DNA from: a virus
Strand: one strand, 5' to 3'
DNA length: 45,234 nt
IMG/VR virus record: IMGVR_UViG_3300036893_000016
Span: 1 to 45,234 of that record
Within the stretch, counting starts at the first letter, position 1. Every line of letters begins with the position of its first letter. The position numbers and the translations under genes are program-made. Under the pieces are notes generated by a model. It had not been told where the DNA came from, made no database searches, and saw only the letters and a program-made list of their open reading frames with translations. Below are positions 1 through 45,234 of this stretch, piece by piece.

Positions 1-985
1 TGAGGATTTAAAAGCTTACATTGCTGGCCATCCTGATTATAAGTTTGCAAAAGATGGAAGATTAGGATTAACCCACTTAGGTGACAAATTAAATTTGCGT
101 GAAGAAGCTATGCAGTCAAGTCTTTTAGAACACGTCCCAGGATTAGGCAAGATAGTAACAGCTTCAAACAGAGCTTTTGGGGGTTTTCTTAATGATCTTA
201 GATTTAATCGTTTTACCGATTTATTGAATGCCGCACGTTTACATGGTGAAGACGTTAGTATTGGCTCTAAGGTAGTCAAAGACATTGCAAATACTGTCAA
301 CGATTTTACAGGACGTGGGGATCTTGGAGAGAATGATAGATATGCCTCTGCTCAAACTTTGGCAAATAATGTATTTTTTGCTCCACGTAAAATGATAGCC
401 ACTATGAATATGTTTAATCCTGTACGTTATTTAGACCCAAGCGTTAGTCCTACGGCTCGAATTGGTGCGACTCGTCAGTTAGTTGGAAGCCTTATCGCAA
501 CATATTCAATTCTTCAATTAGCACAGATGGCAGGAGCAAAAGTAAATTTAGATCCACGTAGTCAAGATTTTGCAAAGATAAAATTAGGCAAGACAGATTT
601 TAATATCACTGGAGGAAATTCTACTTATATAAGAACATTGGCTCAATTAGCTACAAATACAAAAATAACTTCTGGTGGTCATAAACTAACTTTAGGAAAA
701 GGCTACAAACCTGAAACACGTGCCGATGTTGCTATAGATTTTATGAGAGGAAAATTATCCCCATCTGCATCAGTTTTAGTTGATGGATTATATGGTAAAG
801 ACATGGCCGGAAACAAATTCAATGTTGAGAACGAAGCGTATAACAAATTAGTCCCAATATTTACAAAAAGCTTCATTGATTTAGTACGCAACGATCATGA
901 CAACGGAATGGCTTACGTTGGCTCATTGGCAGCAGCTTTAGGCGTTGAAATGCACACCAAAGAACCGAGAGGAAAGGGAAAATGA
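1..985 (+). CDS. Putative internal virion/DNA-ejection protein, C-terminal part
   Basis: The frame is open from base 2. Joined to 44416-45108 through the terminal overlap it gives a protein of about 558 residues, of which this part is the C-terminal 327 or so. I do not recognise a catalytic motif. The segment around the join and the next 60 residues (acidic helices, then a PGLGK and a GGFLNDLRF stretch) resembles the late portions of very large phage polyvalent or ejection proteins. A hydrophobic stretch near VGSLIATYSILQLAQMAG may be membrane-seeking. It is the last gene of the internal-virion block and ends in an ATGA overlap with the first fibre gene at 982, so the two are probably translationally coupled. 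The function is inferred from position and resemblance. Confidence 0.75.
   Translation, partial: EDLKAYIAGHPDYKFAKDGRLGLTHLGDKLNLREEAMQSSLLEHVPGLGKIVTASNRAFGGFLNDLRFNRFTDLLNAARLHGEDVSIGSKVVKDIANTVNDFTGRGDLGENDRYASAQTLANNVFFAPRKMIATMNMFNPVRYLDPSVSPTARIGATRQLVGSLIATYSILQLAQMAGAKVNLDPRSQDFAKIKLGKTDFNITGGNSTYIRTLAQLATNTKITSGGHKLTLGKGYKPETRADVAIDFMRGKLSPSASVLVDGLYGKDMAGNKFNVENEAYNKLVPIFTKSFIDLVRNDHDNGMAYVGSLAAALGVEMHTKEPRGKGK
2..127. repeat. Terminal overlap, left copy
   Basis: Identical to 45109-45234 (126 bp). Base 1 is T where the other end has C at 45108; the change is synonymous (TAT/TAC, Tyr). The coding frame runs straight through the join. This fits an assembly overlap of a circular or terminally redundant genome; it could also be a genuine short terminal repeat. 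Confidence 0.9.
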
Positions 986-2172
986 AAAAATTTATCTTAA
1001 CAATTTTACTATCAATAATCGCTGGATACGCTGGAGCGAACGTGCCAAGTGCCACTCCTCTTTATAATCAATACAGCTGTAATGGAAGTGCTACACAATT
1101 CCCTTATCAGTTCCAAATCACAGCACCAAGTGATATGCAGGTATTTATTAACAATAATGCGGGAACTATTACTCAACAACCTTCTTCAGCCTTTTCTGTT
1201 GACCAGACTAACGTATGGGTGAATTATCCTTTGACAGGTTCTCCGTGTCCCAATGGAAGCACAATCACGCTTCAAGCGTCAACTCCTATAACTCAAATAA
1301 CCACTTATTCTCAAAGAACTCCTTTTACAGCGTCCGCAGTAGGGTTATCTTTCGATAAATTGACTTTAATCGACCAACAGCTTCAGGGACAGTTAAATCG
1401 TGCTATTTTAGCTCCTGCGGGTACAAGTGCTTTTACATTTCCAAGTAGTGTTCCGAGTAATCTTTTAGGGTGGGATCCTGCGGGAAGTGGAAACATAACT
1501 AACTTCGTACCAAATACAGGGGCGTATTTATCACAAGCCACAACGCAAGACGCTCAAACAGCTACTAATAATACTAAATACATGACCCCTGCCTTGGTAG
1601 CGACAGAAGTAGGATACTCAGGCGCAGTCAGCATTCCTATTGCCAATGTTTCTGGTGCGGTTGGATATCCTGGTGCGGGAGTTGCCAATTCAACTGGTTC
1701 AGCGTGGGGGACATCATACACTGTTGGAACTGGAACAAACAACTTAGTCCAGCTTAATTCTTCTTCACAGCTACCTGCTGTTAGTGGGGCTTTATTAACT
1801 AATCTTAATACAAAGTTTCAAGTAGCATTTTTCACAAAAGACATTTCATCAACAACAACAACAACTGTAACGGGAATTAACTTTACACCAAAAGCTGTGG
1901 TATTTTTCTACGCATTAAGTAGTGCTACAGTTCTTTCTGGGCAAGGCGCAGATGATGGAACTAATCATGGCTCAAGTGCAGTAGTAGAAAATTTAGGGAC
2001 TATTAATTCTGATTATAATTCATCCGGTTCTATATTAGCAGAAACGTATATAGCAACTAATTTAAATGTTGGAGTAGTTACTGGGTTTACTTCAAATGGT
2101 TGCACAATAGGATGGACAAAGACGGGCACTCCAACTGGAACAATTGGAATAACTGCTTTATTTTTAGGATAG
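982..2172 (+). CDS. Tail-fibre protein with signal peptide, T7-fibre-like N-terminus
   Basis: 396 residues. Residues 1-19 form a textbook signal peptide: KK, a hydrophobic core, then AGA before NVPS. Residues 25-135 (FPYQFQIT, then VWVNYPLTGSPCPNGSTITL, then QRTPF) look like the tail-attachment domain of T7-type fibres: a two-layer beta domain ending in an RxTP-like motif and a helix that starts trimerisation. The middle is Ser/Thr/Gly-rich fibre. The last 110 residues start with a FxxKDI/GINFTPKAVVFF pattern like a carbohydrate-binding fibre tip. The start overlaps the previous stop (ATGA). The fibre role is well supported; why a virion protein carries an export signal is unexplained (see findings). 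Confidence 0.8.
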   Translation: MKKFILTILLSIIAGYAGANVPSATPLYNQYSCNGSATQFPYQFQITAPSDMQVFINNNAGTITQQPSSAFSVDQTNVWVNYPLTGSPCPNGSTITLQASTPITQITTYSQRTPFTASAVGLSFDKLTLIDQQLQGQLNRAILAPAGTSAFTFPSSVPSNLLGWDPAGSGNITNFVPNTGAYLSQATTQDAQTATNNTKYMTPALVATEVGYSGAVSIPIANVSGAVGYPGAGVANSTGSAWGTSYTVGTGTNNLVQLNSSSQLPAVSGALLTNLNTKFQVAFFTKDISSTTTTTVTGINFTPKAVVFFYALSSATVLSGQGADDGTNHGSSAVVENLGTINSDYNSSGSILAETYIATNLNVGVVTGFTSNGCTIGWTKTGTPTGTIGITALFLG

Positions 2173-2181
2173 GATAAAAAT

Positions 2182-2505
2182 ATGTTTAAAGGAACCTTAA
2201 GCTTATCTTCAGACAATGGTAATGAACGCGCAAAGCTTCCGGTCATAGGATCAAGCTATACTGGAAGTCAAAGTGGGAACTATACGATCACTTTAGGAAC
2301 TGACTTTGCTGTACCTGCACGGGAACTTTTTATACAGAATGACGACAGCGCCAATATTAGTTTTGTAGTAAATTGCCAAGAAGGCACATTGGGATTCTTG
2401 ATTCAGCCTGGAGAACAGTTTGATGAGAGGCTTCCTATATTCAATTCAGTGATTGTAACAGCTGGTGGGAACTGGCGTTTTAGAGTGAGGGGAAATGTTT
2501 CTTAA
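2182..2505 (+). CDS. Small beta-rich virion-like protein
   Basis: 107 residues, almost all predicted beta strand (LFIQNDDSANISFVV, then GFLIQPGEQFDERLPIFNSV, then GGNWRFRVRGN). The pattern of an isolated strand pair, a PGE turn and a final WRFRVRG strand is common in small phage tail or capsid-decoration proteins, but I cannot name a family. It is the only gene between 982 and 8035, apart from the large fibres' neighbours, that lacks a signal peptide. Weak upstream AGGAT. Its end overlaps the next start by 11 bases, so it is part of the same transcript. Confidence 0.75.
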   Translation: MFKGTLSLSSDNGNERAKLPVIGSSYTGSQSGNYTITLGTDFAVPARELFIQNDDSANISFVVNCQEGTLGFLIQPGEQFDERLPIFNSVIVTAGGNWRFRVRGNVS

Positions 2506-3868
2506 ATTATTATTTTTCATATTATTTTCTTCAGTGGCTCTGGCTCAAAATACTAAGCCGTTAATTGCGACCGATAATTCTACGCAAACTTGCAATACGA
2601 CAAGAATGGTTTTTAGTCCTGGTGTTTTGGCTTGTTCTGGAAGCGTCGCCACTATTACAGGAAGCGGCGGAGGCGGCGGCTCCCCAGGCGGTTCCAACAC
2701 AGATGTCCAGTACAACAACGCAGGTTCCTTTGGCGGGAATGCCGGATTCGTCTATTCAGGCGGCAACGTAGGTATCGGCACAGCTACCGCAGGTTATAAT
2801 CTCACAGTCAACGGTTCAGCGCAATTCCAAGGGGCGGGGAATGTGGGGATTGGGACGGTGGTTCCGGCGCAGGCTTTGGACGTTAAAGGGACGGCCCAAA
2901 TGACAGGGTTCTCTTTAACTACGAGTCCTTCGTCAGGGTATGTGCTTACAAGCAATTCTGTTGGGATAGGAACGTGGGCTCCGGCAACAGGAGGTGGGGG
3001 TGGCGGAACTCCAGGTGGTTCTAATCCACAGCTTCAATACAATCAATCAGGTTCTTTTGGTGGAGTGGTCAATAGTGGCGTTGATTCTAACGGAAACATT
3101 GGGATTGGCACTTCAGTTCCAGGACAAACTTTAGACGTTAGCGGCACTGTAAGAATTATTGGAGCTGGGAATGTCGGAATTGGCAGCTCTAACCCCGCTC
3201 AGGCTCTCGATGTTCAAGGTACCGTTCGTATGGTTGGTTTCAATATGAGGACAGGGGCTTCAAATAATTATCTTTTAACATCAGATGCAAGCGGAAATGG
3301 TTCGTGGGCAGCGGCTCCGAGTTCCTCTCAATGGAGCGGAACAAATCCTATATACTTTAACGGAAACGTCGGAATTAATTCCACAATCCCTGGACAATCA
3401 CTTGATGTAGTAGGCACAGTTCGTGCTACTGGATTTATTGCAGGTGCGGCTGGCATCACGCTTGGAGGAGTAAACCATACATCATGGCCTGGAGGTGGAA
3501 GCACTACGACTGCCGTTCATACAGGAAGCGCAACTTATAATCTTACAAATTCTTTGGCTGACGTTGGTTCAGATGAGCATGTTACTCTTCCTGGGGCGGG
3601 ACTATATTTTATAACGATGTCAGCATTATGTAGTGGGCCAACTGTTACAGATACATTGGTTTATCAAATAAACGATCTCACCACTTCTTTAAGTTCGCAG
3701 CCAGTCGTGATAACAGCACCAACAGCTGGATTTAATTGGATTTATCAATCTTGGGCATTTACTGCAACAGGCAGTGATGTTATAACCGTGGAGGCGTATA
3801 ATGCCGCTGCTGCTCGTGGTCAAAATTTTAATAGCTATACATCAATAACTTATGTAGGGCCATTTTGA
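2495..3868 (+). CDS. Exported repeat fibre protein with NVGIG repeats and jelly-roll-like tip
   Basis: 457 residues. Signal peptide at 1-17 (MFLKLL core, ALA before QNTK). A Gly-rich linker (GGGGGSPGGSNTDVQYN) leads to about six copies of a 20-25-residue unit of the form GNVGIGT-xx-PGQ-x-LDV-x-GTVRATGF, seen in trimeric fibres and spikes. The last 115 residues, from HTGSATYNLTN, read like a C1q/TNF-type jelly roll ending in TYVGPF. Probably a trimeric adhesin or tail fibre. The start lies inside the previous gene with a GGGGAA ribosome-binding site, and the stop overlaps the next ATG (TGATG). It is the first of three proteins sharing the repeat. Confidence 0.8.
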   Translation: MFLKLLFFILFSSVALAQNTKPLIATDNSTQTCNTTRMVFSPGVLACSGSVATITGSGGGGGSPGGSNTDVQYNNAGSFGGNAGFVYSGGNVGIGTATAGYNLTVNGSAQFQGAGNVGIGTVVPAQALDVKGTAQMTGFSLTTSPSSGYVLTSNSVGIGTWAPATGGGGGGTPGGSNPQLQYNQSGSFGGVVNSGVDSNGNIGIGTSVPGQTLDVSGTVRIIGAGNVGIGSSNPAQALDVQGTVRMVGFNMRTGASNNYLLTSDASGNGSWAAAPSSSQWSGTNPIYFNGNVGINSTIPGQSLDVVGTVRATGFIAGAAGITLGGVNHTSWPGGGSTTTAVHTGSATYNLTNSLADVGSDEHVTLPGAGLYFITMSALCSGPTVTDTLVYQINDLTTSLSSQPVVITAPTAGFNWIYQSWAFTATGSDVITVEAYNAAAARGQNFNSYTSITYVGPF

Positions 3869-4074
3869 TGAAATATTTATTACTTACAATTTTTTTGGTG
3901 TTTTTACCGGGAATCCCGGGAAATGCTGATGTTTATATTCATGGTTTTGGAACGAGCTATTGGCGTAACTCTTATTTTATAACACCACTTACTCCGCCAG
4001 TAGGGGGAAATCTAACTTTCTTAACCAATAATCTTCAGTTTAATGGAAGCGTCTTAACATTTTTGGGGGATTGA
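3868..4074 (+). CDS. Small exported protein, DVxxxG family, copy 1
   Basis: 68 residues. Signal peptide to about residue 21 (GNA before DVYIHG). The mature part is only about 47 residues. ATG 3868 is chosen over an in-frame TTG one codon earlier because it overlaps the upstream stop as TGATG. It is a paralogue of the gene at 5188: both start MKYL-x-LTI and begin the mature chain with AD-V-(aromatic/V)-(I/V)-(H/R)-G. Each copy sits directly before a large repeat fibre with its own signal peptide, suggesting a small partner or chaperone-like piece of the following fibre. No known family recognised. Confidence 0.65.
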   Translation: MKYLLLTIFLVFLPGIPGNADVYIHGFGTSYWRNSYFITPLTPPVGGNLTFLTNNLQFNGSVLTFLGD

Positions 4075-5186
4075 TGAGATTTCTATTTTTACTTTTATTT
4101 ATGATTCCAAACTTAGCACACGCTAATACTGAAATTAGCACAGCGGCGACTAATCTTGGTATTGGCACTACTTCAGTTAAAAATGCTTTGAGCGTTGCAA
4201 GCACAGAGGCGATTGGTTCTTCGTATGTTAATACCACAGCCCCTGCTAATGGTTTGATTGTGCAAGGTAATGTAGGTATAGGTTCATCAAATCCTGGGCA
4301 TATATTAGATGTTAAAGGCACTCTTGACTTCCTTCATCAAGGCGGGACTGGAAATTACGGAGACGCCTCAACACAAATCAAAGGGGCTCAAACAGGAATT
4401 AATGGTTATGTATTAGAGTTACTTGATAGTAGTGGAAATATTGTTGACCAATTCAACACTGACGGAAGATTAAATATTCAAAACTATAATGCTGCTGAAG
4501 GTGCGGTTGGAGTTTTATACAATGAAGCTACGTCAAATAGCAGTATGCCAGTTGGCCATTGGGCGTATGGTGCTAAAAACGATTCAGGAAATATGAATAC
4601 CACGGGTCGTCTTTATAATGTTCTGACTAGCAATGCTACCAATTCAATGGGAAGTTATCTGTCTTTTGATTATATGGACAATGACGATACTTCGGGAGGG
4701 TACACGCAACCAAATAAGTCAATGACCCTTGGAGCTGCGGGTTTATCTTTGCCTGGGATTCCAATTACAGACCAAACTGGAATTTTAACTTTATCCCCAA
4801 GTAGCGGCTCAACGTATGTCAAAGGCCCTAATACAACAAACGTAGTTAATCTCACAATATTTAACACAAACTTTTCTGCTTTTGATTATGTAGGAGTTGA
4901 AAATGTCAACGCAACGGGATATGGCACCACAGGAGCTTTGCCTTATGCTTCTGTATTTGGAAATCCTATTGCAGAGCCGATTCAATTTTTTACTAATAAT
5001 GTTGACAGGGTTACTATTACAGCGACAGGTAATGTAGGAATTGGGACGGTTGTTCCTACATCACTAATTTCAGTTGGCGGAACTTGTCATACTATAGGGC
5101 CAGTAGGGACTTGCTGGACTTCAACGGGTCAGCTTGGATATTGTAGTGGGGCAGCTAATGTTTGTTCAACCTGTACGGCGTGTTAA
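4074..5186 (+). CDS. Exported fibre protein with NVGIG repeats and Cys-rich end
   Basis: 370 residues. Signal peptide at 1-18 (AHA before NTE). Three NVGIG-type units (residues about 28, 68 and 323) flank a central region of about 240 residues with YNSxxGN and SYLSFDYMDNDD segments typical of receptor-binding shafts. The last 40 residues hold seven cysteines (GGTC, GTCW, YCSG, NVCSTCTAC), unusual for a cytoplasmic phage protein and consistent with disulfides formed after export. Start ATG overlaps the previous stop (TGATG); an in-frame TTG one codon earlier is less likely. Receptor-binding or surface-adhesin function is inferred. Confidence 0.78.
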   Translation: MRFLFLLLFMIPNLAHANTEISTAATNLGIGTTSVKNALSVASTEAIGSSYVNTTAPANGLIVQGNVGIGSSNPGHILDVKGTLDFLHQGGTGNYGDASTQIKGAQTGINGYVLELLDSSGNIVDQFNTDGRLNIQNYNAAEGAVGVLYNEATSNSSMPVGHWAYGAKNDSGNMNTTGRLYNVLTSNATNSMGSYLSFDYMDNDDTSGGYTQPNKSMTLGAAGLSLPGIPITDQTGILTLSPSSGSTYVKGPNTTNVVNLTIFNTNFSAFDYVGVENVNATGYGTTGALPYASVFGNPIAEPIQFFTNNVDRVTITATGNVGIGTVVPTSLISVGGTCHTIGPVGTCWTSTGQLGYCSGAANVCSTCTAC

Positions 5187-5187
5187 T

Positions 5188-5382
5188 ATGAAATACTTAA
5201 TTTTAACAATCTTACTATTAACACCCAAGCTGGTATCAGCAGATGTTTTTGTTAGAGGTACGATTTTTCATAACGCCGTAATAGTTCCCTCAATGGGTTC
5301 TTCAATACCCGCAGGGGCTTTAGCAGATGACGCAGGACACTATTTAAACGACGATGCAGGACATTACTTGGTGGGACAATGA
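5188..5382 (+). CDS. Small exported protein, DVxxxG family, copy 2
   Basis: 64 residues. Signal peptide to about residue 18 (VSA before DVFVRG). The mature chain ends in a tandem repeat DDAGHYLNDDAGHYL. The start is the ATG two bases after the previous stop; a longer in-frame extension would lose the signal peptide. It is a paralogue of the gene at 3868 and likewise precedes a large repeat fibre. It ends in an ATGA overlap with the next gene. No known family. Confidence 0.6.
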   Translation: MKYLILTILLLTPKLVSADVFVRGTIFHNAVIVPSMGSSIPAGALADDAGHYLNDDAGHYLVGQ

Positions 5383-7739
5383 GACTACTAATTCTATTAT
5401 TATGCTTGGTAACAACAAACGCTTGGGCCACGGTAACTAACACCTATGTTTTAAATGTCAAGAACGATGCCGCAAACCCGCCAACTGAACAAAATGGTTC
5501 CATTGTTGATACCGGGACTTCGAGTGGGTTTGGCAACGTCGGTATCGGATCTCTGAACCCTGGGGTTAAATTAGATGTTTTAGGCACAGTCCGAGCAACT
5601 AATTTCATAGGTTCTTCGGCAGGATTGACTGGATTGCCAGTAGGCGCAAATCCTTCACAGGTTATAGGAATTTTAGCTAATAATGGTTCAGCAACTACCT
5701 TTATGCGCTCAGACGCAACTCCTGCTATAGATGAAGGAATTATTCCTAGCTGGACAGGCGAGCATGAATTTAGCGGAAGTCCGTATGCAATTATAGTGAA
5801 CGGGATTATTTCTGGCGCATCTCCAAATGATTGGCAAGTAGATGCTTCAGGCAATGCTCAGTTCGGAGATTATATAGGTGGCCCATGTTTAACTATTAGT
5901 AACGGTCAAATTCAAGCTGACTGCGGAGCCATAACCATAGGAGATGGTTCTGGAGGTGCAAGTTCTGGTGCTGGCACAGCTTCTTTTGCTCGTGGTAATA
6001 TGACAATAAGCTCAAACGGCGGGGCATCATTCTCTAGTGGTGCTGCGACAATAGACGGAAGCGGAAGGGTAGGCGCAAGCCAGTTTATAACAAATGGTGG
6101 AAACAATACTCAAGTGGTTCTTGGTGATGGAACTTTGGGGACGTATAGCACAGGTTCTGGAACAGTTACCTCTGTAGGCTTATCAAGCACAAATTCAACC
6201 TTGACTATCGGAAGCACTCCCGTTACTACTTCTGGAACGATTACAGCAGATATTAATTTAGCCCACGCTAATACCTTCACTGGTCAGCAAATATTTAATA
6301 GCGCAAATGTGGGGATCAATTCAGCGACACCAGGACAACGTCTTGACGTCACCGGCACGGTGCGGGCAACGGCGTTTATTGGGAATGGGGCACAATTGAC
6401 AGGTATCAGTTCTTCGCAATGGACTACCACCAACACTAATGACGTCTATTTGCCTAATAGCGGCAATGTTGGGATTGGGACAACAAAAACTACCACTGCT
6501 GGGCTAACAGTGATGAACGGTAACGTAGGTATCGGTACCTGGGCGCCGAATGGATTACTTAATGCCAGTAGTCTAAAAGTTATTACATCTACCACATGTG
6601 GTTCAACACCAGCTACTATTATTGGCAGTATTCAAAATACAGGAGGGGATGAATGTGCGCCATTTGCTATAAATCAGACTGACCCGAATGGTAATATATA
6701 TTTTCGAGTTGGTACTACGACAGGAGCTATCGAAGTTGGCGGAACTAGTACCACTGGTTTTATTAATACAAAACCCAATACAGCTAATACAACTCCAATG
6801 GCATTTGAGATAAATAATACAACCAAAATGGAATTGTCTGCTAATGGCGGTTTAGCATTGGGTAGTACATATTATTCCACTGATCCTGGTGCTAATAATG
6901 CGATTATTCAAGGTAATTTAGGGATAGGAACTACTTTAGTCACTACTTCTGCTTTAACAGTCATGAACGGCAACGTAGGTATCGGCACCTGGGTGCCGGC
7001 GGGGTTGCTCGACGTAAACCGTAAATTAAATGTCTTTTCAAGTGGGAATGTGGGCATTGGTTCTGTGAATCCTGGGCAAGTATTAGACGTGCAAGGTACT
7101 GTGAGTGCAACCAACTTCAATGAGAAAACATTTACTAACGGCTCTTTAACTAAGTACAATTCAAGTGGGGATATTGTATCAGCTGCCTTAATTCCAGGTA
7201 CTCTTACGGACACTAAGCTATGCTCTTATACATCCTCTGGAACAGCTTTAAACTGCACAACGACAGCCCCAACGGTTACTGTCAACGCTGGCACAGGAAA
7301 TCAAGTCGCTTATTACTCAGGAGCCAGTACGATATCAAGCACGTCAGATATTACCTTTGCAGGGAGCAGTACAAATTTCTTAGCTGGAGGAGTATTTACT
7401 AACTTTGTCACCTTAGACGATGGTTCTGGAAACTCTTATTTTGGGAACATAAGCAGTACAGGTTCTCAAACGGTAGGGTACAATCCCCAGTCATCTACAT
7501 ACGCAGTCGTGGCATCTGATTACTTTGTAAATGCCACATCAGGCACTTTCACGATAACCTTACCTTCTGCAATCGGAATTGCAGGGAAAGTCTATAAATT
7601 TAAGAATAGCGGATCAGGGGTCGTTACTATCGCCACAACAAGCAGTCAGACAATAGACGGTTCAACAACAAAGACTCTAGCAGCCACAGGAACATTAACT
7701 GTAATAGCAGCTTCAAATAACTGGGTAATAATGCCTTAG
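5379..7739 (+). CDS. Large exported tail-fibre/spike protein with NVGIG repeats
   Basis: 786 residues, the longest fibre. Signal peptide at 1-17 (AWA before TVTNT). About seven NVGIG units at roughly residues 52, 310, 363, 384, 512, 533 and 558 alternate with beta-rich inserts. The first unit is followed by GTVRATNFIGSSAGLTGLP, a string common in bacterial surface and phage fibre proteins. The C-terminal 85 residues (SDYFVNATSGTFTITLP, then GVVTIATTSSQTIDGST, then NNWVIMP) are a typical fibre/spike end domain. Translation is coupled to the preceding gene by ATGA. Likely the main host-recognition protein or a cell-surface adhesin. Confidence 0.82.
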   Translation: MRLLILLLCLVTTNAWATVTNTYVLNVKNDAANPPTEQNGSIVDTGTSSGFGNVGIGSLNPGVKLDVLGTVRATNFIGSSAGLTGLPVGANPSQVIGILANNGSATTFMRSDATPAIDEGIIPSWTGEHEFSGSPYAIIVNGIISGASPNDWQVDASGNAQFGDYIGGPCLTISNGQIQADCGAITIGDGSGGASSGAGTASFARGNMTISSNGGASFSSGAATIDGSGRVGASQFITNGGNNTQVVLGDGTLGTYSTGSGTVTSVGLSSTNSTLTIGSTPVTTSGTITADINLAHANTFTGQQIFNSANVGINSATPGQRLDVTGTVRATAFIGNGAQLTGISSSQWTTTNTNDVYLPNSGNVGIGTTKTTTAGLTVMNGNVGIGTWAPNGLLNASSLKVITSTTCGSTPATIIGSIQNTGGDECAPFAINQTDPNGNIYFRVGTTTGAIEVGGTSTTGFINTKPNTANTTPMAFEINNTTKMELSANGGLALGSTYYSTDPGANNAIIQGNLGIGTTLVTTSALTVMNGNVGIGTWVPAGLLDVNRKLNVFSSGNVGIGSVNPGQVLDVQGTVSATNFNEKTFTNGSLTKYNSSGDIVSAALIPGTLTDTKLCSYTSSGTALNCTTTAPTVTVNAGTGNQVAYYSGASTISSTSDITFAGSSTNFLAGGVFTNFVTLDDGSGNSYFGNISSTGSQTVGYNPQSSTYAVVASDYFVNATSGTFTITLPSAIGIAGKVYKFKNSGSGVVTIATTSSQTIDGSTTKTLAATGTLTVIAASNNWVIMP

Positions 7740-7747
7740 GAGGGTAT

Positions 7748-8035
7748 ATGAAAAAAGTATTAGGGATTTTAGCAATCGGTTTAGTGGTATTCGCAGTTCA
7801 CGCATGGGCGGAGTCTGTAACAACTTCAGATGGCGTAAACTTCAACGTGACCAATGACGTAGGTGTTTCAACAACAATGACCAATGCACAGATTATGCAG
7901 ATGGTCAATTCTTCTAATAATAAGGCGAGCTTAGACCAAGAGAAGTTACTGGCTGACAGTGAAATCGCTTACTCATGGGCTGGTGTTGAGCAATTAGCGA
8001 TTAATGCAGACGTGACGGCAAATATACAAAATTGA
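7748..8035 (+). CDS. Small exported protein after the fibre genes
   Basis: 95 residues. Signal peptide at 1-21 (MKKVLG, a hydrophobic core, AWA before ESV). The mature part is polar, with a beta-like start (VTTSDGVNFNVTNDVGVSTT) and a helical C-terminus. It has a strong ribosome-binding site (AGGAGGG) and lies 8 bases after the big fibre. It is the last of seven signal-peptide genes in a row. Function unknown; a periplasmic partner of the fibres is possible. Confidence 0.7.
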   Translation: MKKVLGILAIGLVVFAVHAWAESVTTSDGVNFNVTNDVGVSTTMTNAQIMQMVNSSNNKASLDQEKLLADSEIAYSWAGVEQLAINADVTANIQN

Positions 8036-8256
8036 TAATTGGCGGGAAAGGTGGGTTGGACCCTTCTGAGTACCGCCTTAAAGATATGAACAGAAAGCGA
8101 CCACCAACAGAAAAAGAGTTAGCCAAAGACGGGATAGATACCCAGTACGAGAAAGATTTTCCACCCATCATAAGGAAATTAATTGTGTTATCAACGCCTA
8201 TTAAAGAACCACAACACTTTACTTACATGAGCTTATGCAAAAATATATTGTCTTAG
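8032..8256 (+). CDS. Hypothetical basic protein, start uncertain
   Basis: Up to 74 residues; polar, with RLKDMNRKRPPTEKELAKDG in the middle. Starting at the TTG that overlaps the previous stop gives 74 residues but has no clear ribosome-binding site. A TTG at 8056 (after AAAGG) or the ATG at 8086 would also work. The C-terminus overlaps the lipoprotein gene at 8235. Family not recognised. Confidence 0.45.
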   Translation: MIIGGKGGLDPSEYRLKDMNRKRPPTEKELAKDGIDTQYEKDFPPIIRKLIVLSTPIKEPQHFTYMSLCKNILS

Positions 8257-8459
8257 TTCTTATATTCTTTGGAGGGTGTGTAGCCACAACACACATTAAA
8301 TACCTTTATTCACCAACGTGTGATGGGAACCTAGTTGAGGAAACCTGCCCTAATTCAGATTGTGATACAGCTATGGAAAGTTTTAATAAATGGATACCTC
8401 CTACAAATGCAGTACAGGGCGGCGTTTATATGGTGGACTACAATCAAACTGGGGGATAA
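8235..8459 (+). CDS. Small lipoprotein, possible outer-membrane spanin
   Basis: 74 residues. A hydrophobic N-terminus ends in a lipobox (FFGGC at residues 11-15), so a mature lipoprotein of about 60 residues with three further Cys is expected (SPTCDGN, EETCPNSDC). Size and position just before a membrane-anchored coiled-coil gene fit an Rz1/o-spanin-like role in disrupting the outer membrane, but the mature part is not proline-rich as in classical Rz1. The start lies within the end of the preceding gene. Confidence 0.55.
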   Translation: MQKYIVLVLIFFGGCVATTHIKYLYSPTCDGNLVEETCPNSDCDTAMESFNKWIPPTNAVQGGVYMVDYNQTGG

Positions 8460-8460
8460 G

Positions 8461-8895
8461 GTGGATTACCATTTAGTATTTGAAGTGTTAAGTGTCGTCG
8501 TGGTTCCCTTTACGGTTTGGTTATTTAATATACAAAAAGACCATGACAAGCAGATACAAGATTTAAAAGATGATTTATCAAAAAAAGCGTCTGATGCAAA
8601 GCTCGATCAGCTTAAGGAATCGCGCGATGAGGATATAAAGAATTTAAAACTATCTCTTTCTGATAAGGTCAGTTATACACGATTAGATGAATACAAAAAA
8701 TGGGCTAATGACAGCTATGTACATCTTGGCGAATACAACACAGCTAATTATTATAAAGATAAATCCATTGATGATAAATTTGTTTCAATGCTTGCGGTAA
8801 ACAACACGCAGTTTAAGAATTTGGAAGATAAAATAGACGACCTTAAAAAGTTCATAGACAACAAATTAATAATTTCGATTAATAAGGAGACTTAA
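8461..8895 (+). CDS. Membrane-anchored coiled-coil protein, possible inner spanin
   Basis: 144 residues if begun at GTG 8461, which follows GGGGGA at the right distance and one base after the previous stop. A longer frame to 8335 exists but overlaps the lipoprotein gene. One transmembrane segment (VFEVLSVVVVPFTVWLF, residues about 6-22) is followed by over 100 residues of charged heptad-like helix. N-terminal anchor plus coiled coil is the build of an inner-membrane spanin or a tail/holin accessory protein. The end carries the next promoter. Confidence 0.6.
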   Translation: MDYHLVFEVLSVVVVPFTVWLFNIQKDHDKQIQDLKDDLSKKASDAKLDQLKESRDEDIKNLKLSLSDKVSYTRLDEYKKWANDSYVHLGEYNTANYYKDKSIDDKFVSMLAVNNTQFKNLEDKIDDLKKFIDNKLIISINKET

Positions 8896-8966
8896 ACCCT
8901 GGTATAATTTACATGACACTTAGTTTAAGTTAAATTAAAATTGGGTAATTATGCCCAAACTTAAAC
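8890..8966 (+). promoter_or_regulatory. Extended -10 promoter with three ACTTAAAC sites
   Basis: TGGTATAAT at 8900-8908 is a perfect extended -10; no good -35 is visible. ACTTAAAC occurs at 8890-8897 and 8959-8966 and inverted (GTTTAAGT) at 8923-8930, so the sites bracket the -10 and can also pair to form a leader hairpin. An inner TTGGG/CCCAA stem lies at 8941-8958. AAGGAG and ATG 8980 follow. This probably drives the membrane/lysis genes from 8980. Confidence 0.6.
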
Positions 8967-8979
8967 AAGGAGAATAAAT

Positions 8980-9174
8980 ATGCACATATCAATCGTAAGT
9001 ATTTTCGTAATCTGCGTTATCGCAGGGCTTTGCTGGTACGTAAACGAAACATTAAATGCAGTGCCGGTATTAAAAAAGGTAGTAGCTGTGGTCATCGTGG
9101 TCGTTGCAGTTCTTTGTCTTTTACAATCAATGGGAGTGATGGGGGATTGGAACTCATCTGTTAGGGTAAACTAA
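8980..9174 (+). CDS. Two-helix small membrane protein, holin-like
   Basis: 64 residues with two transmembrane segments (about 3-18 and 31-50) joined by NETLNAVPVLKK. The layout resembles the small Thivi_2564-type membrane proteins and short phage holins. It is the first gene after the promoter at 8900 with a clean AAGGAG ribosome-binding site. Alone this does not prove lysis function; its neighbour at 9184 is the other holin candidate. Confidence 0.65.
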   Translation: MHISIVSIFVICVIAGLCWYVNETLNAVPVLKKVVAVVIVVVAVLCLLQSMGVMGDWNSSVRVN

Positions 9175-9183
9175 GGAGGAAGA

Positions 9184-9435
9184 ATGAATTTAACAATTAT
9201 CAAGGGCTTAGAAACATTCGGAATAGGGCTGGCTGTGGTCGTAGTCAGTTCAATCATCCAAGGTCTTAGCAATTATCATCCCACAGGCACGGAGGGTGCC
9301 TTGTGGGGAATTGGCGGAGTCGCCGTCATAGGGGCATTAAGAGGGCTTCTTAGCTGGCTTATCATTAAACAGCAAACGCCGCCAACAGCACCACCAACAT
9401 TAACACCATTACCAACCACGGAGGTAAAGTCATGA
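9184..9435 (+). CDS. Putative holin
   Basis: 83 residues, with two hydrophobic stretches (LETFGIGLAVVVVSSIIQGL, then WGIGGVAVIGALRGLLSWLII) and a Pro/Thr-rich polar tail. This is the general build of a class II holin. AGGAGGA lies just upstream. It overlaps the next gene by four bases (ATGA). No endolysin follows, so the lysis assignment rests only on topology. Confidence 0.55.
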   Translation: MNLTIIKGLETFGIGLAVVVVSSIIQGLSNYHPTGTEGALWGIGGVAVIGALRGLLSWLIIKQQTPPTAPPTLTPLPTTEVKS

Positions 9436-9785
9436 GCTTCTGGACAACAATCATACAGGACATCGAAGCATTACTCGCAAAAGTAAAAGCAGAGCTTGGC
9501 ACAGCATTATCATTGTTTATTGCTTTTATCAAAGAAGCTGTTACAGAAGAAGAAGCTGCTTTATGGCCTCAATTCCAAGCGTTAGCAATTCAAATATTCG
9601 GTGATGAAACAAAGATGGCTGGATTGAACTTAGACGCAAGAGTAGCAGTAGTTGTGGCGGATTTTATGGCTCAATTACCAGCAGATGTAGCTTTGGCTAA
9701 AAAGGCTTTGATTAACTCTTGGGCATGGGCTGTGGCTCATCAACAGGGTATTGTGGATGGCAACCAGGGAAATGTTAATGGGTAA
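9432..9785 (+). CDS. Hypothetical helical protein in the membrane-gene cluster
   Basis: 117 residues, mostly helical and mildly hydrophobic (ALSLFIAFIKEAV; RVAVVVADFMAQLP), ending in a Gln/Asn-rich tail. Translationally coupled to the holin-like gene (ATGA) and overlapping the next gene by 8 bases. No signal peptide and no family recognised. It could bind the membrane or form a small oligomer with its neighbours. Confidence 0.65.
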   Translation: MSFWTTIIQDIEALLAKVKAELGTALSLFIAFIKEAVTEEEAALWPQFQALAIQIFGDETKMAGLNLDARVAVVVADFMAQLPADVALAKKALINSWAWAVAHQQGIVDGNQGNVNG

Positions 9786-10020
9786 TCGCGGTCAGATGGC
9801 AATGTACGAATTTCTTGTTATCGCAGTTCTCATTGGAATTGCGGGATGGGCGACTTATTCGTATATCCATAAACCCACACAAAACAGTATCTACCAAGCA
9901 GATTCTAAGCCTGTTATTTATGAAGTAAGCCCAACGTGGTTTGGTTGTGCAAGTTTGGGGGCAATGAAAGCGAGAGAAAATGAACGAGTTATTAGCAATC
10001 AAGTTAATAGTGCTCGGTAG
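9778..10020 (+). CDS. Single-pass membrane protein
   Basis: 80 residues from ATG 9778, which overlaps the previous stop by 8 bases. One N-terminal membrane helix (YEFLVIAVLIGIAGWATYSY) is followed by a polar domain of about 45 residues with one Cys. N-in/C-out anchored, similar in build to Rz-like or holin-accessory proteins but with no recognisable signature. Confidence 0.6.
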   Translation: MGNRGQMAMYEFLVIAVLIGIAGWATYSYIHKPTQNSIYQADSKPVIYEVSPTWFGCASLGAMKARENERVISNQVNSAR

Positions 10021-10402
10021 CTGTGCTGCTTTAAAGTTATGTGGGGAACTGTTTTGGGTTGAAGGACAAAGATTTGTTATACCAGTAATTCTTGCAATTG
10101 GTATATGTATTGTTCTTCATTCTTGGGTGGGAGCCCTTGTCCTCCCTATGATTGCCCCACTCTGCATGGGCTATAAGGACTATGGTAAGTCAGATGGCTT
10201 TGACCGCGGAATGTGGTTATTCTTAATATGTCTAACGGCGGGTTTAGGGCTAACTATTTTACATCATCTCGCATGGTATTTCTATATTCCCTATTGCTTA
10301 GTTGGGGGAATTTGGGGAGCTACAACAAGAGGATTATGGAATGTCATTATTGCGCCTTTATCTGGGGCTTTGATTGGGAGTATGATTTTTTTACTTCATT
10401 AA
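9980..10402 (+). CDS. Multi-spanning membrane protein
   Basis: 140 residues, four or five hydrophobic segments (about 4-20, 32-48, 50-62, 80-97, 100-138) with short loops. Family unknown. It is the last rightward gene before the convergent early operon, and its final 56 bases overlap the end of the leftward gene at 10347-10568. No terminator is visible between the two operons, so their transcripts would collide here. Confidence 0.6.
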   Translation: MNELLAIKLIVLGSCAALKLCGELFWVEGQRFVIPVILAIGICIVLHSWVGALVLPMIAPLCMGYKDYGKSDGFDRGMWLFLICLTAGLGLTILHHLAWYFYIPYCLVGGIWGATTRGLWNVIIAPLSGALIGSMIFLLH

Positions 10403-10568
10403 CATAAACATCTTCATTCAGCAACTTATCAACTGCCGCACCTAACATATTTATTTGAGAGTGGTCAAGTGCCTCTGCGACTTGAAGGGATTTAATTTTA
10501 TTATCATCATTATCTAACCATATAAATATTAATAAAACCATCAATACTGTTGCTAAAACTATCTTCAT
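10347..10568 (-). CDS. Small single-pass membrane protein
   Basis: 73 residues with one N-terminal membrane helix (MKIVLATVLMVLLIFIWL) and a charged tail. It is the last gene of the leftward operon and starts 3 bases after the preceding stop at 10572. The C-terminal 19 codons overlap the convergent gene at 9980-10402. Function unknown. Confidence 0.6.
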   Translation of the reverse strand: MKIVLATVLMVLLIFIWLDNDDNKIKSLQVAEALDHSQINMLGAAVDKLLNEDVYVNEVKKSYSQSKPQIKAQ

Positions 10569-10571
10569 TTT

Positions 10572-10694
10572 TTATCCTCTCGTAATATCCCTAATTTTCT
10601 CATCAATCATTTGAATAGTACCTTCGTCTGCGATGTCTTTCTTAACACTGTTCCACCAAACAAGAAAGAGCTTCCACTTTGCGTTATTATTCAT
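10572..10694 (-). CDS. Hypothetical 40-residue protein
   Basis: Short gene beginning MNNNAKWKLFLVWWNS and ending KIRDITRG; amphipathic helix followed by a charged helix. GAGGAG lies about 9 bases before the ATG and the stop is three bases from the next start, so it fits tightly into the operon. Family unknown. Confidence 0.6.
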   Translation of the reverse strand: MNNNAKWKLFLVWWNSVKKDIADEGTIQMIDEKIRDITRG

Positions 10695-10710
10695 TTCACT
10701 GGCTCCTCAC

Positions 10711-10875
10711 TTATCTAATTTCATTTTTACCTAAATGTATTCCTACGTAACCAAGTAACTTAACTCTTCCAACGTGCTCTATCTCAACTGGCTCTTTATG
10801 TCCTTCAATAATTACCCCTACAATGTCTAAGGGGTCACATTTATTAAGCCATTCTATTAATTCGCATACTCTCAT
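10711..10875 (-). CDS. Hypothetical 54-residue protein
   Basis: Start ATG 10875 (MRVCELIEWLNKCDPLDIVG) is preceded by GGGGAG and overlaps the upstream stop as ATGA; an in-frame start 9 codons earlier is rejected for that reason. Residues 1-20 (ELIEWLNKCDPLDIV) followed by beta strands resemble many small phage proteins that begin ELIexLqkxdPdxxV. No function known. Confidence 0.65.
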   Translation of the reverse strand: MRVCELIEWLNKCDPLDIVGVIIEGHKEPVEIEHVGRVKLLGYVGIHLGKNEIR

Positions 10876-11018
10876 TTCACCGTCTCCCCTCCCATCCGCC
10901 ATTTGTCATATTCTTTTAATAATGAACAAGAACAAGTCCATGATTGATGAACGCTTAGTATCCAATTATCAAAAGTATACACACAATAAGGATGATGGAA
11001 GCCTAATAACTTAGTCAT
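10872..11018 (-). CDS. Hypothetical 48-residue protein
   Basis: MTKLLGFHHPYCVYTFDN at the start, with Cys at 12, 29 and 31 and aromatic residues throughout. It starts two bases after the preceding stop and ends ATGA-overlapped with the next gene. The tight junctions support it although it is short. No family recognised. Confidence 0.6.
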   Translation of the reverse strand: MTKLLGFHHPYCVYTFDNWILSVHQSWTCSCSLLKEYDKWRMGGETVK

Positions 11019-11495
11019 TTATTTCCCTCTTTTCTCTAGTTCTGAATACACTGCATTTGCTTCTGCTAACATCATTCTCGCCTCATCAATTAACGCGTGA
11101 TTACCAGTTTCTTCGTGGCATCCTTCAATTCTTCCAACTAAAGTTCTTATGTGCATGACCATTCTTTTAACCTGTTCAACACTCATCACAGGCTTGGGCG
11201 TTCCAATTTGGATTCTTTCAATAAACTTCGTTATCATTTGAGTAATTTCAAAATTACTCCATTTTTTATTTGGATCATAAGGATTTTTCTGTTGGAATAT
11301 CCAATCCCATTCTTGGTTTAGATTATATTCAATTAACCCCTCTTTGGGCGTTCCAGCGTTGGGTTCGCTTAAATATCCGCTATCTTTTAATATCTGCAAT
11401 ACGCTCATAGCGGGAAACCTATCTTGGAATTTAGGCATACCAAATTCTTCTAAGCAGGTGGTTATACGTTCTATTAACTTATTATCGTTAACCAT
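11019..11495 (-). CDS. Hypothetical helical phage protein
   Basis: 158 residues, three predicted helical regions: 1-42 (ITTCLEEFG, then VLQILKDSGYL), a Trp-rich middle (WDWIFQQKNPYDPNKKWSNFE), and 105-158 (VEQVKRMVMHIRTLVGRIEG, then ARMMLAEANAVYSELEK). The last part resembles small four-helix phage early proteins. It overlaps the gene at 11488 by 8 bases. Function not known. Confidence 0.7.
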   Translation of the reverse strand: MVNDNKLIERITTCLEEFGMPKFQDRFPAMSVLQILKDSGYLSEPNAGTPKEGLIEYNLNQEWDWIFQQKNPYDPNKKWSNFEITQMITKFIERIQIGTPKPVMSVEQVKRMVMHIRTLVGRIEGCHEETGNHALIDEARMMLAEANAVYSELEKRGK

Positions 11496-11688
11496 GAGTA
11501 TTCTCCGTTATAATCCCTCTTAATGTTTCTAATCCCTTCCATTCATCTGATGAGTATAAATTCATAATCTTTTCAATAAGCGTTTTTCTATCAGCGATAA
11601 TGAAGTCTGCTATTTCTTCAAAATTAGTTTCGCCATCAATAGTGCCTTGTGATTTCAGAGAATCAACCAACTCATCCCGTGCGTTCAT
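11488..11688 (-). CDS. Hypothetical 66-residue acidic protein
   Basis: Start ATG 11688 (MNARDELVDSLKSQG) follows AAGGAA with a 5-6-base gap; a longer form beginning MRKER has no ribosome-binding site. All helical and acidic, with ADFIIADRKTLIEKIMNLY in the centre. First gene downstream of the long B repeat at 11802. Function unknown. Confidence 0.6.
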   Translation of the reverse strand: MNARDELVDSLKSQGTIDGETNFEEIADFIIADRKTLIEKIMNLYSSDEWKGLETLRGIITENTHG

Positions 11689-11801
11689 AACATTCCTTTC
11701 CTTTCTCAATCAAGATGTTCGTTAGAGAATCCTACCTTCTTTCTTATTCTGATATTTCCAAATACCACATAAAATGCTTTCTCTATCATTTGGCTTAAAA
11801 T
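11689..11801 (-). other. Gap between repeat B1 and the gene at 11688
   Basis: About 110 bases without a convincing gene. A 33-codon frame could start at GTG 11807 (MAILSQMIEKAFYVV) and end at 11706, but its nearest ribosome-binding site, inside the repeat, is too far away. It may be the decayed remains of a cassette gene. Confidence 0.4.
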
Positions 11802-11863
11802 CGCCACATGACGCCGTTTATACTTGCTCTCCGTTCCTTTAATGTTGTGGGTGATGGGGTTAT
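11802..11863 (-). repeat. Intergenic repeat B1, long form
   Basis: 62 bases identical to 15699-15760. Read leftward it begins with the stop of the cytosine methyltransferase gene (TAA 11862-11860), then CCCCATCACCCACAACATTA, AAGGAACGGAGAG and TATAAACGGCGTC. The last piece resembles the start of repeat A, as if a B and an A element had fused after loss of the gene between them. Confidence 0.85.
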
Positions 11864-12719
11864 TTACCTTCAATTTCCATAATCCTCTTACCTATCCATT
11901 CAGCAACGTTTACCGTTACTGCATTACCAATGACAACCCCTCTGGGTGAGTCCAATTCATAGGAAGCCCCTGTAAGCGTTCCTTCTCCACTGGGATTAAC
12001 TTCCGCAATGTAATTACCCTGTCTTGGTCGTCTTTCAATACCCCGTTGTCCAGTCGTAACTGTATATGCGAGGTATCCCTGCAATCTTTTACCGCTTTCG
12101 GATGTTCTGACAGTAGAAGCGACAACCAACTCAGTTTGCGGGTCGTTCCGTTGACCACTTCTTGCATTAACACACGGGCTGACCGTCCGTCCCTCTGTGC
12201 CCTGCGGATTATCCCTATCACCGCTTTCTGGCTTAAATAATACTTTTGCGGAACCGATATTTCCAAGACTTCCGACAATAATAACTCTTTTACGTTGCTG
12301 GGGAACGCCGAAGTTTTTGGAGTCCAACACATCCCACGATACACAATACCCGAGCGCATCAAGTGAGGATACGACTTCCAAGAAATCTTCCCCATCGTTG
12401 ACAGAGAACAAACCTGGGACATTTTCTGCGACAAACCAACGAGGTCTGAATAGTTCAAGGATACGTCTGTATTGAGAGAACAGGCCACTTCTTTCGCCTT
12501 TATGACCTTTTCTTGAGCCAGCGATTGAATTGTCCTGACATGGCCATCCTCCACACAAAATGTCGATATGTCCGTATGTTTCGGGACTTTCGGCCAATGC
12601 CTCTGTAAAATGCTTAAAGCAAACGGCATCTTTTCTACTTGCCATATACACTCCATTCCGGCCTTCTCAAGACCTAAGTCCATACCACCACAACCACTAA
12701 AAAGACTGCCTAACTTCAA
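11860..12719 (-). pseudogene. Cytosine-C5 DNA methyltransferase, frameshifted
   Basis: All parts of a Dcm-type enzyme are present but in two alternating frames. From TTG 12719 (RBS AAAGGAG): motif I LGSLFSGCGGMDLGLEKAG. Near 12560-12580 the frame changes, and the other frame carries the catalytic motif IV GGWPCQDNSIAG, ENVPGL, and QQRKRVIIVG. Near 12000 the first frame returns with RKLIPVEKERLQGLP. Near 11945 the second frame resumes with GNAVTVNV. One frame alone (11860-12651) is open for 263 residues but lacks the SAM-binding motif I. The enzyme would methylate DNA against host restriction if whole. The neighbouring genes are intact, so this is probably a decayed gene; base errors in the assembly are the alternative. 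Confidence 0.8.
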
Positions 12720-12750
12720 ACATCTCCTTTTATTGTAAGAATATCGGATT

Positions 12751-12942
12751 TCATTTTCTGTCTGTAGCAATAACCATTTCGCCATTATCATAGACAATAG
12801 CGCATGGCCTCAATATATAGCCTTTAGGATTATACTCTTTATACTTATCCATAAACTCTTTCAAATCTGTTTCTCCATATGCCACATTCTGAAATGTACC
12901 TTCTGCATTTAAAATAGCTACTGCATTTACTGATTCAATCAT
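12751..12942 (-). CDS. Hypothetical 63-residue protein
   Basis: Beta/helix/beta pattern (VNAVAILNAEGTFQNVAYGE, then LKEFMDKYKEYNP, then YILRPCAIVYDNGEMVIA). Ribosome-binding site GGAG 6 bases before the ATG. It sits between repeat B2 and the methyltransferase remnant. Family unknown. Confidence 0.6.
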   Translation of the reverse strand: MIESVNAVAILNAEGTFQNVAYGETDLKEFMDKYKEYNPKGYILRPCAIVYDNGEMVIATDRK

Positions 12943-12965
12943 ATTGTCTCCATTTTATCGTTATT

Positions 12966-12988
12966 CCTGTTGTGGGTGATGGGGGTTA
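12966..12988 (-). repeat. Intergenic repeat B2, degenerate
   Basis: Carries the stop of the gene at 12986-13219 and the CCCCATCACCCACAACA core, but its ribosome-binding half has diverged to GGAATAACG. The downstream gene at 12942 uses a separate GGAG. Confidence 0.75.
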
Positions 12989-13219
12989 ATCAATTATATG
13001 TGGAAATATATAAATCCACTTTGATTTATCTGTCATTAAATTTAGAACCTGTATTCTCGGGTTATCATCAAAAGGCAGTCCGTGTTGTAAAATTTTATAC
13101 ATAGATTTTCCTTTGGTGAATGTCATCCCTATTGGAAGTTCCCTCTTAATTACATCATGCAATTCCCCAATCCCATCCTTAACATATCTGCGAGCTTGTG
13201 ATATACTTATGTTCTTCAT
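12986..13219 (-). CDS. Hypothetical 77-residue protein
   Basis: Begins MKNISISQARRYVKDGIGEL, which reads like a helix-turn-helix-like N-terminus, and continues with beta strands (IGMTFTKGKSMYKIL; NPRIQVLNLMTDKSKWIYIF). Flanked by repeat B3 upstream and B2 downstream. No function known; DNA binding is possible but unproven. Confidence 0.6.
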   Translation of the reverse strand: MKNISISQARRYVKDGIGELHDVIKRELPIGMTFTKGKSMYKILQHGLPFDDNPRIQVLNLMTDKSKWIYIFPHIID

Positions 13220-13231
13220 CCTCTCTCCATT

Positions 13232-13259
13232 CCTTTAACTGTTGTGGGTGATGGGGTTA
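13232..13259 (-). repeat. Intergenic repeat B3
   Basis: B-type core; supplies the TAA of the gene at 13257-13622 and AAAGGAATGGAGAG for the gene at 13219. One base differs from B1 (ACAGTTAAAGG rather than ACATTAAAGG). Confidence 0.85.
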
Positions 13260-13622
13260 AATACCAACATATATAGTTGGTGGTAATTCAAATTCACCGT
13301 CTTTCTTCTTCCACATATGCAAACAATGTGGGTGTTGATTAACGTACTTTGATGCTGGCGGGTGAATCTGTAAAACCGTTTCTTCTTTCCCCCAAAATAA
13401 ATCTTTTATAAAACACATTTCTTTCCAGTTTGGACAGCGGTTAGGCATAGATACTGAAACGTGTTCCCACTCTGGTTTTAGCCCTTGTCCATCTGTGGCT
13501 AATACTTTCAGTTCATAAGAATCATAAGGGACATAAAACGCCCCATAGGTATCGGTATCTTCACTACCGTAATCACCGTCCTTTATTCGACATTTATTTA
13601 GTATGCTGAAATTCCACTTCAT
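13257..13622 (-). CDS. DUF7694-like conserved phage protein
   Basis: 121 residues. The stretch VSVSMPNRCPNWKEMCFIKD, then LFWGKEETVLQIHPP, then YVNQHPHCLHMWKKKDGEF (residues about 55-113) matches from memory a conserved phage/bacterial domain in which the order MPNRxPxWxEMxxxKxLFWxxxExxxQxHPxxxxYVNxHPxCLHLW is nearly invariant (DUF7694). No biochemical role is known. Sits between repeats B4 and B3 as a single-gene cassette. Confidence 0.75.
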   Translation of the reverse strand: MKWNFSILNKCRIKDGDYGSEDTDTYGAFYVPYDSYELKVLATDGQGLKPEWEHVSVSMPNRCPNWKEMCFIKDLFWGKEETVLQIHPPASKYVNQHPHCLHMWKKKDGEFELPPTIYVGI

Positions 13623-13638
13623 TTTGACGCTCTCCGTT

Positions 13639-13667
13639 CCTTTAATGTTGTGGGTGATGGGGGGTTA
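13639..13667 (-). repeat. Intergenic repeat B4
   Basis: B-type core with two extra G in the run next to the stop. Gives the stop of the gene at 13665 and the AAAGGAACGGAGAG ribosome-binding region of the gene at 13622. Confidence 0.85.
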
Positions 13668-13835
13668 ATCCTTCCAAAATTCTTCGATAGCAACACTTGT
13701 CAATCCTTCCAATAACTCAGCCCCACTCGGGTCAACAATAACTTTAACGTGAGGATGACAATTATCATTTAACCACTTGACTAAAGGTTTCGCTGCTTCT
13801 TTCATATTACTTCTTTGCAATTCTGTTAGTATCAT
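13665..13835 (-). CDS. Hypothetical 56-residue phage protein
   Basis: Start ATG 13835 (MILTELQRSNMKEAA) is used because GGAGAG from the repeat lies 4-5 bases upstream. Helix, then LVKWLNDNCHPHVKVIVDPS and GAELLEG, a combination seen in many small phage early proteins of unknown function. Cassette between repeats A1 and B4. Confidence 0.65.
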   Translation of the reverse strand: MILTELQRSNMKEAAKPLVKWLNDNCHPHVKVIVDPSGAELLEGLTSVAIEEFWKD

Positions 13836-13848
13836 TTCTCTCTCCATT

Positions 13849-13868
13849 CCTTTAACAATGGCGTTTAA
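13849..13868 (-). repeat. Intergenic repeat A1
   Basis: A core CCTTTAACAATGGCGTTTAA as read on the + strand (one base from consensus). Gives the stop of the 53-residue gene at 13865 and AAAGGAATGGAGAG for the gene at 13835, so the A stop half is joined to the B-style ribosome-binding half. Confidence 0.85.
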
Positions 13869-14026
13869 GATTCTTTCTTGTATCCATTTTGGTCAGCCCA
13901 ATCATGCAAATCTTTTTCATCAAAAACATCGCCAGGGTATAAATTATTCTTAACATACTCAATCAATTCTTCCTCAGGAATTTCTACTACTACATTTTGA
14001 CATTCAAATGATACTTTTTGTTTCAT
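13865..14026 (-). CDS. Hypothetical 53-residue acidic protein
   Basis: Starts MKQKVSFECQNVVVEIPEEE and ends QNGYKKES. A short beta start is followed by ELIEYVKNNLYPGDVF and a final helix (EKDLHDWADQNG). The GGAGGG ribosome-binding site comes from repeat A2 and the stop from A1, exactly as in its neighbours, which supports it as a real gene. Possibly a small inhibitor-type acidic protein; no family known. Confidence 0.65.
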   Translation of the reverse strand: MKQKVSFECQNVVVEIPEEELIEYVKNNLYPGDVFDEKDLHDWADQNGYKKES

Positions 14027-14032
14027 ATCCCT

Positions 14033-14052
14033 CCTTTAACAATGCCGGTTAA
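14033..14052 (-). repeat. Intergenic repeat A2
   Basis: A core with GGTTAA in place of GTTTAA. Holds the stop of the gene at 14049 and the GGAGGGAT ribosome-binding site for ATG 14026. Confidence 0.85.
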
Positions 14053-14249
14053 CCTATCTTTGGCGAGCAGGTACAAGGTTCATCAGAAACATAACAAGGC
14101 TTTCCGTCTGTTCTATGAAAAGCTTTCTTCTGATTTTCCTCTTGAACAATGGCTTGAGATAATTGTGCGGCTAAATTTATTCCAACTCCTTTTTTAACCA
14201 AAATATCCATAAATTCTAACATTTTTGTTTTAGTTTCTTCTAGTGTCAT
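14049..14249 (-). CDS. Hypothetical 66-residue protein
   Basis: Start ATG 14249 (MTLEETKTKMLEFMDILVKK) lies just after the GGAGGGAA of repeat A3; a longer reading simply runs back through the repeat. Helical first two thirds, then a short Cys-containing tail (KPCYVSDEPCTC) that could bind zinc. Function unknown. Confidence 0.6.
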   Translation of the reverse strand: MTLEETKTKMLEFMDILVKKGVGINLAAQLSQAIVQEENQKKAFHRTDGKPCYVSDEPCTCSPKIG

Positions 14250-14256
14250 ATTCCCT

Positions 14257-14276
14257 CCTTTAACAATGCCGTTTAA
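14257..14276 (-). repeat. Intergenic repeat A3
   Basis: Consensus copy (+ strand CCTTTAACAATGCCGTTTAA). Supplies the stop of the gene at 14273 and the ribosome-binding site of the gene at 14249. Confidence 0.9.
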
Positions 14277-14440
14277 GGTATTAGTGGATAAAGTTCCGTC
14301 ATACATTTATCACACATCTTCATGTGCCCATCATGCTCTGGACAACAATTAACCTTGTAATAAATGTCAGCACCACATCTCTTGCAATTAGTGGCTATTA
14401 ATTTTTCTTCAAAGTTACCACCAAAACAATCTTTGCCCAT
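14273..14440 (-). CDS. Small zinc-ribbon-like protein
   Basis: 55 residues from ATG 14440 (MGKDCFGGNFEEKLI). CKRCGAD and CDKC form two CxxC pairs about 23 residues apart, with an extra Cys-Cys and several His between (NCCPEHDGHMKMC): a likely zinc ribbon. A TTG 15 bases upstream is inside the repeat and is rejected. Possible DNA/RNA-binding or adaptor protein. Confidence 0.65.
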   Translation of the reverse strand: MGKDCFGGNFEEKLIATNCKRCGADIYYKVNCCPEHDGHMKMCDKCMTELYPLIP

Positions 14441-14445
14441 GACGT

Positions 14446-14465
14446 CCTTTAACAATGCCGTTTAA
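14446..14465 (-). repeat. Intergenic repeat A4
   Basis: Consensus core, with AAAGGACGTC as the ribosome-binding half for ATG 14440. Upstream of it there is only a very short frame (see 14449-14505). Confidence 0.85.
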
Positions 14466-14505
14466 GTAAACAAGTATTCTTGTGATAGTCTTCTGGGTAT
14501 TTCAT
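14449..14505 (-). CDS. Possible 18-residue ORF
   Basis: MKYPEDYHKNTCLLKRHC behind a good TAGGAG site. Its frame runs past the usual repeat stop and ends three codons later within repeat A4. It may be a leader peptide, the truncated remains of a cassette gene, or nothing. Confidence 0.3.
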   Translation of the reverse strand: MKYPEDYHKNTCLLKRHC

Positions 14506-14533
14506 AACTCTCCTATATATTGGGCGTCAACGT

Positions 14534-15259
14534 TCACAACGATTTCTCTTCCTTAGCGCATCTTTCAATATCTGCCATTGCCTTTAAATTATTCTCATAA
14601 AATCTAGGGAAACTAACTTTAATAGGAGAACTTGCTTCATATATTAGAAATGCTGCTAATGGCGTATTGTGAAATGATTCTAATTTCTTTCCTTCTTCTC
14701 CTGCTAATTGAACTATCCATCCTGCTCGACAATGTGTTGTTTCGCACGTATGCCAAGTGGACATATCAAAGGCATTAGGATTTTTTACAACGTCAAGCAA
14801 TTTAGTATGTATGTTTTCTATTTTAGGAATTAAAACCTTATTTACTTCTTCAAGTGGTGATTTTTCTTTTAAGTCAGAGCAGCGAGAGCAGCGAGAGCAG
14901 CGAGAGCAGCGAGAGCAGCGAGAGCAGCGAGAGCAGACAGAGCAGTCAGAGCAGCCAGAGCAGTCAGAGCAATCAGAGCAGTCATAGCAGTCAGAGCAGT
15001 CAGAGCAGTCATAGCAGTCAGAGCAGCGAGAGCAGCGAGAGCAGCGAGAGCAGCGAGAGCAGCCAGAGCAGTCAGAGCAGTGAGAGCATACATAGCAGCC
15101 ATAGCAGTCAGAGCAGTCAGAGCAGTCATAGCAGCCTTTATTACTCTTATTTTGTTTTTCAAAATTAGGATAATTTTTAGCGAATGATTTACTAACGCCA
15201 TTTTCTTCTTTATTTTCTCTTTCTAAAAAATCTTCGTAACTATCATAAATCTTGGTCAT
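14534..15259 (-). CDS. Protein with Cys at every third residue
   Basis: 241 residues in three parts. 1-38: a polar helical head (KIYDSYEDFLERENKEENG, then FAKNYPNFEKQ). 39-131: about 30 triplets of form C-S/Y-x in which x is D, G, R or H, so a Cys recurs every third residue for about 90 residues. 132-241: a globular tail with LIPKIENIHTKLLDVVKNP and WHTCETTHCRAGWIVQLAGE. Three-residue periodicity suggests a narrow beta-helix (three residues per face, as in antifreeze solenoids) or a polynuclear metal binder. The tail resembles a conserved phage domain with the WHxCxTTHCRAGW signature. AAGGAG precedes the ATG. Function unknown. Confidence 0.75.
   Translation of the reverse strand: MTKIYDSYEDFLERENKEENGVSKSFAKNYPNFEKQNKSNKGCYDCSDCSDCYGCYVCSHCSDCSGCSRCSRCSRCSRCSDCYDCSDCSDCYDCSDCSDCSGCSDCSVCSRCSRCSRCSRCSRCSRCSDLKEKSPLEEVNKVLIPKIENIHTKLLDVVKNPNAFDMSTWHTCETTHCRAGWIVQLAGEEGKKLESFHNTPLAAFLIYEASSPIKVSFPRFYENNLKAMADIERCAKEEKSL
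14873..15136. repeat. Nine-base tandem repeat tract inside the Cys-triplet gene
   Basis: About 29 tandem nine-base units (+ strand AGCGAGAGC, AGCAGTCAG and similar), giving the CSx-CSx-CSx coding pattern on the minus strand. Blocks of identical units and two longer blocks that recur suggest slippage or unequal exchange. The tract leaves other frames open, which is an effect of composition, not extra genes. Confidence 0.9.
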
Positions 15260-15272
15260 TAAGTTCTCCTTT

Positions 15273-15622
15273 TCATTTAGTTATCTTGGGCGTCATGGCA
15301 GTTGGTTTAAATATAACAATACAGCTTGGGAATGGGGCGGAATTTTTAGCCCCCCCAAATTTTAATCTACCTTTGATAAAGCGTATTTCTTTAGCTCGCA
15401 TGACATAATCGTGCCACCATTTAGTGTCAGTTCTCGAAGGTATGAGCATGACGACTGTTTTACCCTTACAGCTTTGGCTATAAGCGTAAGCAATCCACTC
15501 TTTGATGTTACTGTACGGTGGATTAACAAAAACACTTTCCCCCCAATCTCTTGTAAGTCCTTCGCTTCCCATAAGTGGTCAGGGGTCATCTGTAAACTTA
15601 AATTCTTCGTTGAGTTTGTCAT
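15273..15622 (-). pseudogene. Phage N6-adenine DNA methyltransferase, truncated and frameshifted
   Basis: The N-terminus from ATG 15622 (RBS AAAGGA; MTNSTKN, then MTPDHLWEA) is in one frame; from about 15570 the rest is in another: GLTRDWGESVFVNPPYSN, then KTVVMLIPSRTDTKWWHDYV, then EIRFIKGRLKFGGAKNSAPF. This is the phage Dam family, with catalytic motif NPPY kept. Compared with the family, about 40 residues between TPDHLW and DGLTxxW (the DPC/SAM-binding segment) are missing, and the frame is broken there. About 117 residues remain of a usual 150-180. Probably inactive, unless translation restarts at ATG 15572 and a partner supplies the rest. Confidence 0.75.
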
Positions 15623-15698
15623 AACAATCCTTTGGCGTTGATCAATGATCCGTTGCTGATGAAAACATTACTTTATTAAAAACCATTTTGTATCCTTA

Positions 15699-15760
15699 CG
15701 CCACATGACGCCGTTTATACTTGCTCTCCGTTCCTTTAATGTTGTGGGTGATGGGGTTAT
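15699..15760 (-). repeat. Intergenic repeat B5, long form
   Basis: Identical for 62 bases to B1 (11802-11863). Begins with the stop of the gene at 15757. No gene of useful length starts after it before the adenine methyltransferase at 15622; only a 12-codon frame does. Both long copies therefore lie next to damaged methyltransferase genes. Confidence 0.9.
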
Positions 15761-15957
15761 CTATCCTTATCTTCATTTATGGCTTTAGGCGAAAAATCTT
15801 CATAGCATTGTTCGCAAACGTGCTTATCATCGTCACCGCAAGAAATAAAATCTAATTCTCTAAAGAACTCCTCACAGTTATCACACTTGTAAACATCACA
15901 TCTACATTGAGAACACTCACAGACTGTCCTAGTAATTACTGTTCCATTTACGCTCAT
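15757..15957 (-). CDS. Small Cys-rich zinc-finger-like protein
   Basis: 66 residues. CECSQCRC and CDNC near residues 13-28, then ISCGDDD and CEQC near 39-52: four CxxC-like pairs, able to bind two zinc ions in a treble-clef or ribbon-like fold. Start placed by the repeat-derived GGAGAG. Likely binds nucleic acid or protein; target unknown. Confidence 0.65.
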   Translation of the reverse strand: MSVNGTVITRTVCECSQCRCDVYKCDNCEEFFRELDFISCGDDDKHVCEQCYEDFSPKAINEDKDR

Positions 15958-15969
15958 TCTCTCTCCATT

Positions 15970-15989
15970 CCTTTAACAATGCCGTTTAA
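15970..15989 (-). repeat. Intergenic repeat A5
   Basis: Consensus core. Supplies the stop of the gene at 15986 and, with a B-style AAAGGAATGGAGAG half, the ribosome-binding site for ATG 15957. Confidence 0.9.
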
Positions 15990-16249
15990 TCTAAAATCTT
16001 CTTTCTTCTTAAAGAGTCAAATAGATTGCGTTTTTTTAAAAAGTTTAAACAATCACATTTATTACAAACTCCGCCTGTATAGTTAATGCTATACGAAGTC
16101 CCGTGAACCGCTCGTATATGTCCACATTCGCACATGGTATTATTGATTATTTCTTTCTTATCTTTAATATAATCAAGTTCTGCTTCTTGAAGCAACTTTC
16201 TGGCTTCTTTAACTTTAGGATGGTCTTTAAATTCAGGGTCACAACTCAT
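15986..16249 (-). CDS. Helical plus zinc-finger protein
   Basis: 87 residues. An N-terminal helix (HPKVKEARKLLQEAELDYIK) is followed by CECGHIRAVH, then GVCNKCDC at residues about 39-67: the CxCGHxxxxH...CxxCxC pattern of a small zinc domain often seen in phage proteins. The C-terminus is basic (KKRNLFDSLRRKK). Nucleic-acid binding is plausible. Confidence 0.65.
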   Translation of the reverse strand: MSCDPEFKDHPKVKEARKLLQEAELDYIKDKKEIINNTMCECGHIRAVHGTSYSINYTGGVCNKCDCLNFLKKRNLFDSLRRKKILD

Positions 16250-16255
16250 ATCCCT

Positions 16256-16275
16256 CCTTTAACAATGCCGTTTAA
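16256..16275 (-). repeat. Intergenic repeat A6
   Basis: Consensus core. Holds the stop of the HAD gene (16272) and GGAGGGAT for ATG 16249. Confidence 0.9.
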
Positions 16276-16625
16276 ACTGGTAACTTCATCCAGTGAATAA
16301 AATTATCAACATCATCAATTAATTTATCCCAATTACCTGTAAAGGTTACTCCTCTATCATCAACATAAATAAAAGCAGGTGGTTTATGGTCGCATAATTC
16401 ATCAACCTGAATATCGTTATTAACAAACCAATCGGACATAGCTTGCTTACCACCCTCTTGACCTGAACGAGAAGAATAGACAACCACTTTCCAGTTTTCA
16501 CGAAGTTTAGCAATAGCTTCTCGTGCCCCAATAACGGGAGGGTCTGGTATAATAGATGCACCTTTCCATCCACTTTTATAACTATGAATTACTCCGTCGA
16601 AGTCTAAGCACAATGTTTTTTTCAT
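16272..16625 (-). CDS. HAD-superfamily phosphatase
   Basis: 117 residues. Motif I LDFDGVIH (nucleophile D8, acid/base D10), motif II VVYSSRSG with its Ser near residue 51, a Lys at about 80 (HKPPAFIYV), and motif IV YVDDRG at about 86. This is the small cap-less HAD form common in phages, related to the phosphatase half of polynucleotide kinases. Substrate could be a nucleotide or a nucleic-acid 3' phosphate. Overlaps the stop of the gene at 16622 by four bases (ATGA). Confidence 0.82.
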   Translation of the reverse strand: MKKTLCLDFDGVIHSYKSGWKGASIIPDPPVIGAREAIAKLRENWKVVVYSSRSGQEGGKQAMSDWFVNNDIQVDELCDHKPPAFIYVDDRGVTFTGNWDKLIDDVDNFIHWMKLPV

Positions 16626-16870
16626 AATGATTCCGCCTTTTCGATAATTGATTTACCCAATTCCATAGCTTGCTCTTTATACATTCCTAACCAAGCTACT
16701 GGTGTTCCAAAGTGAATAATAACTTTATCCTCTTTTGTTCCAACCGCTAACTTGATTTCTCCTTCATCAGTGGCATGAATTTGCCCTCTCGGGAATTGGT
16801 TAGTTTTTCCAAGCCCCATAGATTCAATAAACTCTTTACTCATTTCTGGACTCTCACTGTGATTACTCAT
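16622..16870 (-). CDS. Hypothetical 82-residue phage protein
   Basis: Polar head (residues 1-30), then beta strands (EIKLAVGTKEDKVIIHFG) and a final motif VAWLGMYKEQAMELGKSIIE, which is frequent in small phage early proteins (a strand, then xWLxMxPxxAxxLAxxLxxxA). Function unknown. Ribosome-binding site from repeat A7; coupled to the HAD gene. Confidence 0.7.
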   Translation of the reverse strand: MSNHSESPEMSKEFIESMGLGKTNQFPRGQIHATDEGEIKLAVGTKEDKVIIHFGTPVAWLGMYKEQAMELGKSIIEKAESL

Positions 16871-16876
16871 ATCCCT

Positions 16877-16896
16877 CCTTTAACAATGCCGTTTAT
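16877..16896 (-). repeat. Intergenic repeat A7
   Basis: Core ends GTTTAT instead of GTTTAA on the + strand. Holds the stop of a 23-residue frame at 16893 and GGAGGGAT for ATG 16870. Confidence 0.9.
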
Positions 16897-16964
16897 ACAT
16901 ATACAGATTCTTCATCCCATAAGATGCGCTGCTCATTTGGTGATTCAAAGTCTTTCGGATTCAT
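16893..16964 (-). CDS. 23-residue microprotein
   Basis: Starts MNPKDFESPNEQ and ends DEESVYV; strongly acidic. It is very short, but it has a GGAGG ribosome-binding site, an ATGA overlap with the preceding gene and a stop inside repeat A7, so it fills a cassette the way its larger neighbours do. Function unknown. Confidence 0.5.
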   Translation of the reverse strand: MNPKDFESPNEQRILWDEESVYV

Positions 16965-17320
16965 AAGGCCTCCAGAGTTTTTAGAAGTTCTTGCATTTCG
17001 GGGATTGTCCATTTCTTCAGAGAATTAGCCCTTTGATTAAGAGCAATATATTCATACTCTCCAAGCTTTTCTTTTGTGAACTCACCTGCTAAAACAGGGT
17101 TCTTGTGCCACCAGAATATATGGCAACCGCTACACAAACAAAAGGCGTTTTTAATATCCCAGCGCACGGACATCTTATCTCTTGGGTGAATATGTGAACA
17201 TTGAAGCTTTGAGTGTTCTACTACACCACAGTTACGTTCGCAATAGCCCCTACTACGAACTACTCTTGAAAATTCTTTATCAAGCTTGGTCTTTAACGAC
17301 TTCTTTGTAATCTTTTTCAT
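16961..17320 (-). CDS. NinG/HNH-like recombination endonuclease
   Basis: 119 residues. CERNCGVVEHSKLQCSHIHP, then SVRWDIKNAFCLCSGCHIFW: paired Cys ligands around a CSHI and NAxxLCxxCH core, the zinc-bound beta-beta-alpha fold of lambda NinG (Rap) and HNH-type nucleases. Expected to cut branched or nicked DNA. It follows ERF and NinB-like genes, as recombination genes usually do in lambdoid phages. The start overlaps the upstream gene by 41 bases; a later start is possible. Confidence 0.7.
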   Translation of the reverse strand: MKKITKKSLKTKLDKEFSRVVRSRGYCERNCGVVEHSKLQCSHIHPRDKMSVRWDIKNAFCLCSGCHIFWWHKNPVLAGEFTKEKLGEYEYIALNQRANSLKKWTIPEMQELLKTLEAL

Positions 17321-17588
17321 TAGGATCGGGAATTGAGCAACCTAATTCTTGCGCTGCCCACCTTTGTATTCGTTCAAGGTATGTTTTAAATTCAACGGTA
17401 GTTAGTCCTGTGGTGCTTGTTTTGCCTGTGTGTTTTAGGAACTTAAGCTTTAAGATATCGTGCGCTTCTTCTACGTCATACCCTAGTTCTTGTGAAATAA
17501 TGTCCAAAACAACTCCAAAGTAATATTTGTTCTGTGGGTTGCTCCTTAGTGTGCTTGTAAAAAGAAATTTGCACTTAGGACAGATCAT
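17280..17588 (-). CDS. NinB-like recombination protein
   Basis: 102 residues from ATG 17588, chosen because it overlaps the ERF stop as ATGA (an upstream in-frame ATG at 17612 lies inside ERF). N-terminal CPKC may bind zinc. RSNPQNKYYFGVVLDIISQE, then AHDILKLKFL, then TTVEFKTYLERIQRWAAQELG and IPDP match the conserved order of NinB-type proteins (RSxxQNxxxWxxxxxIA... and a final IPxP). NinB works with single-strand annealing or RecFOR functions at recombination intermediates. Confidence 0.65.
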   Translation of the reverse strand: MICPKCKFLFTSTLRSNPQNKYYFGVVLDIISQELGYDVEEAHDILKLKFLKHTGKTSTTGLTTVEFKTYLERIQRWAAQELGCSIPDPNEKDYKEVVKDQA

Positions 17589-18226
17589 TTTATAGTCTTC
17601 ATTTTGTTCCAAATAACCGCAAGGTCTAAATCACTTAATCCTTTTAAATTCTCAGCAAATCCATTATCTACGCGCCAAGTCTTAAAAGTATCTGGTGTCT
17701 TGAACTTTTCTTTAGCGAGTTTCTCAACGTGTGGCATCATGCTATTATCTGTTGGAGCTGATTTAGTTATTGTCTGTACTTGAACCTTGGGCTTTTGTGT
17801 GGCATCGGGGTCTTCGTTATCAGTAGCAACCTTGAAGAATTTAAGACCAAAATATCTTTCTCCATAAGTATGCGCCTTACCTTCTGCCTTTGCAGGGTCT
17901 TCATCTTCCCCAGAGCTAATCCATTTACAAACGATTCTTTCCTCTGGGTTATCCGCATCTATCCAAGTAAATGTCAAGTCCATGTTTACGACAAACTGAA
18001 CAAACGTCTTGGCGTTTCCCTTGTTATCAACCCCTTCAAATTCGTATCTGTTATGTGTGGACTTAACCACATCTGTGATTAACAACAATCCAAGCTCATC
18101 CATCTTTGGTCGTATTGTATTAAGCAAAGAAGAACCAGAAACGTATTTATATTGATACCCCTGCTCATCTTTCACAAGAAAATCTACAAGCTTACGGACT
18201 TCAATTATCTTTTGGTAAATATTCAC
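17585..18226 (-). CDS. erf: ERF-family single-strand annealing protein
   Basis: 213 residues. Residues 1-150 show the ERF pattern: YKYVSGSSLLNTIRPKMDEL, then GLLLITDVV, then DLTFTWIDADNPEERIVCKW, then AKAEGKAHTYGERYFGLKFF (GxxxxYxxRYxLxxxF). These annealases form rings that pair complementary single strands during phage replication and circularisation. The C-terminal 60 residues are a linker plus a small helical domain. First of a three-gene recombination set with the NinB-like and NinG-like genes. Confidence 0.85.
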   Translation of the reverse strand: MNIYQKIIEVRKLVDFLVKDEQGYQYKYVSGSSLLNTIRPKMDELGLLLITDVVKSTHNRYEFEGVDNKGNAKTFVQFVVNMDLTFTWIDADNPEERIVCKWISSGEDEDPAKAEGKAHTYGERYFGLKFFKVATDNEDPDATQKPKVQVQTITKSAPTDNSMMPHVEKLAKEKFKTPDTFKTWRVDNGFAENLKGLSDLDLAVIWNKMKTIK

Positions 18227-18229
18227 TTA

Positions 18230-18466
18230 TTACTCACTTTCTTCTGGAGCATCACCATCATCAGCTCTTGTATGATCTGATTCTTCATAAAAACACTTAA
18301 AACAACACTTGTGTTTATGGTTATAGGCTTCCTCGTAAACACGATTCTTGCAAAGTACGCAAAAATATTCGTCATATTTACTGGTTTCTTCTGATTCTAT
18401 TAAAAGCGTGTTTCCGCCTACTTTGTTTAATGCTGATTGTAATTTACGATAAAGTGTCATAGTCAT
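18230..18466 (-). CDS. Small zinc-finger protein
   Basis: 78 residues. FCVLCKN and KCCFKCFYE form two CxxC pairs 17 residues apart (residues about 36-58), an LIM/ribbon-like zinc site, followed by an acidic tail (HTRADDGDAPEESE). Starts four bases inside the previous gene. Position directly upstream of ERF suggests an early regulatory or DNA-handling role. Confidence 0.65.
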   Translation of the reverse strand: MTMTLYRKLQSALNKVGGNTLLIESEETSKYDEYFCVLCKNRVYEEAYNHKHKCCFKCFYEESDHTRADDGDAPEESE

Positions 18467-18738
18467 ACCTTTCTACAGGAAACATCGAATCCCTGTCCTT
18501 TTAACTGATCGTATGCTTTTTGGAGTTCTGGTGTTAAACCGCTACAATCGGCATGAGCGACCTTACAACTACATATTAGGAGTAACCCACCCAAAAGCAT
18601 ACAAAAGCCCACCATGATGGCATTATGCACGATTGACGGCCTTTCCTGAAGCGTCTCTGGCATATTTCCTTTTAATATCTTCCTGATGTTCTTAATCTGC
18701 TTTGCATCATTGTTCCGCATTGGGATATTTGAGTGCAT
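18463..18738 (-). CDS. Membrane-anchored small protein with periplasmic Cys domain
   Basis: 91 residues. A cytoplasmic N-terminus of about 36 residues, a membrane helix at 38-58 (IMVGFCMLLGGLLLICSC), then about 30 residues ending in GLTPELQKAYDQLKGQGFDVSCRKV with a Cys pair. The sequence VAHA before DCSG looks like a signal-peptidase site, so the end may be released. AAGGAAATAAAT ATG. Function unknown. Confidence 0.65.
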   Translation of the reverse strand: MHSNIPMRNNDAKQIKNIRKILKGNMPETLQERPSIVHNAIMVGFCMLLGGLLLICSCKVAHADCSGLTPELQKAYDQLKGQGFDVSCRKV

Positions 18739-18740
18739 AT

Positions 18741-18875
18741 TTATTTCCTTTTTAACCAGTTTTTTATTAACGCTGTGAGTATTTCCTTAATTGTCTTTCT
18801 TTCTTTTGATGCCTTAATCTTTACCATTGCGTGTAAATCTTCATCTACATCTATAAGTATTCGTTTATATTTCAT
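18741..18875 (-). CDS. Ribbon-helix-helix regulator
   Basis: 44 residues. KRILIDVDEDLHAMVKIKAS, then KERKTIKEILTALIKNWLKRK: one beta strand followed by two helices with the T-x-x-E-turn arrangement of Arc/CopG/MetJ-like repressors. Such proteins dimerise and place the strand pair in the major groove. First gene of the leftward early operon, 20 bases below its own promoter (18896-18923), so autorepression is likely. GGAGG precedes ATG 18875. Confidence 0.75.
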   Translation of the reverse strand: MKYKRILIDVDEDLHAMVKIKASKERKTIKEILTALIKNWLKRK

Positions 18876-18895
18876 ATCCAACCTCCTTACTTACA

Positions 18896-18923
18896 AGTAT
18901 ACGCATAAATGTACAAATGTCAA
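18896..18923 (-). promoter_or_regulatory. Early leftward promoter with operator-like dyads
   Basis: On the minus strand: TTGACA (18923-18918, perfect -35), 16-base spacer, TATACT (18901-18896). The spacer and -10 contain palindromes TGTACA and GTATAC. A 19-base inverted repeat GGAAAT/ATTTCC (18924-18942) abuts the -35. These are natural sites for the ribbon-helix-helix protein encoded directly downstream. Confidence 0.75.
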
Positions 18924-18931
18924 GGAAATAA

Positions 18932-19129
18932 TTATAATTTCCCTTTTAATCCGGTATGCTTCTGGTTTGACAAAACAACATCAGCTTTGCAAGAATTAAA
19001 ATCAGCAGTTCCTAATGTTCTTCTCGACGGTGATATCTTACCTTCGGCTTTCCATTTATGAGTTTTTGGTATGATGGTGTGTTTACGGCGTTTGCCACGA
19101 GATTTAATTTTTAAGATACATTTAAGCAT
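18932..19129 (-). CDS. Hypothetical basic protein at end of sugar operon
   Basis: 65 residues from ATG 19129 (MLKCILKIKSRGKRRKHTII), overlapping the stop of the glycosyltransferase by 8 bases. Strongly basic first half; the end (NSCKADVVLSNQKHTGLKGKL) contains no motif I recognise. Its stop lies inside the palindrome upstream of the early promoter. Confidence 0.5.
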   Translation of the reverse strand: MLKCILKIKSRGKRRKHTIIPKTHKWKAEGKISPSRRTLGTADFNSCKADVVLSNQKHTGLKGKL

Positions 19130-19754
19130 TTTGCTTAATCCACGCACTATTTGGACGGCGCACATGGTTATATACAAGGTAATCGAAATATTTAAATTCA
19201 ATCCCTACTTCGGCCATTCTTTTCCATAGATTCCAATCGTGGCACTTAGTGCCTTGAAATCCTCCGGCCATTTCCCAAGCACGTTTACGAAAGAAACTAC
19301 CGGCAGGAAGGCGATTGTGCCTTTTAAAATATGAAGCCGTAACCGGCCGCTGTTCGCACAGGTCATATTCCTTCCTGCCAAACCAACACCTCTTATCTTC
19401 TGGCGGTACGTGGCCTGATATGTGGAACTTGTAGTGAGCAACTCCGGCCACTATGCCTTCGTGAACTTCGGCGATCATTTTAGCGAGTCCTTCAGGATAA
19501 AAGTAGTCGTCATCACAGAAGCAACAGACCCATTCAGTATCAACAACATTCTTTATTAAATAGTTGTAGGCCTCTGGAATTGATAGTATATAAGGGAATT
19601 TTCCTATTTTGTTATAGCTTCTTATACACTTTCCGTTCCAGTGAACAATAAGGTTATCAAATAAACAGCCATCTAAATAGGTGCTATTTAGCATATTTTC
19701 AAGAAGATTCAAGTCTGGATTATGTGTTGTGCAAACAAGGGTTATTTTTTCCAT
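19122..19754 (-). CDS. GT2-family glycosyltransferase
   Basis: 210 residues. ITLVCTTHNPDLNLLENML at the start, and the metal/nucleotide-sugar motif FCDDDYFYPEGLAKMI near residue 80: the GT-A fold of family GT2. Then HWNGKCIRSYNKIGKFPYIL and a conserved MAGGFQGTKCHDWNLWKRMAE (acceptor side, with the catalytic DW/E region). It would transfer a sugar from a nucleotide donor in the cytoplasm. Translated directly after a 46-residue gene (TAA followed by ATG). Confidence 0.82.
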   Translation of the reverse strand: MEKITLVCTTHNPDLNLLENMLNSTYLDGCLFDNLIVHWNGKCIRSYNKIGKFPYILSIPEAYNYLIKNVVDTEWVCCFCDDDYFYPEGLAKMIAEVHEGIVAGVAHYKFHISGHVPPEDKRCWFGRKEYDLCEQRPVTASYFKRHNRLPAGSFFRKRAWEMAGGFQGTKCHDWNLWKRMAEVGIEFKYFDYLVYNHVRRPNSAWIKQNA

Positions 19755-19895
19755 TTACCAACCCCACAGGAATATAGTGCAGTTAATTAAACTTAATTTA
19801 GGCTTATTGTTTTCTAACCAAATACGCCTTAATTCTTTTGTTCTTTTTCTTTTCTCGTATCCTTTAAAATACTTTCTTGTTTGATATCCGCCCAT
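19755..19895 (-). CDS. 46-residue basic protein in sugar operon
   Basis: MGGYQTRKYFKGYEKRKRTK, then ELRRIWLENNKPKLSLINCT and a Trp-containing end. Start overlaps the upstream methyltransferase stop by one base (TAATG) and its own stop directly abuts the next ATG, so it fills the gap exactly. Lys/Arg-rich; function unknown. Confidence 0.6.
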   Translation of the reverse strand: MGGYQTRKYFKGYEKRKRTKELRRIWLENNKPKLSLINCTIFLWGW

Positions 19896-20515
19896 TACTT
19901 GTACACCACTGAAATTCCAATTGACCTATTGTCAGGGTTTGACTTGTTCGGACCGAAACAGTCACAAAGCATCATCGTACCTCCAAAGGTCTTCATCTTT
20001 TCGCCATTGGCTTCGAGTTCTTTCCTGAAACGAATACATCCTGACTTGTGATCTCCTGGGCCTTCGTCTAAAAGCGTGTCGTGTAATAGAATTATCCCAC
20101 CATTCACAACCTTTGGTGCGAATCTTTCATAGTCAGCTTTAACCATGTGATACCGGTGATCTGCGTCAATATGAAGGAAGTCACATTTATCTATTTCAGC
20201 TATTGAAGAAGGCTGCTCTTTAGTTATAAAAGCAATATCTGGACGTCTGTTATGAAGCTCTTCTATTACCGCGTCAAGAACAGGATCTATTTTAATATCA
20301 ATAATCGTGAATTTTGCTTCTGGTGCACCGAAAAGCTGTGAGTATAGCCACACCGTACCACCGAAGCATGAGCCTATTTCAACCATGTTGTCGAACTTGC
20401 GATTGCCTAGCTCTGTGACTAACTGCTCAAGTTCATCCAAAGACTGAAGGATTCCACCATGTTTCACGGGAAACAATTTGTCGTACGTCATGATTAAATC
20501 ATATAGATTTGCCAT
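19895..20515 (-). CDS. Class I SAM-dependent methyltransferase
   Basis: 206 residues. Motif I MVEIGSCFGGTVWLYSQ near residue 42 and post-I acidic IIDIKI near 73; DFLHIDADHRYHMVKADYER near 112 and GGIILLHDT near 140 are typical of the Methyltransf_24/CmcI-like group, which often methylate hydroxyls of sugars or antibiotics. With glycosyltransferases on both sides it probably O-methylates a sugar. N-terminal 35 residues form a helical cap. Confidence 0.75.
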   Translation of the reverse strand: MANLYDLIMTYDKLFPVKHGGILQSLDELEQLVTELGNRKFDNMVEIGSCFGGTVWLYSQLFGAPEAKFTIIDIKIDPVLDAVIEELHNRRPDIAFITKEQPSSIAEIDKCDFLHIDADHRYHMVKADYERFAPKVVNGGIILLHDTLLDEGPGDHKSGCIRFRKELEANGEKMKTFGGTMMLCDCFGPNKSNPDNRSIGISVVYK

Positions 20516-20516
20516 A

Positions 20517-20633
20517 TTACCCTTTCATTTTAAAATATCCGTAAACAACTATTCCCAAGAGAATGGCACATACAATAAGGCCACCATTCCCATCTCCTTC
20601 CTGTGATATTGGTTGCCAATCAGCTACGAGCAC
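20517..20633 (-). CDS. Small single-pass membrane protein, GTG start
   Basis: 38 residues: VLVADWQPISQEGDGNG, then a membrane helix (GGLIVCAILLGIVVYGYF), then KMKG. GTG 20633 lies inside the end of the fucose-synthase-like gene behind AAGGAG, and the stop is two bases before the next gene. Might tether sugar enzymes to the membrane. No ATG start is available. Confidence 0.5.
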   Translation of the reverse strand: MLVADWQPISQEGDGNGGLIVCAILLGIVVYGYFKMKG

Positions 20634-21570
20634 AATTCTCCTTGTACCATTTAATTGTATTCAACAAACCATATTCTAAATGAATCTTCGATTTAAACCC
20701 AAATGCTTTATAGGCCAGTTTAACATCTAGGCCACAACGAGGCTTTCCATCTGGCCTTGCGGAGTTCCATACTACAACACCTTTGAATTTAGTGTATCCA
20801 CGGATCATCTCTACCAGAATTTTCATGGGAGTTTCTTCGCCTGTTCCTATATTCACAGGTTCAGGACTATCATATTTCTCGGTAGCCAAGACAATAGCCC
20901 TAGCGCAATCCTCAACATGTAGGAACTCTCTCGAAGGCGTACCAGTTCCCCAAACTTCTACTACGTCTTTCCCCTCTGTGAATTTACGGATAAGCGCCGC
21001 TACTACGTGGGAGGTTTCAAGATCAAAGTTATCCCCAGGTCCGTAAAGATTTGTGGGTATGAGATAAATGCTATTAAACCCGTACTGTTTACGATAGGCT
21101 TGAGACATAACTAAGAGCATCTTCTTGGCCAGGGCATAAGGAGCTACAGTCTCTTCTGGGTAACCTTCCCACATTTCTGTTTCCTTAAAAGGTGGGTTTA
21201 AGTGTGCTGGATAAAGACAGCTTGATCCTACATTGACAAGCTTTAGAATACCAAATTGCCTAGCTTGTTCCATTAGGTTTATTCCCATTTGCATATTGTC
21301 GTAAAACATCTGTCCAGGACGTGCCTTGATATCTCCTATCCCGCCAACGGTCGCGGCGCAATGGATAATGCAATCAGGATTAGTGTTTTGTAAAAGTTCT
21401 CTCACATGAGAAGATTCTCGTAGATCGTATTCCTTATGCGAGCAACCAAAGACATTTGGACATTTCGTTTCTAATTGTCTAATAACCTCCCTTCCAAGGA
21501 AGCCTGACGAACCAGTAACCAATATTCTTCTGTTTTTAAGTTTTATAGTTGGGGATATCGTCTTGGCCAT
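20620..21570 (-). CDS. fcl: GDP-L-fucose synthase-like NAD(P) epimerase/reductase
   Basis: 316 residues, the usual size. Rossmann motif ILVTGSSGFLGREVIRQLE (GxxGxxG at about 20-26), HCAATVGGIGDIKARPGQM, VNVGSSCLYPAHLNPPFKE, and the catalytic PYALAKK (YxxxK). EETPMKILVEMI and GKPRCGLDVKLAY are typical of Fcl/WcaG. It would make GDP-L-fucose from GDP-4-keto-6-deoxymannose, or a related sugar. No GDP-mannose dehydratase is present, so the host must supply the substrate. Start overlaps the glycosyltransferase upstream by 28 bases. Confidence 0.85.
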   Translation of the reverse strand: MAKTISPTIKLKNRRILVTGSSGFLGREVIRQLETKCPNVFGCSHKEYDLRESSHVRELLQNTNPDCIIHCAATVGGIGDIKARPGQMFYDNMQMGINLMEQARQFGILKLVNVGSSCLYPAHLNPPFKETEMWEGYPEETVAPYALAKKMLLVMSQAYRKQYGFNSIYLIPTNLYGPGDNFDLETSHVVAALIRKFTEGKDVVEVWGTGTPSREFLHVEDCARAIVLATEKYDSPEPVNIGTGEETPMKILVEMIRGYTKFKGVVVWNSARPDGKPRCGLDVKLAYKAFGFKSKIHLEYGLLNTIKWYKENCARS

Positions 21571-22325
21571 TTTGATGGGCTCCTTTGCCAGTTGTTAATA
21601 CTAATTACACATTGGGGTTTAAAATGTTTGGCCCAATAAACTCCTCTGAATAAAGGAGTATCATGTTCCATAACAGCACGATGTACAGGGCCATGGTCCG
21701 AGGATTCTTTTGGTTGCCAAGAGCAGTGATCTAGACGGTCTTTCTCAATAATAAACTTAGCTCCATAGAATTGCGCTCTCATAGACCAATCGTTATAACA
21801 ATAAGCCATCGTCTCGTATTTACAGTCAAACCCTCCTGTTGCTCCCATTAGCTGTTTAGAAATCAAGCCATTCATATACAAGCGAAAATGTAGAGGTATA
21901 TTTGGATGTCTGAAGTCTCCGTGAAACCACGCTGTATAGTACCAATCTGTAAGCATCCACTTTGACCAATTATCGCTCTCGGTATATTTACAGACCACCA
22001 CGGTTTTATAATCGAAGCCATTCCTGCAAAGAGTTTGCCATGCTTTATTCATAGTGTCTGGATCAAACTTACAGTCGTCCGTGGCAAATGAAACCCATTC
22101 AGCTTTAGCAGCAATCCAACCTAATTGAAGCGCACGAGAAGGACATCCACAATCTTGTATCAACTGAACTTCGCCTCGATAATTAAGATTCATTTCAGGA
22201 AGTTCATAAGGACTAATAAAGATTATTTCAAAGGATCCATGCCAACACATTAAAAACGAATCGTAGACAGTTTGGTACATTTCAGGACGTATGCCTGGCA
22301 CAACAAGACTTATTTGCGGTGTCAT
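21543..22325 (-). CDS. GT2-like glycosyltransferase, tandem paralogue 3
   Basis: 260 residues. ISLVVPGIRPEMYQTVYDSF, then FEIIFISPYELP, then SRALQLGWIAAKAEWVSFATDD (DD motif near 80), matching the two genes upstream in layout. The C-terminus holds MRAQFYGAKFII and HDTPLFRGVYW, then an NNW near the end. Cytoplasmic, nucleotide-sugar dependent. Start overlaps the previous stop as ATGA. Confidence 0.75.
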   Translation of the reverse strand: MTPQISLVVPGIRPEMYQTVYDSFLMCWHGSFEIIFISPYELPEMNLNYRGEVQLIQDCGCPSRALQLGWIAAKAEWVSFATDDCKFDPDTMNKAWQTLCRNGFDYKTVVVCKYTESDNWSKWMLTDWYYTAWFHGDFRHPNIPLHFRLYMNGLISKQLMGATGGFDCKYETMAYCYNDWSMRAQFYGAKFIIEKDRLDHCSWQPKESSDHGPVHRAVMEHDTPLFRGVYWAKHFKPQCVISINNWQRSPSKWPRRYPQL

Positions 22326-23050
22326 TTAAACCTCGCCTTCCATCGTTCTTCTGTATATTGCCAATTATTAAGTTCAATGTTTATACGGTCATTTGGTTTT
22401 GAATATATGTACCTGAAAGTTGCAATATCCTTCTTCATAGCATTGTGAACTGCGAAATGATCCCCTTGTCTGTTTGGCAAATGGCTACACTTAAACATAG
22501 GCTTATCCATTAAGACCATCATTTTTCCATGTTTTCTAACTCGTATGCCTAAGTCAGCATGTGCCATTGTTGTGCATTCAAAATTTTCTGCATCCCACCC
22601 TCCAAGTTCTCTTATCAATGAATTTGAGATAACCCCACAATTAAAAATAAATCCATAAGGAGGTACGCCTTCTAATTTGTACGCATCATGATATTTAAAA
22701 TAATAGTATTCTGTGGATTCCATATTTTTAGGATTTTCCCCCTCAAGGTATTTCCCAACAGGAACGCACCCATCTTTTGCTAGTCCAACGGCGTGGTCTA
22801 ATGCACCTGGAAGAAATACTCCGTCATCCGCGGCCCACGAAATATATTCACCCTCGGCCATCATTAACCCTATCTGTTGACAAGCACAAGGTGATCTATA
22901 AGAGCATCTATATTGAAGGTTAGGCGCACCAAACGGTGAAGCGTCAGGCCCTACGAAGATAATCTCCCACTCACCTTTGAAATCTACGGAATCGTAAAGC
23001 TTCTTCCAGTTGGCAGTTCTAATTCCCGGTACGATTATGCTTAATTTCAT
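22322..23050 (-). CDS. GT2-like glycosyltransferase, tandem paralogue 2
   Basis: 242 residues from ATG 23050, chosen because it overlaps the upstream stop as ATGA. LSIIVPGIRTANWKKLYDS, then WEIIFVGPDASPFG, then CQQIGLMMAEGEYISWAADD (DD near 73). Shares the VPGIR start, the IIFVGP strand, the DD motif and the C-terminal LNNWQYTEERW with its neighbours: a tandem duplication that has diverged in acceptor-side residues. Confidence 0.78.
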   Translation of the reverse strand: MKLSIIVPGIRTANWKKLYDSVDFKGEWEIIFVGPDASPFGAPNLQYRCSYRSPCACQQIGLMMAEGEYISWAADDGVFLPGALDHAVGLAKDGCVPVGKYLEGENPKNMESTEYYYFKYHDAYKLEGVPPYGFIFNCGVISNSLIRELGGWDAENFECTTMAHADLGIRVRKHGKMMVLMDKPMFKCSHLPNRQGDHFAVHNAMKKDIATFRYIYSKPNDRINIELNNWQYTEERWKARFK

Positions 23051-23841
23051 TTTTTCTCCCAACGCCCTTGTGGACCAGCTGGCACAGTGAAAATATTGTT
23101 GTAATTAAACGGTTGATGCGGCAGTAGCCTAACAGGCGATACAGTTCCATGTGTCAACGTCTTTTCGTCGTAAGTCCCGTAACCTTCCTTGACCCAACAT
23201 TCCTCTAAATATCTTCGGTCGTTTTCGTATCCTGTGCGGAAAGAGTTTTTTCCTAAGCGGTATTTTATTTTATTTATAAAACCACCATGAACTTCCTCGT
23301 GATTAAGGTAAACTCGTGATTCTGGGATATTTTCTATTACAGCACCTTTTGACAAGGCTGTCATAATAATGTCATTTTCAGCTTGACCCGAAGTAAACTG
23401 GCGATCATAACCACCACATTCCCAAAAAAACTTCCTATTCATAAAAGCCATTGGACACATCACTGGTGTGTCTTTACAATTCCTAAAAAAACAATGCTCA
23501 CTGGTAACATCTTTACTATTTTCTATTGTTGATTGAGTGTAGATACATTGAGTCGTTGATTTTTTATAGGCATCTAAAATAATGTCAAGAGCATTTGGAG
23601 CGTAAACAGCATCATCTGCCGTCCATCCAATTAATTCACCTTGGGCCATGTAGCTTGCAGCTGCATAGCATTGTGTTGGCTTAAAAGGACACCAATAATA
23701 CCAAAGATTACGTGGTAATAATGGAAGTCCTTGTGGCCCTACAGCAATGATTTCCCAAGAACATTTATTTTCTTGCAAAGAATCTACCATACGCTTCCAC
23801 CATTGAGGACGATTTGAACTCATAAATAAACTAATATCCAT
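23047..23841 (-). CDS. GT2-like glycosyltransferase, tandem paralogue 1
   Basis: 264 residues from ATG 23841, which overlaps the GT9 stop (TAATG) and follows AAGGAA; a longer start is inside the GT9 gene. ISLFMSSNRPQWWKRMVDSL, then WEIIAVGPQGLPLL, then CYAAASYMAQGELIGWTADD (DD near 75). The C-terminal third differs from the other two paralogues, so acceptor or linkage differs too. Confidence 0.75.
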   Translation of the reverse strand: MDISLFMSSNRPQWWKRMVDSLQENKCSWEIIAVGPQGLPLLPRNLWYYWCPFKPTQCYAAASYMAQGELIGWTADDAVYAPNALDIILDAYKKSTTQCIYTQSTIENSKDVTSEHCFFRNCKDTPVMCPMAFMNRKFFWECGGYDRQFTSGQAENDIIMTALSKGAVIENIPESRVYLNHEEVHGGFINKIKYRLGKNSFRTGYENDRRYLEECWVKEGYGTYDEKTLTHGTVSPVRLLPHQPFNYNNIFTVPAGPQGRWEKK

Positions 23842-24845
23842 TAAATCATTCCTTTCAAGACATCCCAAACTTCCGAAACTGTGATGTCCTTAACATTTGG
23901 TTTATAAATTAATTTAGGCAACACCATTCCTTCACGAGATTTCTCAACTTCGTATGGCAAAAAACGTCCTAAGCGTTCTGAGCCAATACAAACAGACGGC
24001 ACGTCTAAGGCACAAGCTAAGTGAATAGGTGCGGAGTCGTTAGCAATAAGTAGTGTGGAATTATTTATTCTATTGATAAAGGAAATTAAGTGCGTTTTGC
24101 CAGTCAAATTCATTACATGGCTTGGTAAATTCTTAATTGGCCTATCATTACAAACTGTTATTGTATGTCCGTATAATAAGTGCATGAGTTTGATAAATTT
24201 CCATAGAGGCCATTCTTTGCGCTTACGAAATGAGCCTGGACAAATAACAATATTTTTAACAAGATTATGCCTTGGAATTTGAGGAATGTGCGCGGTTAAT
24301 TTTGGCGCTGTGCTTTTAAAGGTTGCCCTGCCAAGCTCACGTAAAAAATCAGCATTGCGACTTAATTCATGAACGTGAGGACGCATCGGAATTGAGCGTG
24401 TAAAGTAGTTTTGTTTCTCAATCGGAAATGAACCCTCGCAAACAATCTTAGACGTTGCGCCAGAGATAGCAACTATTGGTGGTTCGAGCGTGAACTTTAC
24501 TGAATGACGGGGACAGATCACAATATCAAATCCTTGCCTGCGAATGAATAATAGAAATTGTAAACGATACCATGGATTCAAACGGAACTTCATTGTGTCT
24601 AGTGGTATAACTTCGTCCCAATATGGAAGCGACTTGGCTAGGTCGTACCAGTTTCCGTTAACTAAAAGCGTCAGGCGCTTACCGTGATAAAGCTTTCGAT
24701 ATTCTTTAGCGCTGTCTAACCAGAGAACAAAATCACCCAATTGATCTAGGCGTAAAATAAGAACGTCGTTAAAGTCGGACGGCGGAGTAAATGAAACTGC
24801 CCAATTGAATGCTGAGACGTAAAATTGTTTAAGCTTGCGAATCAT
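23841..24845 (-). CDS. GT9 (heptosyltransferase-like) glycosyltransferase
   Basis: 334 residues, family-typical length. VLILRLDQLGDFVLWLDSAK near residue 28 is the GT9 start (xRxDxxGDxxxxxP in heptosyltransferases). NIVICPGSFRKRKEWPLWKF near 190 and LLIANDSAPIHLACALDVPSVC near 273 are the GT-B C-domain donor-site motifs (SPxxHLAxALxxPxVxxxG). It would add a heptose or similar sugar to lipid A-core-type acceptors at the inner membrane. Its presence suggests an LPS- or LOS-bearing host. Confidence 0.85.
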   Translation of the reverse strand: MIRKLKQFYVSAFNWAVSFTPPSDFNDVLILRLDQLGDFVLWLDSAKEYRKLYHGKRLTLLVNGNWYDLAKSLPYWDEVIPLDTMKFRLNPWYRLQFLLFIRRQGFDIVICPRHSVKFTLEPPIVAISGATSKIVCEGSFPIEKQNYFTRSIPMRPHVHELSRNADFLRELGRATFKSTAPKLTAHIPQIPRHNLVKNIVICPGSFRKRKEWPLWKFIKLMHLLYGHTITVCNDRPIKNLPSHVMNLTGKTHLISFINRINNSTLLIANDSAPIHLACALDVPSVCIGSERLGRFLPYEVEKSREGMVLPKLIYKPNVKDITVSEVWDVLKGMI

Positions 24846-25104
24846 TTAATTTTACAATCCTAACTGTTTTTCCCGTAGAATTATCTTTAACTTTCCCACA
24901 TTCAATTAAAAACCCATCTCGTATTAATTCTGTGATCCTTGGCCTAACGTAGTTCATATCTAGTGTTCCTAAGGCATACGCAATCTCTCTATCTGTGAAA
25001 ACCTTTGTCAAGCCCCCTTCATAAACTTCCATTATCATACGCCTGCGTTCTGAAGTGTTTAATCCGTGATAACATTCTATTGAGTTATCATGAACGTTTT
25101 TCAT
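24829..25104 (-). CDS. Winged-helix DNA-binding protein
   Basis: 91 residues. LNTSERRRMIMEVYEGG, then FTDREIAYALG and LDMNYVRPRITELIRDGFLI form helix, helix, recognition helix; CGKVKDNSTGKTVRIVKL is the beta wing. Begins one base after the preceding stop, GAGGAG upstream. It heads the glycosyltransferase run and may regulate it or act as an early phage regulator. Confidence 0.7.
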   Translation of the reverse strand: MKNVHDNSIECYHGLNTSERRRMIMEVYEGGLTKVFTDREIAYALGTLDMNYVRPRITELIRDGFLIECGKVKDNSTGKTVRIVKLNDSQA

Positions 25105-25335
25105 TTAATTCTCCTCATAATGTGAGCATTCATTATCACATTGCAGTTGTGGCTGACCATCAACCATACAATTGGTGTAACATTCTGAATCAACTACCTT
25201 GCGTGGACTGTGAGCCTCTGTGTTTAATTTATCCTGTTCTGCCGCTATCCATGTAGGAGGCACGCCATCACTACCTGTGTCATTTGCATAGCAATAACTA
25301 GGTAGTAGAATCAACAGAATTAATAATTTTTTCAT
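25105..25335 (-). CDS. Small exported protein with twin CX3C
   Basis: 76 residues. Signal peptide at 1-19 (hydrophobic core, CYA before NDTG). The mature 57 residues end with SECYTNCMVDGQPQLQCDNECSH: two CX3C pairs, an arrangement that can form a disulfide-linked helical hairpin. Translationally coupled to the replication gene (ATGA). Predicted periplasmic; function unknown, possibly immunity or superinfection exclusion. Confidence 0.6.
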   Translation of the reverse strand: MKKLLILLILLPSYCYANDTGSDGVPPTWIAAEQDKLNTEAHSPRKVVDSECYTNCMVDGQPQLQCDNECSHYEEN

Positions 25336-25802
25336 TTAACACACTCCTTAAATTCTTTTGGTGGTATTGAACTAAAAGGAACTTTTGTGCTTTTGCTTTT
25401 AGCTGTTCTTTTAGCCATATCCATGCTTTTGCTTTTAATGGTAAGGTAATCATTAGGTAATGATTCCTTAACCATTGTTAATAAGTCTAATCTTTCTAGC
25501 TCTTTAATAACAGAAACAATAACAGGACGATTTGAGCGTAAGTCCCCATATTGGAAAGTGATAAAGCGAGGAATGAAGTAGAAATTACCACAATCTTTAA
25601 GCCTTCCATTAAATACATTTTTTAGTTCTTCTTCTTTAATAGTGGTTTTGCAACAAAAATTCATGAGGTCGAAGCCTTTTTTGAAAATACCAGCATGGTT
25701 GCAGTTATCAAGTATGTATTGCCAAATGGTTTTGTAATCATTGTTTAATGATATAAACCATTCGTCTTTCCACTTCTCTGTGTCTGTTAATCGTTTAGCC
25801 AT
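25332..25802 (-). CDS. Putative replication initiator, helix-turn-helix type
   Basis: 156 residues. MAKRLTDTEKWKDEWFISLN, then YKTIWQYILDNCNHAGIFK, then FDLMNFC are highly typical of the N-terminal winged-helix domain of phage replisome organisers (O/DnaD-like: xxKrfxxtxxWxdxWFxxLxxxyKLlWxYlldNCDxaGix). The second part is Ser/Lys-rich (SKSMDMAKRTAKSKSTKVP). No DnaC-like loader follows. First leftward gene, facing the AT-rich region that may hold the origin. Confidence 0.7.
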   Translation of the reverse strand: MAKRLTDTEKWKDEWFISLNNDYKTIWQYILDNCNHAGIFKKGFDLMNFCCKTTIKEEELKNVFNGRLKDCGNFYFIPRFITFQYGDLRSNRPVIVSVIKELERLDLLTMVKESLPNDYLTIKSKSMDMAKRTAKSKSTKVPFSSIPPKEFKECVK

Positions 25803-25880
25803 AAATTAAAACCCCCGCCTGGTGATGAGCCAGGTGAAGTCGGCAAGGACACGGGGGGACAAACAGTTATCCCGTTTGTT
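25803..25880 (-). promoter_or_regulatory. Structured leader upstream of the replication gene
   Basis: Just upstream of ATG 25802. Nested pairing: CCCCCG (25812-25817) with CGGGGG (25852-25857), and inside it CCTGG/CCAGG (25818-25834). Read leftward, the GGGGG that would serve as ribosome-binding site is one side of the outer stem, so folding would block translation. A second stem ACAAAC/GTTTGT lies at 25859-25879. On the + strand the second hairpin is followed by a T-rich run, so it could also end rightward transcripts. Confidence 0.5.
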
Positions 25881-26017
25881 ATTTTTCATTTTTGAATTTG
25901 TTTTGATTTTCATTCATCTATCCTTGCCTTGGTTGATGTTTGTAGTATTGCATAACTAAAAACAAAATGCAAGAAAAATTGTAATTATTTTCACTTACAA
26001 AATAAATCAAAAAACAA
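25881..26017. other. AT-rich divergent intergenic region, possible origin
   Basis: About 140 bases of A/T-rich sequence with A runs and no gene, between the leftward replication gene and the rightward late operon. It must hold the promoter of the leftward replication/sugar operon; TTGCAT followed 17 bases later by AATACT on the minus strand is a weak candidate. Its place next to the replication gene makes it the best origin candidate, but no clear iterons are visible. Confidence 0.35.
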
Positions 26018-26045
26018 TTGACCTTAGGTTTAATAGTGCTAATAT
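26018..26045 (+). promoter_or_regulatory. Rightward promoter for late operon
   Basis: TTGACC (26018-26023), 16-base spacer, TAATAT (26040-26045). A sigma70-like promoter that would give a leader of about 100 bases before ATG 26150. Confidence 0.55.
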
Positions 26046-26059
26046 TTAATTGTATTTAA

Positions 26060-26082
26060 GATTCAGCCTAATTAACTGAATC
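26060..26082 (+). promoter_or_regulatory. Leader hairpin
   Basis: Perfect seven-base stem GATTCAG/CTGAATC with a nine-base loop, 15 bases below the -10. It lies between promoter and terminator, in the position used by antitermination elements or by the 5' end of a small RNA. Confidence 0.55.
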
Positions 26083-26099
26083 TCCAATAAATTTAGAAA

Positions 26100-26131
26100 G
26101 GCATCAGCTCGCGAGCGCTGGTGCCTTTTTT
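26100..26131 (+). terminator. Intrinsic terminator in late-operon leader
   Basis: Nine-base stem GGCATCAGC/GCTGGTGCC (one G-T pair), an eight-base loop, then six T. It sits 18 bases before the ribosome-binding site of the first late gene, so it must be read through for late expression, or it ends a short RNA of about 80-90 bases. Confidence 0.8.
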
Positions 26132-26149
26132 ATTGGTTAAAAGGAAAAA

Positions 26150-26479
26150 ATGTTAGCAATGACTGAACCTTCCATGCAACACAAACCATTTGAAGCTGGC
26201 GATGGTATTGAATTAAAAATTCTCGACGACAAAATTTTAATTAGTGCGCAATGCACAACTCGGCTAAAGGAAGGAAACTTCCTCTTAGAAGCCGAGGTCA
26301 TTCACATTCAAGCTGGATCAGGAATAAAGATTTCTTCTAAAGGAAAAGATACTTTAGTTATCTCTTGTGATCTCACAAAGCTGGAAGAAAAGTTTTACGA
26401 TCTTAAAAAGAATGTTGATTCACGTTTAGAAATTATTGAAAAAATATTTATCAGTTTAAAAAAGCAATCGAAAATATAA
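26150..26479 (+). CDS. Short beta/coiled-coil protein, fibre-like
   Basis: 109 residues. GDGIELKILDDKILISA and AEVIHIQAGSGIKISSKGKD (about 18-85) have the G-x-GI-x-I pattern of fibre beta units. Then a coiled coil: LEEKFYDLKKNVDSRLEIIE. This resembles a mini-fibre or the connector used to trimerise fibres. No signal peptide. First gene after the terminator; AAAGGA precedes ATG 26150. Confidence 0.65.
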   Translation: MLAMTEPSMQHKPFEAGDGIELKILDDKILISAQCTTRLKEGNFLLEAEVIHIQAGSGIKISSKGKDTLVISCDLTKLEEKFYDLKKNVDSRLEIIEKIFISLKKQSKI

Positions 26480-27936
26480 TGCATATCCCCTACCACAATT
26501 TAATTATCCTCACAGTTGTTGCGCTCTTTTACGGGCGCATAATTAATTATCTTTTGGTAGTTGACGATCTCACACAATTTGAATTAATGAAAAACGGACA
26601 GAAGTGCGATCTTAAGACTGCGGGGTTCGTGCGTTGGATTAAATACAAGCTTTACGGATTTGGCGGGGTGTTTGGTGTTGATTTCACAAATGCACAAACG
26701 CAACGTAATTCAATACGCAAGGATCACGCTTTAACATTGTTTCTACACGCTCTTATCTGCTGTATGATTTACGAAGTTCTTGGTCATAGTGACATTTCCT
26801 TTTGGGCGGCAATTCTCTACGCAGTCAATCCCACTAATCACCAGACATCAATCTGGTCAAACGGCCGGCGTTACGCACTAAACATTGTCTTAGTGCTGGC
26901 TATGTTAGCCCTGCCTAAGCCCTGGGGACTTCTGGCGTGGGTTTGTACACCCTTCTTACACCTTACGGCCGTGTTTGCACCTGTAATGCTTGGTTGGAAA
27001 TATGCCCTGGCAATTCCAATCGCAGGTGCAATAGCCTATTATTGGCAGTATAGAGATTATCAGATGCGGATGGGAACCCAAAAGTCGGATGAAATGTTAA
27101 ACTGGAAGCCTACAAGATTGATCCCGAGCGTTAAATTGTTCGGGTTTTATTTTGTCCGCTCGTTCTGGCCAGGGCGCGTCATGATGGTTTATCCTCACCT
27201 CTACTTCTGGGGATTAACAAAAGACGGGAATAAAGATGCTCACCATATCAATGCCAAATTCGCCAGAGGCGTAATTGCGATGCTCCTTTCTGTTGTGGGA
27301 TTGATTTGTTTGCATGGGCAAGAGCGCCTCTATTTAGTTTTCTCAATTTTATCAATTGTTCAATGGTGTGGATGGTTGATGTGCACTCAACACTCCTGTG
27401 ATCGTTATACAAGTTGTGCCACGCCGTTTATGATGTACCTCGCAAGCTATCTCTCATTTACCTATCTAGGGCATTTTGCATTACCTGTCATCCTTTTCTT
27501 AACCGGTCTTTATATTGCTGAATTAAACGTGGTTATGCCAATGTATAAAAGCATTATTTCATTCCATGAATTTCACAATCACTATTATAAAGATAATATT
27601 ATAAGCCGCTCGTCGATGGTACATGGCATGATGGGAGAGAAGCAACCCATGCAAGCCTGGTATCACATTGTTGAGTCTTTAAAGTATCATCCACATGATA
27701 TGCGCATGAATTTATTAGCTGCTGAGATATGTTTGTGCATGGCGGATAAGAATGGTGCGCAGGCTCATTTGTCGATTGCGGTTAATAACTGCTACGAAGG
27801 ACAATATGAATGCCAACTTCCCGCATTCCAAGATTTGCAACGTAGAATAAATGCGCCTACTGTTTTTCCAAATGAACCAAGACCAAAGAATAAGTACGAT
27901 GGCGCAGGGAATAAAAAAGAAATGGCGCTTGTTTAA
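26479..27936 (+). CDS. GT-C-like membrane glycosyltransferase with TPR-like tail
   Basis: 485 residues. Ten or so membrane helices to about residue 365, then a soluble helical C-terminus (MQAWYHIVESLKYHPHDMRM, then AAEICLCMADKNGAQAHLS) like one or two TPR units. The first loop has DD (VVDDLTQFELM, residues 29-30), the acidic pair used as catalytic/metal site in GT-C enzymes. LTLFLHALICCMIYEVLG and LYAVNPTNHQTSIWSNGRR parallel the N-x-x-LH and HPxxxExxxWixxR segments of bacterial and TMTC-type O-mannosyltransferase-like proteins. It would use a lipid-linked sugar on the periplasmic side. Overlaps the previous stop by one base (TAATG). Confidence 0.65.
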   Translation: MHIPYHNLIILTVVALFYGRIINYLLVVDDLTQFELMKNGQKCDLKTAGFVRWIKYKLYGFGGVFGVDFTNAQTQRNSIRKDHALTLFLHALICCMIYEVLGHSDISFWAAILYAVNPTNHQTSIWSNGRRYALNIVLVLAMLALPKPWGLLAWVCTPFLHLTAVFAPVMLGWKYALAIPIAGAIAYYWQYRDYQMRMGTQKSDEMLNWKPTRLIPSVKLFGFYFVRSFWPGRVMMVYPHLYFWGLTKDGNKDAHHINAKFARGVIAMLLSVVGLICLHGQERLYLVFSILSIVQWCGWLMCTQHSCDRYTSCATPFMMYLASYLSFTYLGHFALPVILFLTGLYIAELNVVMPMYKSIISFHEFHNHYYKDNIISRSSMVHGMMGEKQPMQAWYHIVESLKYHPHDMRMNLLAAEICLCMADKNGAQAHLSIAVNNCYEGQYECQLPAFQDLQRRINAPTVFPNEPRPKNKYDGAGNKKEMALV

Positions 27937-28061
27937 TGTTGGTATTTATTGGATTAGTTATCTTTGCAGTTGCGCTAGAACACTTAGGTAAAATCATTCA
28001 AGAGAAATGGAATATCAAACATGCCGATGGTAACATTGCTTCAAGTGGTTCAAAGAACTGA
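27936..28061 (+). CDS. 41-residue membrane protein
   Basis: MLVFIGLVIFAVALEHLGKI: an N-terminal membrane helix, then a polar tail ending SSGSKN. Start overlaps the GT-C stop (TAATG), so it is translationally coupled and may be a small subunit of the membrane enzyme. Confidence 0.55.
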   Translation: MLVFIGLVIFAVALEHLGKIIQEKWNIKHADGNIASSGSKN

Positions 28062-28221
28062 GGACAATAAAATACTTATCAACCATTCGTTGCCGAATCC
28101 ATTGATTGCTTTGGATTTATTATTAGAAGTACAGAAAACACTTATTCATCAAGCTGGACAGGTAATGGAGCTCAAAAAAGAATCAGCAATCATTACGCAC
28201 CAAGAAGCGTTAATAACTTAG
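28021..28221 (+). CDS. Hypothetical 66-residue protein before terminase genes
   Basis: MPMVTLLQVVQRTEDNKILI, then LPNPLIALDLLLEVQKTLIHQ and a charged helix. The start overlaps the preceding gene by 41 bases; the true start may be later. The strand-then-PNPxxALxLLxxxxKxLxxQ layout occurs in small phage proteins near packaging genes. Function unknown. Confidence 0.55.
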   Translation: MPMVTLLQVVQRTEDNKILINHSLPNPLIALDLLLEVQKTLIHQAGQVMELKKESAIITHQEALIT

Positions 28222-28230
28222 GAGGCAAAT

Positions 28231-28455
28231 ATGGGGGTACGAATAGGCGGTTCAATAACAGGTGGTTTAACAAATGATGCAGAGGTACACACAGACAACC
28301 TTCAAGGTCTTGAGAAGCTTCCGCAGGCCAATGGTGGCGTTCCAGCCATAGTCACAAGCCACATGACAGGTAACAACAAAGAAGGCATTGTTGGTGGGAT
28401 TGATAATAGAGGCATTGATAAAGATGGAGTTAAAACCGATTTTCATAAAAGATAG
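28231..28455 (+). CDS. Hypothetical Gly-rich 74-residue protein
   Basis: MGVRIGGSITGGLTNDAEVH and a low-complexity Gly/Asn/Asp body; no hydrophobic core. Strong AGGAGG site. Likely disordered or virion-associated; it is paired with another Gly-rich gene at 28464. Confidence 0.6.
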   Translation: MGVRIGGSITGGLTNDAEVHTDNLQGLEKLPQANGGVPAIVTSHMTGNNKEGIVGGIDNRGIDKDGVKTDFHKR

Positions 28456-28463
28456 GAGTTAAT

Positions 28464-28733
28464 ATGGGAAGAGAAAACAACGGCGTACCATCAAGAGTTA
28501 CGCATAATGCAGGTGCAGGTTCAGAGAATCGCGGTGGTAGTCAAGCCGGCAAGATGGGCCAAGAAGGCGGCTTAACACCAGTAGGTGGCGAGCAAAATGA
28601 ATCATTAGTAAGCCAGAATATGGCTGCAATTACAGGTGCTAAAGGCTCAAGAGGCACTGAGAAGGACAACGGAGGGGTTGGTACCATGGGTGGTGGCACT
28701 GAACCAGAAGGTTACTTTGGAGATAAGCCGTAA
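28464..28733 (+). CDS. Hypothetical Gly-rich 89-residue protein
   Basis: Very rich in Gly, Asn and Glu (NAGAGSENRGGSQAGKMGQE, then GGVGTMGGGTEPEG). Predicted disordered. AGGAG site. Ends one base inside the next gene (TAATG). Function unknown. Confidence 0.6.
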   Translation: MGRENNGVPSRVTHNAGAGSENRGGSQAGKMGQEGGLTPVGGEQNESLVSQNMAAITGAKGSRGTEKDNGGVGTMGGGTEPEGYFGDKP

Positions 28734-29035
28734 TGCCTGACGCATCTTCTATTTCTTTAAGTGGCAATAGTTTATTACAAACCAAGTCCGACAACCTGGA
28801 TGTAAAAACTCGTGTTATCCACAAGATGTGGGAATACATTGACCAGAACTTCCATAAGTTCTCCGATAACAACAAGGTTAAAGTATGTTTAGCTCTTGCT
28901 CAAAAGGATATGCCGACTCAATTAGACGGTAAAGTAAGCGAAACTATCATCAATATTATCAAAGCTGGAATACCAGAAGATAAGCCTAAAGAAAGCATTG
29001 CTGAAAATGGCCGTAGACTATCAATTAACTGTTAA
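28733..29035 (+). CDS. Putative terminase small subunit
   Basis: 100 residues, immediately before the large subunit and overlapping it by 29 bases. VIHKMWEYIDQNFHKFSDNN, then KVCLALAQKDMPTQLDG is similar to small helical proteins that precede TerL in other short-tailed phages. It would bind the packaging site. The assignment rests mainly on position. Confidence 0.55.
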   Translation: MPDASSISLSGNSLLQTKSDNLDVKTRVIHKMWEYIDQNFHKFSDNNKVKVCLALAQKDMPTQLDGKVSETIINIIKAGIPEDKPKESIAENGRRLSINC

Positions 29036-30392
29036 ACAAACAACAGCTCTTAATCACCTTGAAAGCGATGAGAATTGTTCCGTTCTTTATGGCGGAGCAA
29101 AAGGTGGTGGTAAGAGCTATTTACTATGTGTTTGGGTTTTCATGTGGGCATATCATTTGATTGAACTCTTTGGAATAAACAAGATTGATTATCCTTTACC
29201 TATTGGGTTCATAGGCCGTAAACAAGGTGTGGATTTCTCAAAGACTACGTTTGAAAGCTGGAAGCGCATAGTGCCTTCACAGTCTTATGAGATAAGAGAA
29301 CAAGATCACGAGATTATCATTGCAAACAAGGTCAAGATATTCTTTGGTGGTTTAGATAACCAAGAGGTTGTTAATAAGTTCAATAGTGCTGAGTTCGCTT
29401 TCTTCGCAATAGATCAAGCTGAAGAGACCGGAAGAGGTGATTTAGCAGTTCTTCAAGGCTCACTACGATTAACTCATAATGGCAAGAAACCACCTTACAA
29501 GAAGTTTTATAGTGCTAATCCAGCTGAATGCTGGCTTAAAGATGATTTCATAACCAATCCGAAAGCGAAACACTACTATGTACCTGCTCTACCTTCTGAT
29601 AATCCTCATCTGCCTGACGATTACAATCAGACCTTGATAGATGCTTTTGGATTTGATCCTGTGCTGCTGGCTGCATATAAGGATGGGGACTGGGACGCAT
29701 TACAACCTCGGCAAGCTTTAATAACGCAAACAGCTCTTGGGATGTTGCCTCATCAGCCCCAAGACAACTTCTTTAAGCGTAAGATAGTAGCCTGTGATCC
29801 TTCATTAGGTGGTGATGAATGCGTTGTTTACTTTATAGAAGATTACGAGATTAAAGACACCAAGTACATTAACTCAAACGATACGCACGTTATAGGCAAT
29901 GACTGTTGTATCTTCATGACCAAACACACATGCACAGACTTTGTGGTTGATGCAATAGGTATTGGTAAGGGCGTTGCTGATTACGTGCGTTCTGCTGGTA
30001 AGAAGGTCCAAGAGATTATCTCATCTGCTAAAGCTAAAGACGAATATCATTTCTCAAATGTGCGTAGTGAGATGTGGGCTTATGTTGCTAAGCGTATTAA
30101 TGAGAAGTCAGTTGTTTATCCACAAGATGAGAAGCTCAGACAACAGTTATGTGCAGTTAAATACAAGGTAGGCTCTAAGAAGTTTGAACTTGAACCAAAG
30201 ACATTAACCAAGCAAGCATTAGGCTGTTCACCTGATCGCGCTGATTGTTATGTCTATGGCCTTTGGGGAATGAGTCAAATAGAGTTACATGTGCTTCAAG
30301 TTAGCAAAGGAATAGAGATTGCGAAGGGCACTAATTATAACCCATTAGAGGTTAAACAACATGAATCACGTGAAGTTGGCTCTTTTAATTAA
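29007..30392 (+). CDS. terL: Terminase large subunit
   Basis: 461 residues from ATG 29007 (a TTG three codons earlier is possible). ATPase domain: Walker A GGAKGGGKS (29-37), Walker B-like FFAIDQAEE (132-140) with catalytic E, and coupling motif FYSANP near 167. Nuclease domain from about 262: IVACDPSLGGDECVVYF, then FVVDAIGIGKGVADYV and DRADCYVYGLWG supply the RNase H-like acidic residues. Packages DNA into the prohead. Close in layout to terminases of epsilon15- and BPP-1-like podoviruses. Confidence 0.93.
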   Translation: MAVDYQLTVKQTTALNHLESDENCSVLYGGAKGGGKSYLLCVWVFMWAYHLIELFGINKIDYPLPIGFIGRKQGVDFSKTTFESWKRIVPSQSYEIREQDHEIIIANKVKIFFGGLDNQEVVNKFNSAEFAFFAIDQAEETGRGDLAVLQGSLRLTHNGKKPPYKKFYSANPAECWLKDDFITNPKAKHYYVPALPSDNPHLPDDYNQTLIDAFGFDPVLLAAYKDGDWDALQPRQALITQTALGMLPHQPQDNFFKRKIVACDPSLGGDECVVYFIEDYEIKDTKYINSNDTHVIGNDCCIFMTKHTCTDFVVDAIGIGKGVADYVRSAGKKVQEIISSAKAKDEYHFSNVRSEMWAYVAKRINEKSVVYPQDEKLRQQLCAVKYKVGSKKFELEPKTLTKQALGCSPDRADCYVYGLWGMSQIELHVLQVSKGIEIAKGTNYNPLEVKQHESREVGSFN

Positions 30393-30570
30393 CGATGTTT
30401 TTGACAGCGTAGAACGCTCAAAGATAGGTAATATCTATTGTCGTAAAGAAGATGGATCAGTGCTCACAACGCCTGAAGGCACACCTTACGCGAATATGGC
30501 TGCTGTGAATATGTTTAGTACCATCCTTCAAACAGTTCTTATTAAAGACAAGGTGATCTATGAAGAATAG
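30361..30570 (+). CDS. Hypothetical 69-residue protein
   Basis: Overlaps the end of terL by 32 bases. MNHVKLALLINDVFDSVERS, then ANMAAVNMFSTILQTVLIKD: helices around a short polar loop. Small genes between terL and portal are usual in this phage group. No function known. Confidence 0.55.
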   Translation: MNHVKLALLINDVFDSVERSKIGNIYCRKEDGSVLTTPEGTPYANMAAVNMFSTILQTVLIKDKVIYEE

Positions 30571-30829
30571 AGCAACAATTCCTGCGGTACAGAACATTAA
30601 ACGCCGTGAAGCATACTTACTCAAGAATGCTGATACGCTACCTAAGGTCTATGTCCAAGCTCAATTACTAAAGCTTGCCAAGATACGGACTGAAAAGAAG
30701 CTAAGATGGGATGTGCCTGATACACGATTAAAGACTCAAGATGAGCGCATGGAAGAAACAAAGAAGACCTTTGAACCTATTAAGCCTAAGAAGTCATTTC
30801 TAGAACGCTTAAGAGAAAGATTAAAATGA
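30560..30829 (+). CDS. Hypothetical basic helical protein
   Basis: 89 residues, Lys/Arg-rich, all helical (IKRREAYLLKNADTLPKVYV; KSFLERLRERLK). It overlaps its neighbours by 11 and 4 bases. Possibly a small head protein. Family unknown. Confidence 0.6.
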   Translation: MKNRATIPAVQNIKRREAYLLKNADTLPKVYVQAQLLKLAKIRTEKKLRWDVPDTRLKTQDERMEETKKTFEPIKPKKSFLERLRERLK

Positions 30830-31119
30830 AACTATTTTGGAGTTACAACTTTAGTCCTGAACGTCAATTCTTTGGTGGTGGGGGAAGCACACCTTCAGTA
30901 CCGGCTGCTCCTGCTATTGCTCCAAGTCCTGTACCTACTGAAACAACGCCAGGCGCTAACCTTGAAGGCAGGCAACGACAAGTAGCCATGCTTAAATACG
31001 GCTCCCTGAGTACCATTACAAACGCTGGTGGTGCATCTGGCATCACTGGCACAGGTCCTGACATGTATCCTTCAATGACCGCAGGTACACAAGGTCGTCA
31101 AACTACAGGTGGTTCATGA
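30826..31119 (+). CDS. Small Pro/Gly-rich protein before portal
   Basis: 97 residues. A low-complexity Pro/Ala region (PSVPAAPAIAPSPVPTETTP) then RQRQVAMLKYGSLSTITNAGG, matching a family of short proteins just upstream of podovirus portals whose C-terminus reads RRxxLxxxGxxxTxLTxGxGxxG. Likely a minor head protein. Overlaps the portal start by 4 bases (ATGA). Confidence 0.65.
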   Translation: MKLFWSYNFSPERQFFGGGGSTPSVPAAPAIAPSPVPTETTPGANLEGRQRQVAMLKYGSLSTITNAGGASGITGTGPDMYPSMTAGTQGRQTTGGS

Positions 31120-32891
31120 GTAACCTACAGTTAATGAAGAACAAAGACAATGCAGCGATAAATTCGCAATTTAAACCAATGAAGTGGGCTGCTCCTGATG
31201 GGTTTGTTGATAGATGGCCATTCCAAAAGCGTCAGAATCAGTTATGGATTGAAGGCATGAAGTGGTATCCAAGATGGCAGGATCAAGCTAGATACTTGAA
31301 TCCAACGAGAGGATTTTTCTATTATGGAATACCTGACTACGGTCCACCTCTCGATCATGGTACGCTTATTGATTCTCATGTTCGTCGTTGTATTCGTGAT
31401 TTTGCCTGTGGTATGCAATCGGGAATGACCTCACCTGCAAGGCCTTGGTTTAAGCTTGAAGTCCAAGATAGAGACTTAATGCGCTATACACCAGTTAAAT
31501 TGTACTTTGAAGAATGCGAGAAGCGCTTACTTAATATCGCAGGGCATTCAAATATCTATGAAGGATTCTATAATTCGTATGAAGAGTTAGCGACCTTCGG
31601 CACTGCCTCTTGGGCTATCCTGGAAGACTCCATGGATGTGTTCAGGGCTGAGAGTTTTACCATTGGCGAATACTTCCTAGGTTGTTCCCCAGATGGTCGT
31701 GTCAACGCATTCACACGTTCCACGTGGAAAACAGTATCTCAGATAGTGGAGGAATATGGCGAAGAAATGTGCAGTCCGACAGTCATCTCAATGTACTACA
31801 ACAACCAGTCAGATGCGTGGCGTAGGGTCATCCAACTTATTGAGATCAATGATGACCGCATACCGGACTATCAAGATTTCAACCACAAACATACGCGTGC
31901 TATTACGTGGGAAGATGGTTCCCAACAGAACTTATACCTCAAGCTAGAAGGTTTCAATGAGTTTCCAAATATATGCCCCAGATGGCAACCGCGCACAACA
32001 CACGACAATTACGGCAACGGGCCTGGGGCTGATTTCTTAGGTGATGTACGCATGCTTCAAATGATGCAGAAGAAGAAAATGATTGGTCTTGACAAGGTAG
32101 TTGATCCTCCCTTACAAGCTGATTCAACGATTGGAGAGGTCACTACGTTGCCTGGTGCGGTCACGAGGTTCAGTTCTACGACACCAAACGCAGGTGTCAA
32201 GCCATTGTACCAGGTTCAGATTGATTTGAAGGCTATACGCGAAGATATCATGGAAGTTAAGCAAGCCGCAAATGAAGCGTTCTTTACTGACTTATTTAAG
32301 ACAATGATTAACGATGACAGGCCTGGGATTACAGCTTATGAGATAGCTGAGAAGAAGGCTGAGATTATGAACATGTTATCCCCAATTGTGAATAGTCTCA
32401 ATAATACTCAGAACAACCCTGCTGTCATGAGGATGTACAATATGGCCCGTAGGATGGGTGCTTTGCCTAAGATGCCTAAAGAACTTACAGGTCAGAAGCT
32501 TCAGGTTAAGTATATATCTATACTGACTCAGGCTCAAAGGATGATGGGTCTTCAAGGCATTCAAGAGACTTTAGGCTTCTTTGCACAGAATGCACAGATA
32601 TTCCCAATGATGATTGATAACGTAGATCAAGATAACATTGCCCGGGGATACATGGAAGATATCGGTTTGCCTCCAAGCTACTTTACAGACTTAGGTGTAA
32701 TGAAGAAGAACCGTGATGCAAGAGCTAAGCAACAGCAAGCTCAACAGCAACAGCAAGAAGCTTTAGTTAAGGCTAAGGTAGCAGCAGATGCTGGTAAAGG
32801 CGCACAAGCGGCTGCTAGTGCTCCGTTAGGTCAGGGAAGTGCTCTTGATAGTCTCTTAGCTGGAATGGGTGGCAATGGTGGTGGTCAGTGA
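31116..32891 (+). CDS. Portal protein, head-tail connector family
   Basis: 591 residues. An acidic/aromatic N-domain (WYPRWQDQARYLNPTRGFFY), then CGMQSGMTSPARPWFKLEVQ at about 110, the conserved segment of the podovirus head-to-tail connecting protein family (Pfam Head-tail_con). A long stem helix and crown follow, and the C-terminus is Gln-rich (RAKQQQAQQQQQEALVKAKV) before a Gly-rich end. Twelve subunits form the DNA channel. Overlaps its neighbours by 4 bases on each side. Confidence 0.9.
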   Translation: MSNLQLMKNKDNAAINSQFKPMKWAAPDGFVDRWPFQKRQNQLWIEGMKWYPRWQDQARYLNPTRGFFYYGIPDYGPPLDHGTLIDSHVRRCIRDFACGMQSGMTSPARPWFKLEVQDRDLMRYTPVKLYFEECEKRLLNIAGHSNIYEGFYNSYEELATFGTASWAILEDSMDVFRAESFTIGEYFLGCSPDGRVNAFTRSTWKTVSQIVEEYGEEMCSPTVISMYYNNQSDAWRRVIQLIEINDDRIPDYQDFNHKHTRAITWEDGSQQNLYLKLEGFNEFPNICPRWQPRTTHDNYGNGPGADFLGDVRMLQMMQKKKMIGLDKVVDPPLQADSTIGEVTTLPGAVTRFSSTTPNAGVKPLYQVQIDLKAIREDIMEVKQAANEAFFTDLFKTMINDDRPGITAYEIAEKKAEIMNMLSPIVNSLNNTQNNPAVMRMYNMARRMGALPKMPKELTGQKLQVKYISILTQAQRMMGLQGIQETLGFFAQNAQIFPMMIDNVDQDNIARGYMEDIGLPPSYFTDLGVMKKNRDARAKQQQAQQQQQEALVKAKVAADAGKGAQAAASAPLGQGSALDSLLAGMGGNGGGQ

Positions 32892-33223
32892 ACGCTGAAG
32901 ATAGGGAACTACTCCTAGATCACGATAAGATTGCTGAAGAGAAAAAGATATATGAACGTGGCATTGCGGATCATACTAAATACTTAGACGATTGGCGGGA
33001 AGTATTAAGTACACCAGCAGGTCGTAGAATAGTTTGGGATCTTCTTGGTGGGATGGGTTTCCAAAGAGATTTGTTTAATTCAGATCCATTGATAATGGCA
33101 ATGAACTGCGGGCAACACAAGCTCGCATTAGCAATGGCTAAAATCATTGAAGAAGCAGTACCAGGTGTTTTTGCAAAGATGACAAACGAACAAAGAAGCT
33201 TACAAGCAAACAAGGAGAGATAA
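32888..33223 (+). CDS. Bbp19-like phage protein
   Basis: 111 residues starting at GTG 32888, which overlaps the portal stop. DWREVLSTPAGRRIVWDLLG, then FNSDPLIMAMNCGQHKLALA, then FAKMTNEQ match the short family next to the portal in BPP-1-like phages (DxxxVLxTPxGRRvlxxLL...GxxxxxlxlxxxIxxxxPxxxxxMxxE). Probably a minor head or assembly factor. Confidence 0.7.
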   Translation: MNAEDRELLLDHDKIAEEKKIYERGIADHTKYLDDWREVLSTPAGRRIVWDLLGGMGFQRDLFNSDPLIMAMNCGQHKLALAMAKIIEEAVPGVFAKMTNEQRSLQANKER

Positions 33224-33979
33224 ATGCCCGAGCCAATACCAACACTAACAGCACCGCTTGATATCAAAGTAGATACTAAGACAGCAGCCGCACCTGTTGC
33301 ACCAGTGGCTCCGGCCCCTGTTGCTGCAGCGCCTGTTGTTGACAATAAAACCACACCAGCAGCGGAAGTAAAGCCTGACGTCAAAGCAGAAGTAAAGCCT
33401 GCTGAAGAGCTCAAGTCTTTACTAGACGAAGCAGGTGAGGAAGAAGTAAAGGTAGCAGAAGCAAAGGTTGTGCCTGATAAGTACAGCTTCAAACTTCCTG
33501 AAGGAATGACTCTCGATGAAGCAACGAATAAGATTGTAGAGCCATTGTTTAAGGAACTTGGACTTGACAACGATCAGGCGCAGAAGCTTGTTGATGCTCA
33601 ATTCGCATTAACAAAAGCGAACGAAGATGCTCATGTTAAAGCTTGGGAAGAGTTCTGTGAGAACCAGAAGACAGAAGCCAAGACTTACTTTGGTACAAAG
33701 CTTCCTGAAGTCATGAAAAATGTGGCACGGGCACGTGACACCTTTATCCCTAAAGATGCGTCAGGAAAGTCAGCATTGCAAGATAAGCTAAATGCAGCAG
33801 GCTTCTCAAACGATAAGGATTTTCTTGAATTTATGGATAGAGTTGGTCGCATCATAGGTGAAGGTAAGTTCGTACAAGGTAAACAATCTTCTCCTGCAAG
33901 AGGTATGGCAGGTGTTGAAACGCCGATTGGCAAAGAAGCCACATTGGCAGATGTTTATCCTTCTATGATTAAAAAGTAA
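33224..33979 (+). CDS. Head scaffolding protein
   Basis: 251 residues. An Ala/Pro/Val-rich acidic N-terminus (APVAPVAPAPVAAAPVV), then a helical core (PDKYSFKLPEGMTLDEATNK, then LGLDNDQAQKLVDAQFAL), and a C-terminus with SPARGMAGVETPIG. Position right before the capsid gene and the PxxYxFxxPExxxxD pattern are typical of scaffolds in this group. It guides capsid assembly and leaves before DNA filling. Confidence 0.82.
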   Translation: MPEPIPTLTAPLDIKVDTKTAAAPVAPVAPAPVAAAPVVDNKTTPAAEVKPDVKAEVKPAEELKSLLDEAGEEEVKVAEAKVVPDKYSFKLPEGMTLDEATNKIVEPLFKELGLDNDQAQKLVDAQFALTKANEDAHVKAWEEFCENQKTEAKTYFGTKLPEVMKNVARARDTFIPKDASGKSALQDKLNAAGFSNDKDFLEFMDRVGRIIGEGKFVQGKQSSPARGMAGVETPIGKEATLADVYPSMIKK

Positions 33980-33993
33980 ACTAAGGAGCAATT

Positions 33994-35046
33994 ATGGCAA
34001 CCGCAATCACGAATGCTTGGCCGACATTAGTCGACGTCGCACGTCGTCTAGACCCAAATGGCCGGATCGCGCGGATGGCTGAGATTCTCAATCAGTATAA
34101 TGAGATCTTAGATGATATCCCGTGGATCGAAGGGAACTTGCCGACAGGTCATAAGACATCGCTTCGTGCTACAATCCCCAATCCAACTTGGAGATTGATT
34201 AATCAAGGCGTTGTACCTGTTAAATCCACATCGAATCAGATCACCGAGTCATGTGGTATGATGGAAGCATATTCAGAAATCGACTTCGCTCTGGCCCAAT
34301 TAAATGGGAACACACCTGAGTGGAGAGCTTCTGAAGACGCTGGCGTCATGGAAGGTATGAACCAAGCATTAGCATTTGCTTTGTTCTATGGTGACACCTC
34401 AATCAACCCTGAAAAGTTTGTTGGGTTTACACCACGGTATTACACCTACTCACCATCTGCAACACAGACGAGTGGGCCTCAGTACAATGTTATTAGCGCA
34501 ACAGCTTCACAGGCGGCTACTACAAGCAACTCTTTGACTTCAATCTGGTTAATCGGTTGGGGCGAAGATACCGTTCATGGTATTTTCCCGAAGGGTTCAA
34601 AGGCTGGTTTGACTATGGAAGATTTAGGCAAACAGACCTTGCTTGATAATAATACGCCTCAAGGTCGTTACGAAGGGTATCGCACCCATTTCAAGTGGGA
34701 TTGTGGTCTTTCCGTTCGCGACTGGCGTTATGTAGTTCGTTGCTGCAACATTGACGTGACCTCATTAAATACTTCTTCAGATGCAACTGATAACTCAGCG
34801 AATCTCTTGAAGTATATGAGCATCATGATCGATAAGATTCCTCCATCCGGCAGGAGCCGCTTGGTGTTTTATATGAACCAAACAGTCCGATCCATGTTGC
34901 GCGTCAAGATGTTGAACAAGAGCAACACATGGCTAGAAATCAGTGACTGGGTGCAAGGCCGTCAAATGCCTCGTCCAAGTTTGCTCTTCCAGGGCATCCC
35001 TGTACGTCGCGTTGACCAACTTTCATTAAACGAGCCTCGTATATAG
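33994..35046 (+). CDS. Major capsid protein, epsilon15/BPP-1 type
   Basis: 350 residues. ARRLDPNGRIARMAEILNQY, then LDDIPWIEGNLPTGHKTSLR, then ALAQLNGNTPEWRASEDA are typical of the GP7-like coat family of short-tailed phages. The rest follows an HK97-like order, with the E-loop near 60-100 and the A-domain near 260-330. AAGGAG precedes ATG. Confidence 0.9.
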   Translation: MATAITNAWPTLVDVARRLDPNGRIARMAEILNQYNEILDDIPWIEGNLPTGHKTSLRATIPNPTWRLINQGVVPVKSTSNQITESCGMMEAYSEIDFALAQLNGNTPEWRASEDAGVMEGMNQALAFALFYGDTSINPEKFVGFTPRYYTYSPSATQTSGPQYNVISATASQAATTSNSLTSIWLIGWGEDTVHGIFPKGSKAGLTMEDLGKQTLLDNNTPQGRYEGYRTHFKWDCGLSVRDWRYVVRCCNIDVTSLNTSSDATDNSANLLKYMSIMIDKIPPSGRSRLVFYMNQTVRSMLRVKMLNKSNTWLEISDWVQGRQMPRPSLLFQGIPVRRVDQLSLNEPRI

Positions 35047-35060
35047 AAAGGAGGATTACC

Positions 35061-35573
35061 ATGATTCAAGACCTAAACTTAAGGATGGATTATCAGTTGA
35101 CCTTAACAACTAGTGGGCAATCCACCTACTATATTGACACCCTGGCTCCGGCAGACGCAATGCCAGCAGGTAGTTTGGCAATGTGGAAAGTTATGTGTTA
35201 CACCACGCCAGTGAGCGGTACTGGTGCAACATTAACCATCACGCTTCAAACTTGTGCTAATAACTTGTTTGATAGCAACGCTGTAACTTTGGCAGCAACA
35301 TCAGCCTTAGTTGCTCCGAATATCCAAGCTCAAACTGCGAATATAGCGCCACCTGATTATGTTGCGTGGCCTTATACGCCTGCATCTGCAGTATTGGGAC
35401 CTGTTTTAATTTGGGTTGCCATACCTGTTGGATGTCAACGGTATTTGAGGACTGGGTATGTTATCGGCGGTACTGGTAACTTTGCTAGTATCGGTTTGAC
35501 CAGTGAAATCATACTGGACGGTGATAAGTTACTTAGTAACAATTTCCCGATTGAGGGAGCTGATATTAAGTAG
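35061..35573 (+). CDS. Capsid cement protein, Bbp16-like
   Basis: 170 residues, almost all beta: LRMDYQLTLTTSGQSTYYID, then SLAMWKVMCYTTPVSGTGA, then ATLTITLQTC, then VAIPVGCQRYLRTGYVIGG. The order matches Bbp16-type decoration proteins that lock the coat at its three-fold axes. It directly follows the capsid gene with AGGAGG. The family call is by pattern and place. Confidence 0.7.
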   Translation: MIQDLNLRMDYQLTLTTSGQSTYYIDTLAPADAMPAGSLAMWKVMCYTTPVSGTGATLTITLQTCANNLFDSNAVTLAATSALVAPNIQAQTANIAPPDYVAWPYTPASAVLGPVLIWVAIPVGCQRYLRTGYVIGGTGNFASIGLTSEIILDGDKLLSNNFPIEGADIK

Positions 35574-35592
35574 TTTGTAGTTGACTCAATGA

Positions 35593-35626
35593 GTAGGGGA
35601 GGTGGGTTCGTGCCTGCCTCCCCTAC
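35593..35626 (+). terminator. Strong hairpin after capsid genes
   Basis: Ten-base perfect stem GTAGGGGAGG/CCTCCCCTAC with inner partial GGG/CCT pairing. No T run follows, so it is probably an mRNA 3' stabiliser or a partial terminator that sets high capsid and lower tail expression. The 69-base gap around it has no gene. Confidence 0.6.
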
Positions 35627-35642
35627 GTTCAGAGGTTAAAAT

Positions 35643-36383
35643 ATGGCGGAACCAATCTTACAGGTAGCAAGTCAGCAAAGTATCTACAACATGGCCTTGG
35701 GACATATATCCGTTGGCCCTGTTTCAGATATCAACGAAAACTCCAATGCAGCCAATACTCTCAATGGGTTTTGGGATGCCTGTGTGCGTGAGACTTTACG
35801 TGCAGCGCCATGGGATTTTAACACGGTATACATTTCATTAGCCCAAAGCGCAACATACAAAATCATTAACAATTATTCTTACGCCTATCAATATCCTACC
35901 AACTGTGTGCGTATCTGGAAGATTCTTGCTCCTATATCAGGGACATCTATTGTTGGTGTCTTTCCAGGGATTTATCCAAACACTTCAGTGAATAGTTGGA
36001 ATGGTTGGAATATGCAGAGCCAAAGGTTTAAAGTTCGCTACGATCCTGTGAATAATGGGAAGGTCATTCTTTGTAATACAGCGCAAGCGATAGGTGAATA
36101 CTCTGTGCCTATCACAGACGTAACTCAATTCGATGATATGTTTGTACGCGCGCTTTCATTACGTTTAGCAGCTTATGTCTGCACACCTTTAATTAACGAC
36201 GATCAGAAGGCAATGGGTTTAATGAAGCTTGCTCAAGAATCAGCAGGGGAAGCCATGCGCATGAATGATGAAGAAGGTGACACGGATCATAATGATGAAC
36301 AAAGCGCTTTCTTAAACGCAAGAGGCGGTGGTGGACCTGTGAGTCCCCAGTTCTGGAACTCACCAAGCACTTCACAATATTAG
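35643..36383 (+). CDS. Head-tail adaptor / tail tubular protein A-like
   Basis: 246 residues. YNMALGHISVGPVSDINENS, then NTLNGFWDACVRETLRAAPW near the start: the N-x-AL-x-x-(I/L)...A...L..f....(R/L)..L...pW.F pattern of T7 gp11-like tail-tube adaptors. Helical ring proteins of this type sit under the portal. C-terminus is acidic and disordered. Confidence 0.82.
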   Translation: MAEPILQVASQQSIYNMALGHISVGPVSDINENSNAANTLNGFWDACVRETLRAAPWDFNTVYISLAQSATYKIINNYSYAYQYPTNCVRIWKILAPISGTSIVGVFPGIYPNTSVNSWNGWNMQSQRFKVRYDPVNNGKVILCNTAQAIGEYSVPITDVTQFDDMFVRALSLRLAAYVCTPLINDDQKAMGLMKLAQESAGEAMRMNDEEGDTDHNDEQSAFLNARGGGGPVSPQFWNSPSTSQY

Positions 36384-36390
36384 GAGGAAC

Positions 36391-36696
36391 ATGAGAGTAT
36401 TAGGAAACAGACTTTTGATTAAACCACATGAAGTAACTTCACAAGGTGGAATTATATTGACGAATGCTATTAAAGTAAAAGCTGACGTTATCGCAGTAGG
36501 ACGCGGATATTTTGTTGACGGTCAGTGGGAACCCATGGACGTTAATGTAGGTGATGTGGTTTATTTCCAAGGTGGCGTTGAGATTGAAAAAGGTATTTTA
36601 GTTATCAGTGAAAAAGATGTCTTAGCAATTATGGAGGAGAAAAATCATGTACGACCACGGAGTAAAGCCAGAGAAGTTGTATCCAACAATGCCTGA
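36391..36696 (+). CDS. GroES-like co-chaperonin
   Basis: 101 residues. RVLGNRLLIKPHEVTSQGGI, mobile loop TSQGGIILTNA (about 16-26), VIAVGRGYFVDGQWEPMDVN, then VGDVVYFQGGVEIE and DVLAIMEEKN: the whole Cpn10 fold. The last 18 residues overlap the next gene and are a dispensable-looking extension. It would cap the host GroEL, as gp31 does in T4, to fold the phage capsid. No GroEL is present. AGGAGG precedes ATG. Confidence 0.88.
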   Translation: MRVLGNRLLIKPHEVTSQGGIILTNAIKVKADVIAVGRGYFVDGQWEPMDVNVGDVVYFQGGVEIEKGILVISEKDVLAIMEEKNHVRPRSKAREVVSNNA

Positions 36697-36877
36697 AGAG
36701 TCAAAGGAAATATATCCTGGGATATCAATCCCTGCTGAAGCGTTTGATAAGGGCTATGAACCAGGCGATGTATGCTGCATTGAAATATATGTAAAAATTG
36801 GCATGATGAGCGAAGAAACTTATCATTGTGAACTATTAAAGAGCGAAGACTGCACAAAGGAAGATGAGAAAGAATAA
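36647..36877 (+). CDS. Hypothetical 76-residue protein
   Basis: Starts inside the GroES gene behind GGAGGAG. PEKLYPTMPEESKEIYPGIS, then AFDKGYEPGDVCCIEIYVKI, then a short acidic tail: the YPtlxxxxxxYPxxxip...pGD...l.v.v.v pattern is typical of small conserved phage proteins of unknown function. Its stop abuts the next ATG. Confidence 0.65.
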   Translation: MYDHGVKPEKLYPTMPEESKEIYPGISIPAEAFDKGYEPGDVCCIEIYVKIGMMSEETYHCELLKSEDCTKEDEKE

Positions 36878-39703
36878 ATGGCTCAGACTATTCCCTATGC
36901 GGTAAATTCCTTTGCCGGTGGAGAGTGGGATCCACAGCTTCAGTCTTCCGTTGATCTTGCCAAGTATAAGACCGCTTGCAAAGTCATGCGCAATTTCTTT
37001 TCTCATGTAAATGGTAAGGCTTCTAATCGTCCTGGTACATTGATGGTTGGCGCTACTGCCTTGTCCACAACCAATCAAGCCGCAGTCCAGAATGTCCGAC
37101 TAATTCCTTTTATCTTTAATACCGCTCAGTCCTACGTGTGTGAGTTTGGCAATGGATACATACGTTTCATTAAGAACGGTGCGTTAATAAATTCATCTCC
37201 TGGCGTTCCTTATTCGATAACTTCCCCATATACCTCAGCCATGGTCATGCAGTTGGGTTACACACAAAGTGCTGATACGATATTCTTAGCCCATCCTTCA
37301 GTTGCGCCTCAAATGTTACAACGTATCTCAGATACAAACTGGACTCTTATACCTTATCCTTACATATTCGGGCCATGGTTATTAGATAACACGAATGCTG
37401 GTTACACACTAACAGCTTCAGGCTTTGGGATGACAAGCGGTCAAGGGCTTGTTTCTGTGGGCACAAGCGTAACCTTGGCAGCTTCTGGGTTTACTCCATT
37501 TGTTTCAGGTCATGAAGGTGCTTTATGGGAACTTTATCAATATGTGCCTAATCAAACCGTAAATAATGCCGCATCAGTTCCAACGGCTGCAATCTCTTGT
37601 GGTGGAACTTGGAGGCTTATTACTAACGACACCTGGACAGGTGATGTGTGGGTAGAGAAGTCTTTGGATGGTGGGAATACCTGGTTACAACTTAATTATT
37701 ATAACGCAGTAAGCAACTTCAACGTAAACACCTTTGGCACAGAAGACATGAGCAATAACGCTCCTCCGTTTCTTGTCAGGGTGAATGGTACAATATCAAC
37801 CGGAACCATCGAGATAACCTTAACATGTGATCCTTACATTCAAGTAGGAATGCTCCAGATAACCCAGGTTCAGTCAAGTACCAAAGTTTTTGGAGTAGTT
37901 AAGCAGCCAATAGGTATAAATGCTTCACCAACAACTGATTGGGCAGAAGGTGCTTGGTCTACCTATCGTGGATGGCCTTCTACGGTTGAGTTCTCACCAG
38001 ATGACCGTTTATGTTGGGCGAATACTCCATATCAACCTATTACCTCATTTATTACACAGACAGGAAACTATTTCAATTTCAACGTGAATAATCCTTTGGT
38101 AGATTCGGATTCGCTTAATATAAACCTACCTTCAAGACAGTTAAACGCTATAAATTCTTTAATTCCTTTAAGGGCTATTCTTGCTTTAACCTCAGGTGGG
38201 GAATGGTCTATTGAATCAACGCAAGGCGTGACAGCACCTTTAACTCCATCAACAGTCTACCAGCGCGTCCATGGGTATGAGGGATCAACTATAGTCAGGC
38301 CTTTAACTATCGGTATCAGGGCGTTATTCGTTCAAGCTCTTGGTAAAGTCGTGAGGGATGTGGGATATGAACTTATCTTCGATTCTTTTGTGGGTGCGAA
38401 CATCAGCTTATTCTCCAATCATTTATTTTTTTATGACAATATCGTTGATATGTGTTATTGCCAAAATCCTGACAGCTTGGTATGGCTTGTTATGAAGTCT
38501 GGCAAGCTTGTAAGTCTTACATACCTACGTGAGCAACAGGTAGTCACATTCTCACCTCATGATACCTTTGGCGAGTTTATGTCTTGTTGCGCTATCACAG
38601 ACTCGGTAAATAACTATAACGTACCGTATTTCGTAGTGAATCGTGCGAATGGGCAGTTCATTGAGTATATGCCTAAGCGTATGAACAGTCAGTATATTGA
38701 AGATCAATACTTCGTAGATGGCGGTGGGATATACGACGCTTTAGGTCAGAGATTCCAGAATGCTGATTTTGAAACATGGTCTTTGGGCCCTAACGCTGCC
38801 CCTGATTATTGGACTTTAGTTCAAAGCGGCACCGTAACGCAGACCATGGCTCCTATAACTACACCGAATAATGTAACCAATGTAGAGAATGGACTGTCAT
38901 CTGCTTTATTACAAGGAACGAATCCTATCCTTCATCAGCAAATGGATCAGGCTTACGGATCTACATATTGGCAAGGTCGTACAGTTACGTTTAATGCTTT
39001 TGTAAGGTGCGGGACAACTAACACGGCTTGTGTGTCTATCTACGATGGTGTAACACATACTCAGTCCTCGTTTCATCCTGGTGACAACTCTTGGCAATTA
39101 CTATCGGTTACGGCTGTCATCGGAAATAGCGCAACAGGTGTTTACGCTCAATGTAAAGTCTTCAATGGGAAAGCCTACTTTGATAACTCTTACTTTAATT
39201 CAGGAATTTCATCTATTACTGGCGCTCAGTGGCTTAATGGTCAAACTATCTCAATACTGGCTGATGGGTTCATATTACCTACTACAGTAGTCCAGAATGG
39301 GGTTATAAGCTGGCAAGGTGGGGATAATTACAATAAGATAGCCTATGGGTTGCCTTTCACGGCTCAACTACAACCTACGACACCTTACGTGCCAATGCCA
39401 GCAGGTACGATGCAGGCTCACACTATTAATATCGGCAAAGCTGTTATAGGGGTTTGGAATACCGCAGGAGGCATGGTTGGGACTGATTTTGAGGATATGA
39501 AGCCTATTCCTGACCTTGCAATCGTCAATTACGACCCGCCAGCTTCACCTCTTTATACAGGTAATGTTGGTGTGATACTTGGCTCAAACTCACAACCTGA
39601 AAACTCTATCTGTATTCAACAGTCTGATCCTTTACCTATTACGGTATGTAACATTGTTGAAGAATTGCAAATAAGCGGGCTTCCCGCAAATCAGGGGCCA
39701 TGA
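36878..39703 (+). CDS. Tail tubular protein B-like nozzle protein
   Basis: 941 residues. Start FAGGEWDPQLQSSVDLAKYK, then ACKVMRNFFSHVNGKASNRP and GTLMVG is the family hallmark of T7 gp12-like tail nozzles (GGxsxxlxxRxDxxxYxxsxxxxxNxxxxxxGxxxxRPG). Beta-propeller and OB-like domains follow (CEFGNGYIRF near 95). At about 630-770 an inserted beta sandwich (FQNADFETWSLGPNAAPDYW, then GRTVTFNAFVRCG) resembles a carbohydrate-binding module. Builds the tube that meets the cell. Confidence 0.85.
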   Translation: MAQTIPYAVNSFAGGEWDPQLQSSVDLAKYKTACKVMRNFFSHVNGKASNRPGTLMVGATALSTTNQAAVQNVRLIPFIFNTAQSYVCEFGNGYIRFIKNGALINSSPGVPYSITSPYTSAMVMQLGYTQSADTIFLAHPSVAPQMLQRISDTNWTLIPYPYIFGPWLLDNTNAGYTLTASGFGMTSGQGLVSVGTSVTLAASGFTPFVSGHEGALWELYQYVPNQTVNNAASVPTAAISCGGTWRLITNDTWTGDVWVEKSLDGGNTWLQLNYYNAVSNFNVNTFGTEDMSNNAPPFLVRVNGTISTGTIEITLTCDPYIQVGMLQITQVQSSTKVFGVVKQPIGINASPTTDWAEGAWSTYRGWPSTVEFSPDDRLCWANTPYQPITSFITQTGNYFNFNVNNPLVDSDSLNINLPSRQLNAINSLIPLRAILALTSGGEWSIESTQGVTAPLTPSTVYQRVHGYEGSTIVRPLTIGIRALFVQALGKVVRDVGYELIFDSFVGANISLFSNHLFFYDNIVDMCYCQNPDSLVWLVMKSGKLVSLTYLREQQVVTFSPHDTFGEFMSCCAITDSVNNYNVPYFVVNRANGQFIEYMPKRMNSQYIEDQYFVDGGGIYDALGQRFQNADFETWSLGPNAAPDYWTLVQSGTVTQTMAPITTPNNVTNVENGLSSALLQGTNPILHQQMDQAYGSTYWQGRTVTFNAFVRCGTTNTACVSIYDGVTHTQSSFHPGDNSWQLLSVTAVIGNSATGVYAQCKVFNGKAYFDNSYFNSGISSITGAQWLNGQTISILADGFILPTTVVQNGVISWQGGDNYNKIAYGLPFTAQLQPTTPYVPMPAGTMQAHTINIGKAVIGVWNTAGGMVGTDFEDMKPIPDLAIVNYDPPASPLYTGNVGVILGSNSQPENSICIQQSDPLPITVCNIVEELQISGLPANQGP

Positions 39704-40185
39704 ACTTAACCTACGAAGATTCTATTGTTGGCGAGATAAGGCCAAGCGTAAAAGAAGATTGCGAAGCTATCGCTAAGAATATGCGTGACCAAGATAAGAA
39801 GGAAGCATGGAGCGCATTTAGAATGACACCTATTCAAATAGCAGAGTATTCTTTTAACAAGTCTTTGATATCAATGACGATTATCCATGAATCGCCTATT
39901 GCTATGTTCGGGATTATGACACATGATTTATCCATAGGTGTTCTTTGGATGCTTACAACCCATGGCTTAGAATCTAATGGTTTCGGACGGCCTTTTGTTC
40001 GTAACTGTAAAAAATGGTTTAATGAAATGTTGGAAATATATCCAGTTTTAATTGGCACAGTAGACTTGCGTAATACAACTTCAGTCCGCTGGCTGAATTA
40101 TTTAGGTTGTGAATGGGGAGAGCAACATTTATTTGGAGAAGACAAGATGCCTTTTAAGGGATTCTGTTTTAGAAAGAAAATATGA
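39700..40185 (+). CDS. T7 gp13-like internal virion protein, GNAT fold
   Basis: 161 residues. IRPSVKEDCEAIAKNMRDQD at the start, IHESPIAMFGIM near 63, then LWMLTTHGLESNGFGRPFVRN and LRNTTSVRWLNYLGCEWGEQ: the GNAT-like layout of phage gp13 proteins, where the A-loop has changed and acetyltransferase activity is doubtful. Starts inside the nozzle stop (ATGA) and ends inside the next start (ATGA). Confidence 0.78.
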   Translation: MNLTYEDSIVGEIRPSVKEDCEAIAKNMRDQDKKEAWSAFRMTPIQIAEYSFNKSLISMTIIHESPIAMFGIMTHDLSIGVLWMLTTHGLESNGFGRPFVRNCKKWFNEMLEIYPVLIGTVDLRNTTSVRWLNYLGCEWGEQHLFGEDKMPFKGFCFRKKI

Positions 40186-40922
40186 GAATTGATTTGTTAT
40201 TTAGAAGGCAGTATGGCCCGCTTGCTCTTATCCCTGCAGCAATAGGGGCAATAGGATCAACGGCAGGCGCAACTTTAGCGGCTGGTGGAGCATTTGCTAC
40301 CGCTGGAGCAGCGGCAGCTTCAGCAGGAACGGCAGCAGCGGCTATAACGGCAGGTTCTGCCGGAATAGGTATTGGTGGATTAGCAATGGGAGCAGCCGCT
40401 TTAGGAGGTGCTGTTTCAGCCTACGGTGCTTACCAACAAGGCCAAGCTCAAAAGAACATGATGAACTACCAAGCGCAAGCTGCGGCAGTTCAGCAAGGAA
40501 TAGTTTCACAAACAGCACAAGCGAATATCACAGGTGAAGAAAATCAAGCCGCGTTACAATCTGCGCAATTAGGGCGTCAACAATCAGCTGTTAAGGGCGC
40601 ACAGGCCGCAGCTATGGGTGCCCAAGGATTAGATGGTTCAGTTACCGGAGCAGACATTGCCAAAGACACCTTCACTAAAGAACAAATGGATCAATCAACT
40701 TTAATGTATAACGCTAATGTTAAATCATGGGACATTACTAATCAAGCCAATGCTCAATTATGGGGATTAGGCGCTCAACAGACCCAGTACTCTATGGGTG
40801 CTGAGAACGCAGCCACGGCAGGAGATATCGCCGCTGGCGGGTCGTTATTAAGCTCTGCCGCACAGGTAGGAACTATCGGGGTAATGAATCAAGGGTTTAA
40901 TCCTGGATATGGAATATACTAA
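40182..40922 (+). CDS. T7 gp14-like internal virion protein
   Basis: 246 residues. Residues 15-85 are an Ala/Gly-rich hydrophobic stretch (GSTAGATLAAGGAFATAGAA), then helical: YGAYQQGQAQKNMMNYQAQA, then QQSAVKGAQAAAMGAQGLDG and a long helix. gp14-type proteins insert in the outer membrane during DNA ejection. Ends 9 bases before the next gene. Confidence 0.75.
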   Translation: MRIDLLFRRQYGPLALIPAAIGAIGSTAGATLAAGGAFATAGAAAASAGTAAAAITAGSAGIGIGGLAMGAAALGGAVSAYGAYQQGQAQKNMMNYQAQAAAVQQGIVSQTAQANITGEENQAALQSAQLGRQQSAVKGAQAAAMGAQGLDGSVTGADIAKDTFTKEQMDQSTLMYNANVKSWDITNQANAQLWGLGAQQTQYSMGAENAATAGDIAAGGSLLSSAAQVGTIGVMNQGFNPGYGIY

Positions 40923-40931
40923 AGGATATTT

Positions 40932-42599
40932 ATGGATCAGTATCAACAACAAATAACTCCTGAAGCAACACAGGCAACGACACCTGAAGAACTGCATCCT
41001 GTAGCTGCCGCTTTTGGTGGTGATATTGGCGCAGCCTTAGAAAAAAGTGGATCAGAGGTAGCAGATCGTGTTCAAACACTTTCTTTGCACATGGCAAGGA
41101 TGAACTACTATCGAGGTGAAGCGCAACGCGCAGACCTTTTAAATAATTATAAAACACAACTCCAAACTAAACTTTATGGTGATCCAACTGATCCTAATGC
41201 CACAGTAACATCAGTAGGTGGTAATGTTATGCCAGATGCAGGAAAAATGACATTATCGGCAGGACCGTCACCTTCTAATGTGACTCCTACAGCGGCACCC
41301 GTAGAAATACCTGCTGGTGTTTATCAGCGTAAAGGCTATGCAGCCGCAGGTGCAATACAAGACGTTGACCAATGGCATCAACAAGCTTCTCAACAAATAA
41401 TGGATCAAGCCCAAGGTTTAGGACTTCGTAACAATGCTGTTTTAAAGACCCAAATGGATAACGCTTGGTCATCTGAACGTATGGGTATTGTTAAGCATGA
41501 AGCATCGCAAATTGACCAAGCACAACAGCAGACATGGTTTAAAGGAATGCAGTTAGACGCAGATAATGCCGTAACCAAACAAGATCCTGTTTCTTTAGGC
41601 CGGACGATTGATTCAATCAATGACACCAATAAAGTTTTGAATGACCATCAGGGGAAAGATGACAATGACCCGATAAGGCAAATCACTTCTGATAAATTTG
41701 TAGGTCAAGCTTTAAATAATTCCATGACCGCAAATCTAAAGTCAACAGGCGGCGACCCAACACAATTCCAATCCACGCTTGACAAGCTTCACGACGACGG
41801 AAAGATTAACGATACGCAATATGATAATGCCGGAGAACGCCTAGAACACCAATCCACACAAATCCAAAAACAAAATCAAATTGCTATTAAAACGCAAACG
41901 GTCAATAGTCGTATGAATACAATAAACGCTGCGCTTCAAAACAAGTTAGATTTCAACAATCCGAACACATTGAGTGAAATTTCTGCTAATGATCCTAAAC
42001 TTGGAGAGGCATTAGAAGCGTACAATAATAACAAAAATTCAGATATAAAAGATAATGACGTTGATTTTGCAAATCTAACTAAAAAGATATTCGATGCTTC
42101 AAGCAAAGAACAGGTCAATGAGTATACGATGCAGGCATTAAAAGAACCTAATATCTCTCAAGACAGATTAAATATCCTTGTCGGAGCTGCCGCAGATAGG
42201 GGAAAGAATTTAGCAGACCTTGAAGGTCAAAGCAAATCACCTAATCCAATACAAAACATGATTGACCAAGGAATGAAAGTATTATTTGGGGAAAACAATG
42301 AAGCATTGAAAGTATTGTCTGGTAAAAATGACAATGATAATTCCAAAGCTCAAAAATTGGTAGATTATATGAGCGCTGTTAAAGATGGAAAAACAGTGCC
42401 AGAAGCAATTCAACACGCAAACTGGCAAGATGCTATAAAAGCAAACCCATATCTTCAGAACATTCCACCTAACGGTCAGATATATCACGATAAGAACGGA
42501 ACAAGACGCATTGTTTATCCAGACGGTCACCAGGAATCCATAGAAGGTAAGAAACCGTCAGCAGGGTCAAAGGAATCAGATGACAACAGCGACGACTGA
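40932..42599 (+). CDS. Putative internal virion protein, Gln/Asn/Asp-rich
   Basis: 555 residues, mostly helical with Gln- and Asn-rich runs (YQQQITPEATQATTPEELHP; KQNQIAIKTQTVNSRMNTIN). The order after the gp14-like gene is that of T7 gp15, an ejection protein, but I see no gp15 signature. The end (IYHDKNGTRRIVYPDGHQES) is a small beta hairpin. Overlaps the next gene by 20 bases. Role inferred from place. Confidence 0.6.
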   Translation: MDQYQQQITPEATQATTPEELHPVAAAFGGDIGAALEKSGSEVADRVQTLSLHMARMNYYRGEAQRADLLNNYKTQLQTKLYGDPTDPNATVTSVGGNVMPDAGKMTLSAGPSPSNVTPTAAPVEIPAGVYQRKGYAAAGAIQDVDQWHQQASQQIMDQAQGLGLRNNAVLKTQMDNAWSSERMGIVKHEASQIDQAQQQTWFKGMQLDADNAVTKQDPVSLGRTIDSINDTNKVLNDHQGKDDNDPIRQITSDKFVGQALNNSMTANLKSTGGDPTQFQSTLDKLHDDGKINDTQYDNAGERLEHQSTQIQKQNQIAIKTQTVNSRMNTINAALQNKLDFNNPNTLSEISANDPKLGEALEAYNNNKNSDIKDNDVDFANLTKKIFDASSKEQVNEYTMQALKEPNISQDRLNILVGAAADRGKNLADLEGQSKSPNPIQNMIDQGMKVLFGENNEALKVLSGKNDNDNSKAQKLVDYMSAVKDGKTVPEAIQHANWQDAIKANPYLQNIPPNGQIYHDKNGTRRIVYPDGHQESIEGKKPSAGSKESDDNSDD

Positions 42600-44415
42600 T
42601 GCGCCACAGACAACAACGGCGCCTCCGCAATTTGATTTAAGCACAGCTGTGCCTGAAACAGAAGATGGTAAAGCTATCTCTGCTATGCCTCCTTTTGATT
42701 TAGCGTCTGCTAGACCTGAAGAATCGCTTGAGGCAGCACGTCCACAAGATAATTTACCAGAACAACAGGCAGCACCTTTAAGACAAGAAGCTACTGACCA
42801 GATGAAATCAGATATTGAAAAAACACCACCATCACCTCTTTCAGAAGCTGTGAGAGGATTTATAGAAAATGTTGGTAAGGGTGGATTAGAACAATTTAAA
42901 GAAGCTGATGCTGTTTACTCTCATCCTAATGAAACGCCAGAGCAGGCTGAAACAGAATTAAATAAGGCAGAAGTAGCAAAGGGTGTGATGGGTCAGCTTC
43001 AAGACACGTTTACCATGGGAATTATGTTTGCTGCTCCTGAAATGTCACCTAAAGCATGGGCAACTCTTGGAACATTTATGTTAGCTGACACAACAAGACA
43101 GGCAGCGCAAAGAATATTCTTACCGAATTTAACGCCATCAACGAAAGATGTATTAGATATTCTATCCTTTCCTGCTGAAGGCGGCTTGGCGCATGGGGGA
43201 ATAACGGCAATAGGTGATATGATTTCAAAAGCATTTACCATTAAAGGCGTTTCACCGACGATAGATTTATCGCCTGATATGTTGAAGCTATGGGCAGAGC
43301 CAGCGGTAACAGAAAAACCAGCAGAGGCTCGACAACCTGACGTTGAAAGAATGGAGAATGAAGGTGGGCCAGTAGTTGATACTGGTGCTATTTTAGAAAA
43401 ACTTGGAGTTACACAAAATCATGTTGATGTAGCTGTTAATCGAGATATGCCTGTAAGAATACCTTTGGTTAATCTATTTAATCTTAATCCAGATGAAGCA
43501 AAACAGATTGCGATGTTTGAAGGCGAAGGCGGTGGCCAACAACAAGGAATTGAACCTAAAGAAGAAACTTTACAAGAAGGAGAACAAAATGCCAATCAAG
43601 GAAGAGAAAGCGCTCAAGGCGGAAGCGGACAAGAAGGGGTTGAAGGGGAAGCACAAGCTGGCGTACATTTACGGGACGATGCGCAAGGGGGGGTGGAAGC
43701 CGAAGCGGGAGCAGAAGTAGCTAATCGCACTCTTGACCTGACCACGTCTGGTAACAATCCGAAGAATGCGGGGGATGAATCTTTAGGTAAAGAACAAGCG
43801 CAAGAACAAGAAGAATTGAGCAAGCCACAGAAAGAATCTCAACCAGTTGTCGATCAGAAGTCTTCATCAAAAGAAAGTATACCACCTAATGAAGGAGAAA
43901 GCAAGGTTAGTGGTTTATCTAAGTCTGTAGAAGAAGATGCCATTCATAAGGGTTTAGTTGAGGATTTAGGAGATTTACCATCATATAAAACCCGTGATAT
44001 GGCTACAATAGCCAAGAAGGTATCAGATTTCATTGATAAAGATCCTGAATTAGCCAAAAAGATAGCTTTAGGCGAAGCGCCAGAGCAAGATGACATTCGT
44101 TCACAAGAATTATTCACAGGATTAAAGGCAAAAGCATTTAAAGAAGGTGATGTGCCTTTAATACATGAGCTTGGAACAAATGAAAATGCTTCTGCAATGG
44201 CTACAGAACTTGGCCAGCGAGTAAAAGCTTTAGATTCTAATGATTCTGAAAATCCTGTAAATATAGTAAGGGATGTTCAGAAATCAAAATCTAAACCAAC
44301 TAAAGAAATGTTGAAAGACCAAGAAAAGACGGCTAAAATTATTGAAAAAGAATTTAAGAAAGTAAAGATTAAAAAAGAAGATTGGAACTCTTTTATGGAA
44401 AGCTGGAAGTGCTAA
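42580..44415 (+). CDS. Putative internal virion protein with low-complexity linkers
   Basis: 611 residues. An acidic N-terminus with a repeated PxFDLxxAxPE/PxxE unit (QFDLSTAVPETEDGKAISA, then PPFDLASARPEE), a helical middle with a small hydrophobic part (AWATLGTFMLADTTRQAAQR), a Gly/Glu/Gln linker (about 312-390) and a Lys-rich C-terminus. In T7-like order this would be the gp16-type ejection component, but no lytic transglycosylase motif is visible. A nested gene lies in the linker (43589). Confidence 0.55.
   Translation: MTTATTDAPQTTTAPPQFDLSTAVPETEDGKAISAMPPFDLASARPEESLEAARPQDNLPEQQAAPLRQEATDQMKSDIEKTPPSPLSEAVRGFIENVGKGGLEQFKEADAVYSHPNETPEQAETELNKAEVAKGVMGQLQDTFTMGIMFAAPEMSPKAWATLGTFMLADTTRQAAQRIFLPNLTPSTKDVLDILSFPAEGGLAHGGITAIGDMISKAFTIKGVSPTIDLSPDMLKLWAEPAVTEKPAEARQPDVERMENEGGPVVDTGAILEKLGVTQNHVDVAVNRDMPVRIPLVNLFNLNPDEAKQIAMFEGEGGGQQQGIEPKEETLQEGEQNANQGRESAQGGSGQEGVEGEAQAGVHLRDDAQGGVEAEAGAEVANRTLDLTTSGNNPKNAGDESLGKEQAQEQEELSKPQKESQPVVDQKSSSKESIPPNEGESKVSGLSKSVEEDAIHKGLVEDLGDLPSYKTRDMATIAKKVSDFIDKDPELAKKIALGEAPEQDDIRSQELFTGLKAKAFKEGDVPLIHELGTNENASAMATELGQRVKALDSNDSENPVNIVRDVQKSKSKPTKEMLKDQEKTAKIIEKEFKKVKIKKEDWNSFMESWKC
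43589..43720 (+). CDS. Nested out-of-frame small basic protein
   Basis: 43 residues, starting MPIKEEKALKAEADKKGLKG and ending WKPKREQK, entirely within the gene at 42580-44415 in another frame. Perfect AAGGAG with a six-base gap to ATG. The KKGLKGKxxxAYxYGTxRKxGWKP order is, from memory, like small basic proteins that occur as separate genes in many phages, so it is probably real, while the host gene reads as low-complexity linker here. Confidence 0.65.
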   Translation: MPIKEEKALKAEADKKGLKGKHKLAYIYGTMRKGGWKPKREQK

Positions 44416-45234
44416 ATGCCATTTTGCCTAACCCCACAAGCAACTAAAATGATTCAAGAAAAATTCACCGAAGATAAAATTACTCCAGAAGAACTAGGAG
44501 ATATGGATTCAGAACAACGTCATGGATATTTAACATCTATTGTAGATGAACCAACGGCAACTAAATTGAACGAACTTATAGAAAGCAAACTTATTCTAAA
44601 GAATCAACAACAAGGACTAATTAACGGTCTTAAAAAAGCCTTTGGTGAAGATCATCCATCTTTAAGAGATGCGGTATCAAAAGTTATGCGGATGGAGAAA
44701 GTATTAAAGCCAGAAGAAGGAAAACAATTCATGGCAGATTTAGCCGCTCATAAAGTTGGTGGTGCGGTAACATTAGATCAAACAGCTCACATTTATGATA
44801 TGGCAAAGGCAGCGTCAGACTCTAAAGAAGAACTTGAAAAAGATCCGCTCAATAAATATAAGATTATTGATTATGGTCGTAAGTACCTTGATCTTGTGGA
44901 TTATGCCGATTCATTAAAGCCAAAAGCAAATCCTTTTATGAGTTTTTCAAATTGGTGGAACCTTCCTAAGTCTGCCTTGACTTCTGTTTTACACTTCTCT
45001 GCGCCAGGTGTTCAGGGATGGGGGATGGCGACAACAGGAAGATTCTGGCAGGCTTTTGGAAAAATGTTTAGTTATTTTGGGAATCCTTTAAAAGAATCAG
45101 AATCTTACGAGGATTTAAAAGCTTACATTGCTGGCCATCCTGATTATAAGTTTGCAAAAGATGGAAGATTAGGATTAACCCACTTAGGTGACAAATTAAA
45201 TTTGCGTGAAGAAGCTATGCAGTCAAGTCTTTTA
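44416..45234 (+). CDS. Putative internal virion/DNA-ejection protein, N-terminal part
   Basis: ATG 44416 directly follows the previous stop. 273 codons to the window end with no stop; across the join it continues at base 2 and ends at 985, about 558 residues in all. N-terminal helices (MIQEKFTEDKITPEELGDMD, then VMRMEKVLKPEEGKQFMADL), a hydrophobic segment near residues 183-215 (ALTSVLHFSAPGVQGWGMAT). Late position and the NWWNLPKSAL-to-FSAPGxQG segment resemble the ends of large phage polyvalent proteins. Function inferred. Confidence 0.7.
   Translation, partial: MPFCLTPQATKMIQEKFTEDKITPEELGDMDSEQRHGYLTSIVDEPTATKLNELIESKLILKNQQQGLINGLKKAFGEDHPSLRDAVSKVMRMEKVLKPEEGKQFMADLAAHKVGGAVTLDQTAHIYDMAKAASDSKEELEKDPLNKYKIIDYGRKYLDLVDYADSLKPKANPFMSFSNWWNLPKSALTSVLHFSAPGVQGWGMATTGRFWQAFGKMFSYFGNPLKESESYEDLKAYIAGHPDYKFAKDGRLGLTHLGDKLNLREEAMQSSLL
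45109..45234. repeat. Terminal overlap, right copy
   Basis: Identical to 2-127. See the left copy. Removing one copy leaves a circle of about 45,107-45,108 bases. Confidence 0.9.

Follow-up and report, generated by a model that had tools for sequence, protein, structure and literature searches.

Predicted secretion signals on tail-fibre genes of an uncultured podovirus-type phage

Phage tail fibres are held to be made and attached to the particle in the cytoplasm of the host. Among the closest described systems, the Carin1 tailspike Dpo31 (PDB 8ck1, 28lx) and the N-terminal domain of T7 gp17 (7boz, 7ey9) share, by profile and by fold, the tail-attachment domain of a fibre encoded by gene 982 (genes are named after their first base) of an uncultured phage, the virus record IMGVR_UViG_3300036893_000016, whose whole stretch of 45,234 bases was analysed here and is called the window. 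In Carin1 and T7 the fibre genes come after internal virion genes, as gene 982 does, but their proteins begin at the initiator methionine and, unlike the 982 protein, have neither a signal peptide nor a cysteine pair. The nearest annotated matches to 982 are the fibres of the Pelagibacter phages HTVC010P, HTVC024P and Lederberg (28-34% identical across the attachment domain), which differ from the window in lacking the signal, of the Cys pair and of a downstream array of signal-bearing genes. On the bacterial side, the MAT fibres of Bdellovibrio (PMC10769870; PDB 8ojn) combine, as the window fibres may do, a signal peptide with phage-fibre-like trimeric beta repeats. The product of gene 2495 matches 8ojn weakly (E 0.003), and no match to MAT fibre structures was obtained for that of gene 5379. 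However, MAT fibres are bacterial surface proteins, localized on the predator surface, with a different N-terminal domain: the MAT domain, which follows the signal and is about 130 residues long, is reported to be without a structural homologue in the PDB (PMC10769870), whereas the 982 domain has PDB fold matches. An S74 domain is present in 13 of 21 MAT fibres (PMC10769870), and a search of the window for this chaperone (PF13884) gave no match. The use of the host Sec pathway by late phage proteins, as proposed here, has been reported for exported endolysins of the SAR or signal-peptide type (PMC7143992, PMC12571629), although these are lysis enzymes and not virion adhesins; likewise, Lom of phage Lambda (PMC12309495) is an exported protein encoded between tail genes, but it resides in the outer membrane of the host cell and, unlike 982, has no virion-attachment domain. 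In one survey, the phage origin of variable phage proteins was held to be supported by their lack of signal peptides (PMC6199706). A search of the open-access literature returned no earlier report of an export signal on a fibre, a tailspike or a virion protein.

The portal, tail tubular, capsid and internal virion proteins of the window are those of a podovirus of the epsilon15 / BPP-1 / Carin1 / HTVC010P type. Since bases 2-127 are repeated exactly at the other end (45109-45234, a terminal repeat of 126 bases), the record probably represents a complete, circularly mapping genome. An internal virion gene is split across the two ends of the window, that is, across the terminal repeat, and the fibre block (982-8035) comes after it. 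The block holds eight genes (Table 1), with junctions that mostly overlap or nearly touch. Elsewhere, on the minus strand, a cytosine-methyltransferase-like sequence at 11860-12797 is spread over two overlapping frames of the same strand, one of them with a PF00145 match, which suggests a frameshift or a sequencing error.

Table 1. Features of the fibre block of the window. A slash marks the predicted cut; scores are those of the home-made signal-peptide scorer described in the text.
Feature	Position	Strand	Remarks
Predicted signal peptide of gene 982, MKKFILTILLSIIAGYAGA, 19 residues	982..1038	+	score 11.5; abuts tail-attachment domain
Rest of gene 982 (mature protein): attachment domain of podovirus tail fibres, then fibre tip	1039..2172	+	profile match 1048-1437
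107-residue protein without signal peptide, internal control	2182..2505	+	score -2.5
457-residue fibre, NVGIGT-type repeats; predicted signal 2495-2545, MFLKLLFFILFSSVALA	2495..3868	+	score 21.5; tail PHROG match
68-residue putative exported protein; predicted signal 3868-3927, ending GNA/D	3868..4074	+	score 7.1, weak
370-residue fibre, NVGIGT-type repeats, Cys-rich end; predicted signal 4074-4124, MRFLFLLLFMIPNLAHA	4074..5186	+	score 17.8
64-residue putative exported protein; predicted signal 5188-5241, ending VSA/D	5188..5382	+	score 6.1, weak
786-residue fibre, NVGIGT-type repeats; predicted signal 5379-5429, MRLLILLLCLVTTNAWA	5379..7739	+	score 15.5; repeat pattern at 6972-7015
95-residue putative exported protein; predicted signal 7748-7810, MKKVLGILAIGLVVFAVHAWA	7748..8035	+	score 15.5; weak PHROG match, unknown function

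The signal-type N-termini that the original prediction had ascribed to seven of these genes (982, 2495, 3868, 4074, 5188, 5379 and 7748) are present as described, all with ATG starts. Its naming of all seven as tail-fibre genes held for four, 982, 2495, 4074 and 5379, which are fibre-like, and not for 3868, 5188 and 7748, which encode 68, 64 and 95 residues. A basic start, a hydrophobic core of 8-14 residues and small residues at -3 and -1, as expected of Sec/SPI signals, were found in all seven, in two of them weakly, with the predicted cleavage sites being, in gene order, AGA/N, ALA/Q, GNA/D, AHA/N, VSA/D, AWA/T and AWA/E. Tat and lipoprotein signals were rejected by eye, as the twin arginine is absent and the cleavage sites have no lipobox. 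The N-termini were scored with a home-made scorer, built on 30 E. coli signal peptides, which combines a weight matrix for the cleavage site with the hydrophobic core and the charge of the n-region; in leave-one-out runs, the true E. coli signals scored 5.4 or more, with 17.6 as the median. Scores were strong (15-21) for 2495, 4074, 5379 and 7748, intermediate for 982 and weaker for 3868 and 5188. With a relaxed cut-off of 6, set after the scores were seen, and a core of 8 or more residues free of charge, 7 of the 74 ORFs of the window match, which are exactly the seven genes, all in the eight-gene block (clustering p ~4e-9), as compared to 3 of 390 ORFs in eight related podophage genomes. The stricter cut-off of 9 leaves five genes of the block and one alanine-rich false positive elsewhere in the window, versus 1 of the 390 podophage ORFs. 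Moreover, the signal segments of the block have short cores and a 19-residue hydropathy of 1.4-2.0, low for a stable membrane anchor, and cleavable signals are therefore favoured over anchors. The signal-less protein at 2182-2505 has a homologue (45% identity), likewise without a signal, in one of the relatives described below (G002), and no homology was detectable between it and the virion protein that adjoins the fibre in Pelagibacter phages. At the DNA level, the signal segments at 982-1041 and 5188-5241 are more alike than codon shuffles give, and signals may have been copied between these two genes. As regards the repeats of the three downstream fibres, a plausible signal was found in 4 of 58 other complete viral proteins with the NVGIGT pattern, and fibres of this kind thus do not ordinarily carry one.

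The T7-fibre-like attachment domain suspected in gene 982 was recovered by both profiles and structure prediction. From residue 26 on, its product matches PHROG tail-fibre profiles (phrog_13893, E 1e-12), and a profile of isolate fibres gave this gene as its single match in the window (E 3e-52), which therefore shows no second attachment domain by this search. When the mature domain was modelled (pLDDT 80), its best PDB fold match was the Carin1 tail fibre (8ck1_B, E 4e-8), and every chain in ranks 1-22 of the fold search belongs to a podovirus tail complex or fibre, among them those of PhiM1, LME-1, HRP29, Kp7 and T7; the TM-score of the best match is only about 0.5, which may result from a hinge between the domain and the helix. 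The premise that tail fibres normally carry no export signals also stands for the related phages, in which the domain starts at the initiator methionine, and gene 982 departs from them in having a 19-residue signal peptide ahead of it. The scorer preferred a cut five residues beyond AGA/N, and AGA/N was adopted because it is consistent with the start of the homologues. A cut there by signal peptidase would leave an N-terminus that differs from that of a normal fibre by about one residue at most.

Similar fusions were found in other phages. A scan of IMG/VR with a degenerate DNA pattern that demands a basic start, then hydrophobic codons, then the attachment domain, the matches being read in frame, yielded three further distinct, uncultured phages with a signal directly ahead of the attachment domain. 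The signal is MKKILLYAMLTFVLLAGMSTQSHA, followed by VVSS, in G001 (IMGVR_UViG_3300014838_000052), MKRLMLSALVAFGLLSAISTPSYA, followed by IVSS, in G002 (3300049716_000014), and MKRLLLALIFVFVGVSIAGA, followed by TVNI, in G004 (3300037246_000774), where it precedes a 724-residue pectate-lyase-like tailspike (PF12708). Three more signal-bearing genes lie downstream in G001, and two candidates in G002. For 982, G002 and G004 the best cut of the scorer was a few residues off, and the AxA-type site in line with the homologues was taken instead; several signals of the relatives also score weakly. Profile matches start at residue 25-26 (G001, G002) or 21 (G004), against profile positions 2-3, and the cuts would therefore leave a normal fibre start, near residue 1 or 2. 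Between phages the signals diverge in sequence and keep their signal character. Close relatives without the first 20 residues would have refuted the original prediction; those found keep the N-terminal signal. Trees of portal and capsid place the window in one clade with G001 and G002 (support 99/99), in which its portal shares only about 35% identity with the other two. G004 falls outside this clade; the signal-bearing state therefore sits on two or more branches and must have changed no fewer than two times. When 982 and the tail tubular protein were each used for single-protein scans, these returned only a contig near-identical to the window (G003; L002, L045), which tracks it to residue 163 of gene 982 and then diverges near the contig end, possibly because the fibre tip varies or the assembly breaks there. 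A mixed alignment proved too divergent as a scan query, and alignments A2 and A3 returned only known members and one signal-less contig (L050). Run over genomes from 84,980 species of bacteria and archaea, the same DNA pattern gave 15 matches, none of them a real signal or a signal-bearing fibre.

A further peculiarity of these domains is found in their cysteines. The mature part of 982 contains a candidate disulphide, Cys33 and Cys89, and in an alignment of 49 attachment domains (4 signal-bearing and 45 signal-less) two fixed columns hold a Cys pair in three of the four signal-bearing domains (window, G001 and G004; it is missing in G002) and in none of the signal-less ones (Fisher p 2e-4, uncorrected for kinship). 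The simplest reading of the pair would be a disulphide formed outside the cytoplasm. On the other hand, the Cys-rich end of 4074, previously taken as support for export, is real, with six cysteines in the mature part, but equivocal in that role, because G002 has a protein with 38 cysteines and no signal peptide. This protein (L049:11115-12188, 357 residues) is encoded beside the fibre genes.

Altogether, we tentatively regard genes 982-8035 as a late operon whose products, fibres and their small partners, would be exported by the host Sec machinery. Signal peptidase would remove the signal, leaving the attachment domain of 982 with a nearly ordinary podovirus fibre N-terminus, and in most of these phages the domain would then form its disulphide in the oxidising periplasm. 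Heads and tails would assemble in the cytoplasm without fibres and, once the inner membrane fails at lysis, the fibres stocked in the periplasm would meet the particles and plug into the tail. The signals, the identity of the domain, its exact fusion, the Cys pair, the recurrence in distinct lineages and the single attachment domain of the window are read from sequences and models, whereas we infer that export takes place in vivo, that the disulphide forms and that the fibres join the particles at lysis. Export of the fibres seems likely; their joining to virions afterwards is put forward with reserve, and it would explain why attachment domain, exact fusion and Cys pair occur together. More speculatively, a whole class of tailed phages, with at least two lineages, might complete their virions outside the cytoplasm, with Sec-secreted, disulphide-bonded fibres that plug into fibreless particles at lysis.

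The exported proteins could instead act off the virion, either on the surface of the infected cell or in shed form, as receptor covers, glycan-stripping agents, decoys or adhesins. Such roles would fit the presence of signal peptides on several fibre-like and small proteins, the likeness of the repeats to those of exported MAT fibres, the pectate-lyase-like tailspike of G004 and the glycan-modifying genes elsewhere in the window. The latter lie at 19895-27936, a possible glycan-modification cluster in which methyltransferase (PF13578), epimerase-like and glycosyltransferase-like genes accompany a large membrane protein, all names but PF13578 having been assigned by eye. However, the attachment domain has been kept and is the sole one in the window, so that the virion would have no such fibre, and the exact fusion preserves the fibre N-terminus, which makes a purely off-virion function rather unlikely. 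It is possible that one protein serves both roles.

It is improbable that the signal, uncleaved or slowly cleaved, tethers the fibres at the inner membrane, where tails would collect them before lysis. The hydrophobic N-termini of all seven proteins and the weak cleavage-site scores of 3868 and 5188 are compatible with such tethering, but short cores with AxA-type sites suit cleavage better than anchoring, the passenger would lie on the periplasmic side, away from the cytoplasmic tails, and the Cys pair would be left unexplained. No better prospects are seen for two products per gene, a signal-bearing form exported to a role at the cell surface and a signal-less form, started internally, that enters the virion. 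In its favour, an in-frame GTG (1042-1044), with a GGAG five bases upstream, lies exactly at the boundary between signal and domain of gene 982, and is a possible internal start for a signal-less fibre. In G002 and G004, however, the stretch from the signal to the conserved part of the domain contains no in-frame ATG, GTG or TTG; a cytoplasmic signal-less form could not start there, and the arrangement would not be general. Finally, the suggestion of the original prediction that the signals were copied from host surface-protein genes can hardly be upheld in the sense of passengers of recombination with no role in the phage, since, despite the NVGIGT repeats common to exported bacterial fibres and the alike signal DNA of 982 and 5188, which suggests shuffling, the signals persist with diverging letters in a clade whose portals are about 35% identical, sit on seven of the eight block genes, turn up again in a second lineage, join the domain right at its start, go with the Cys pair in most cases and are rare among other viral NVGIGT proteins.

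The account in which exported, periplasm-oxidised fibres join virions at or after lysis also has points against it, namely the weak scores of 3868, 5188 and several relatives, the G002 signal without a Cys pair, the GTG at 1042, the possible incompleteness of the contigs G001, G002 and G004, which may have a second fibre gene, and the size of trimeric fibres, which, if exported, might be trapped at the membrane or the outer membrane. A bacterial secretion signal joined exactly to the domain by which the fibre plugs into the particle, with similar signals on neighbouring genes of the fibre region, suggests that host-recognition parts are sent out of the cytoplasm rather than assembled inside it. 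If exported fibres do reach the virions, the last assembly step of a tailed phage can occur outside the cytoplasm, periplasmic oxidation becomes usable by fibres, and an action on the cell before lysis is possible. A word of caution also follows, as a signal peptide and fibre repeats alone are no proof of a bacterial surface protein.

Signals were also seen outside the fusions described. In G004, a 216-residue ORF on the minus strand (28075-28725), adjoining the portal gene, has the top signal-peptide score of all ORFs scored (24.1). NVGIGT fibres with plausible signal peptides occur in other viral contigs (L136, L100, L122 and L098), and exported fibre genes may thus be spread more widely; in L136 they are accompanied by an S74 domain and by neighbours with hydrophobic N-termini.
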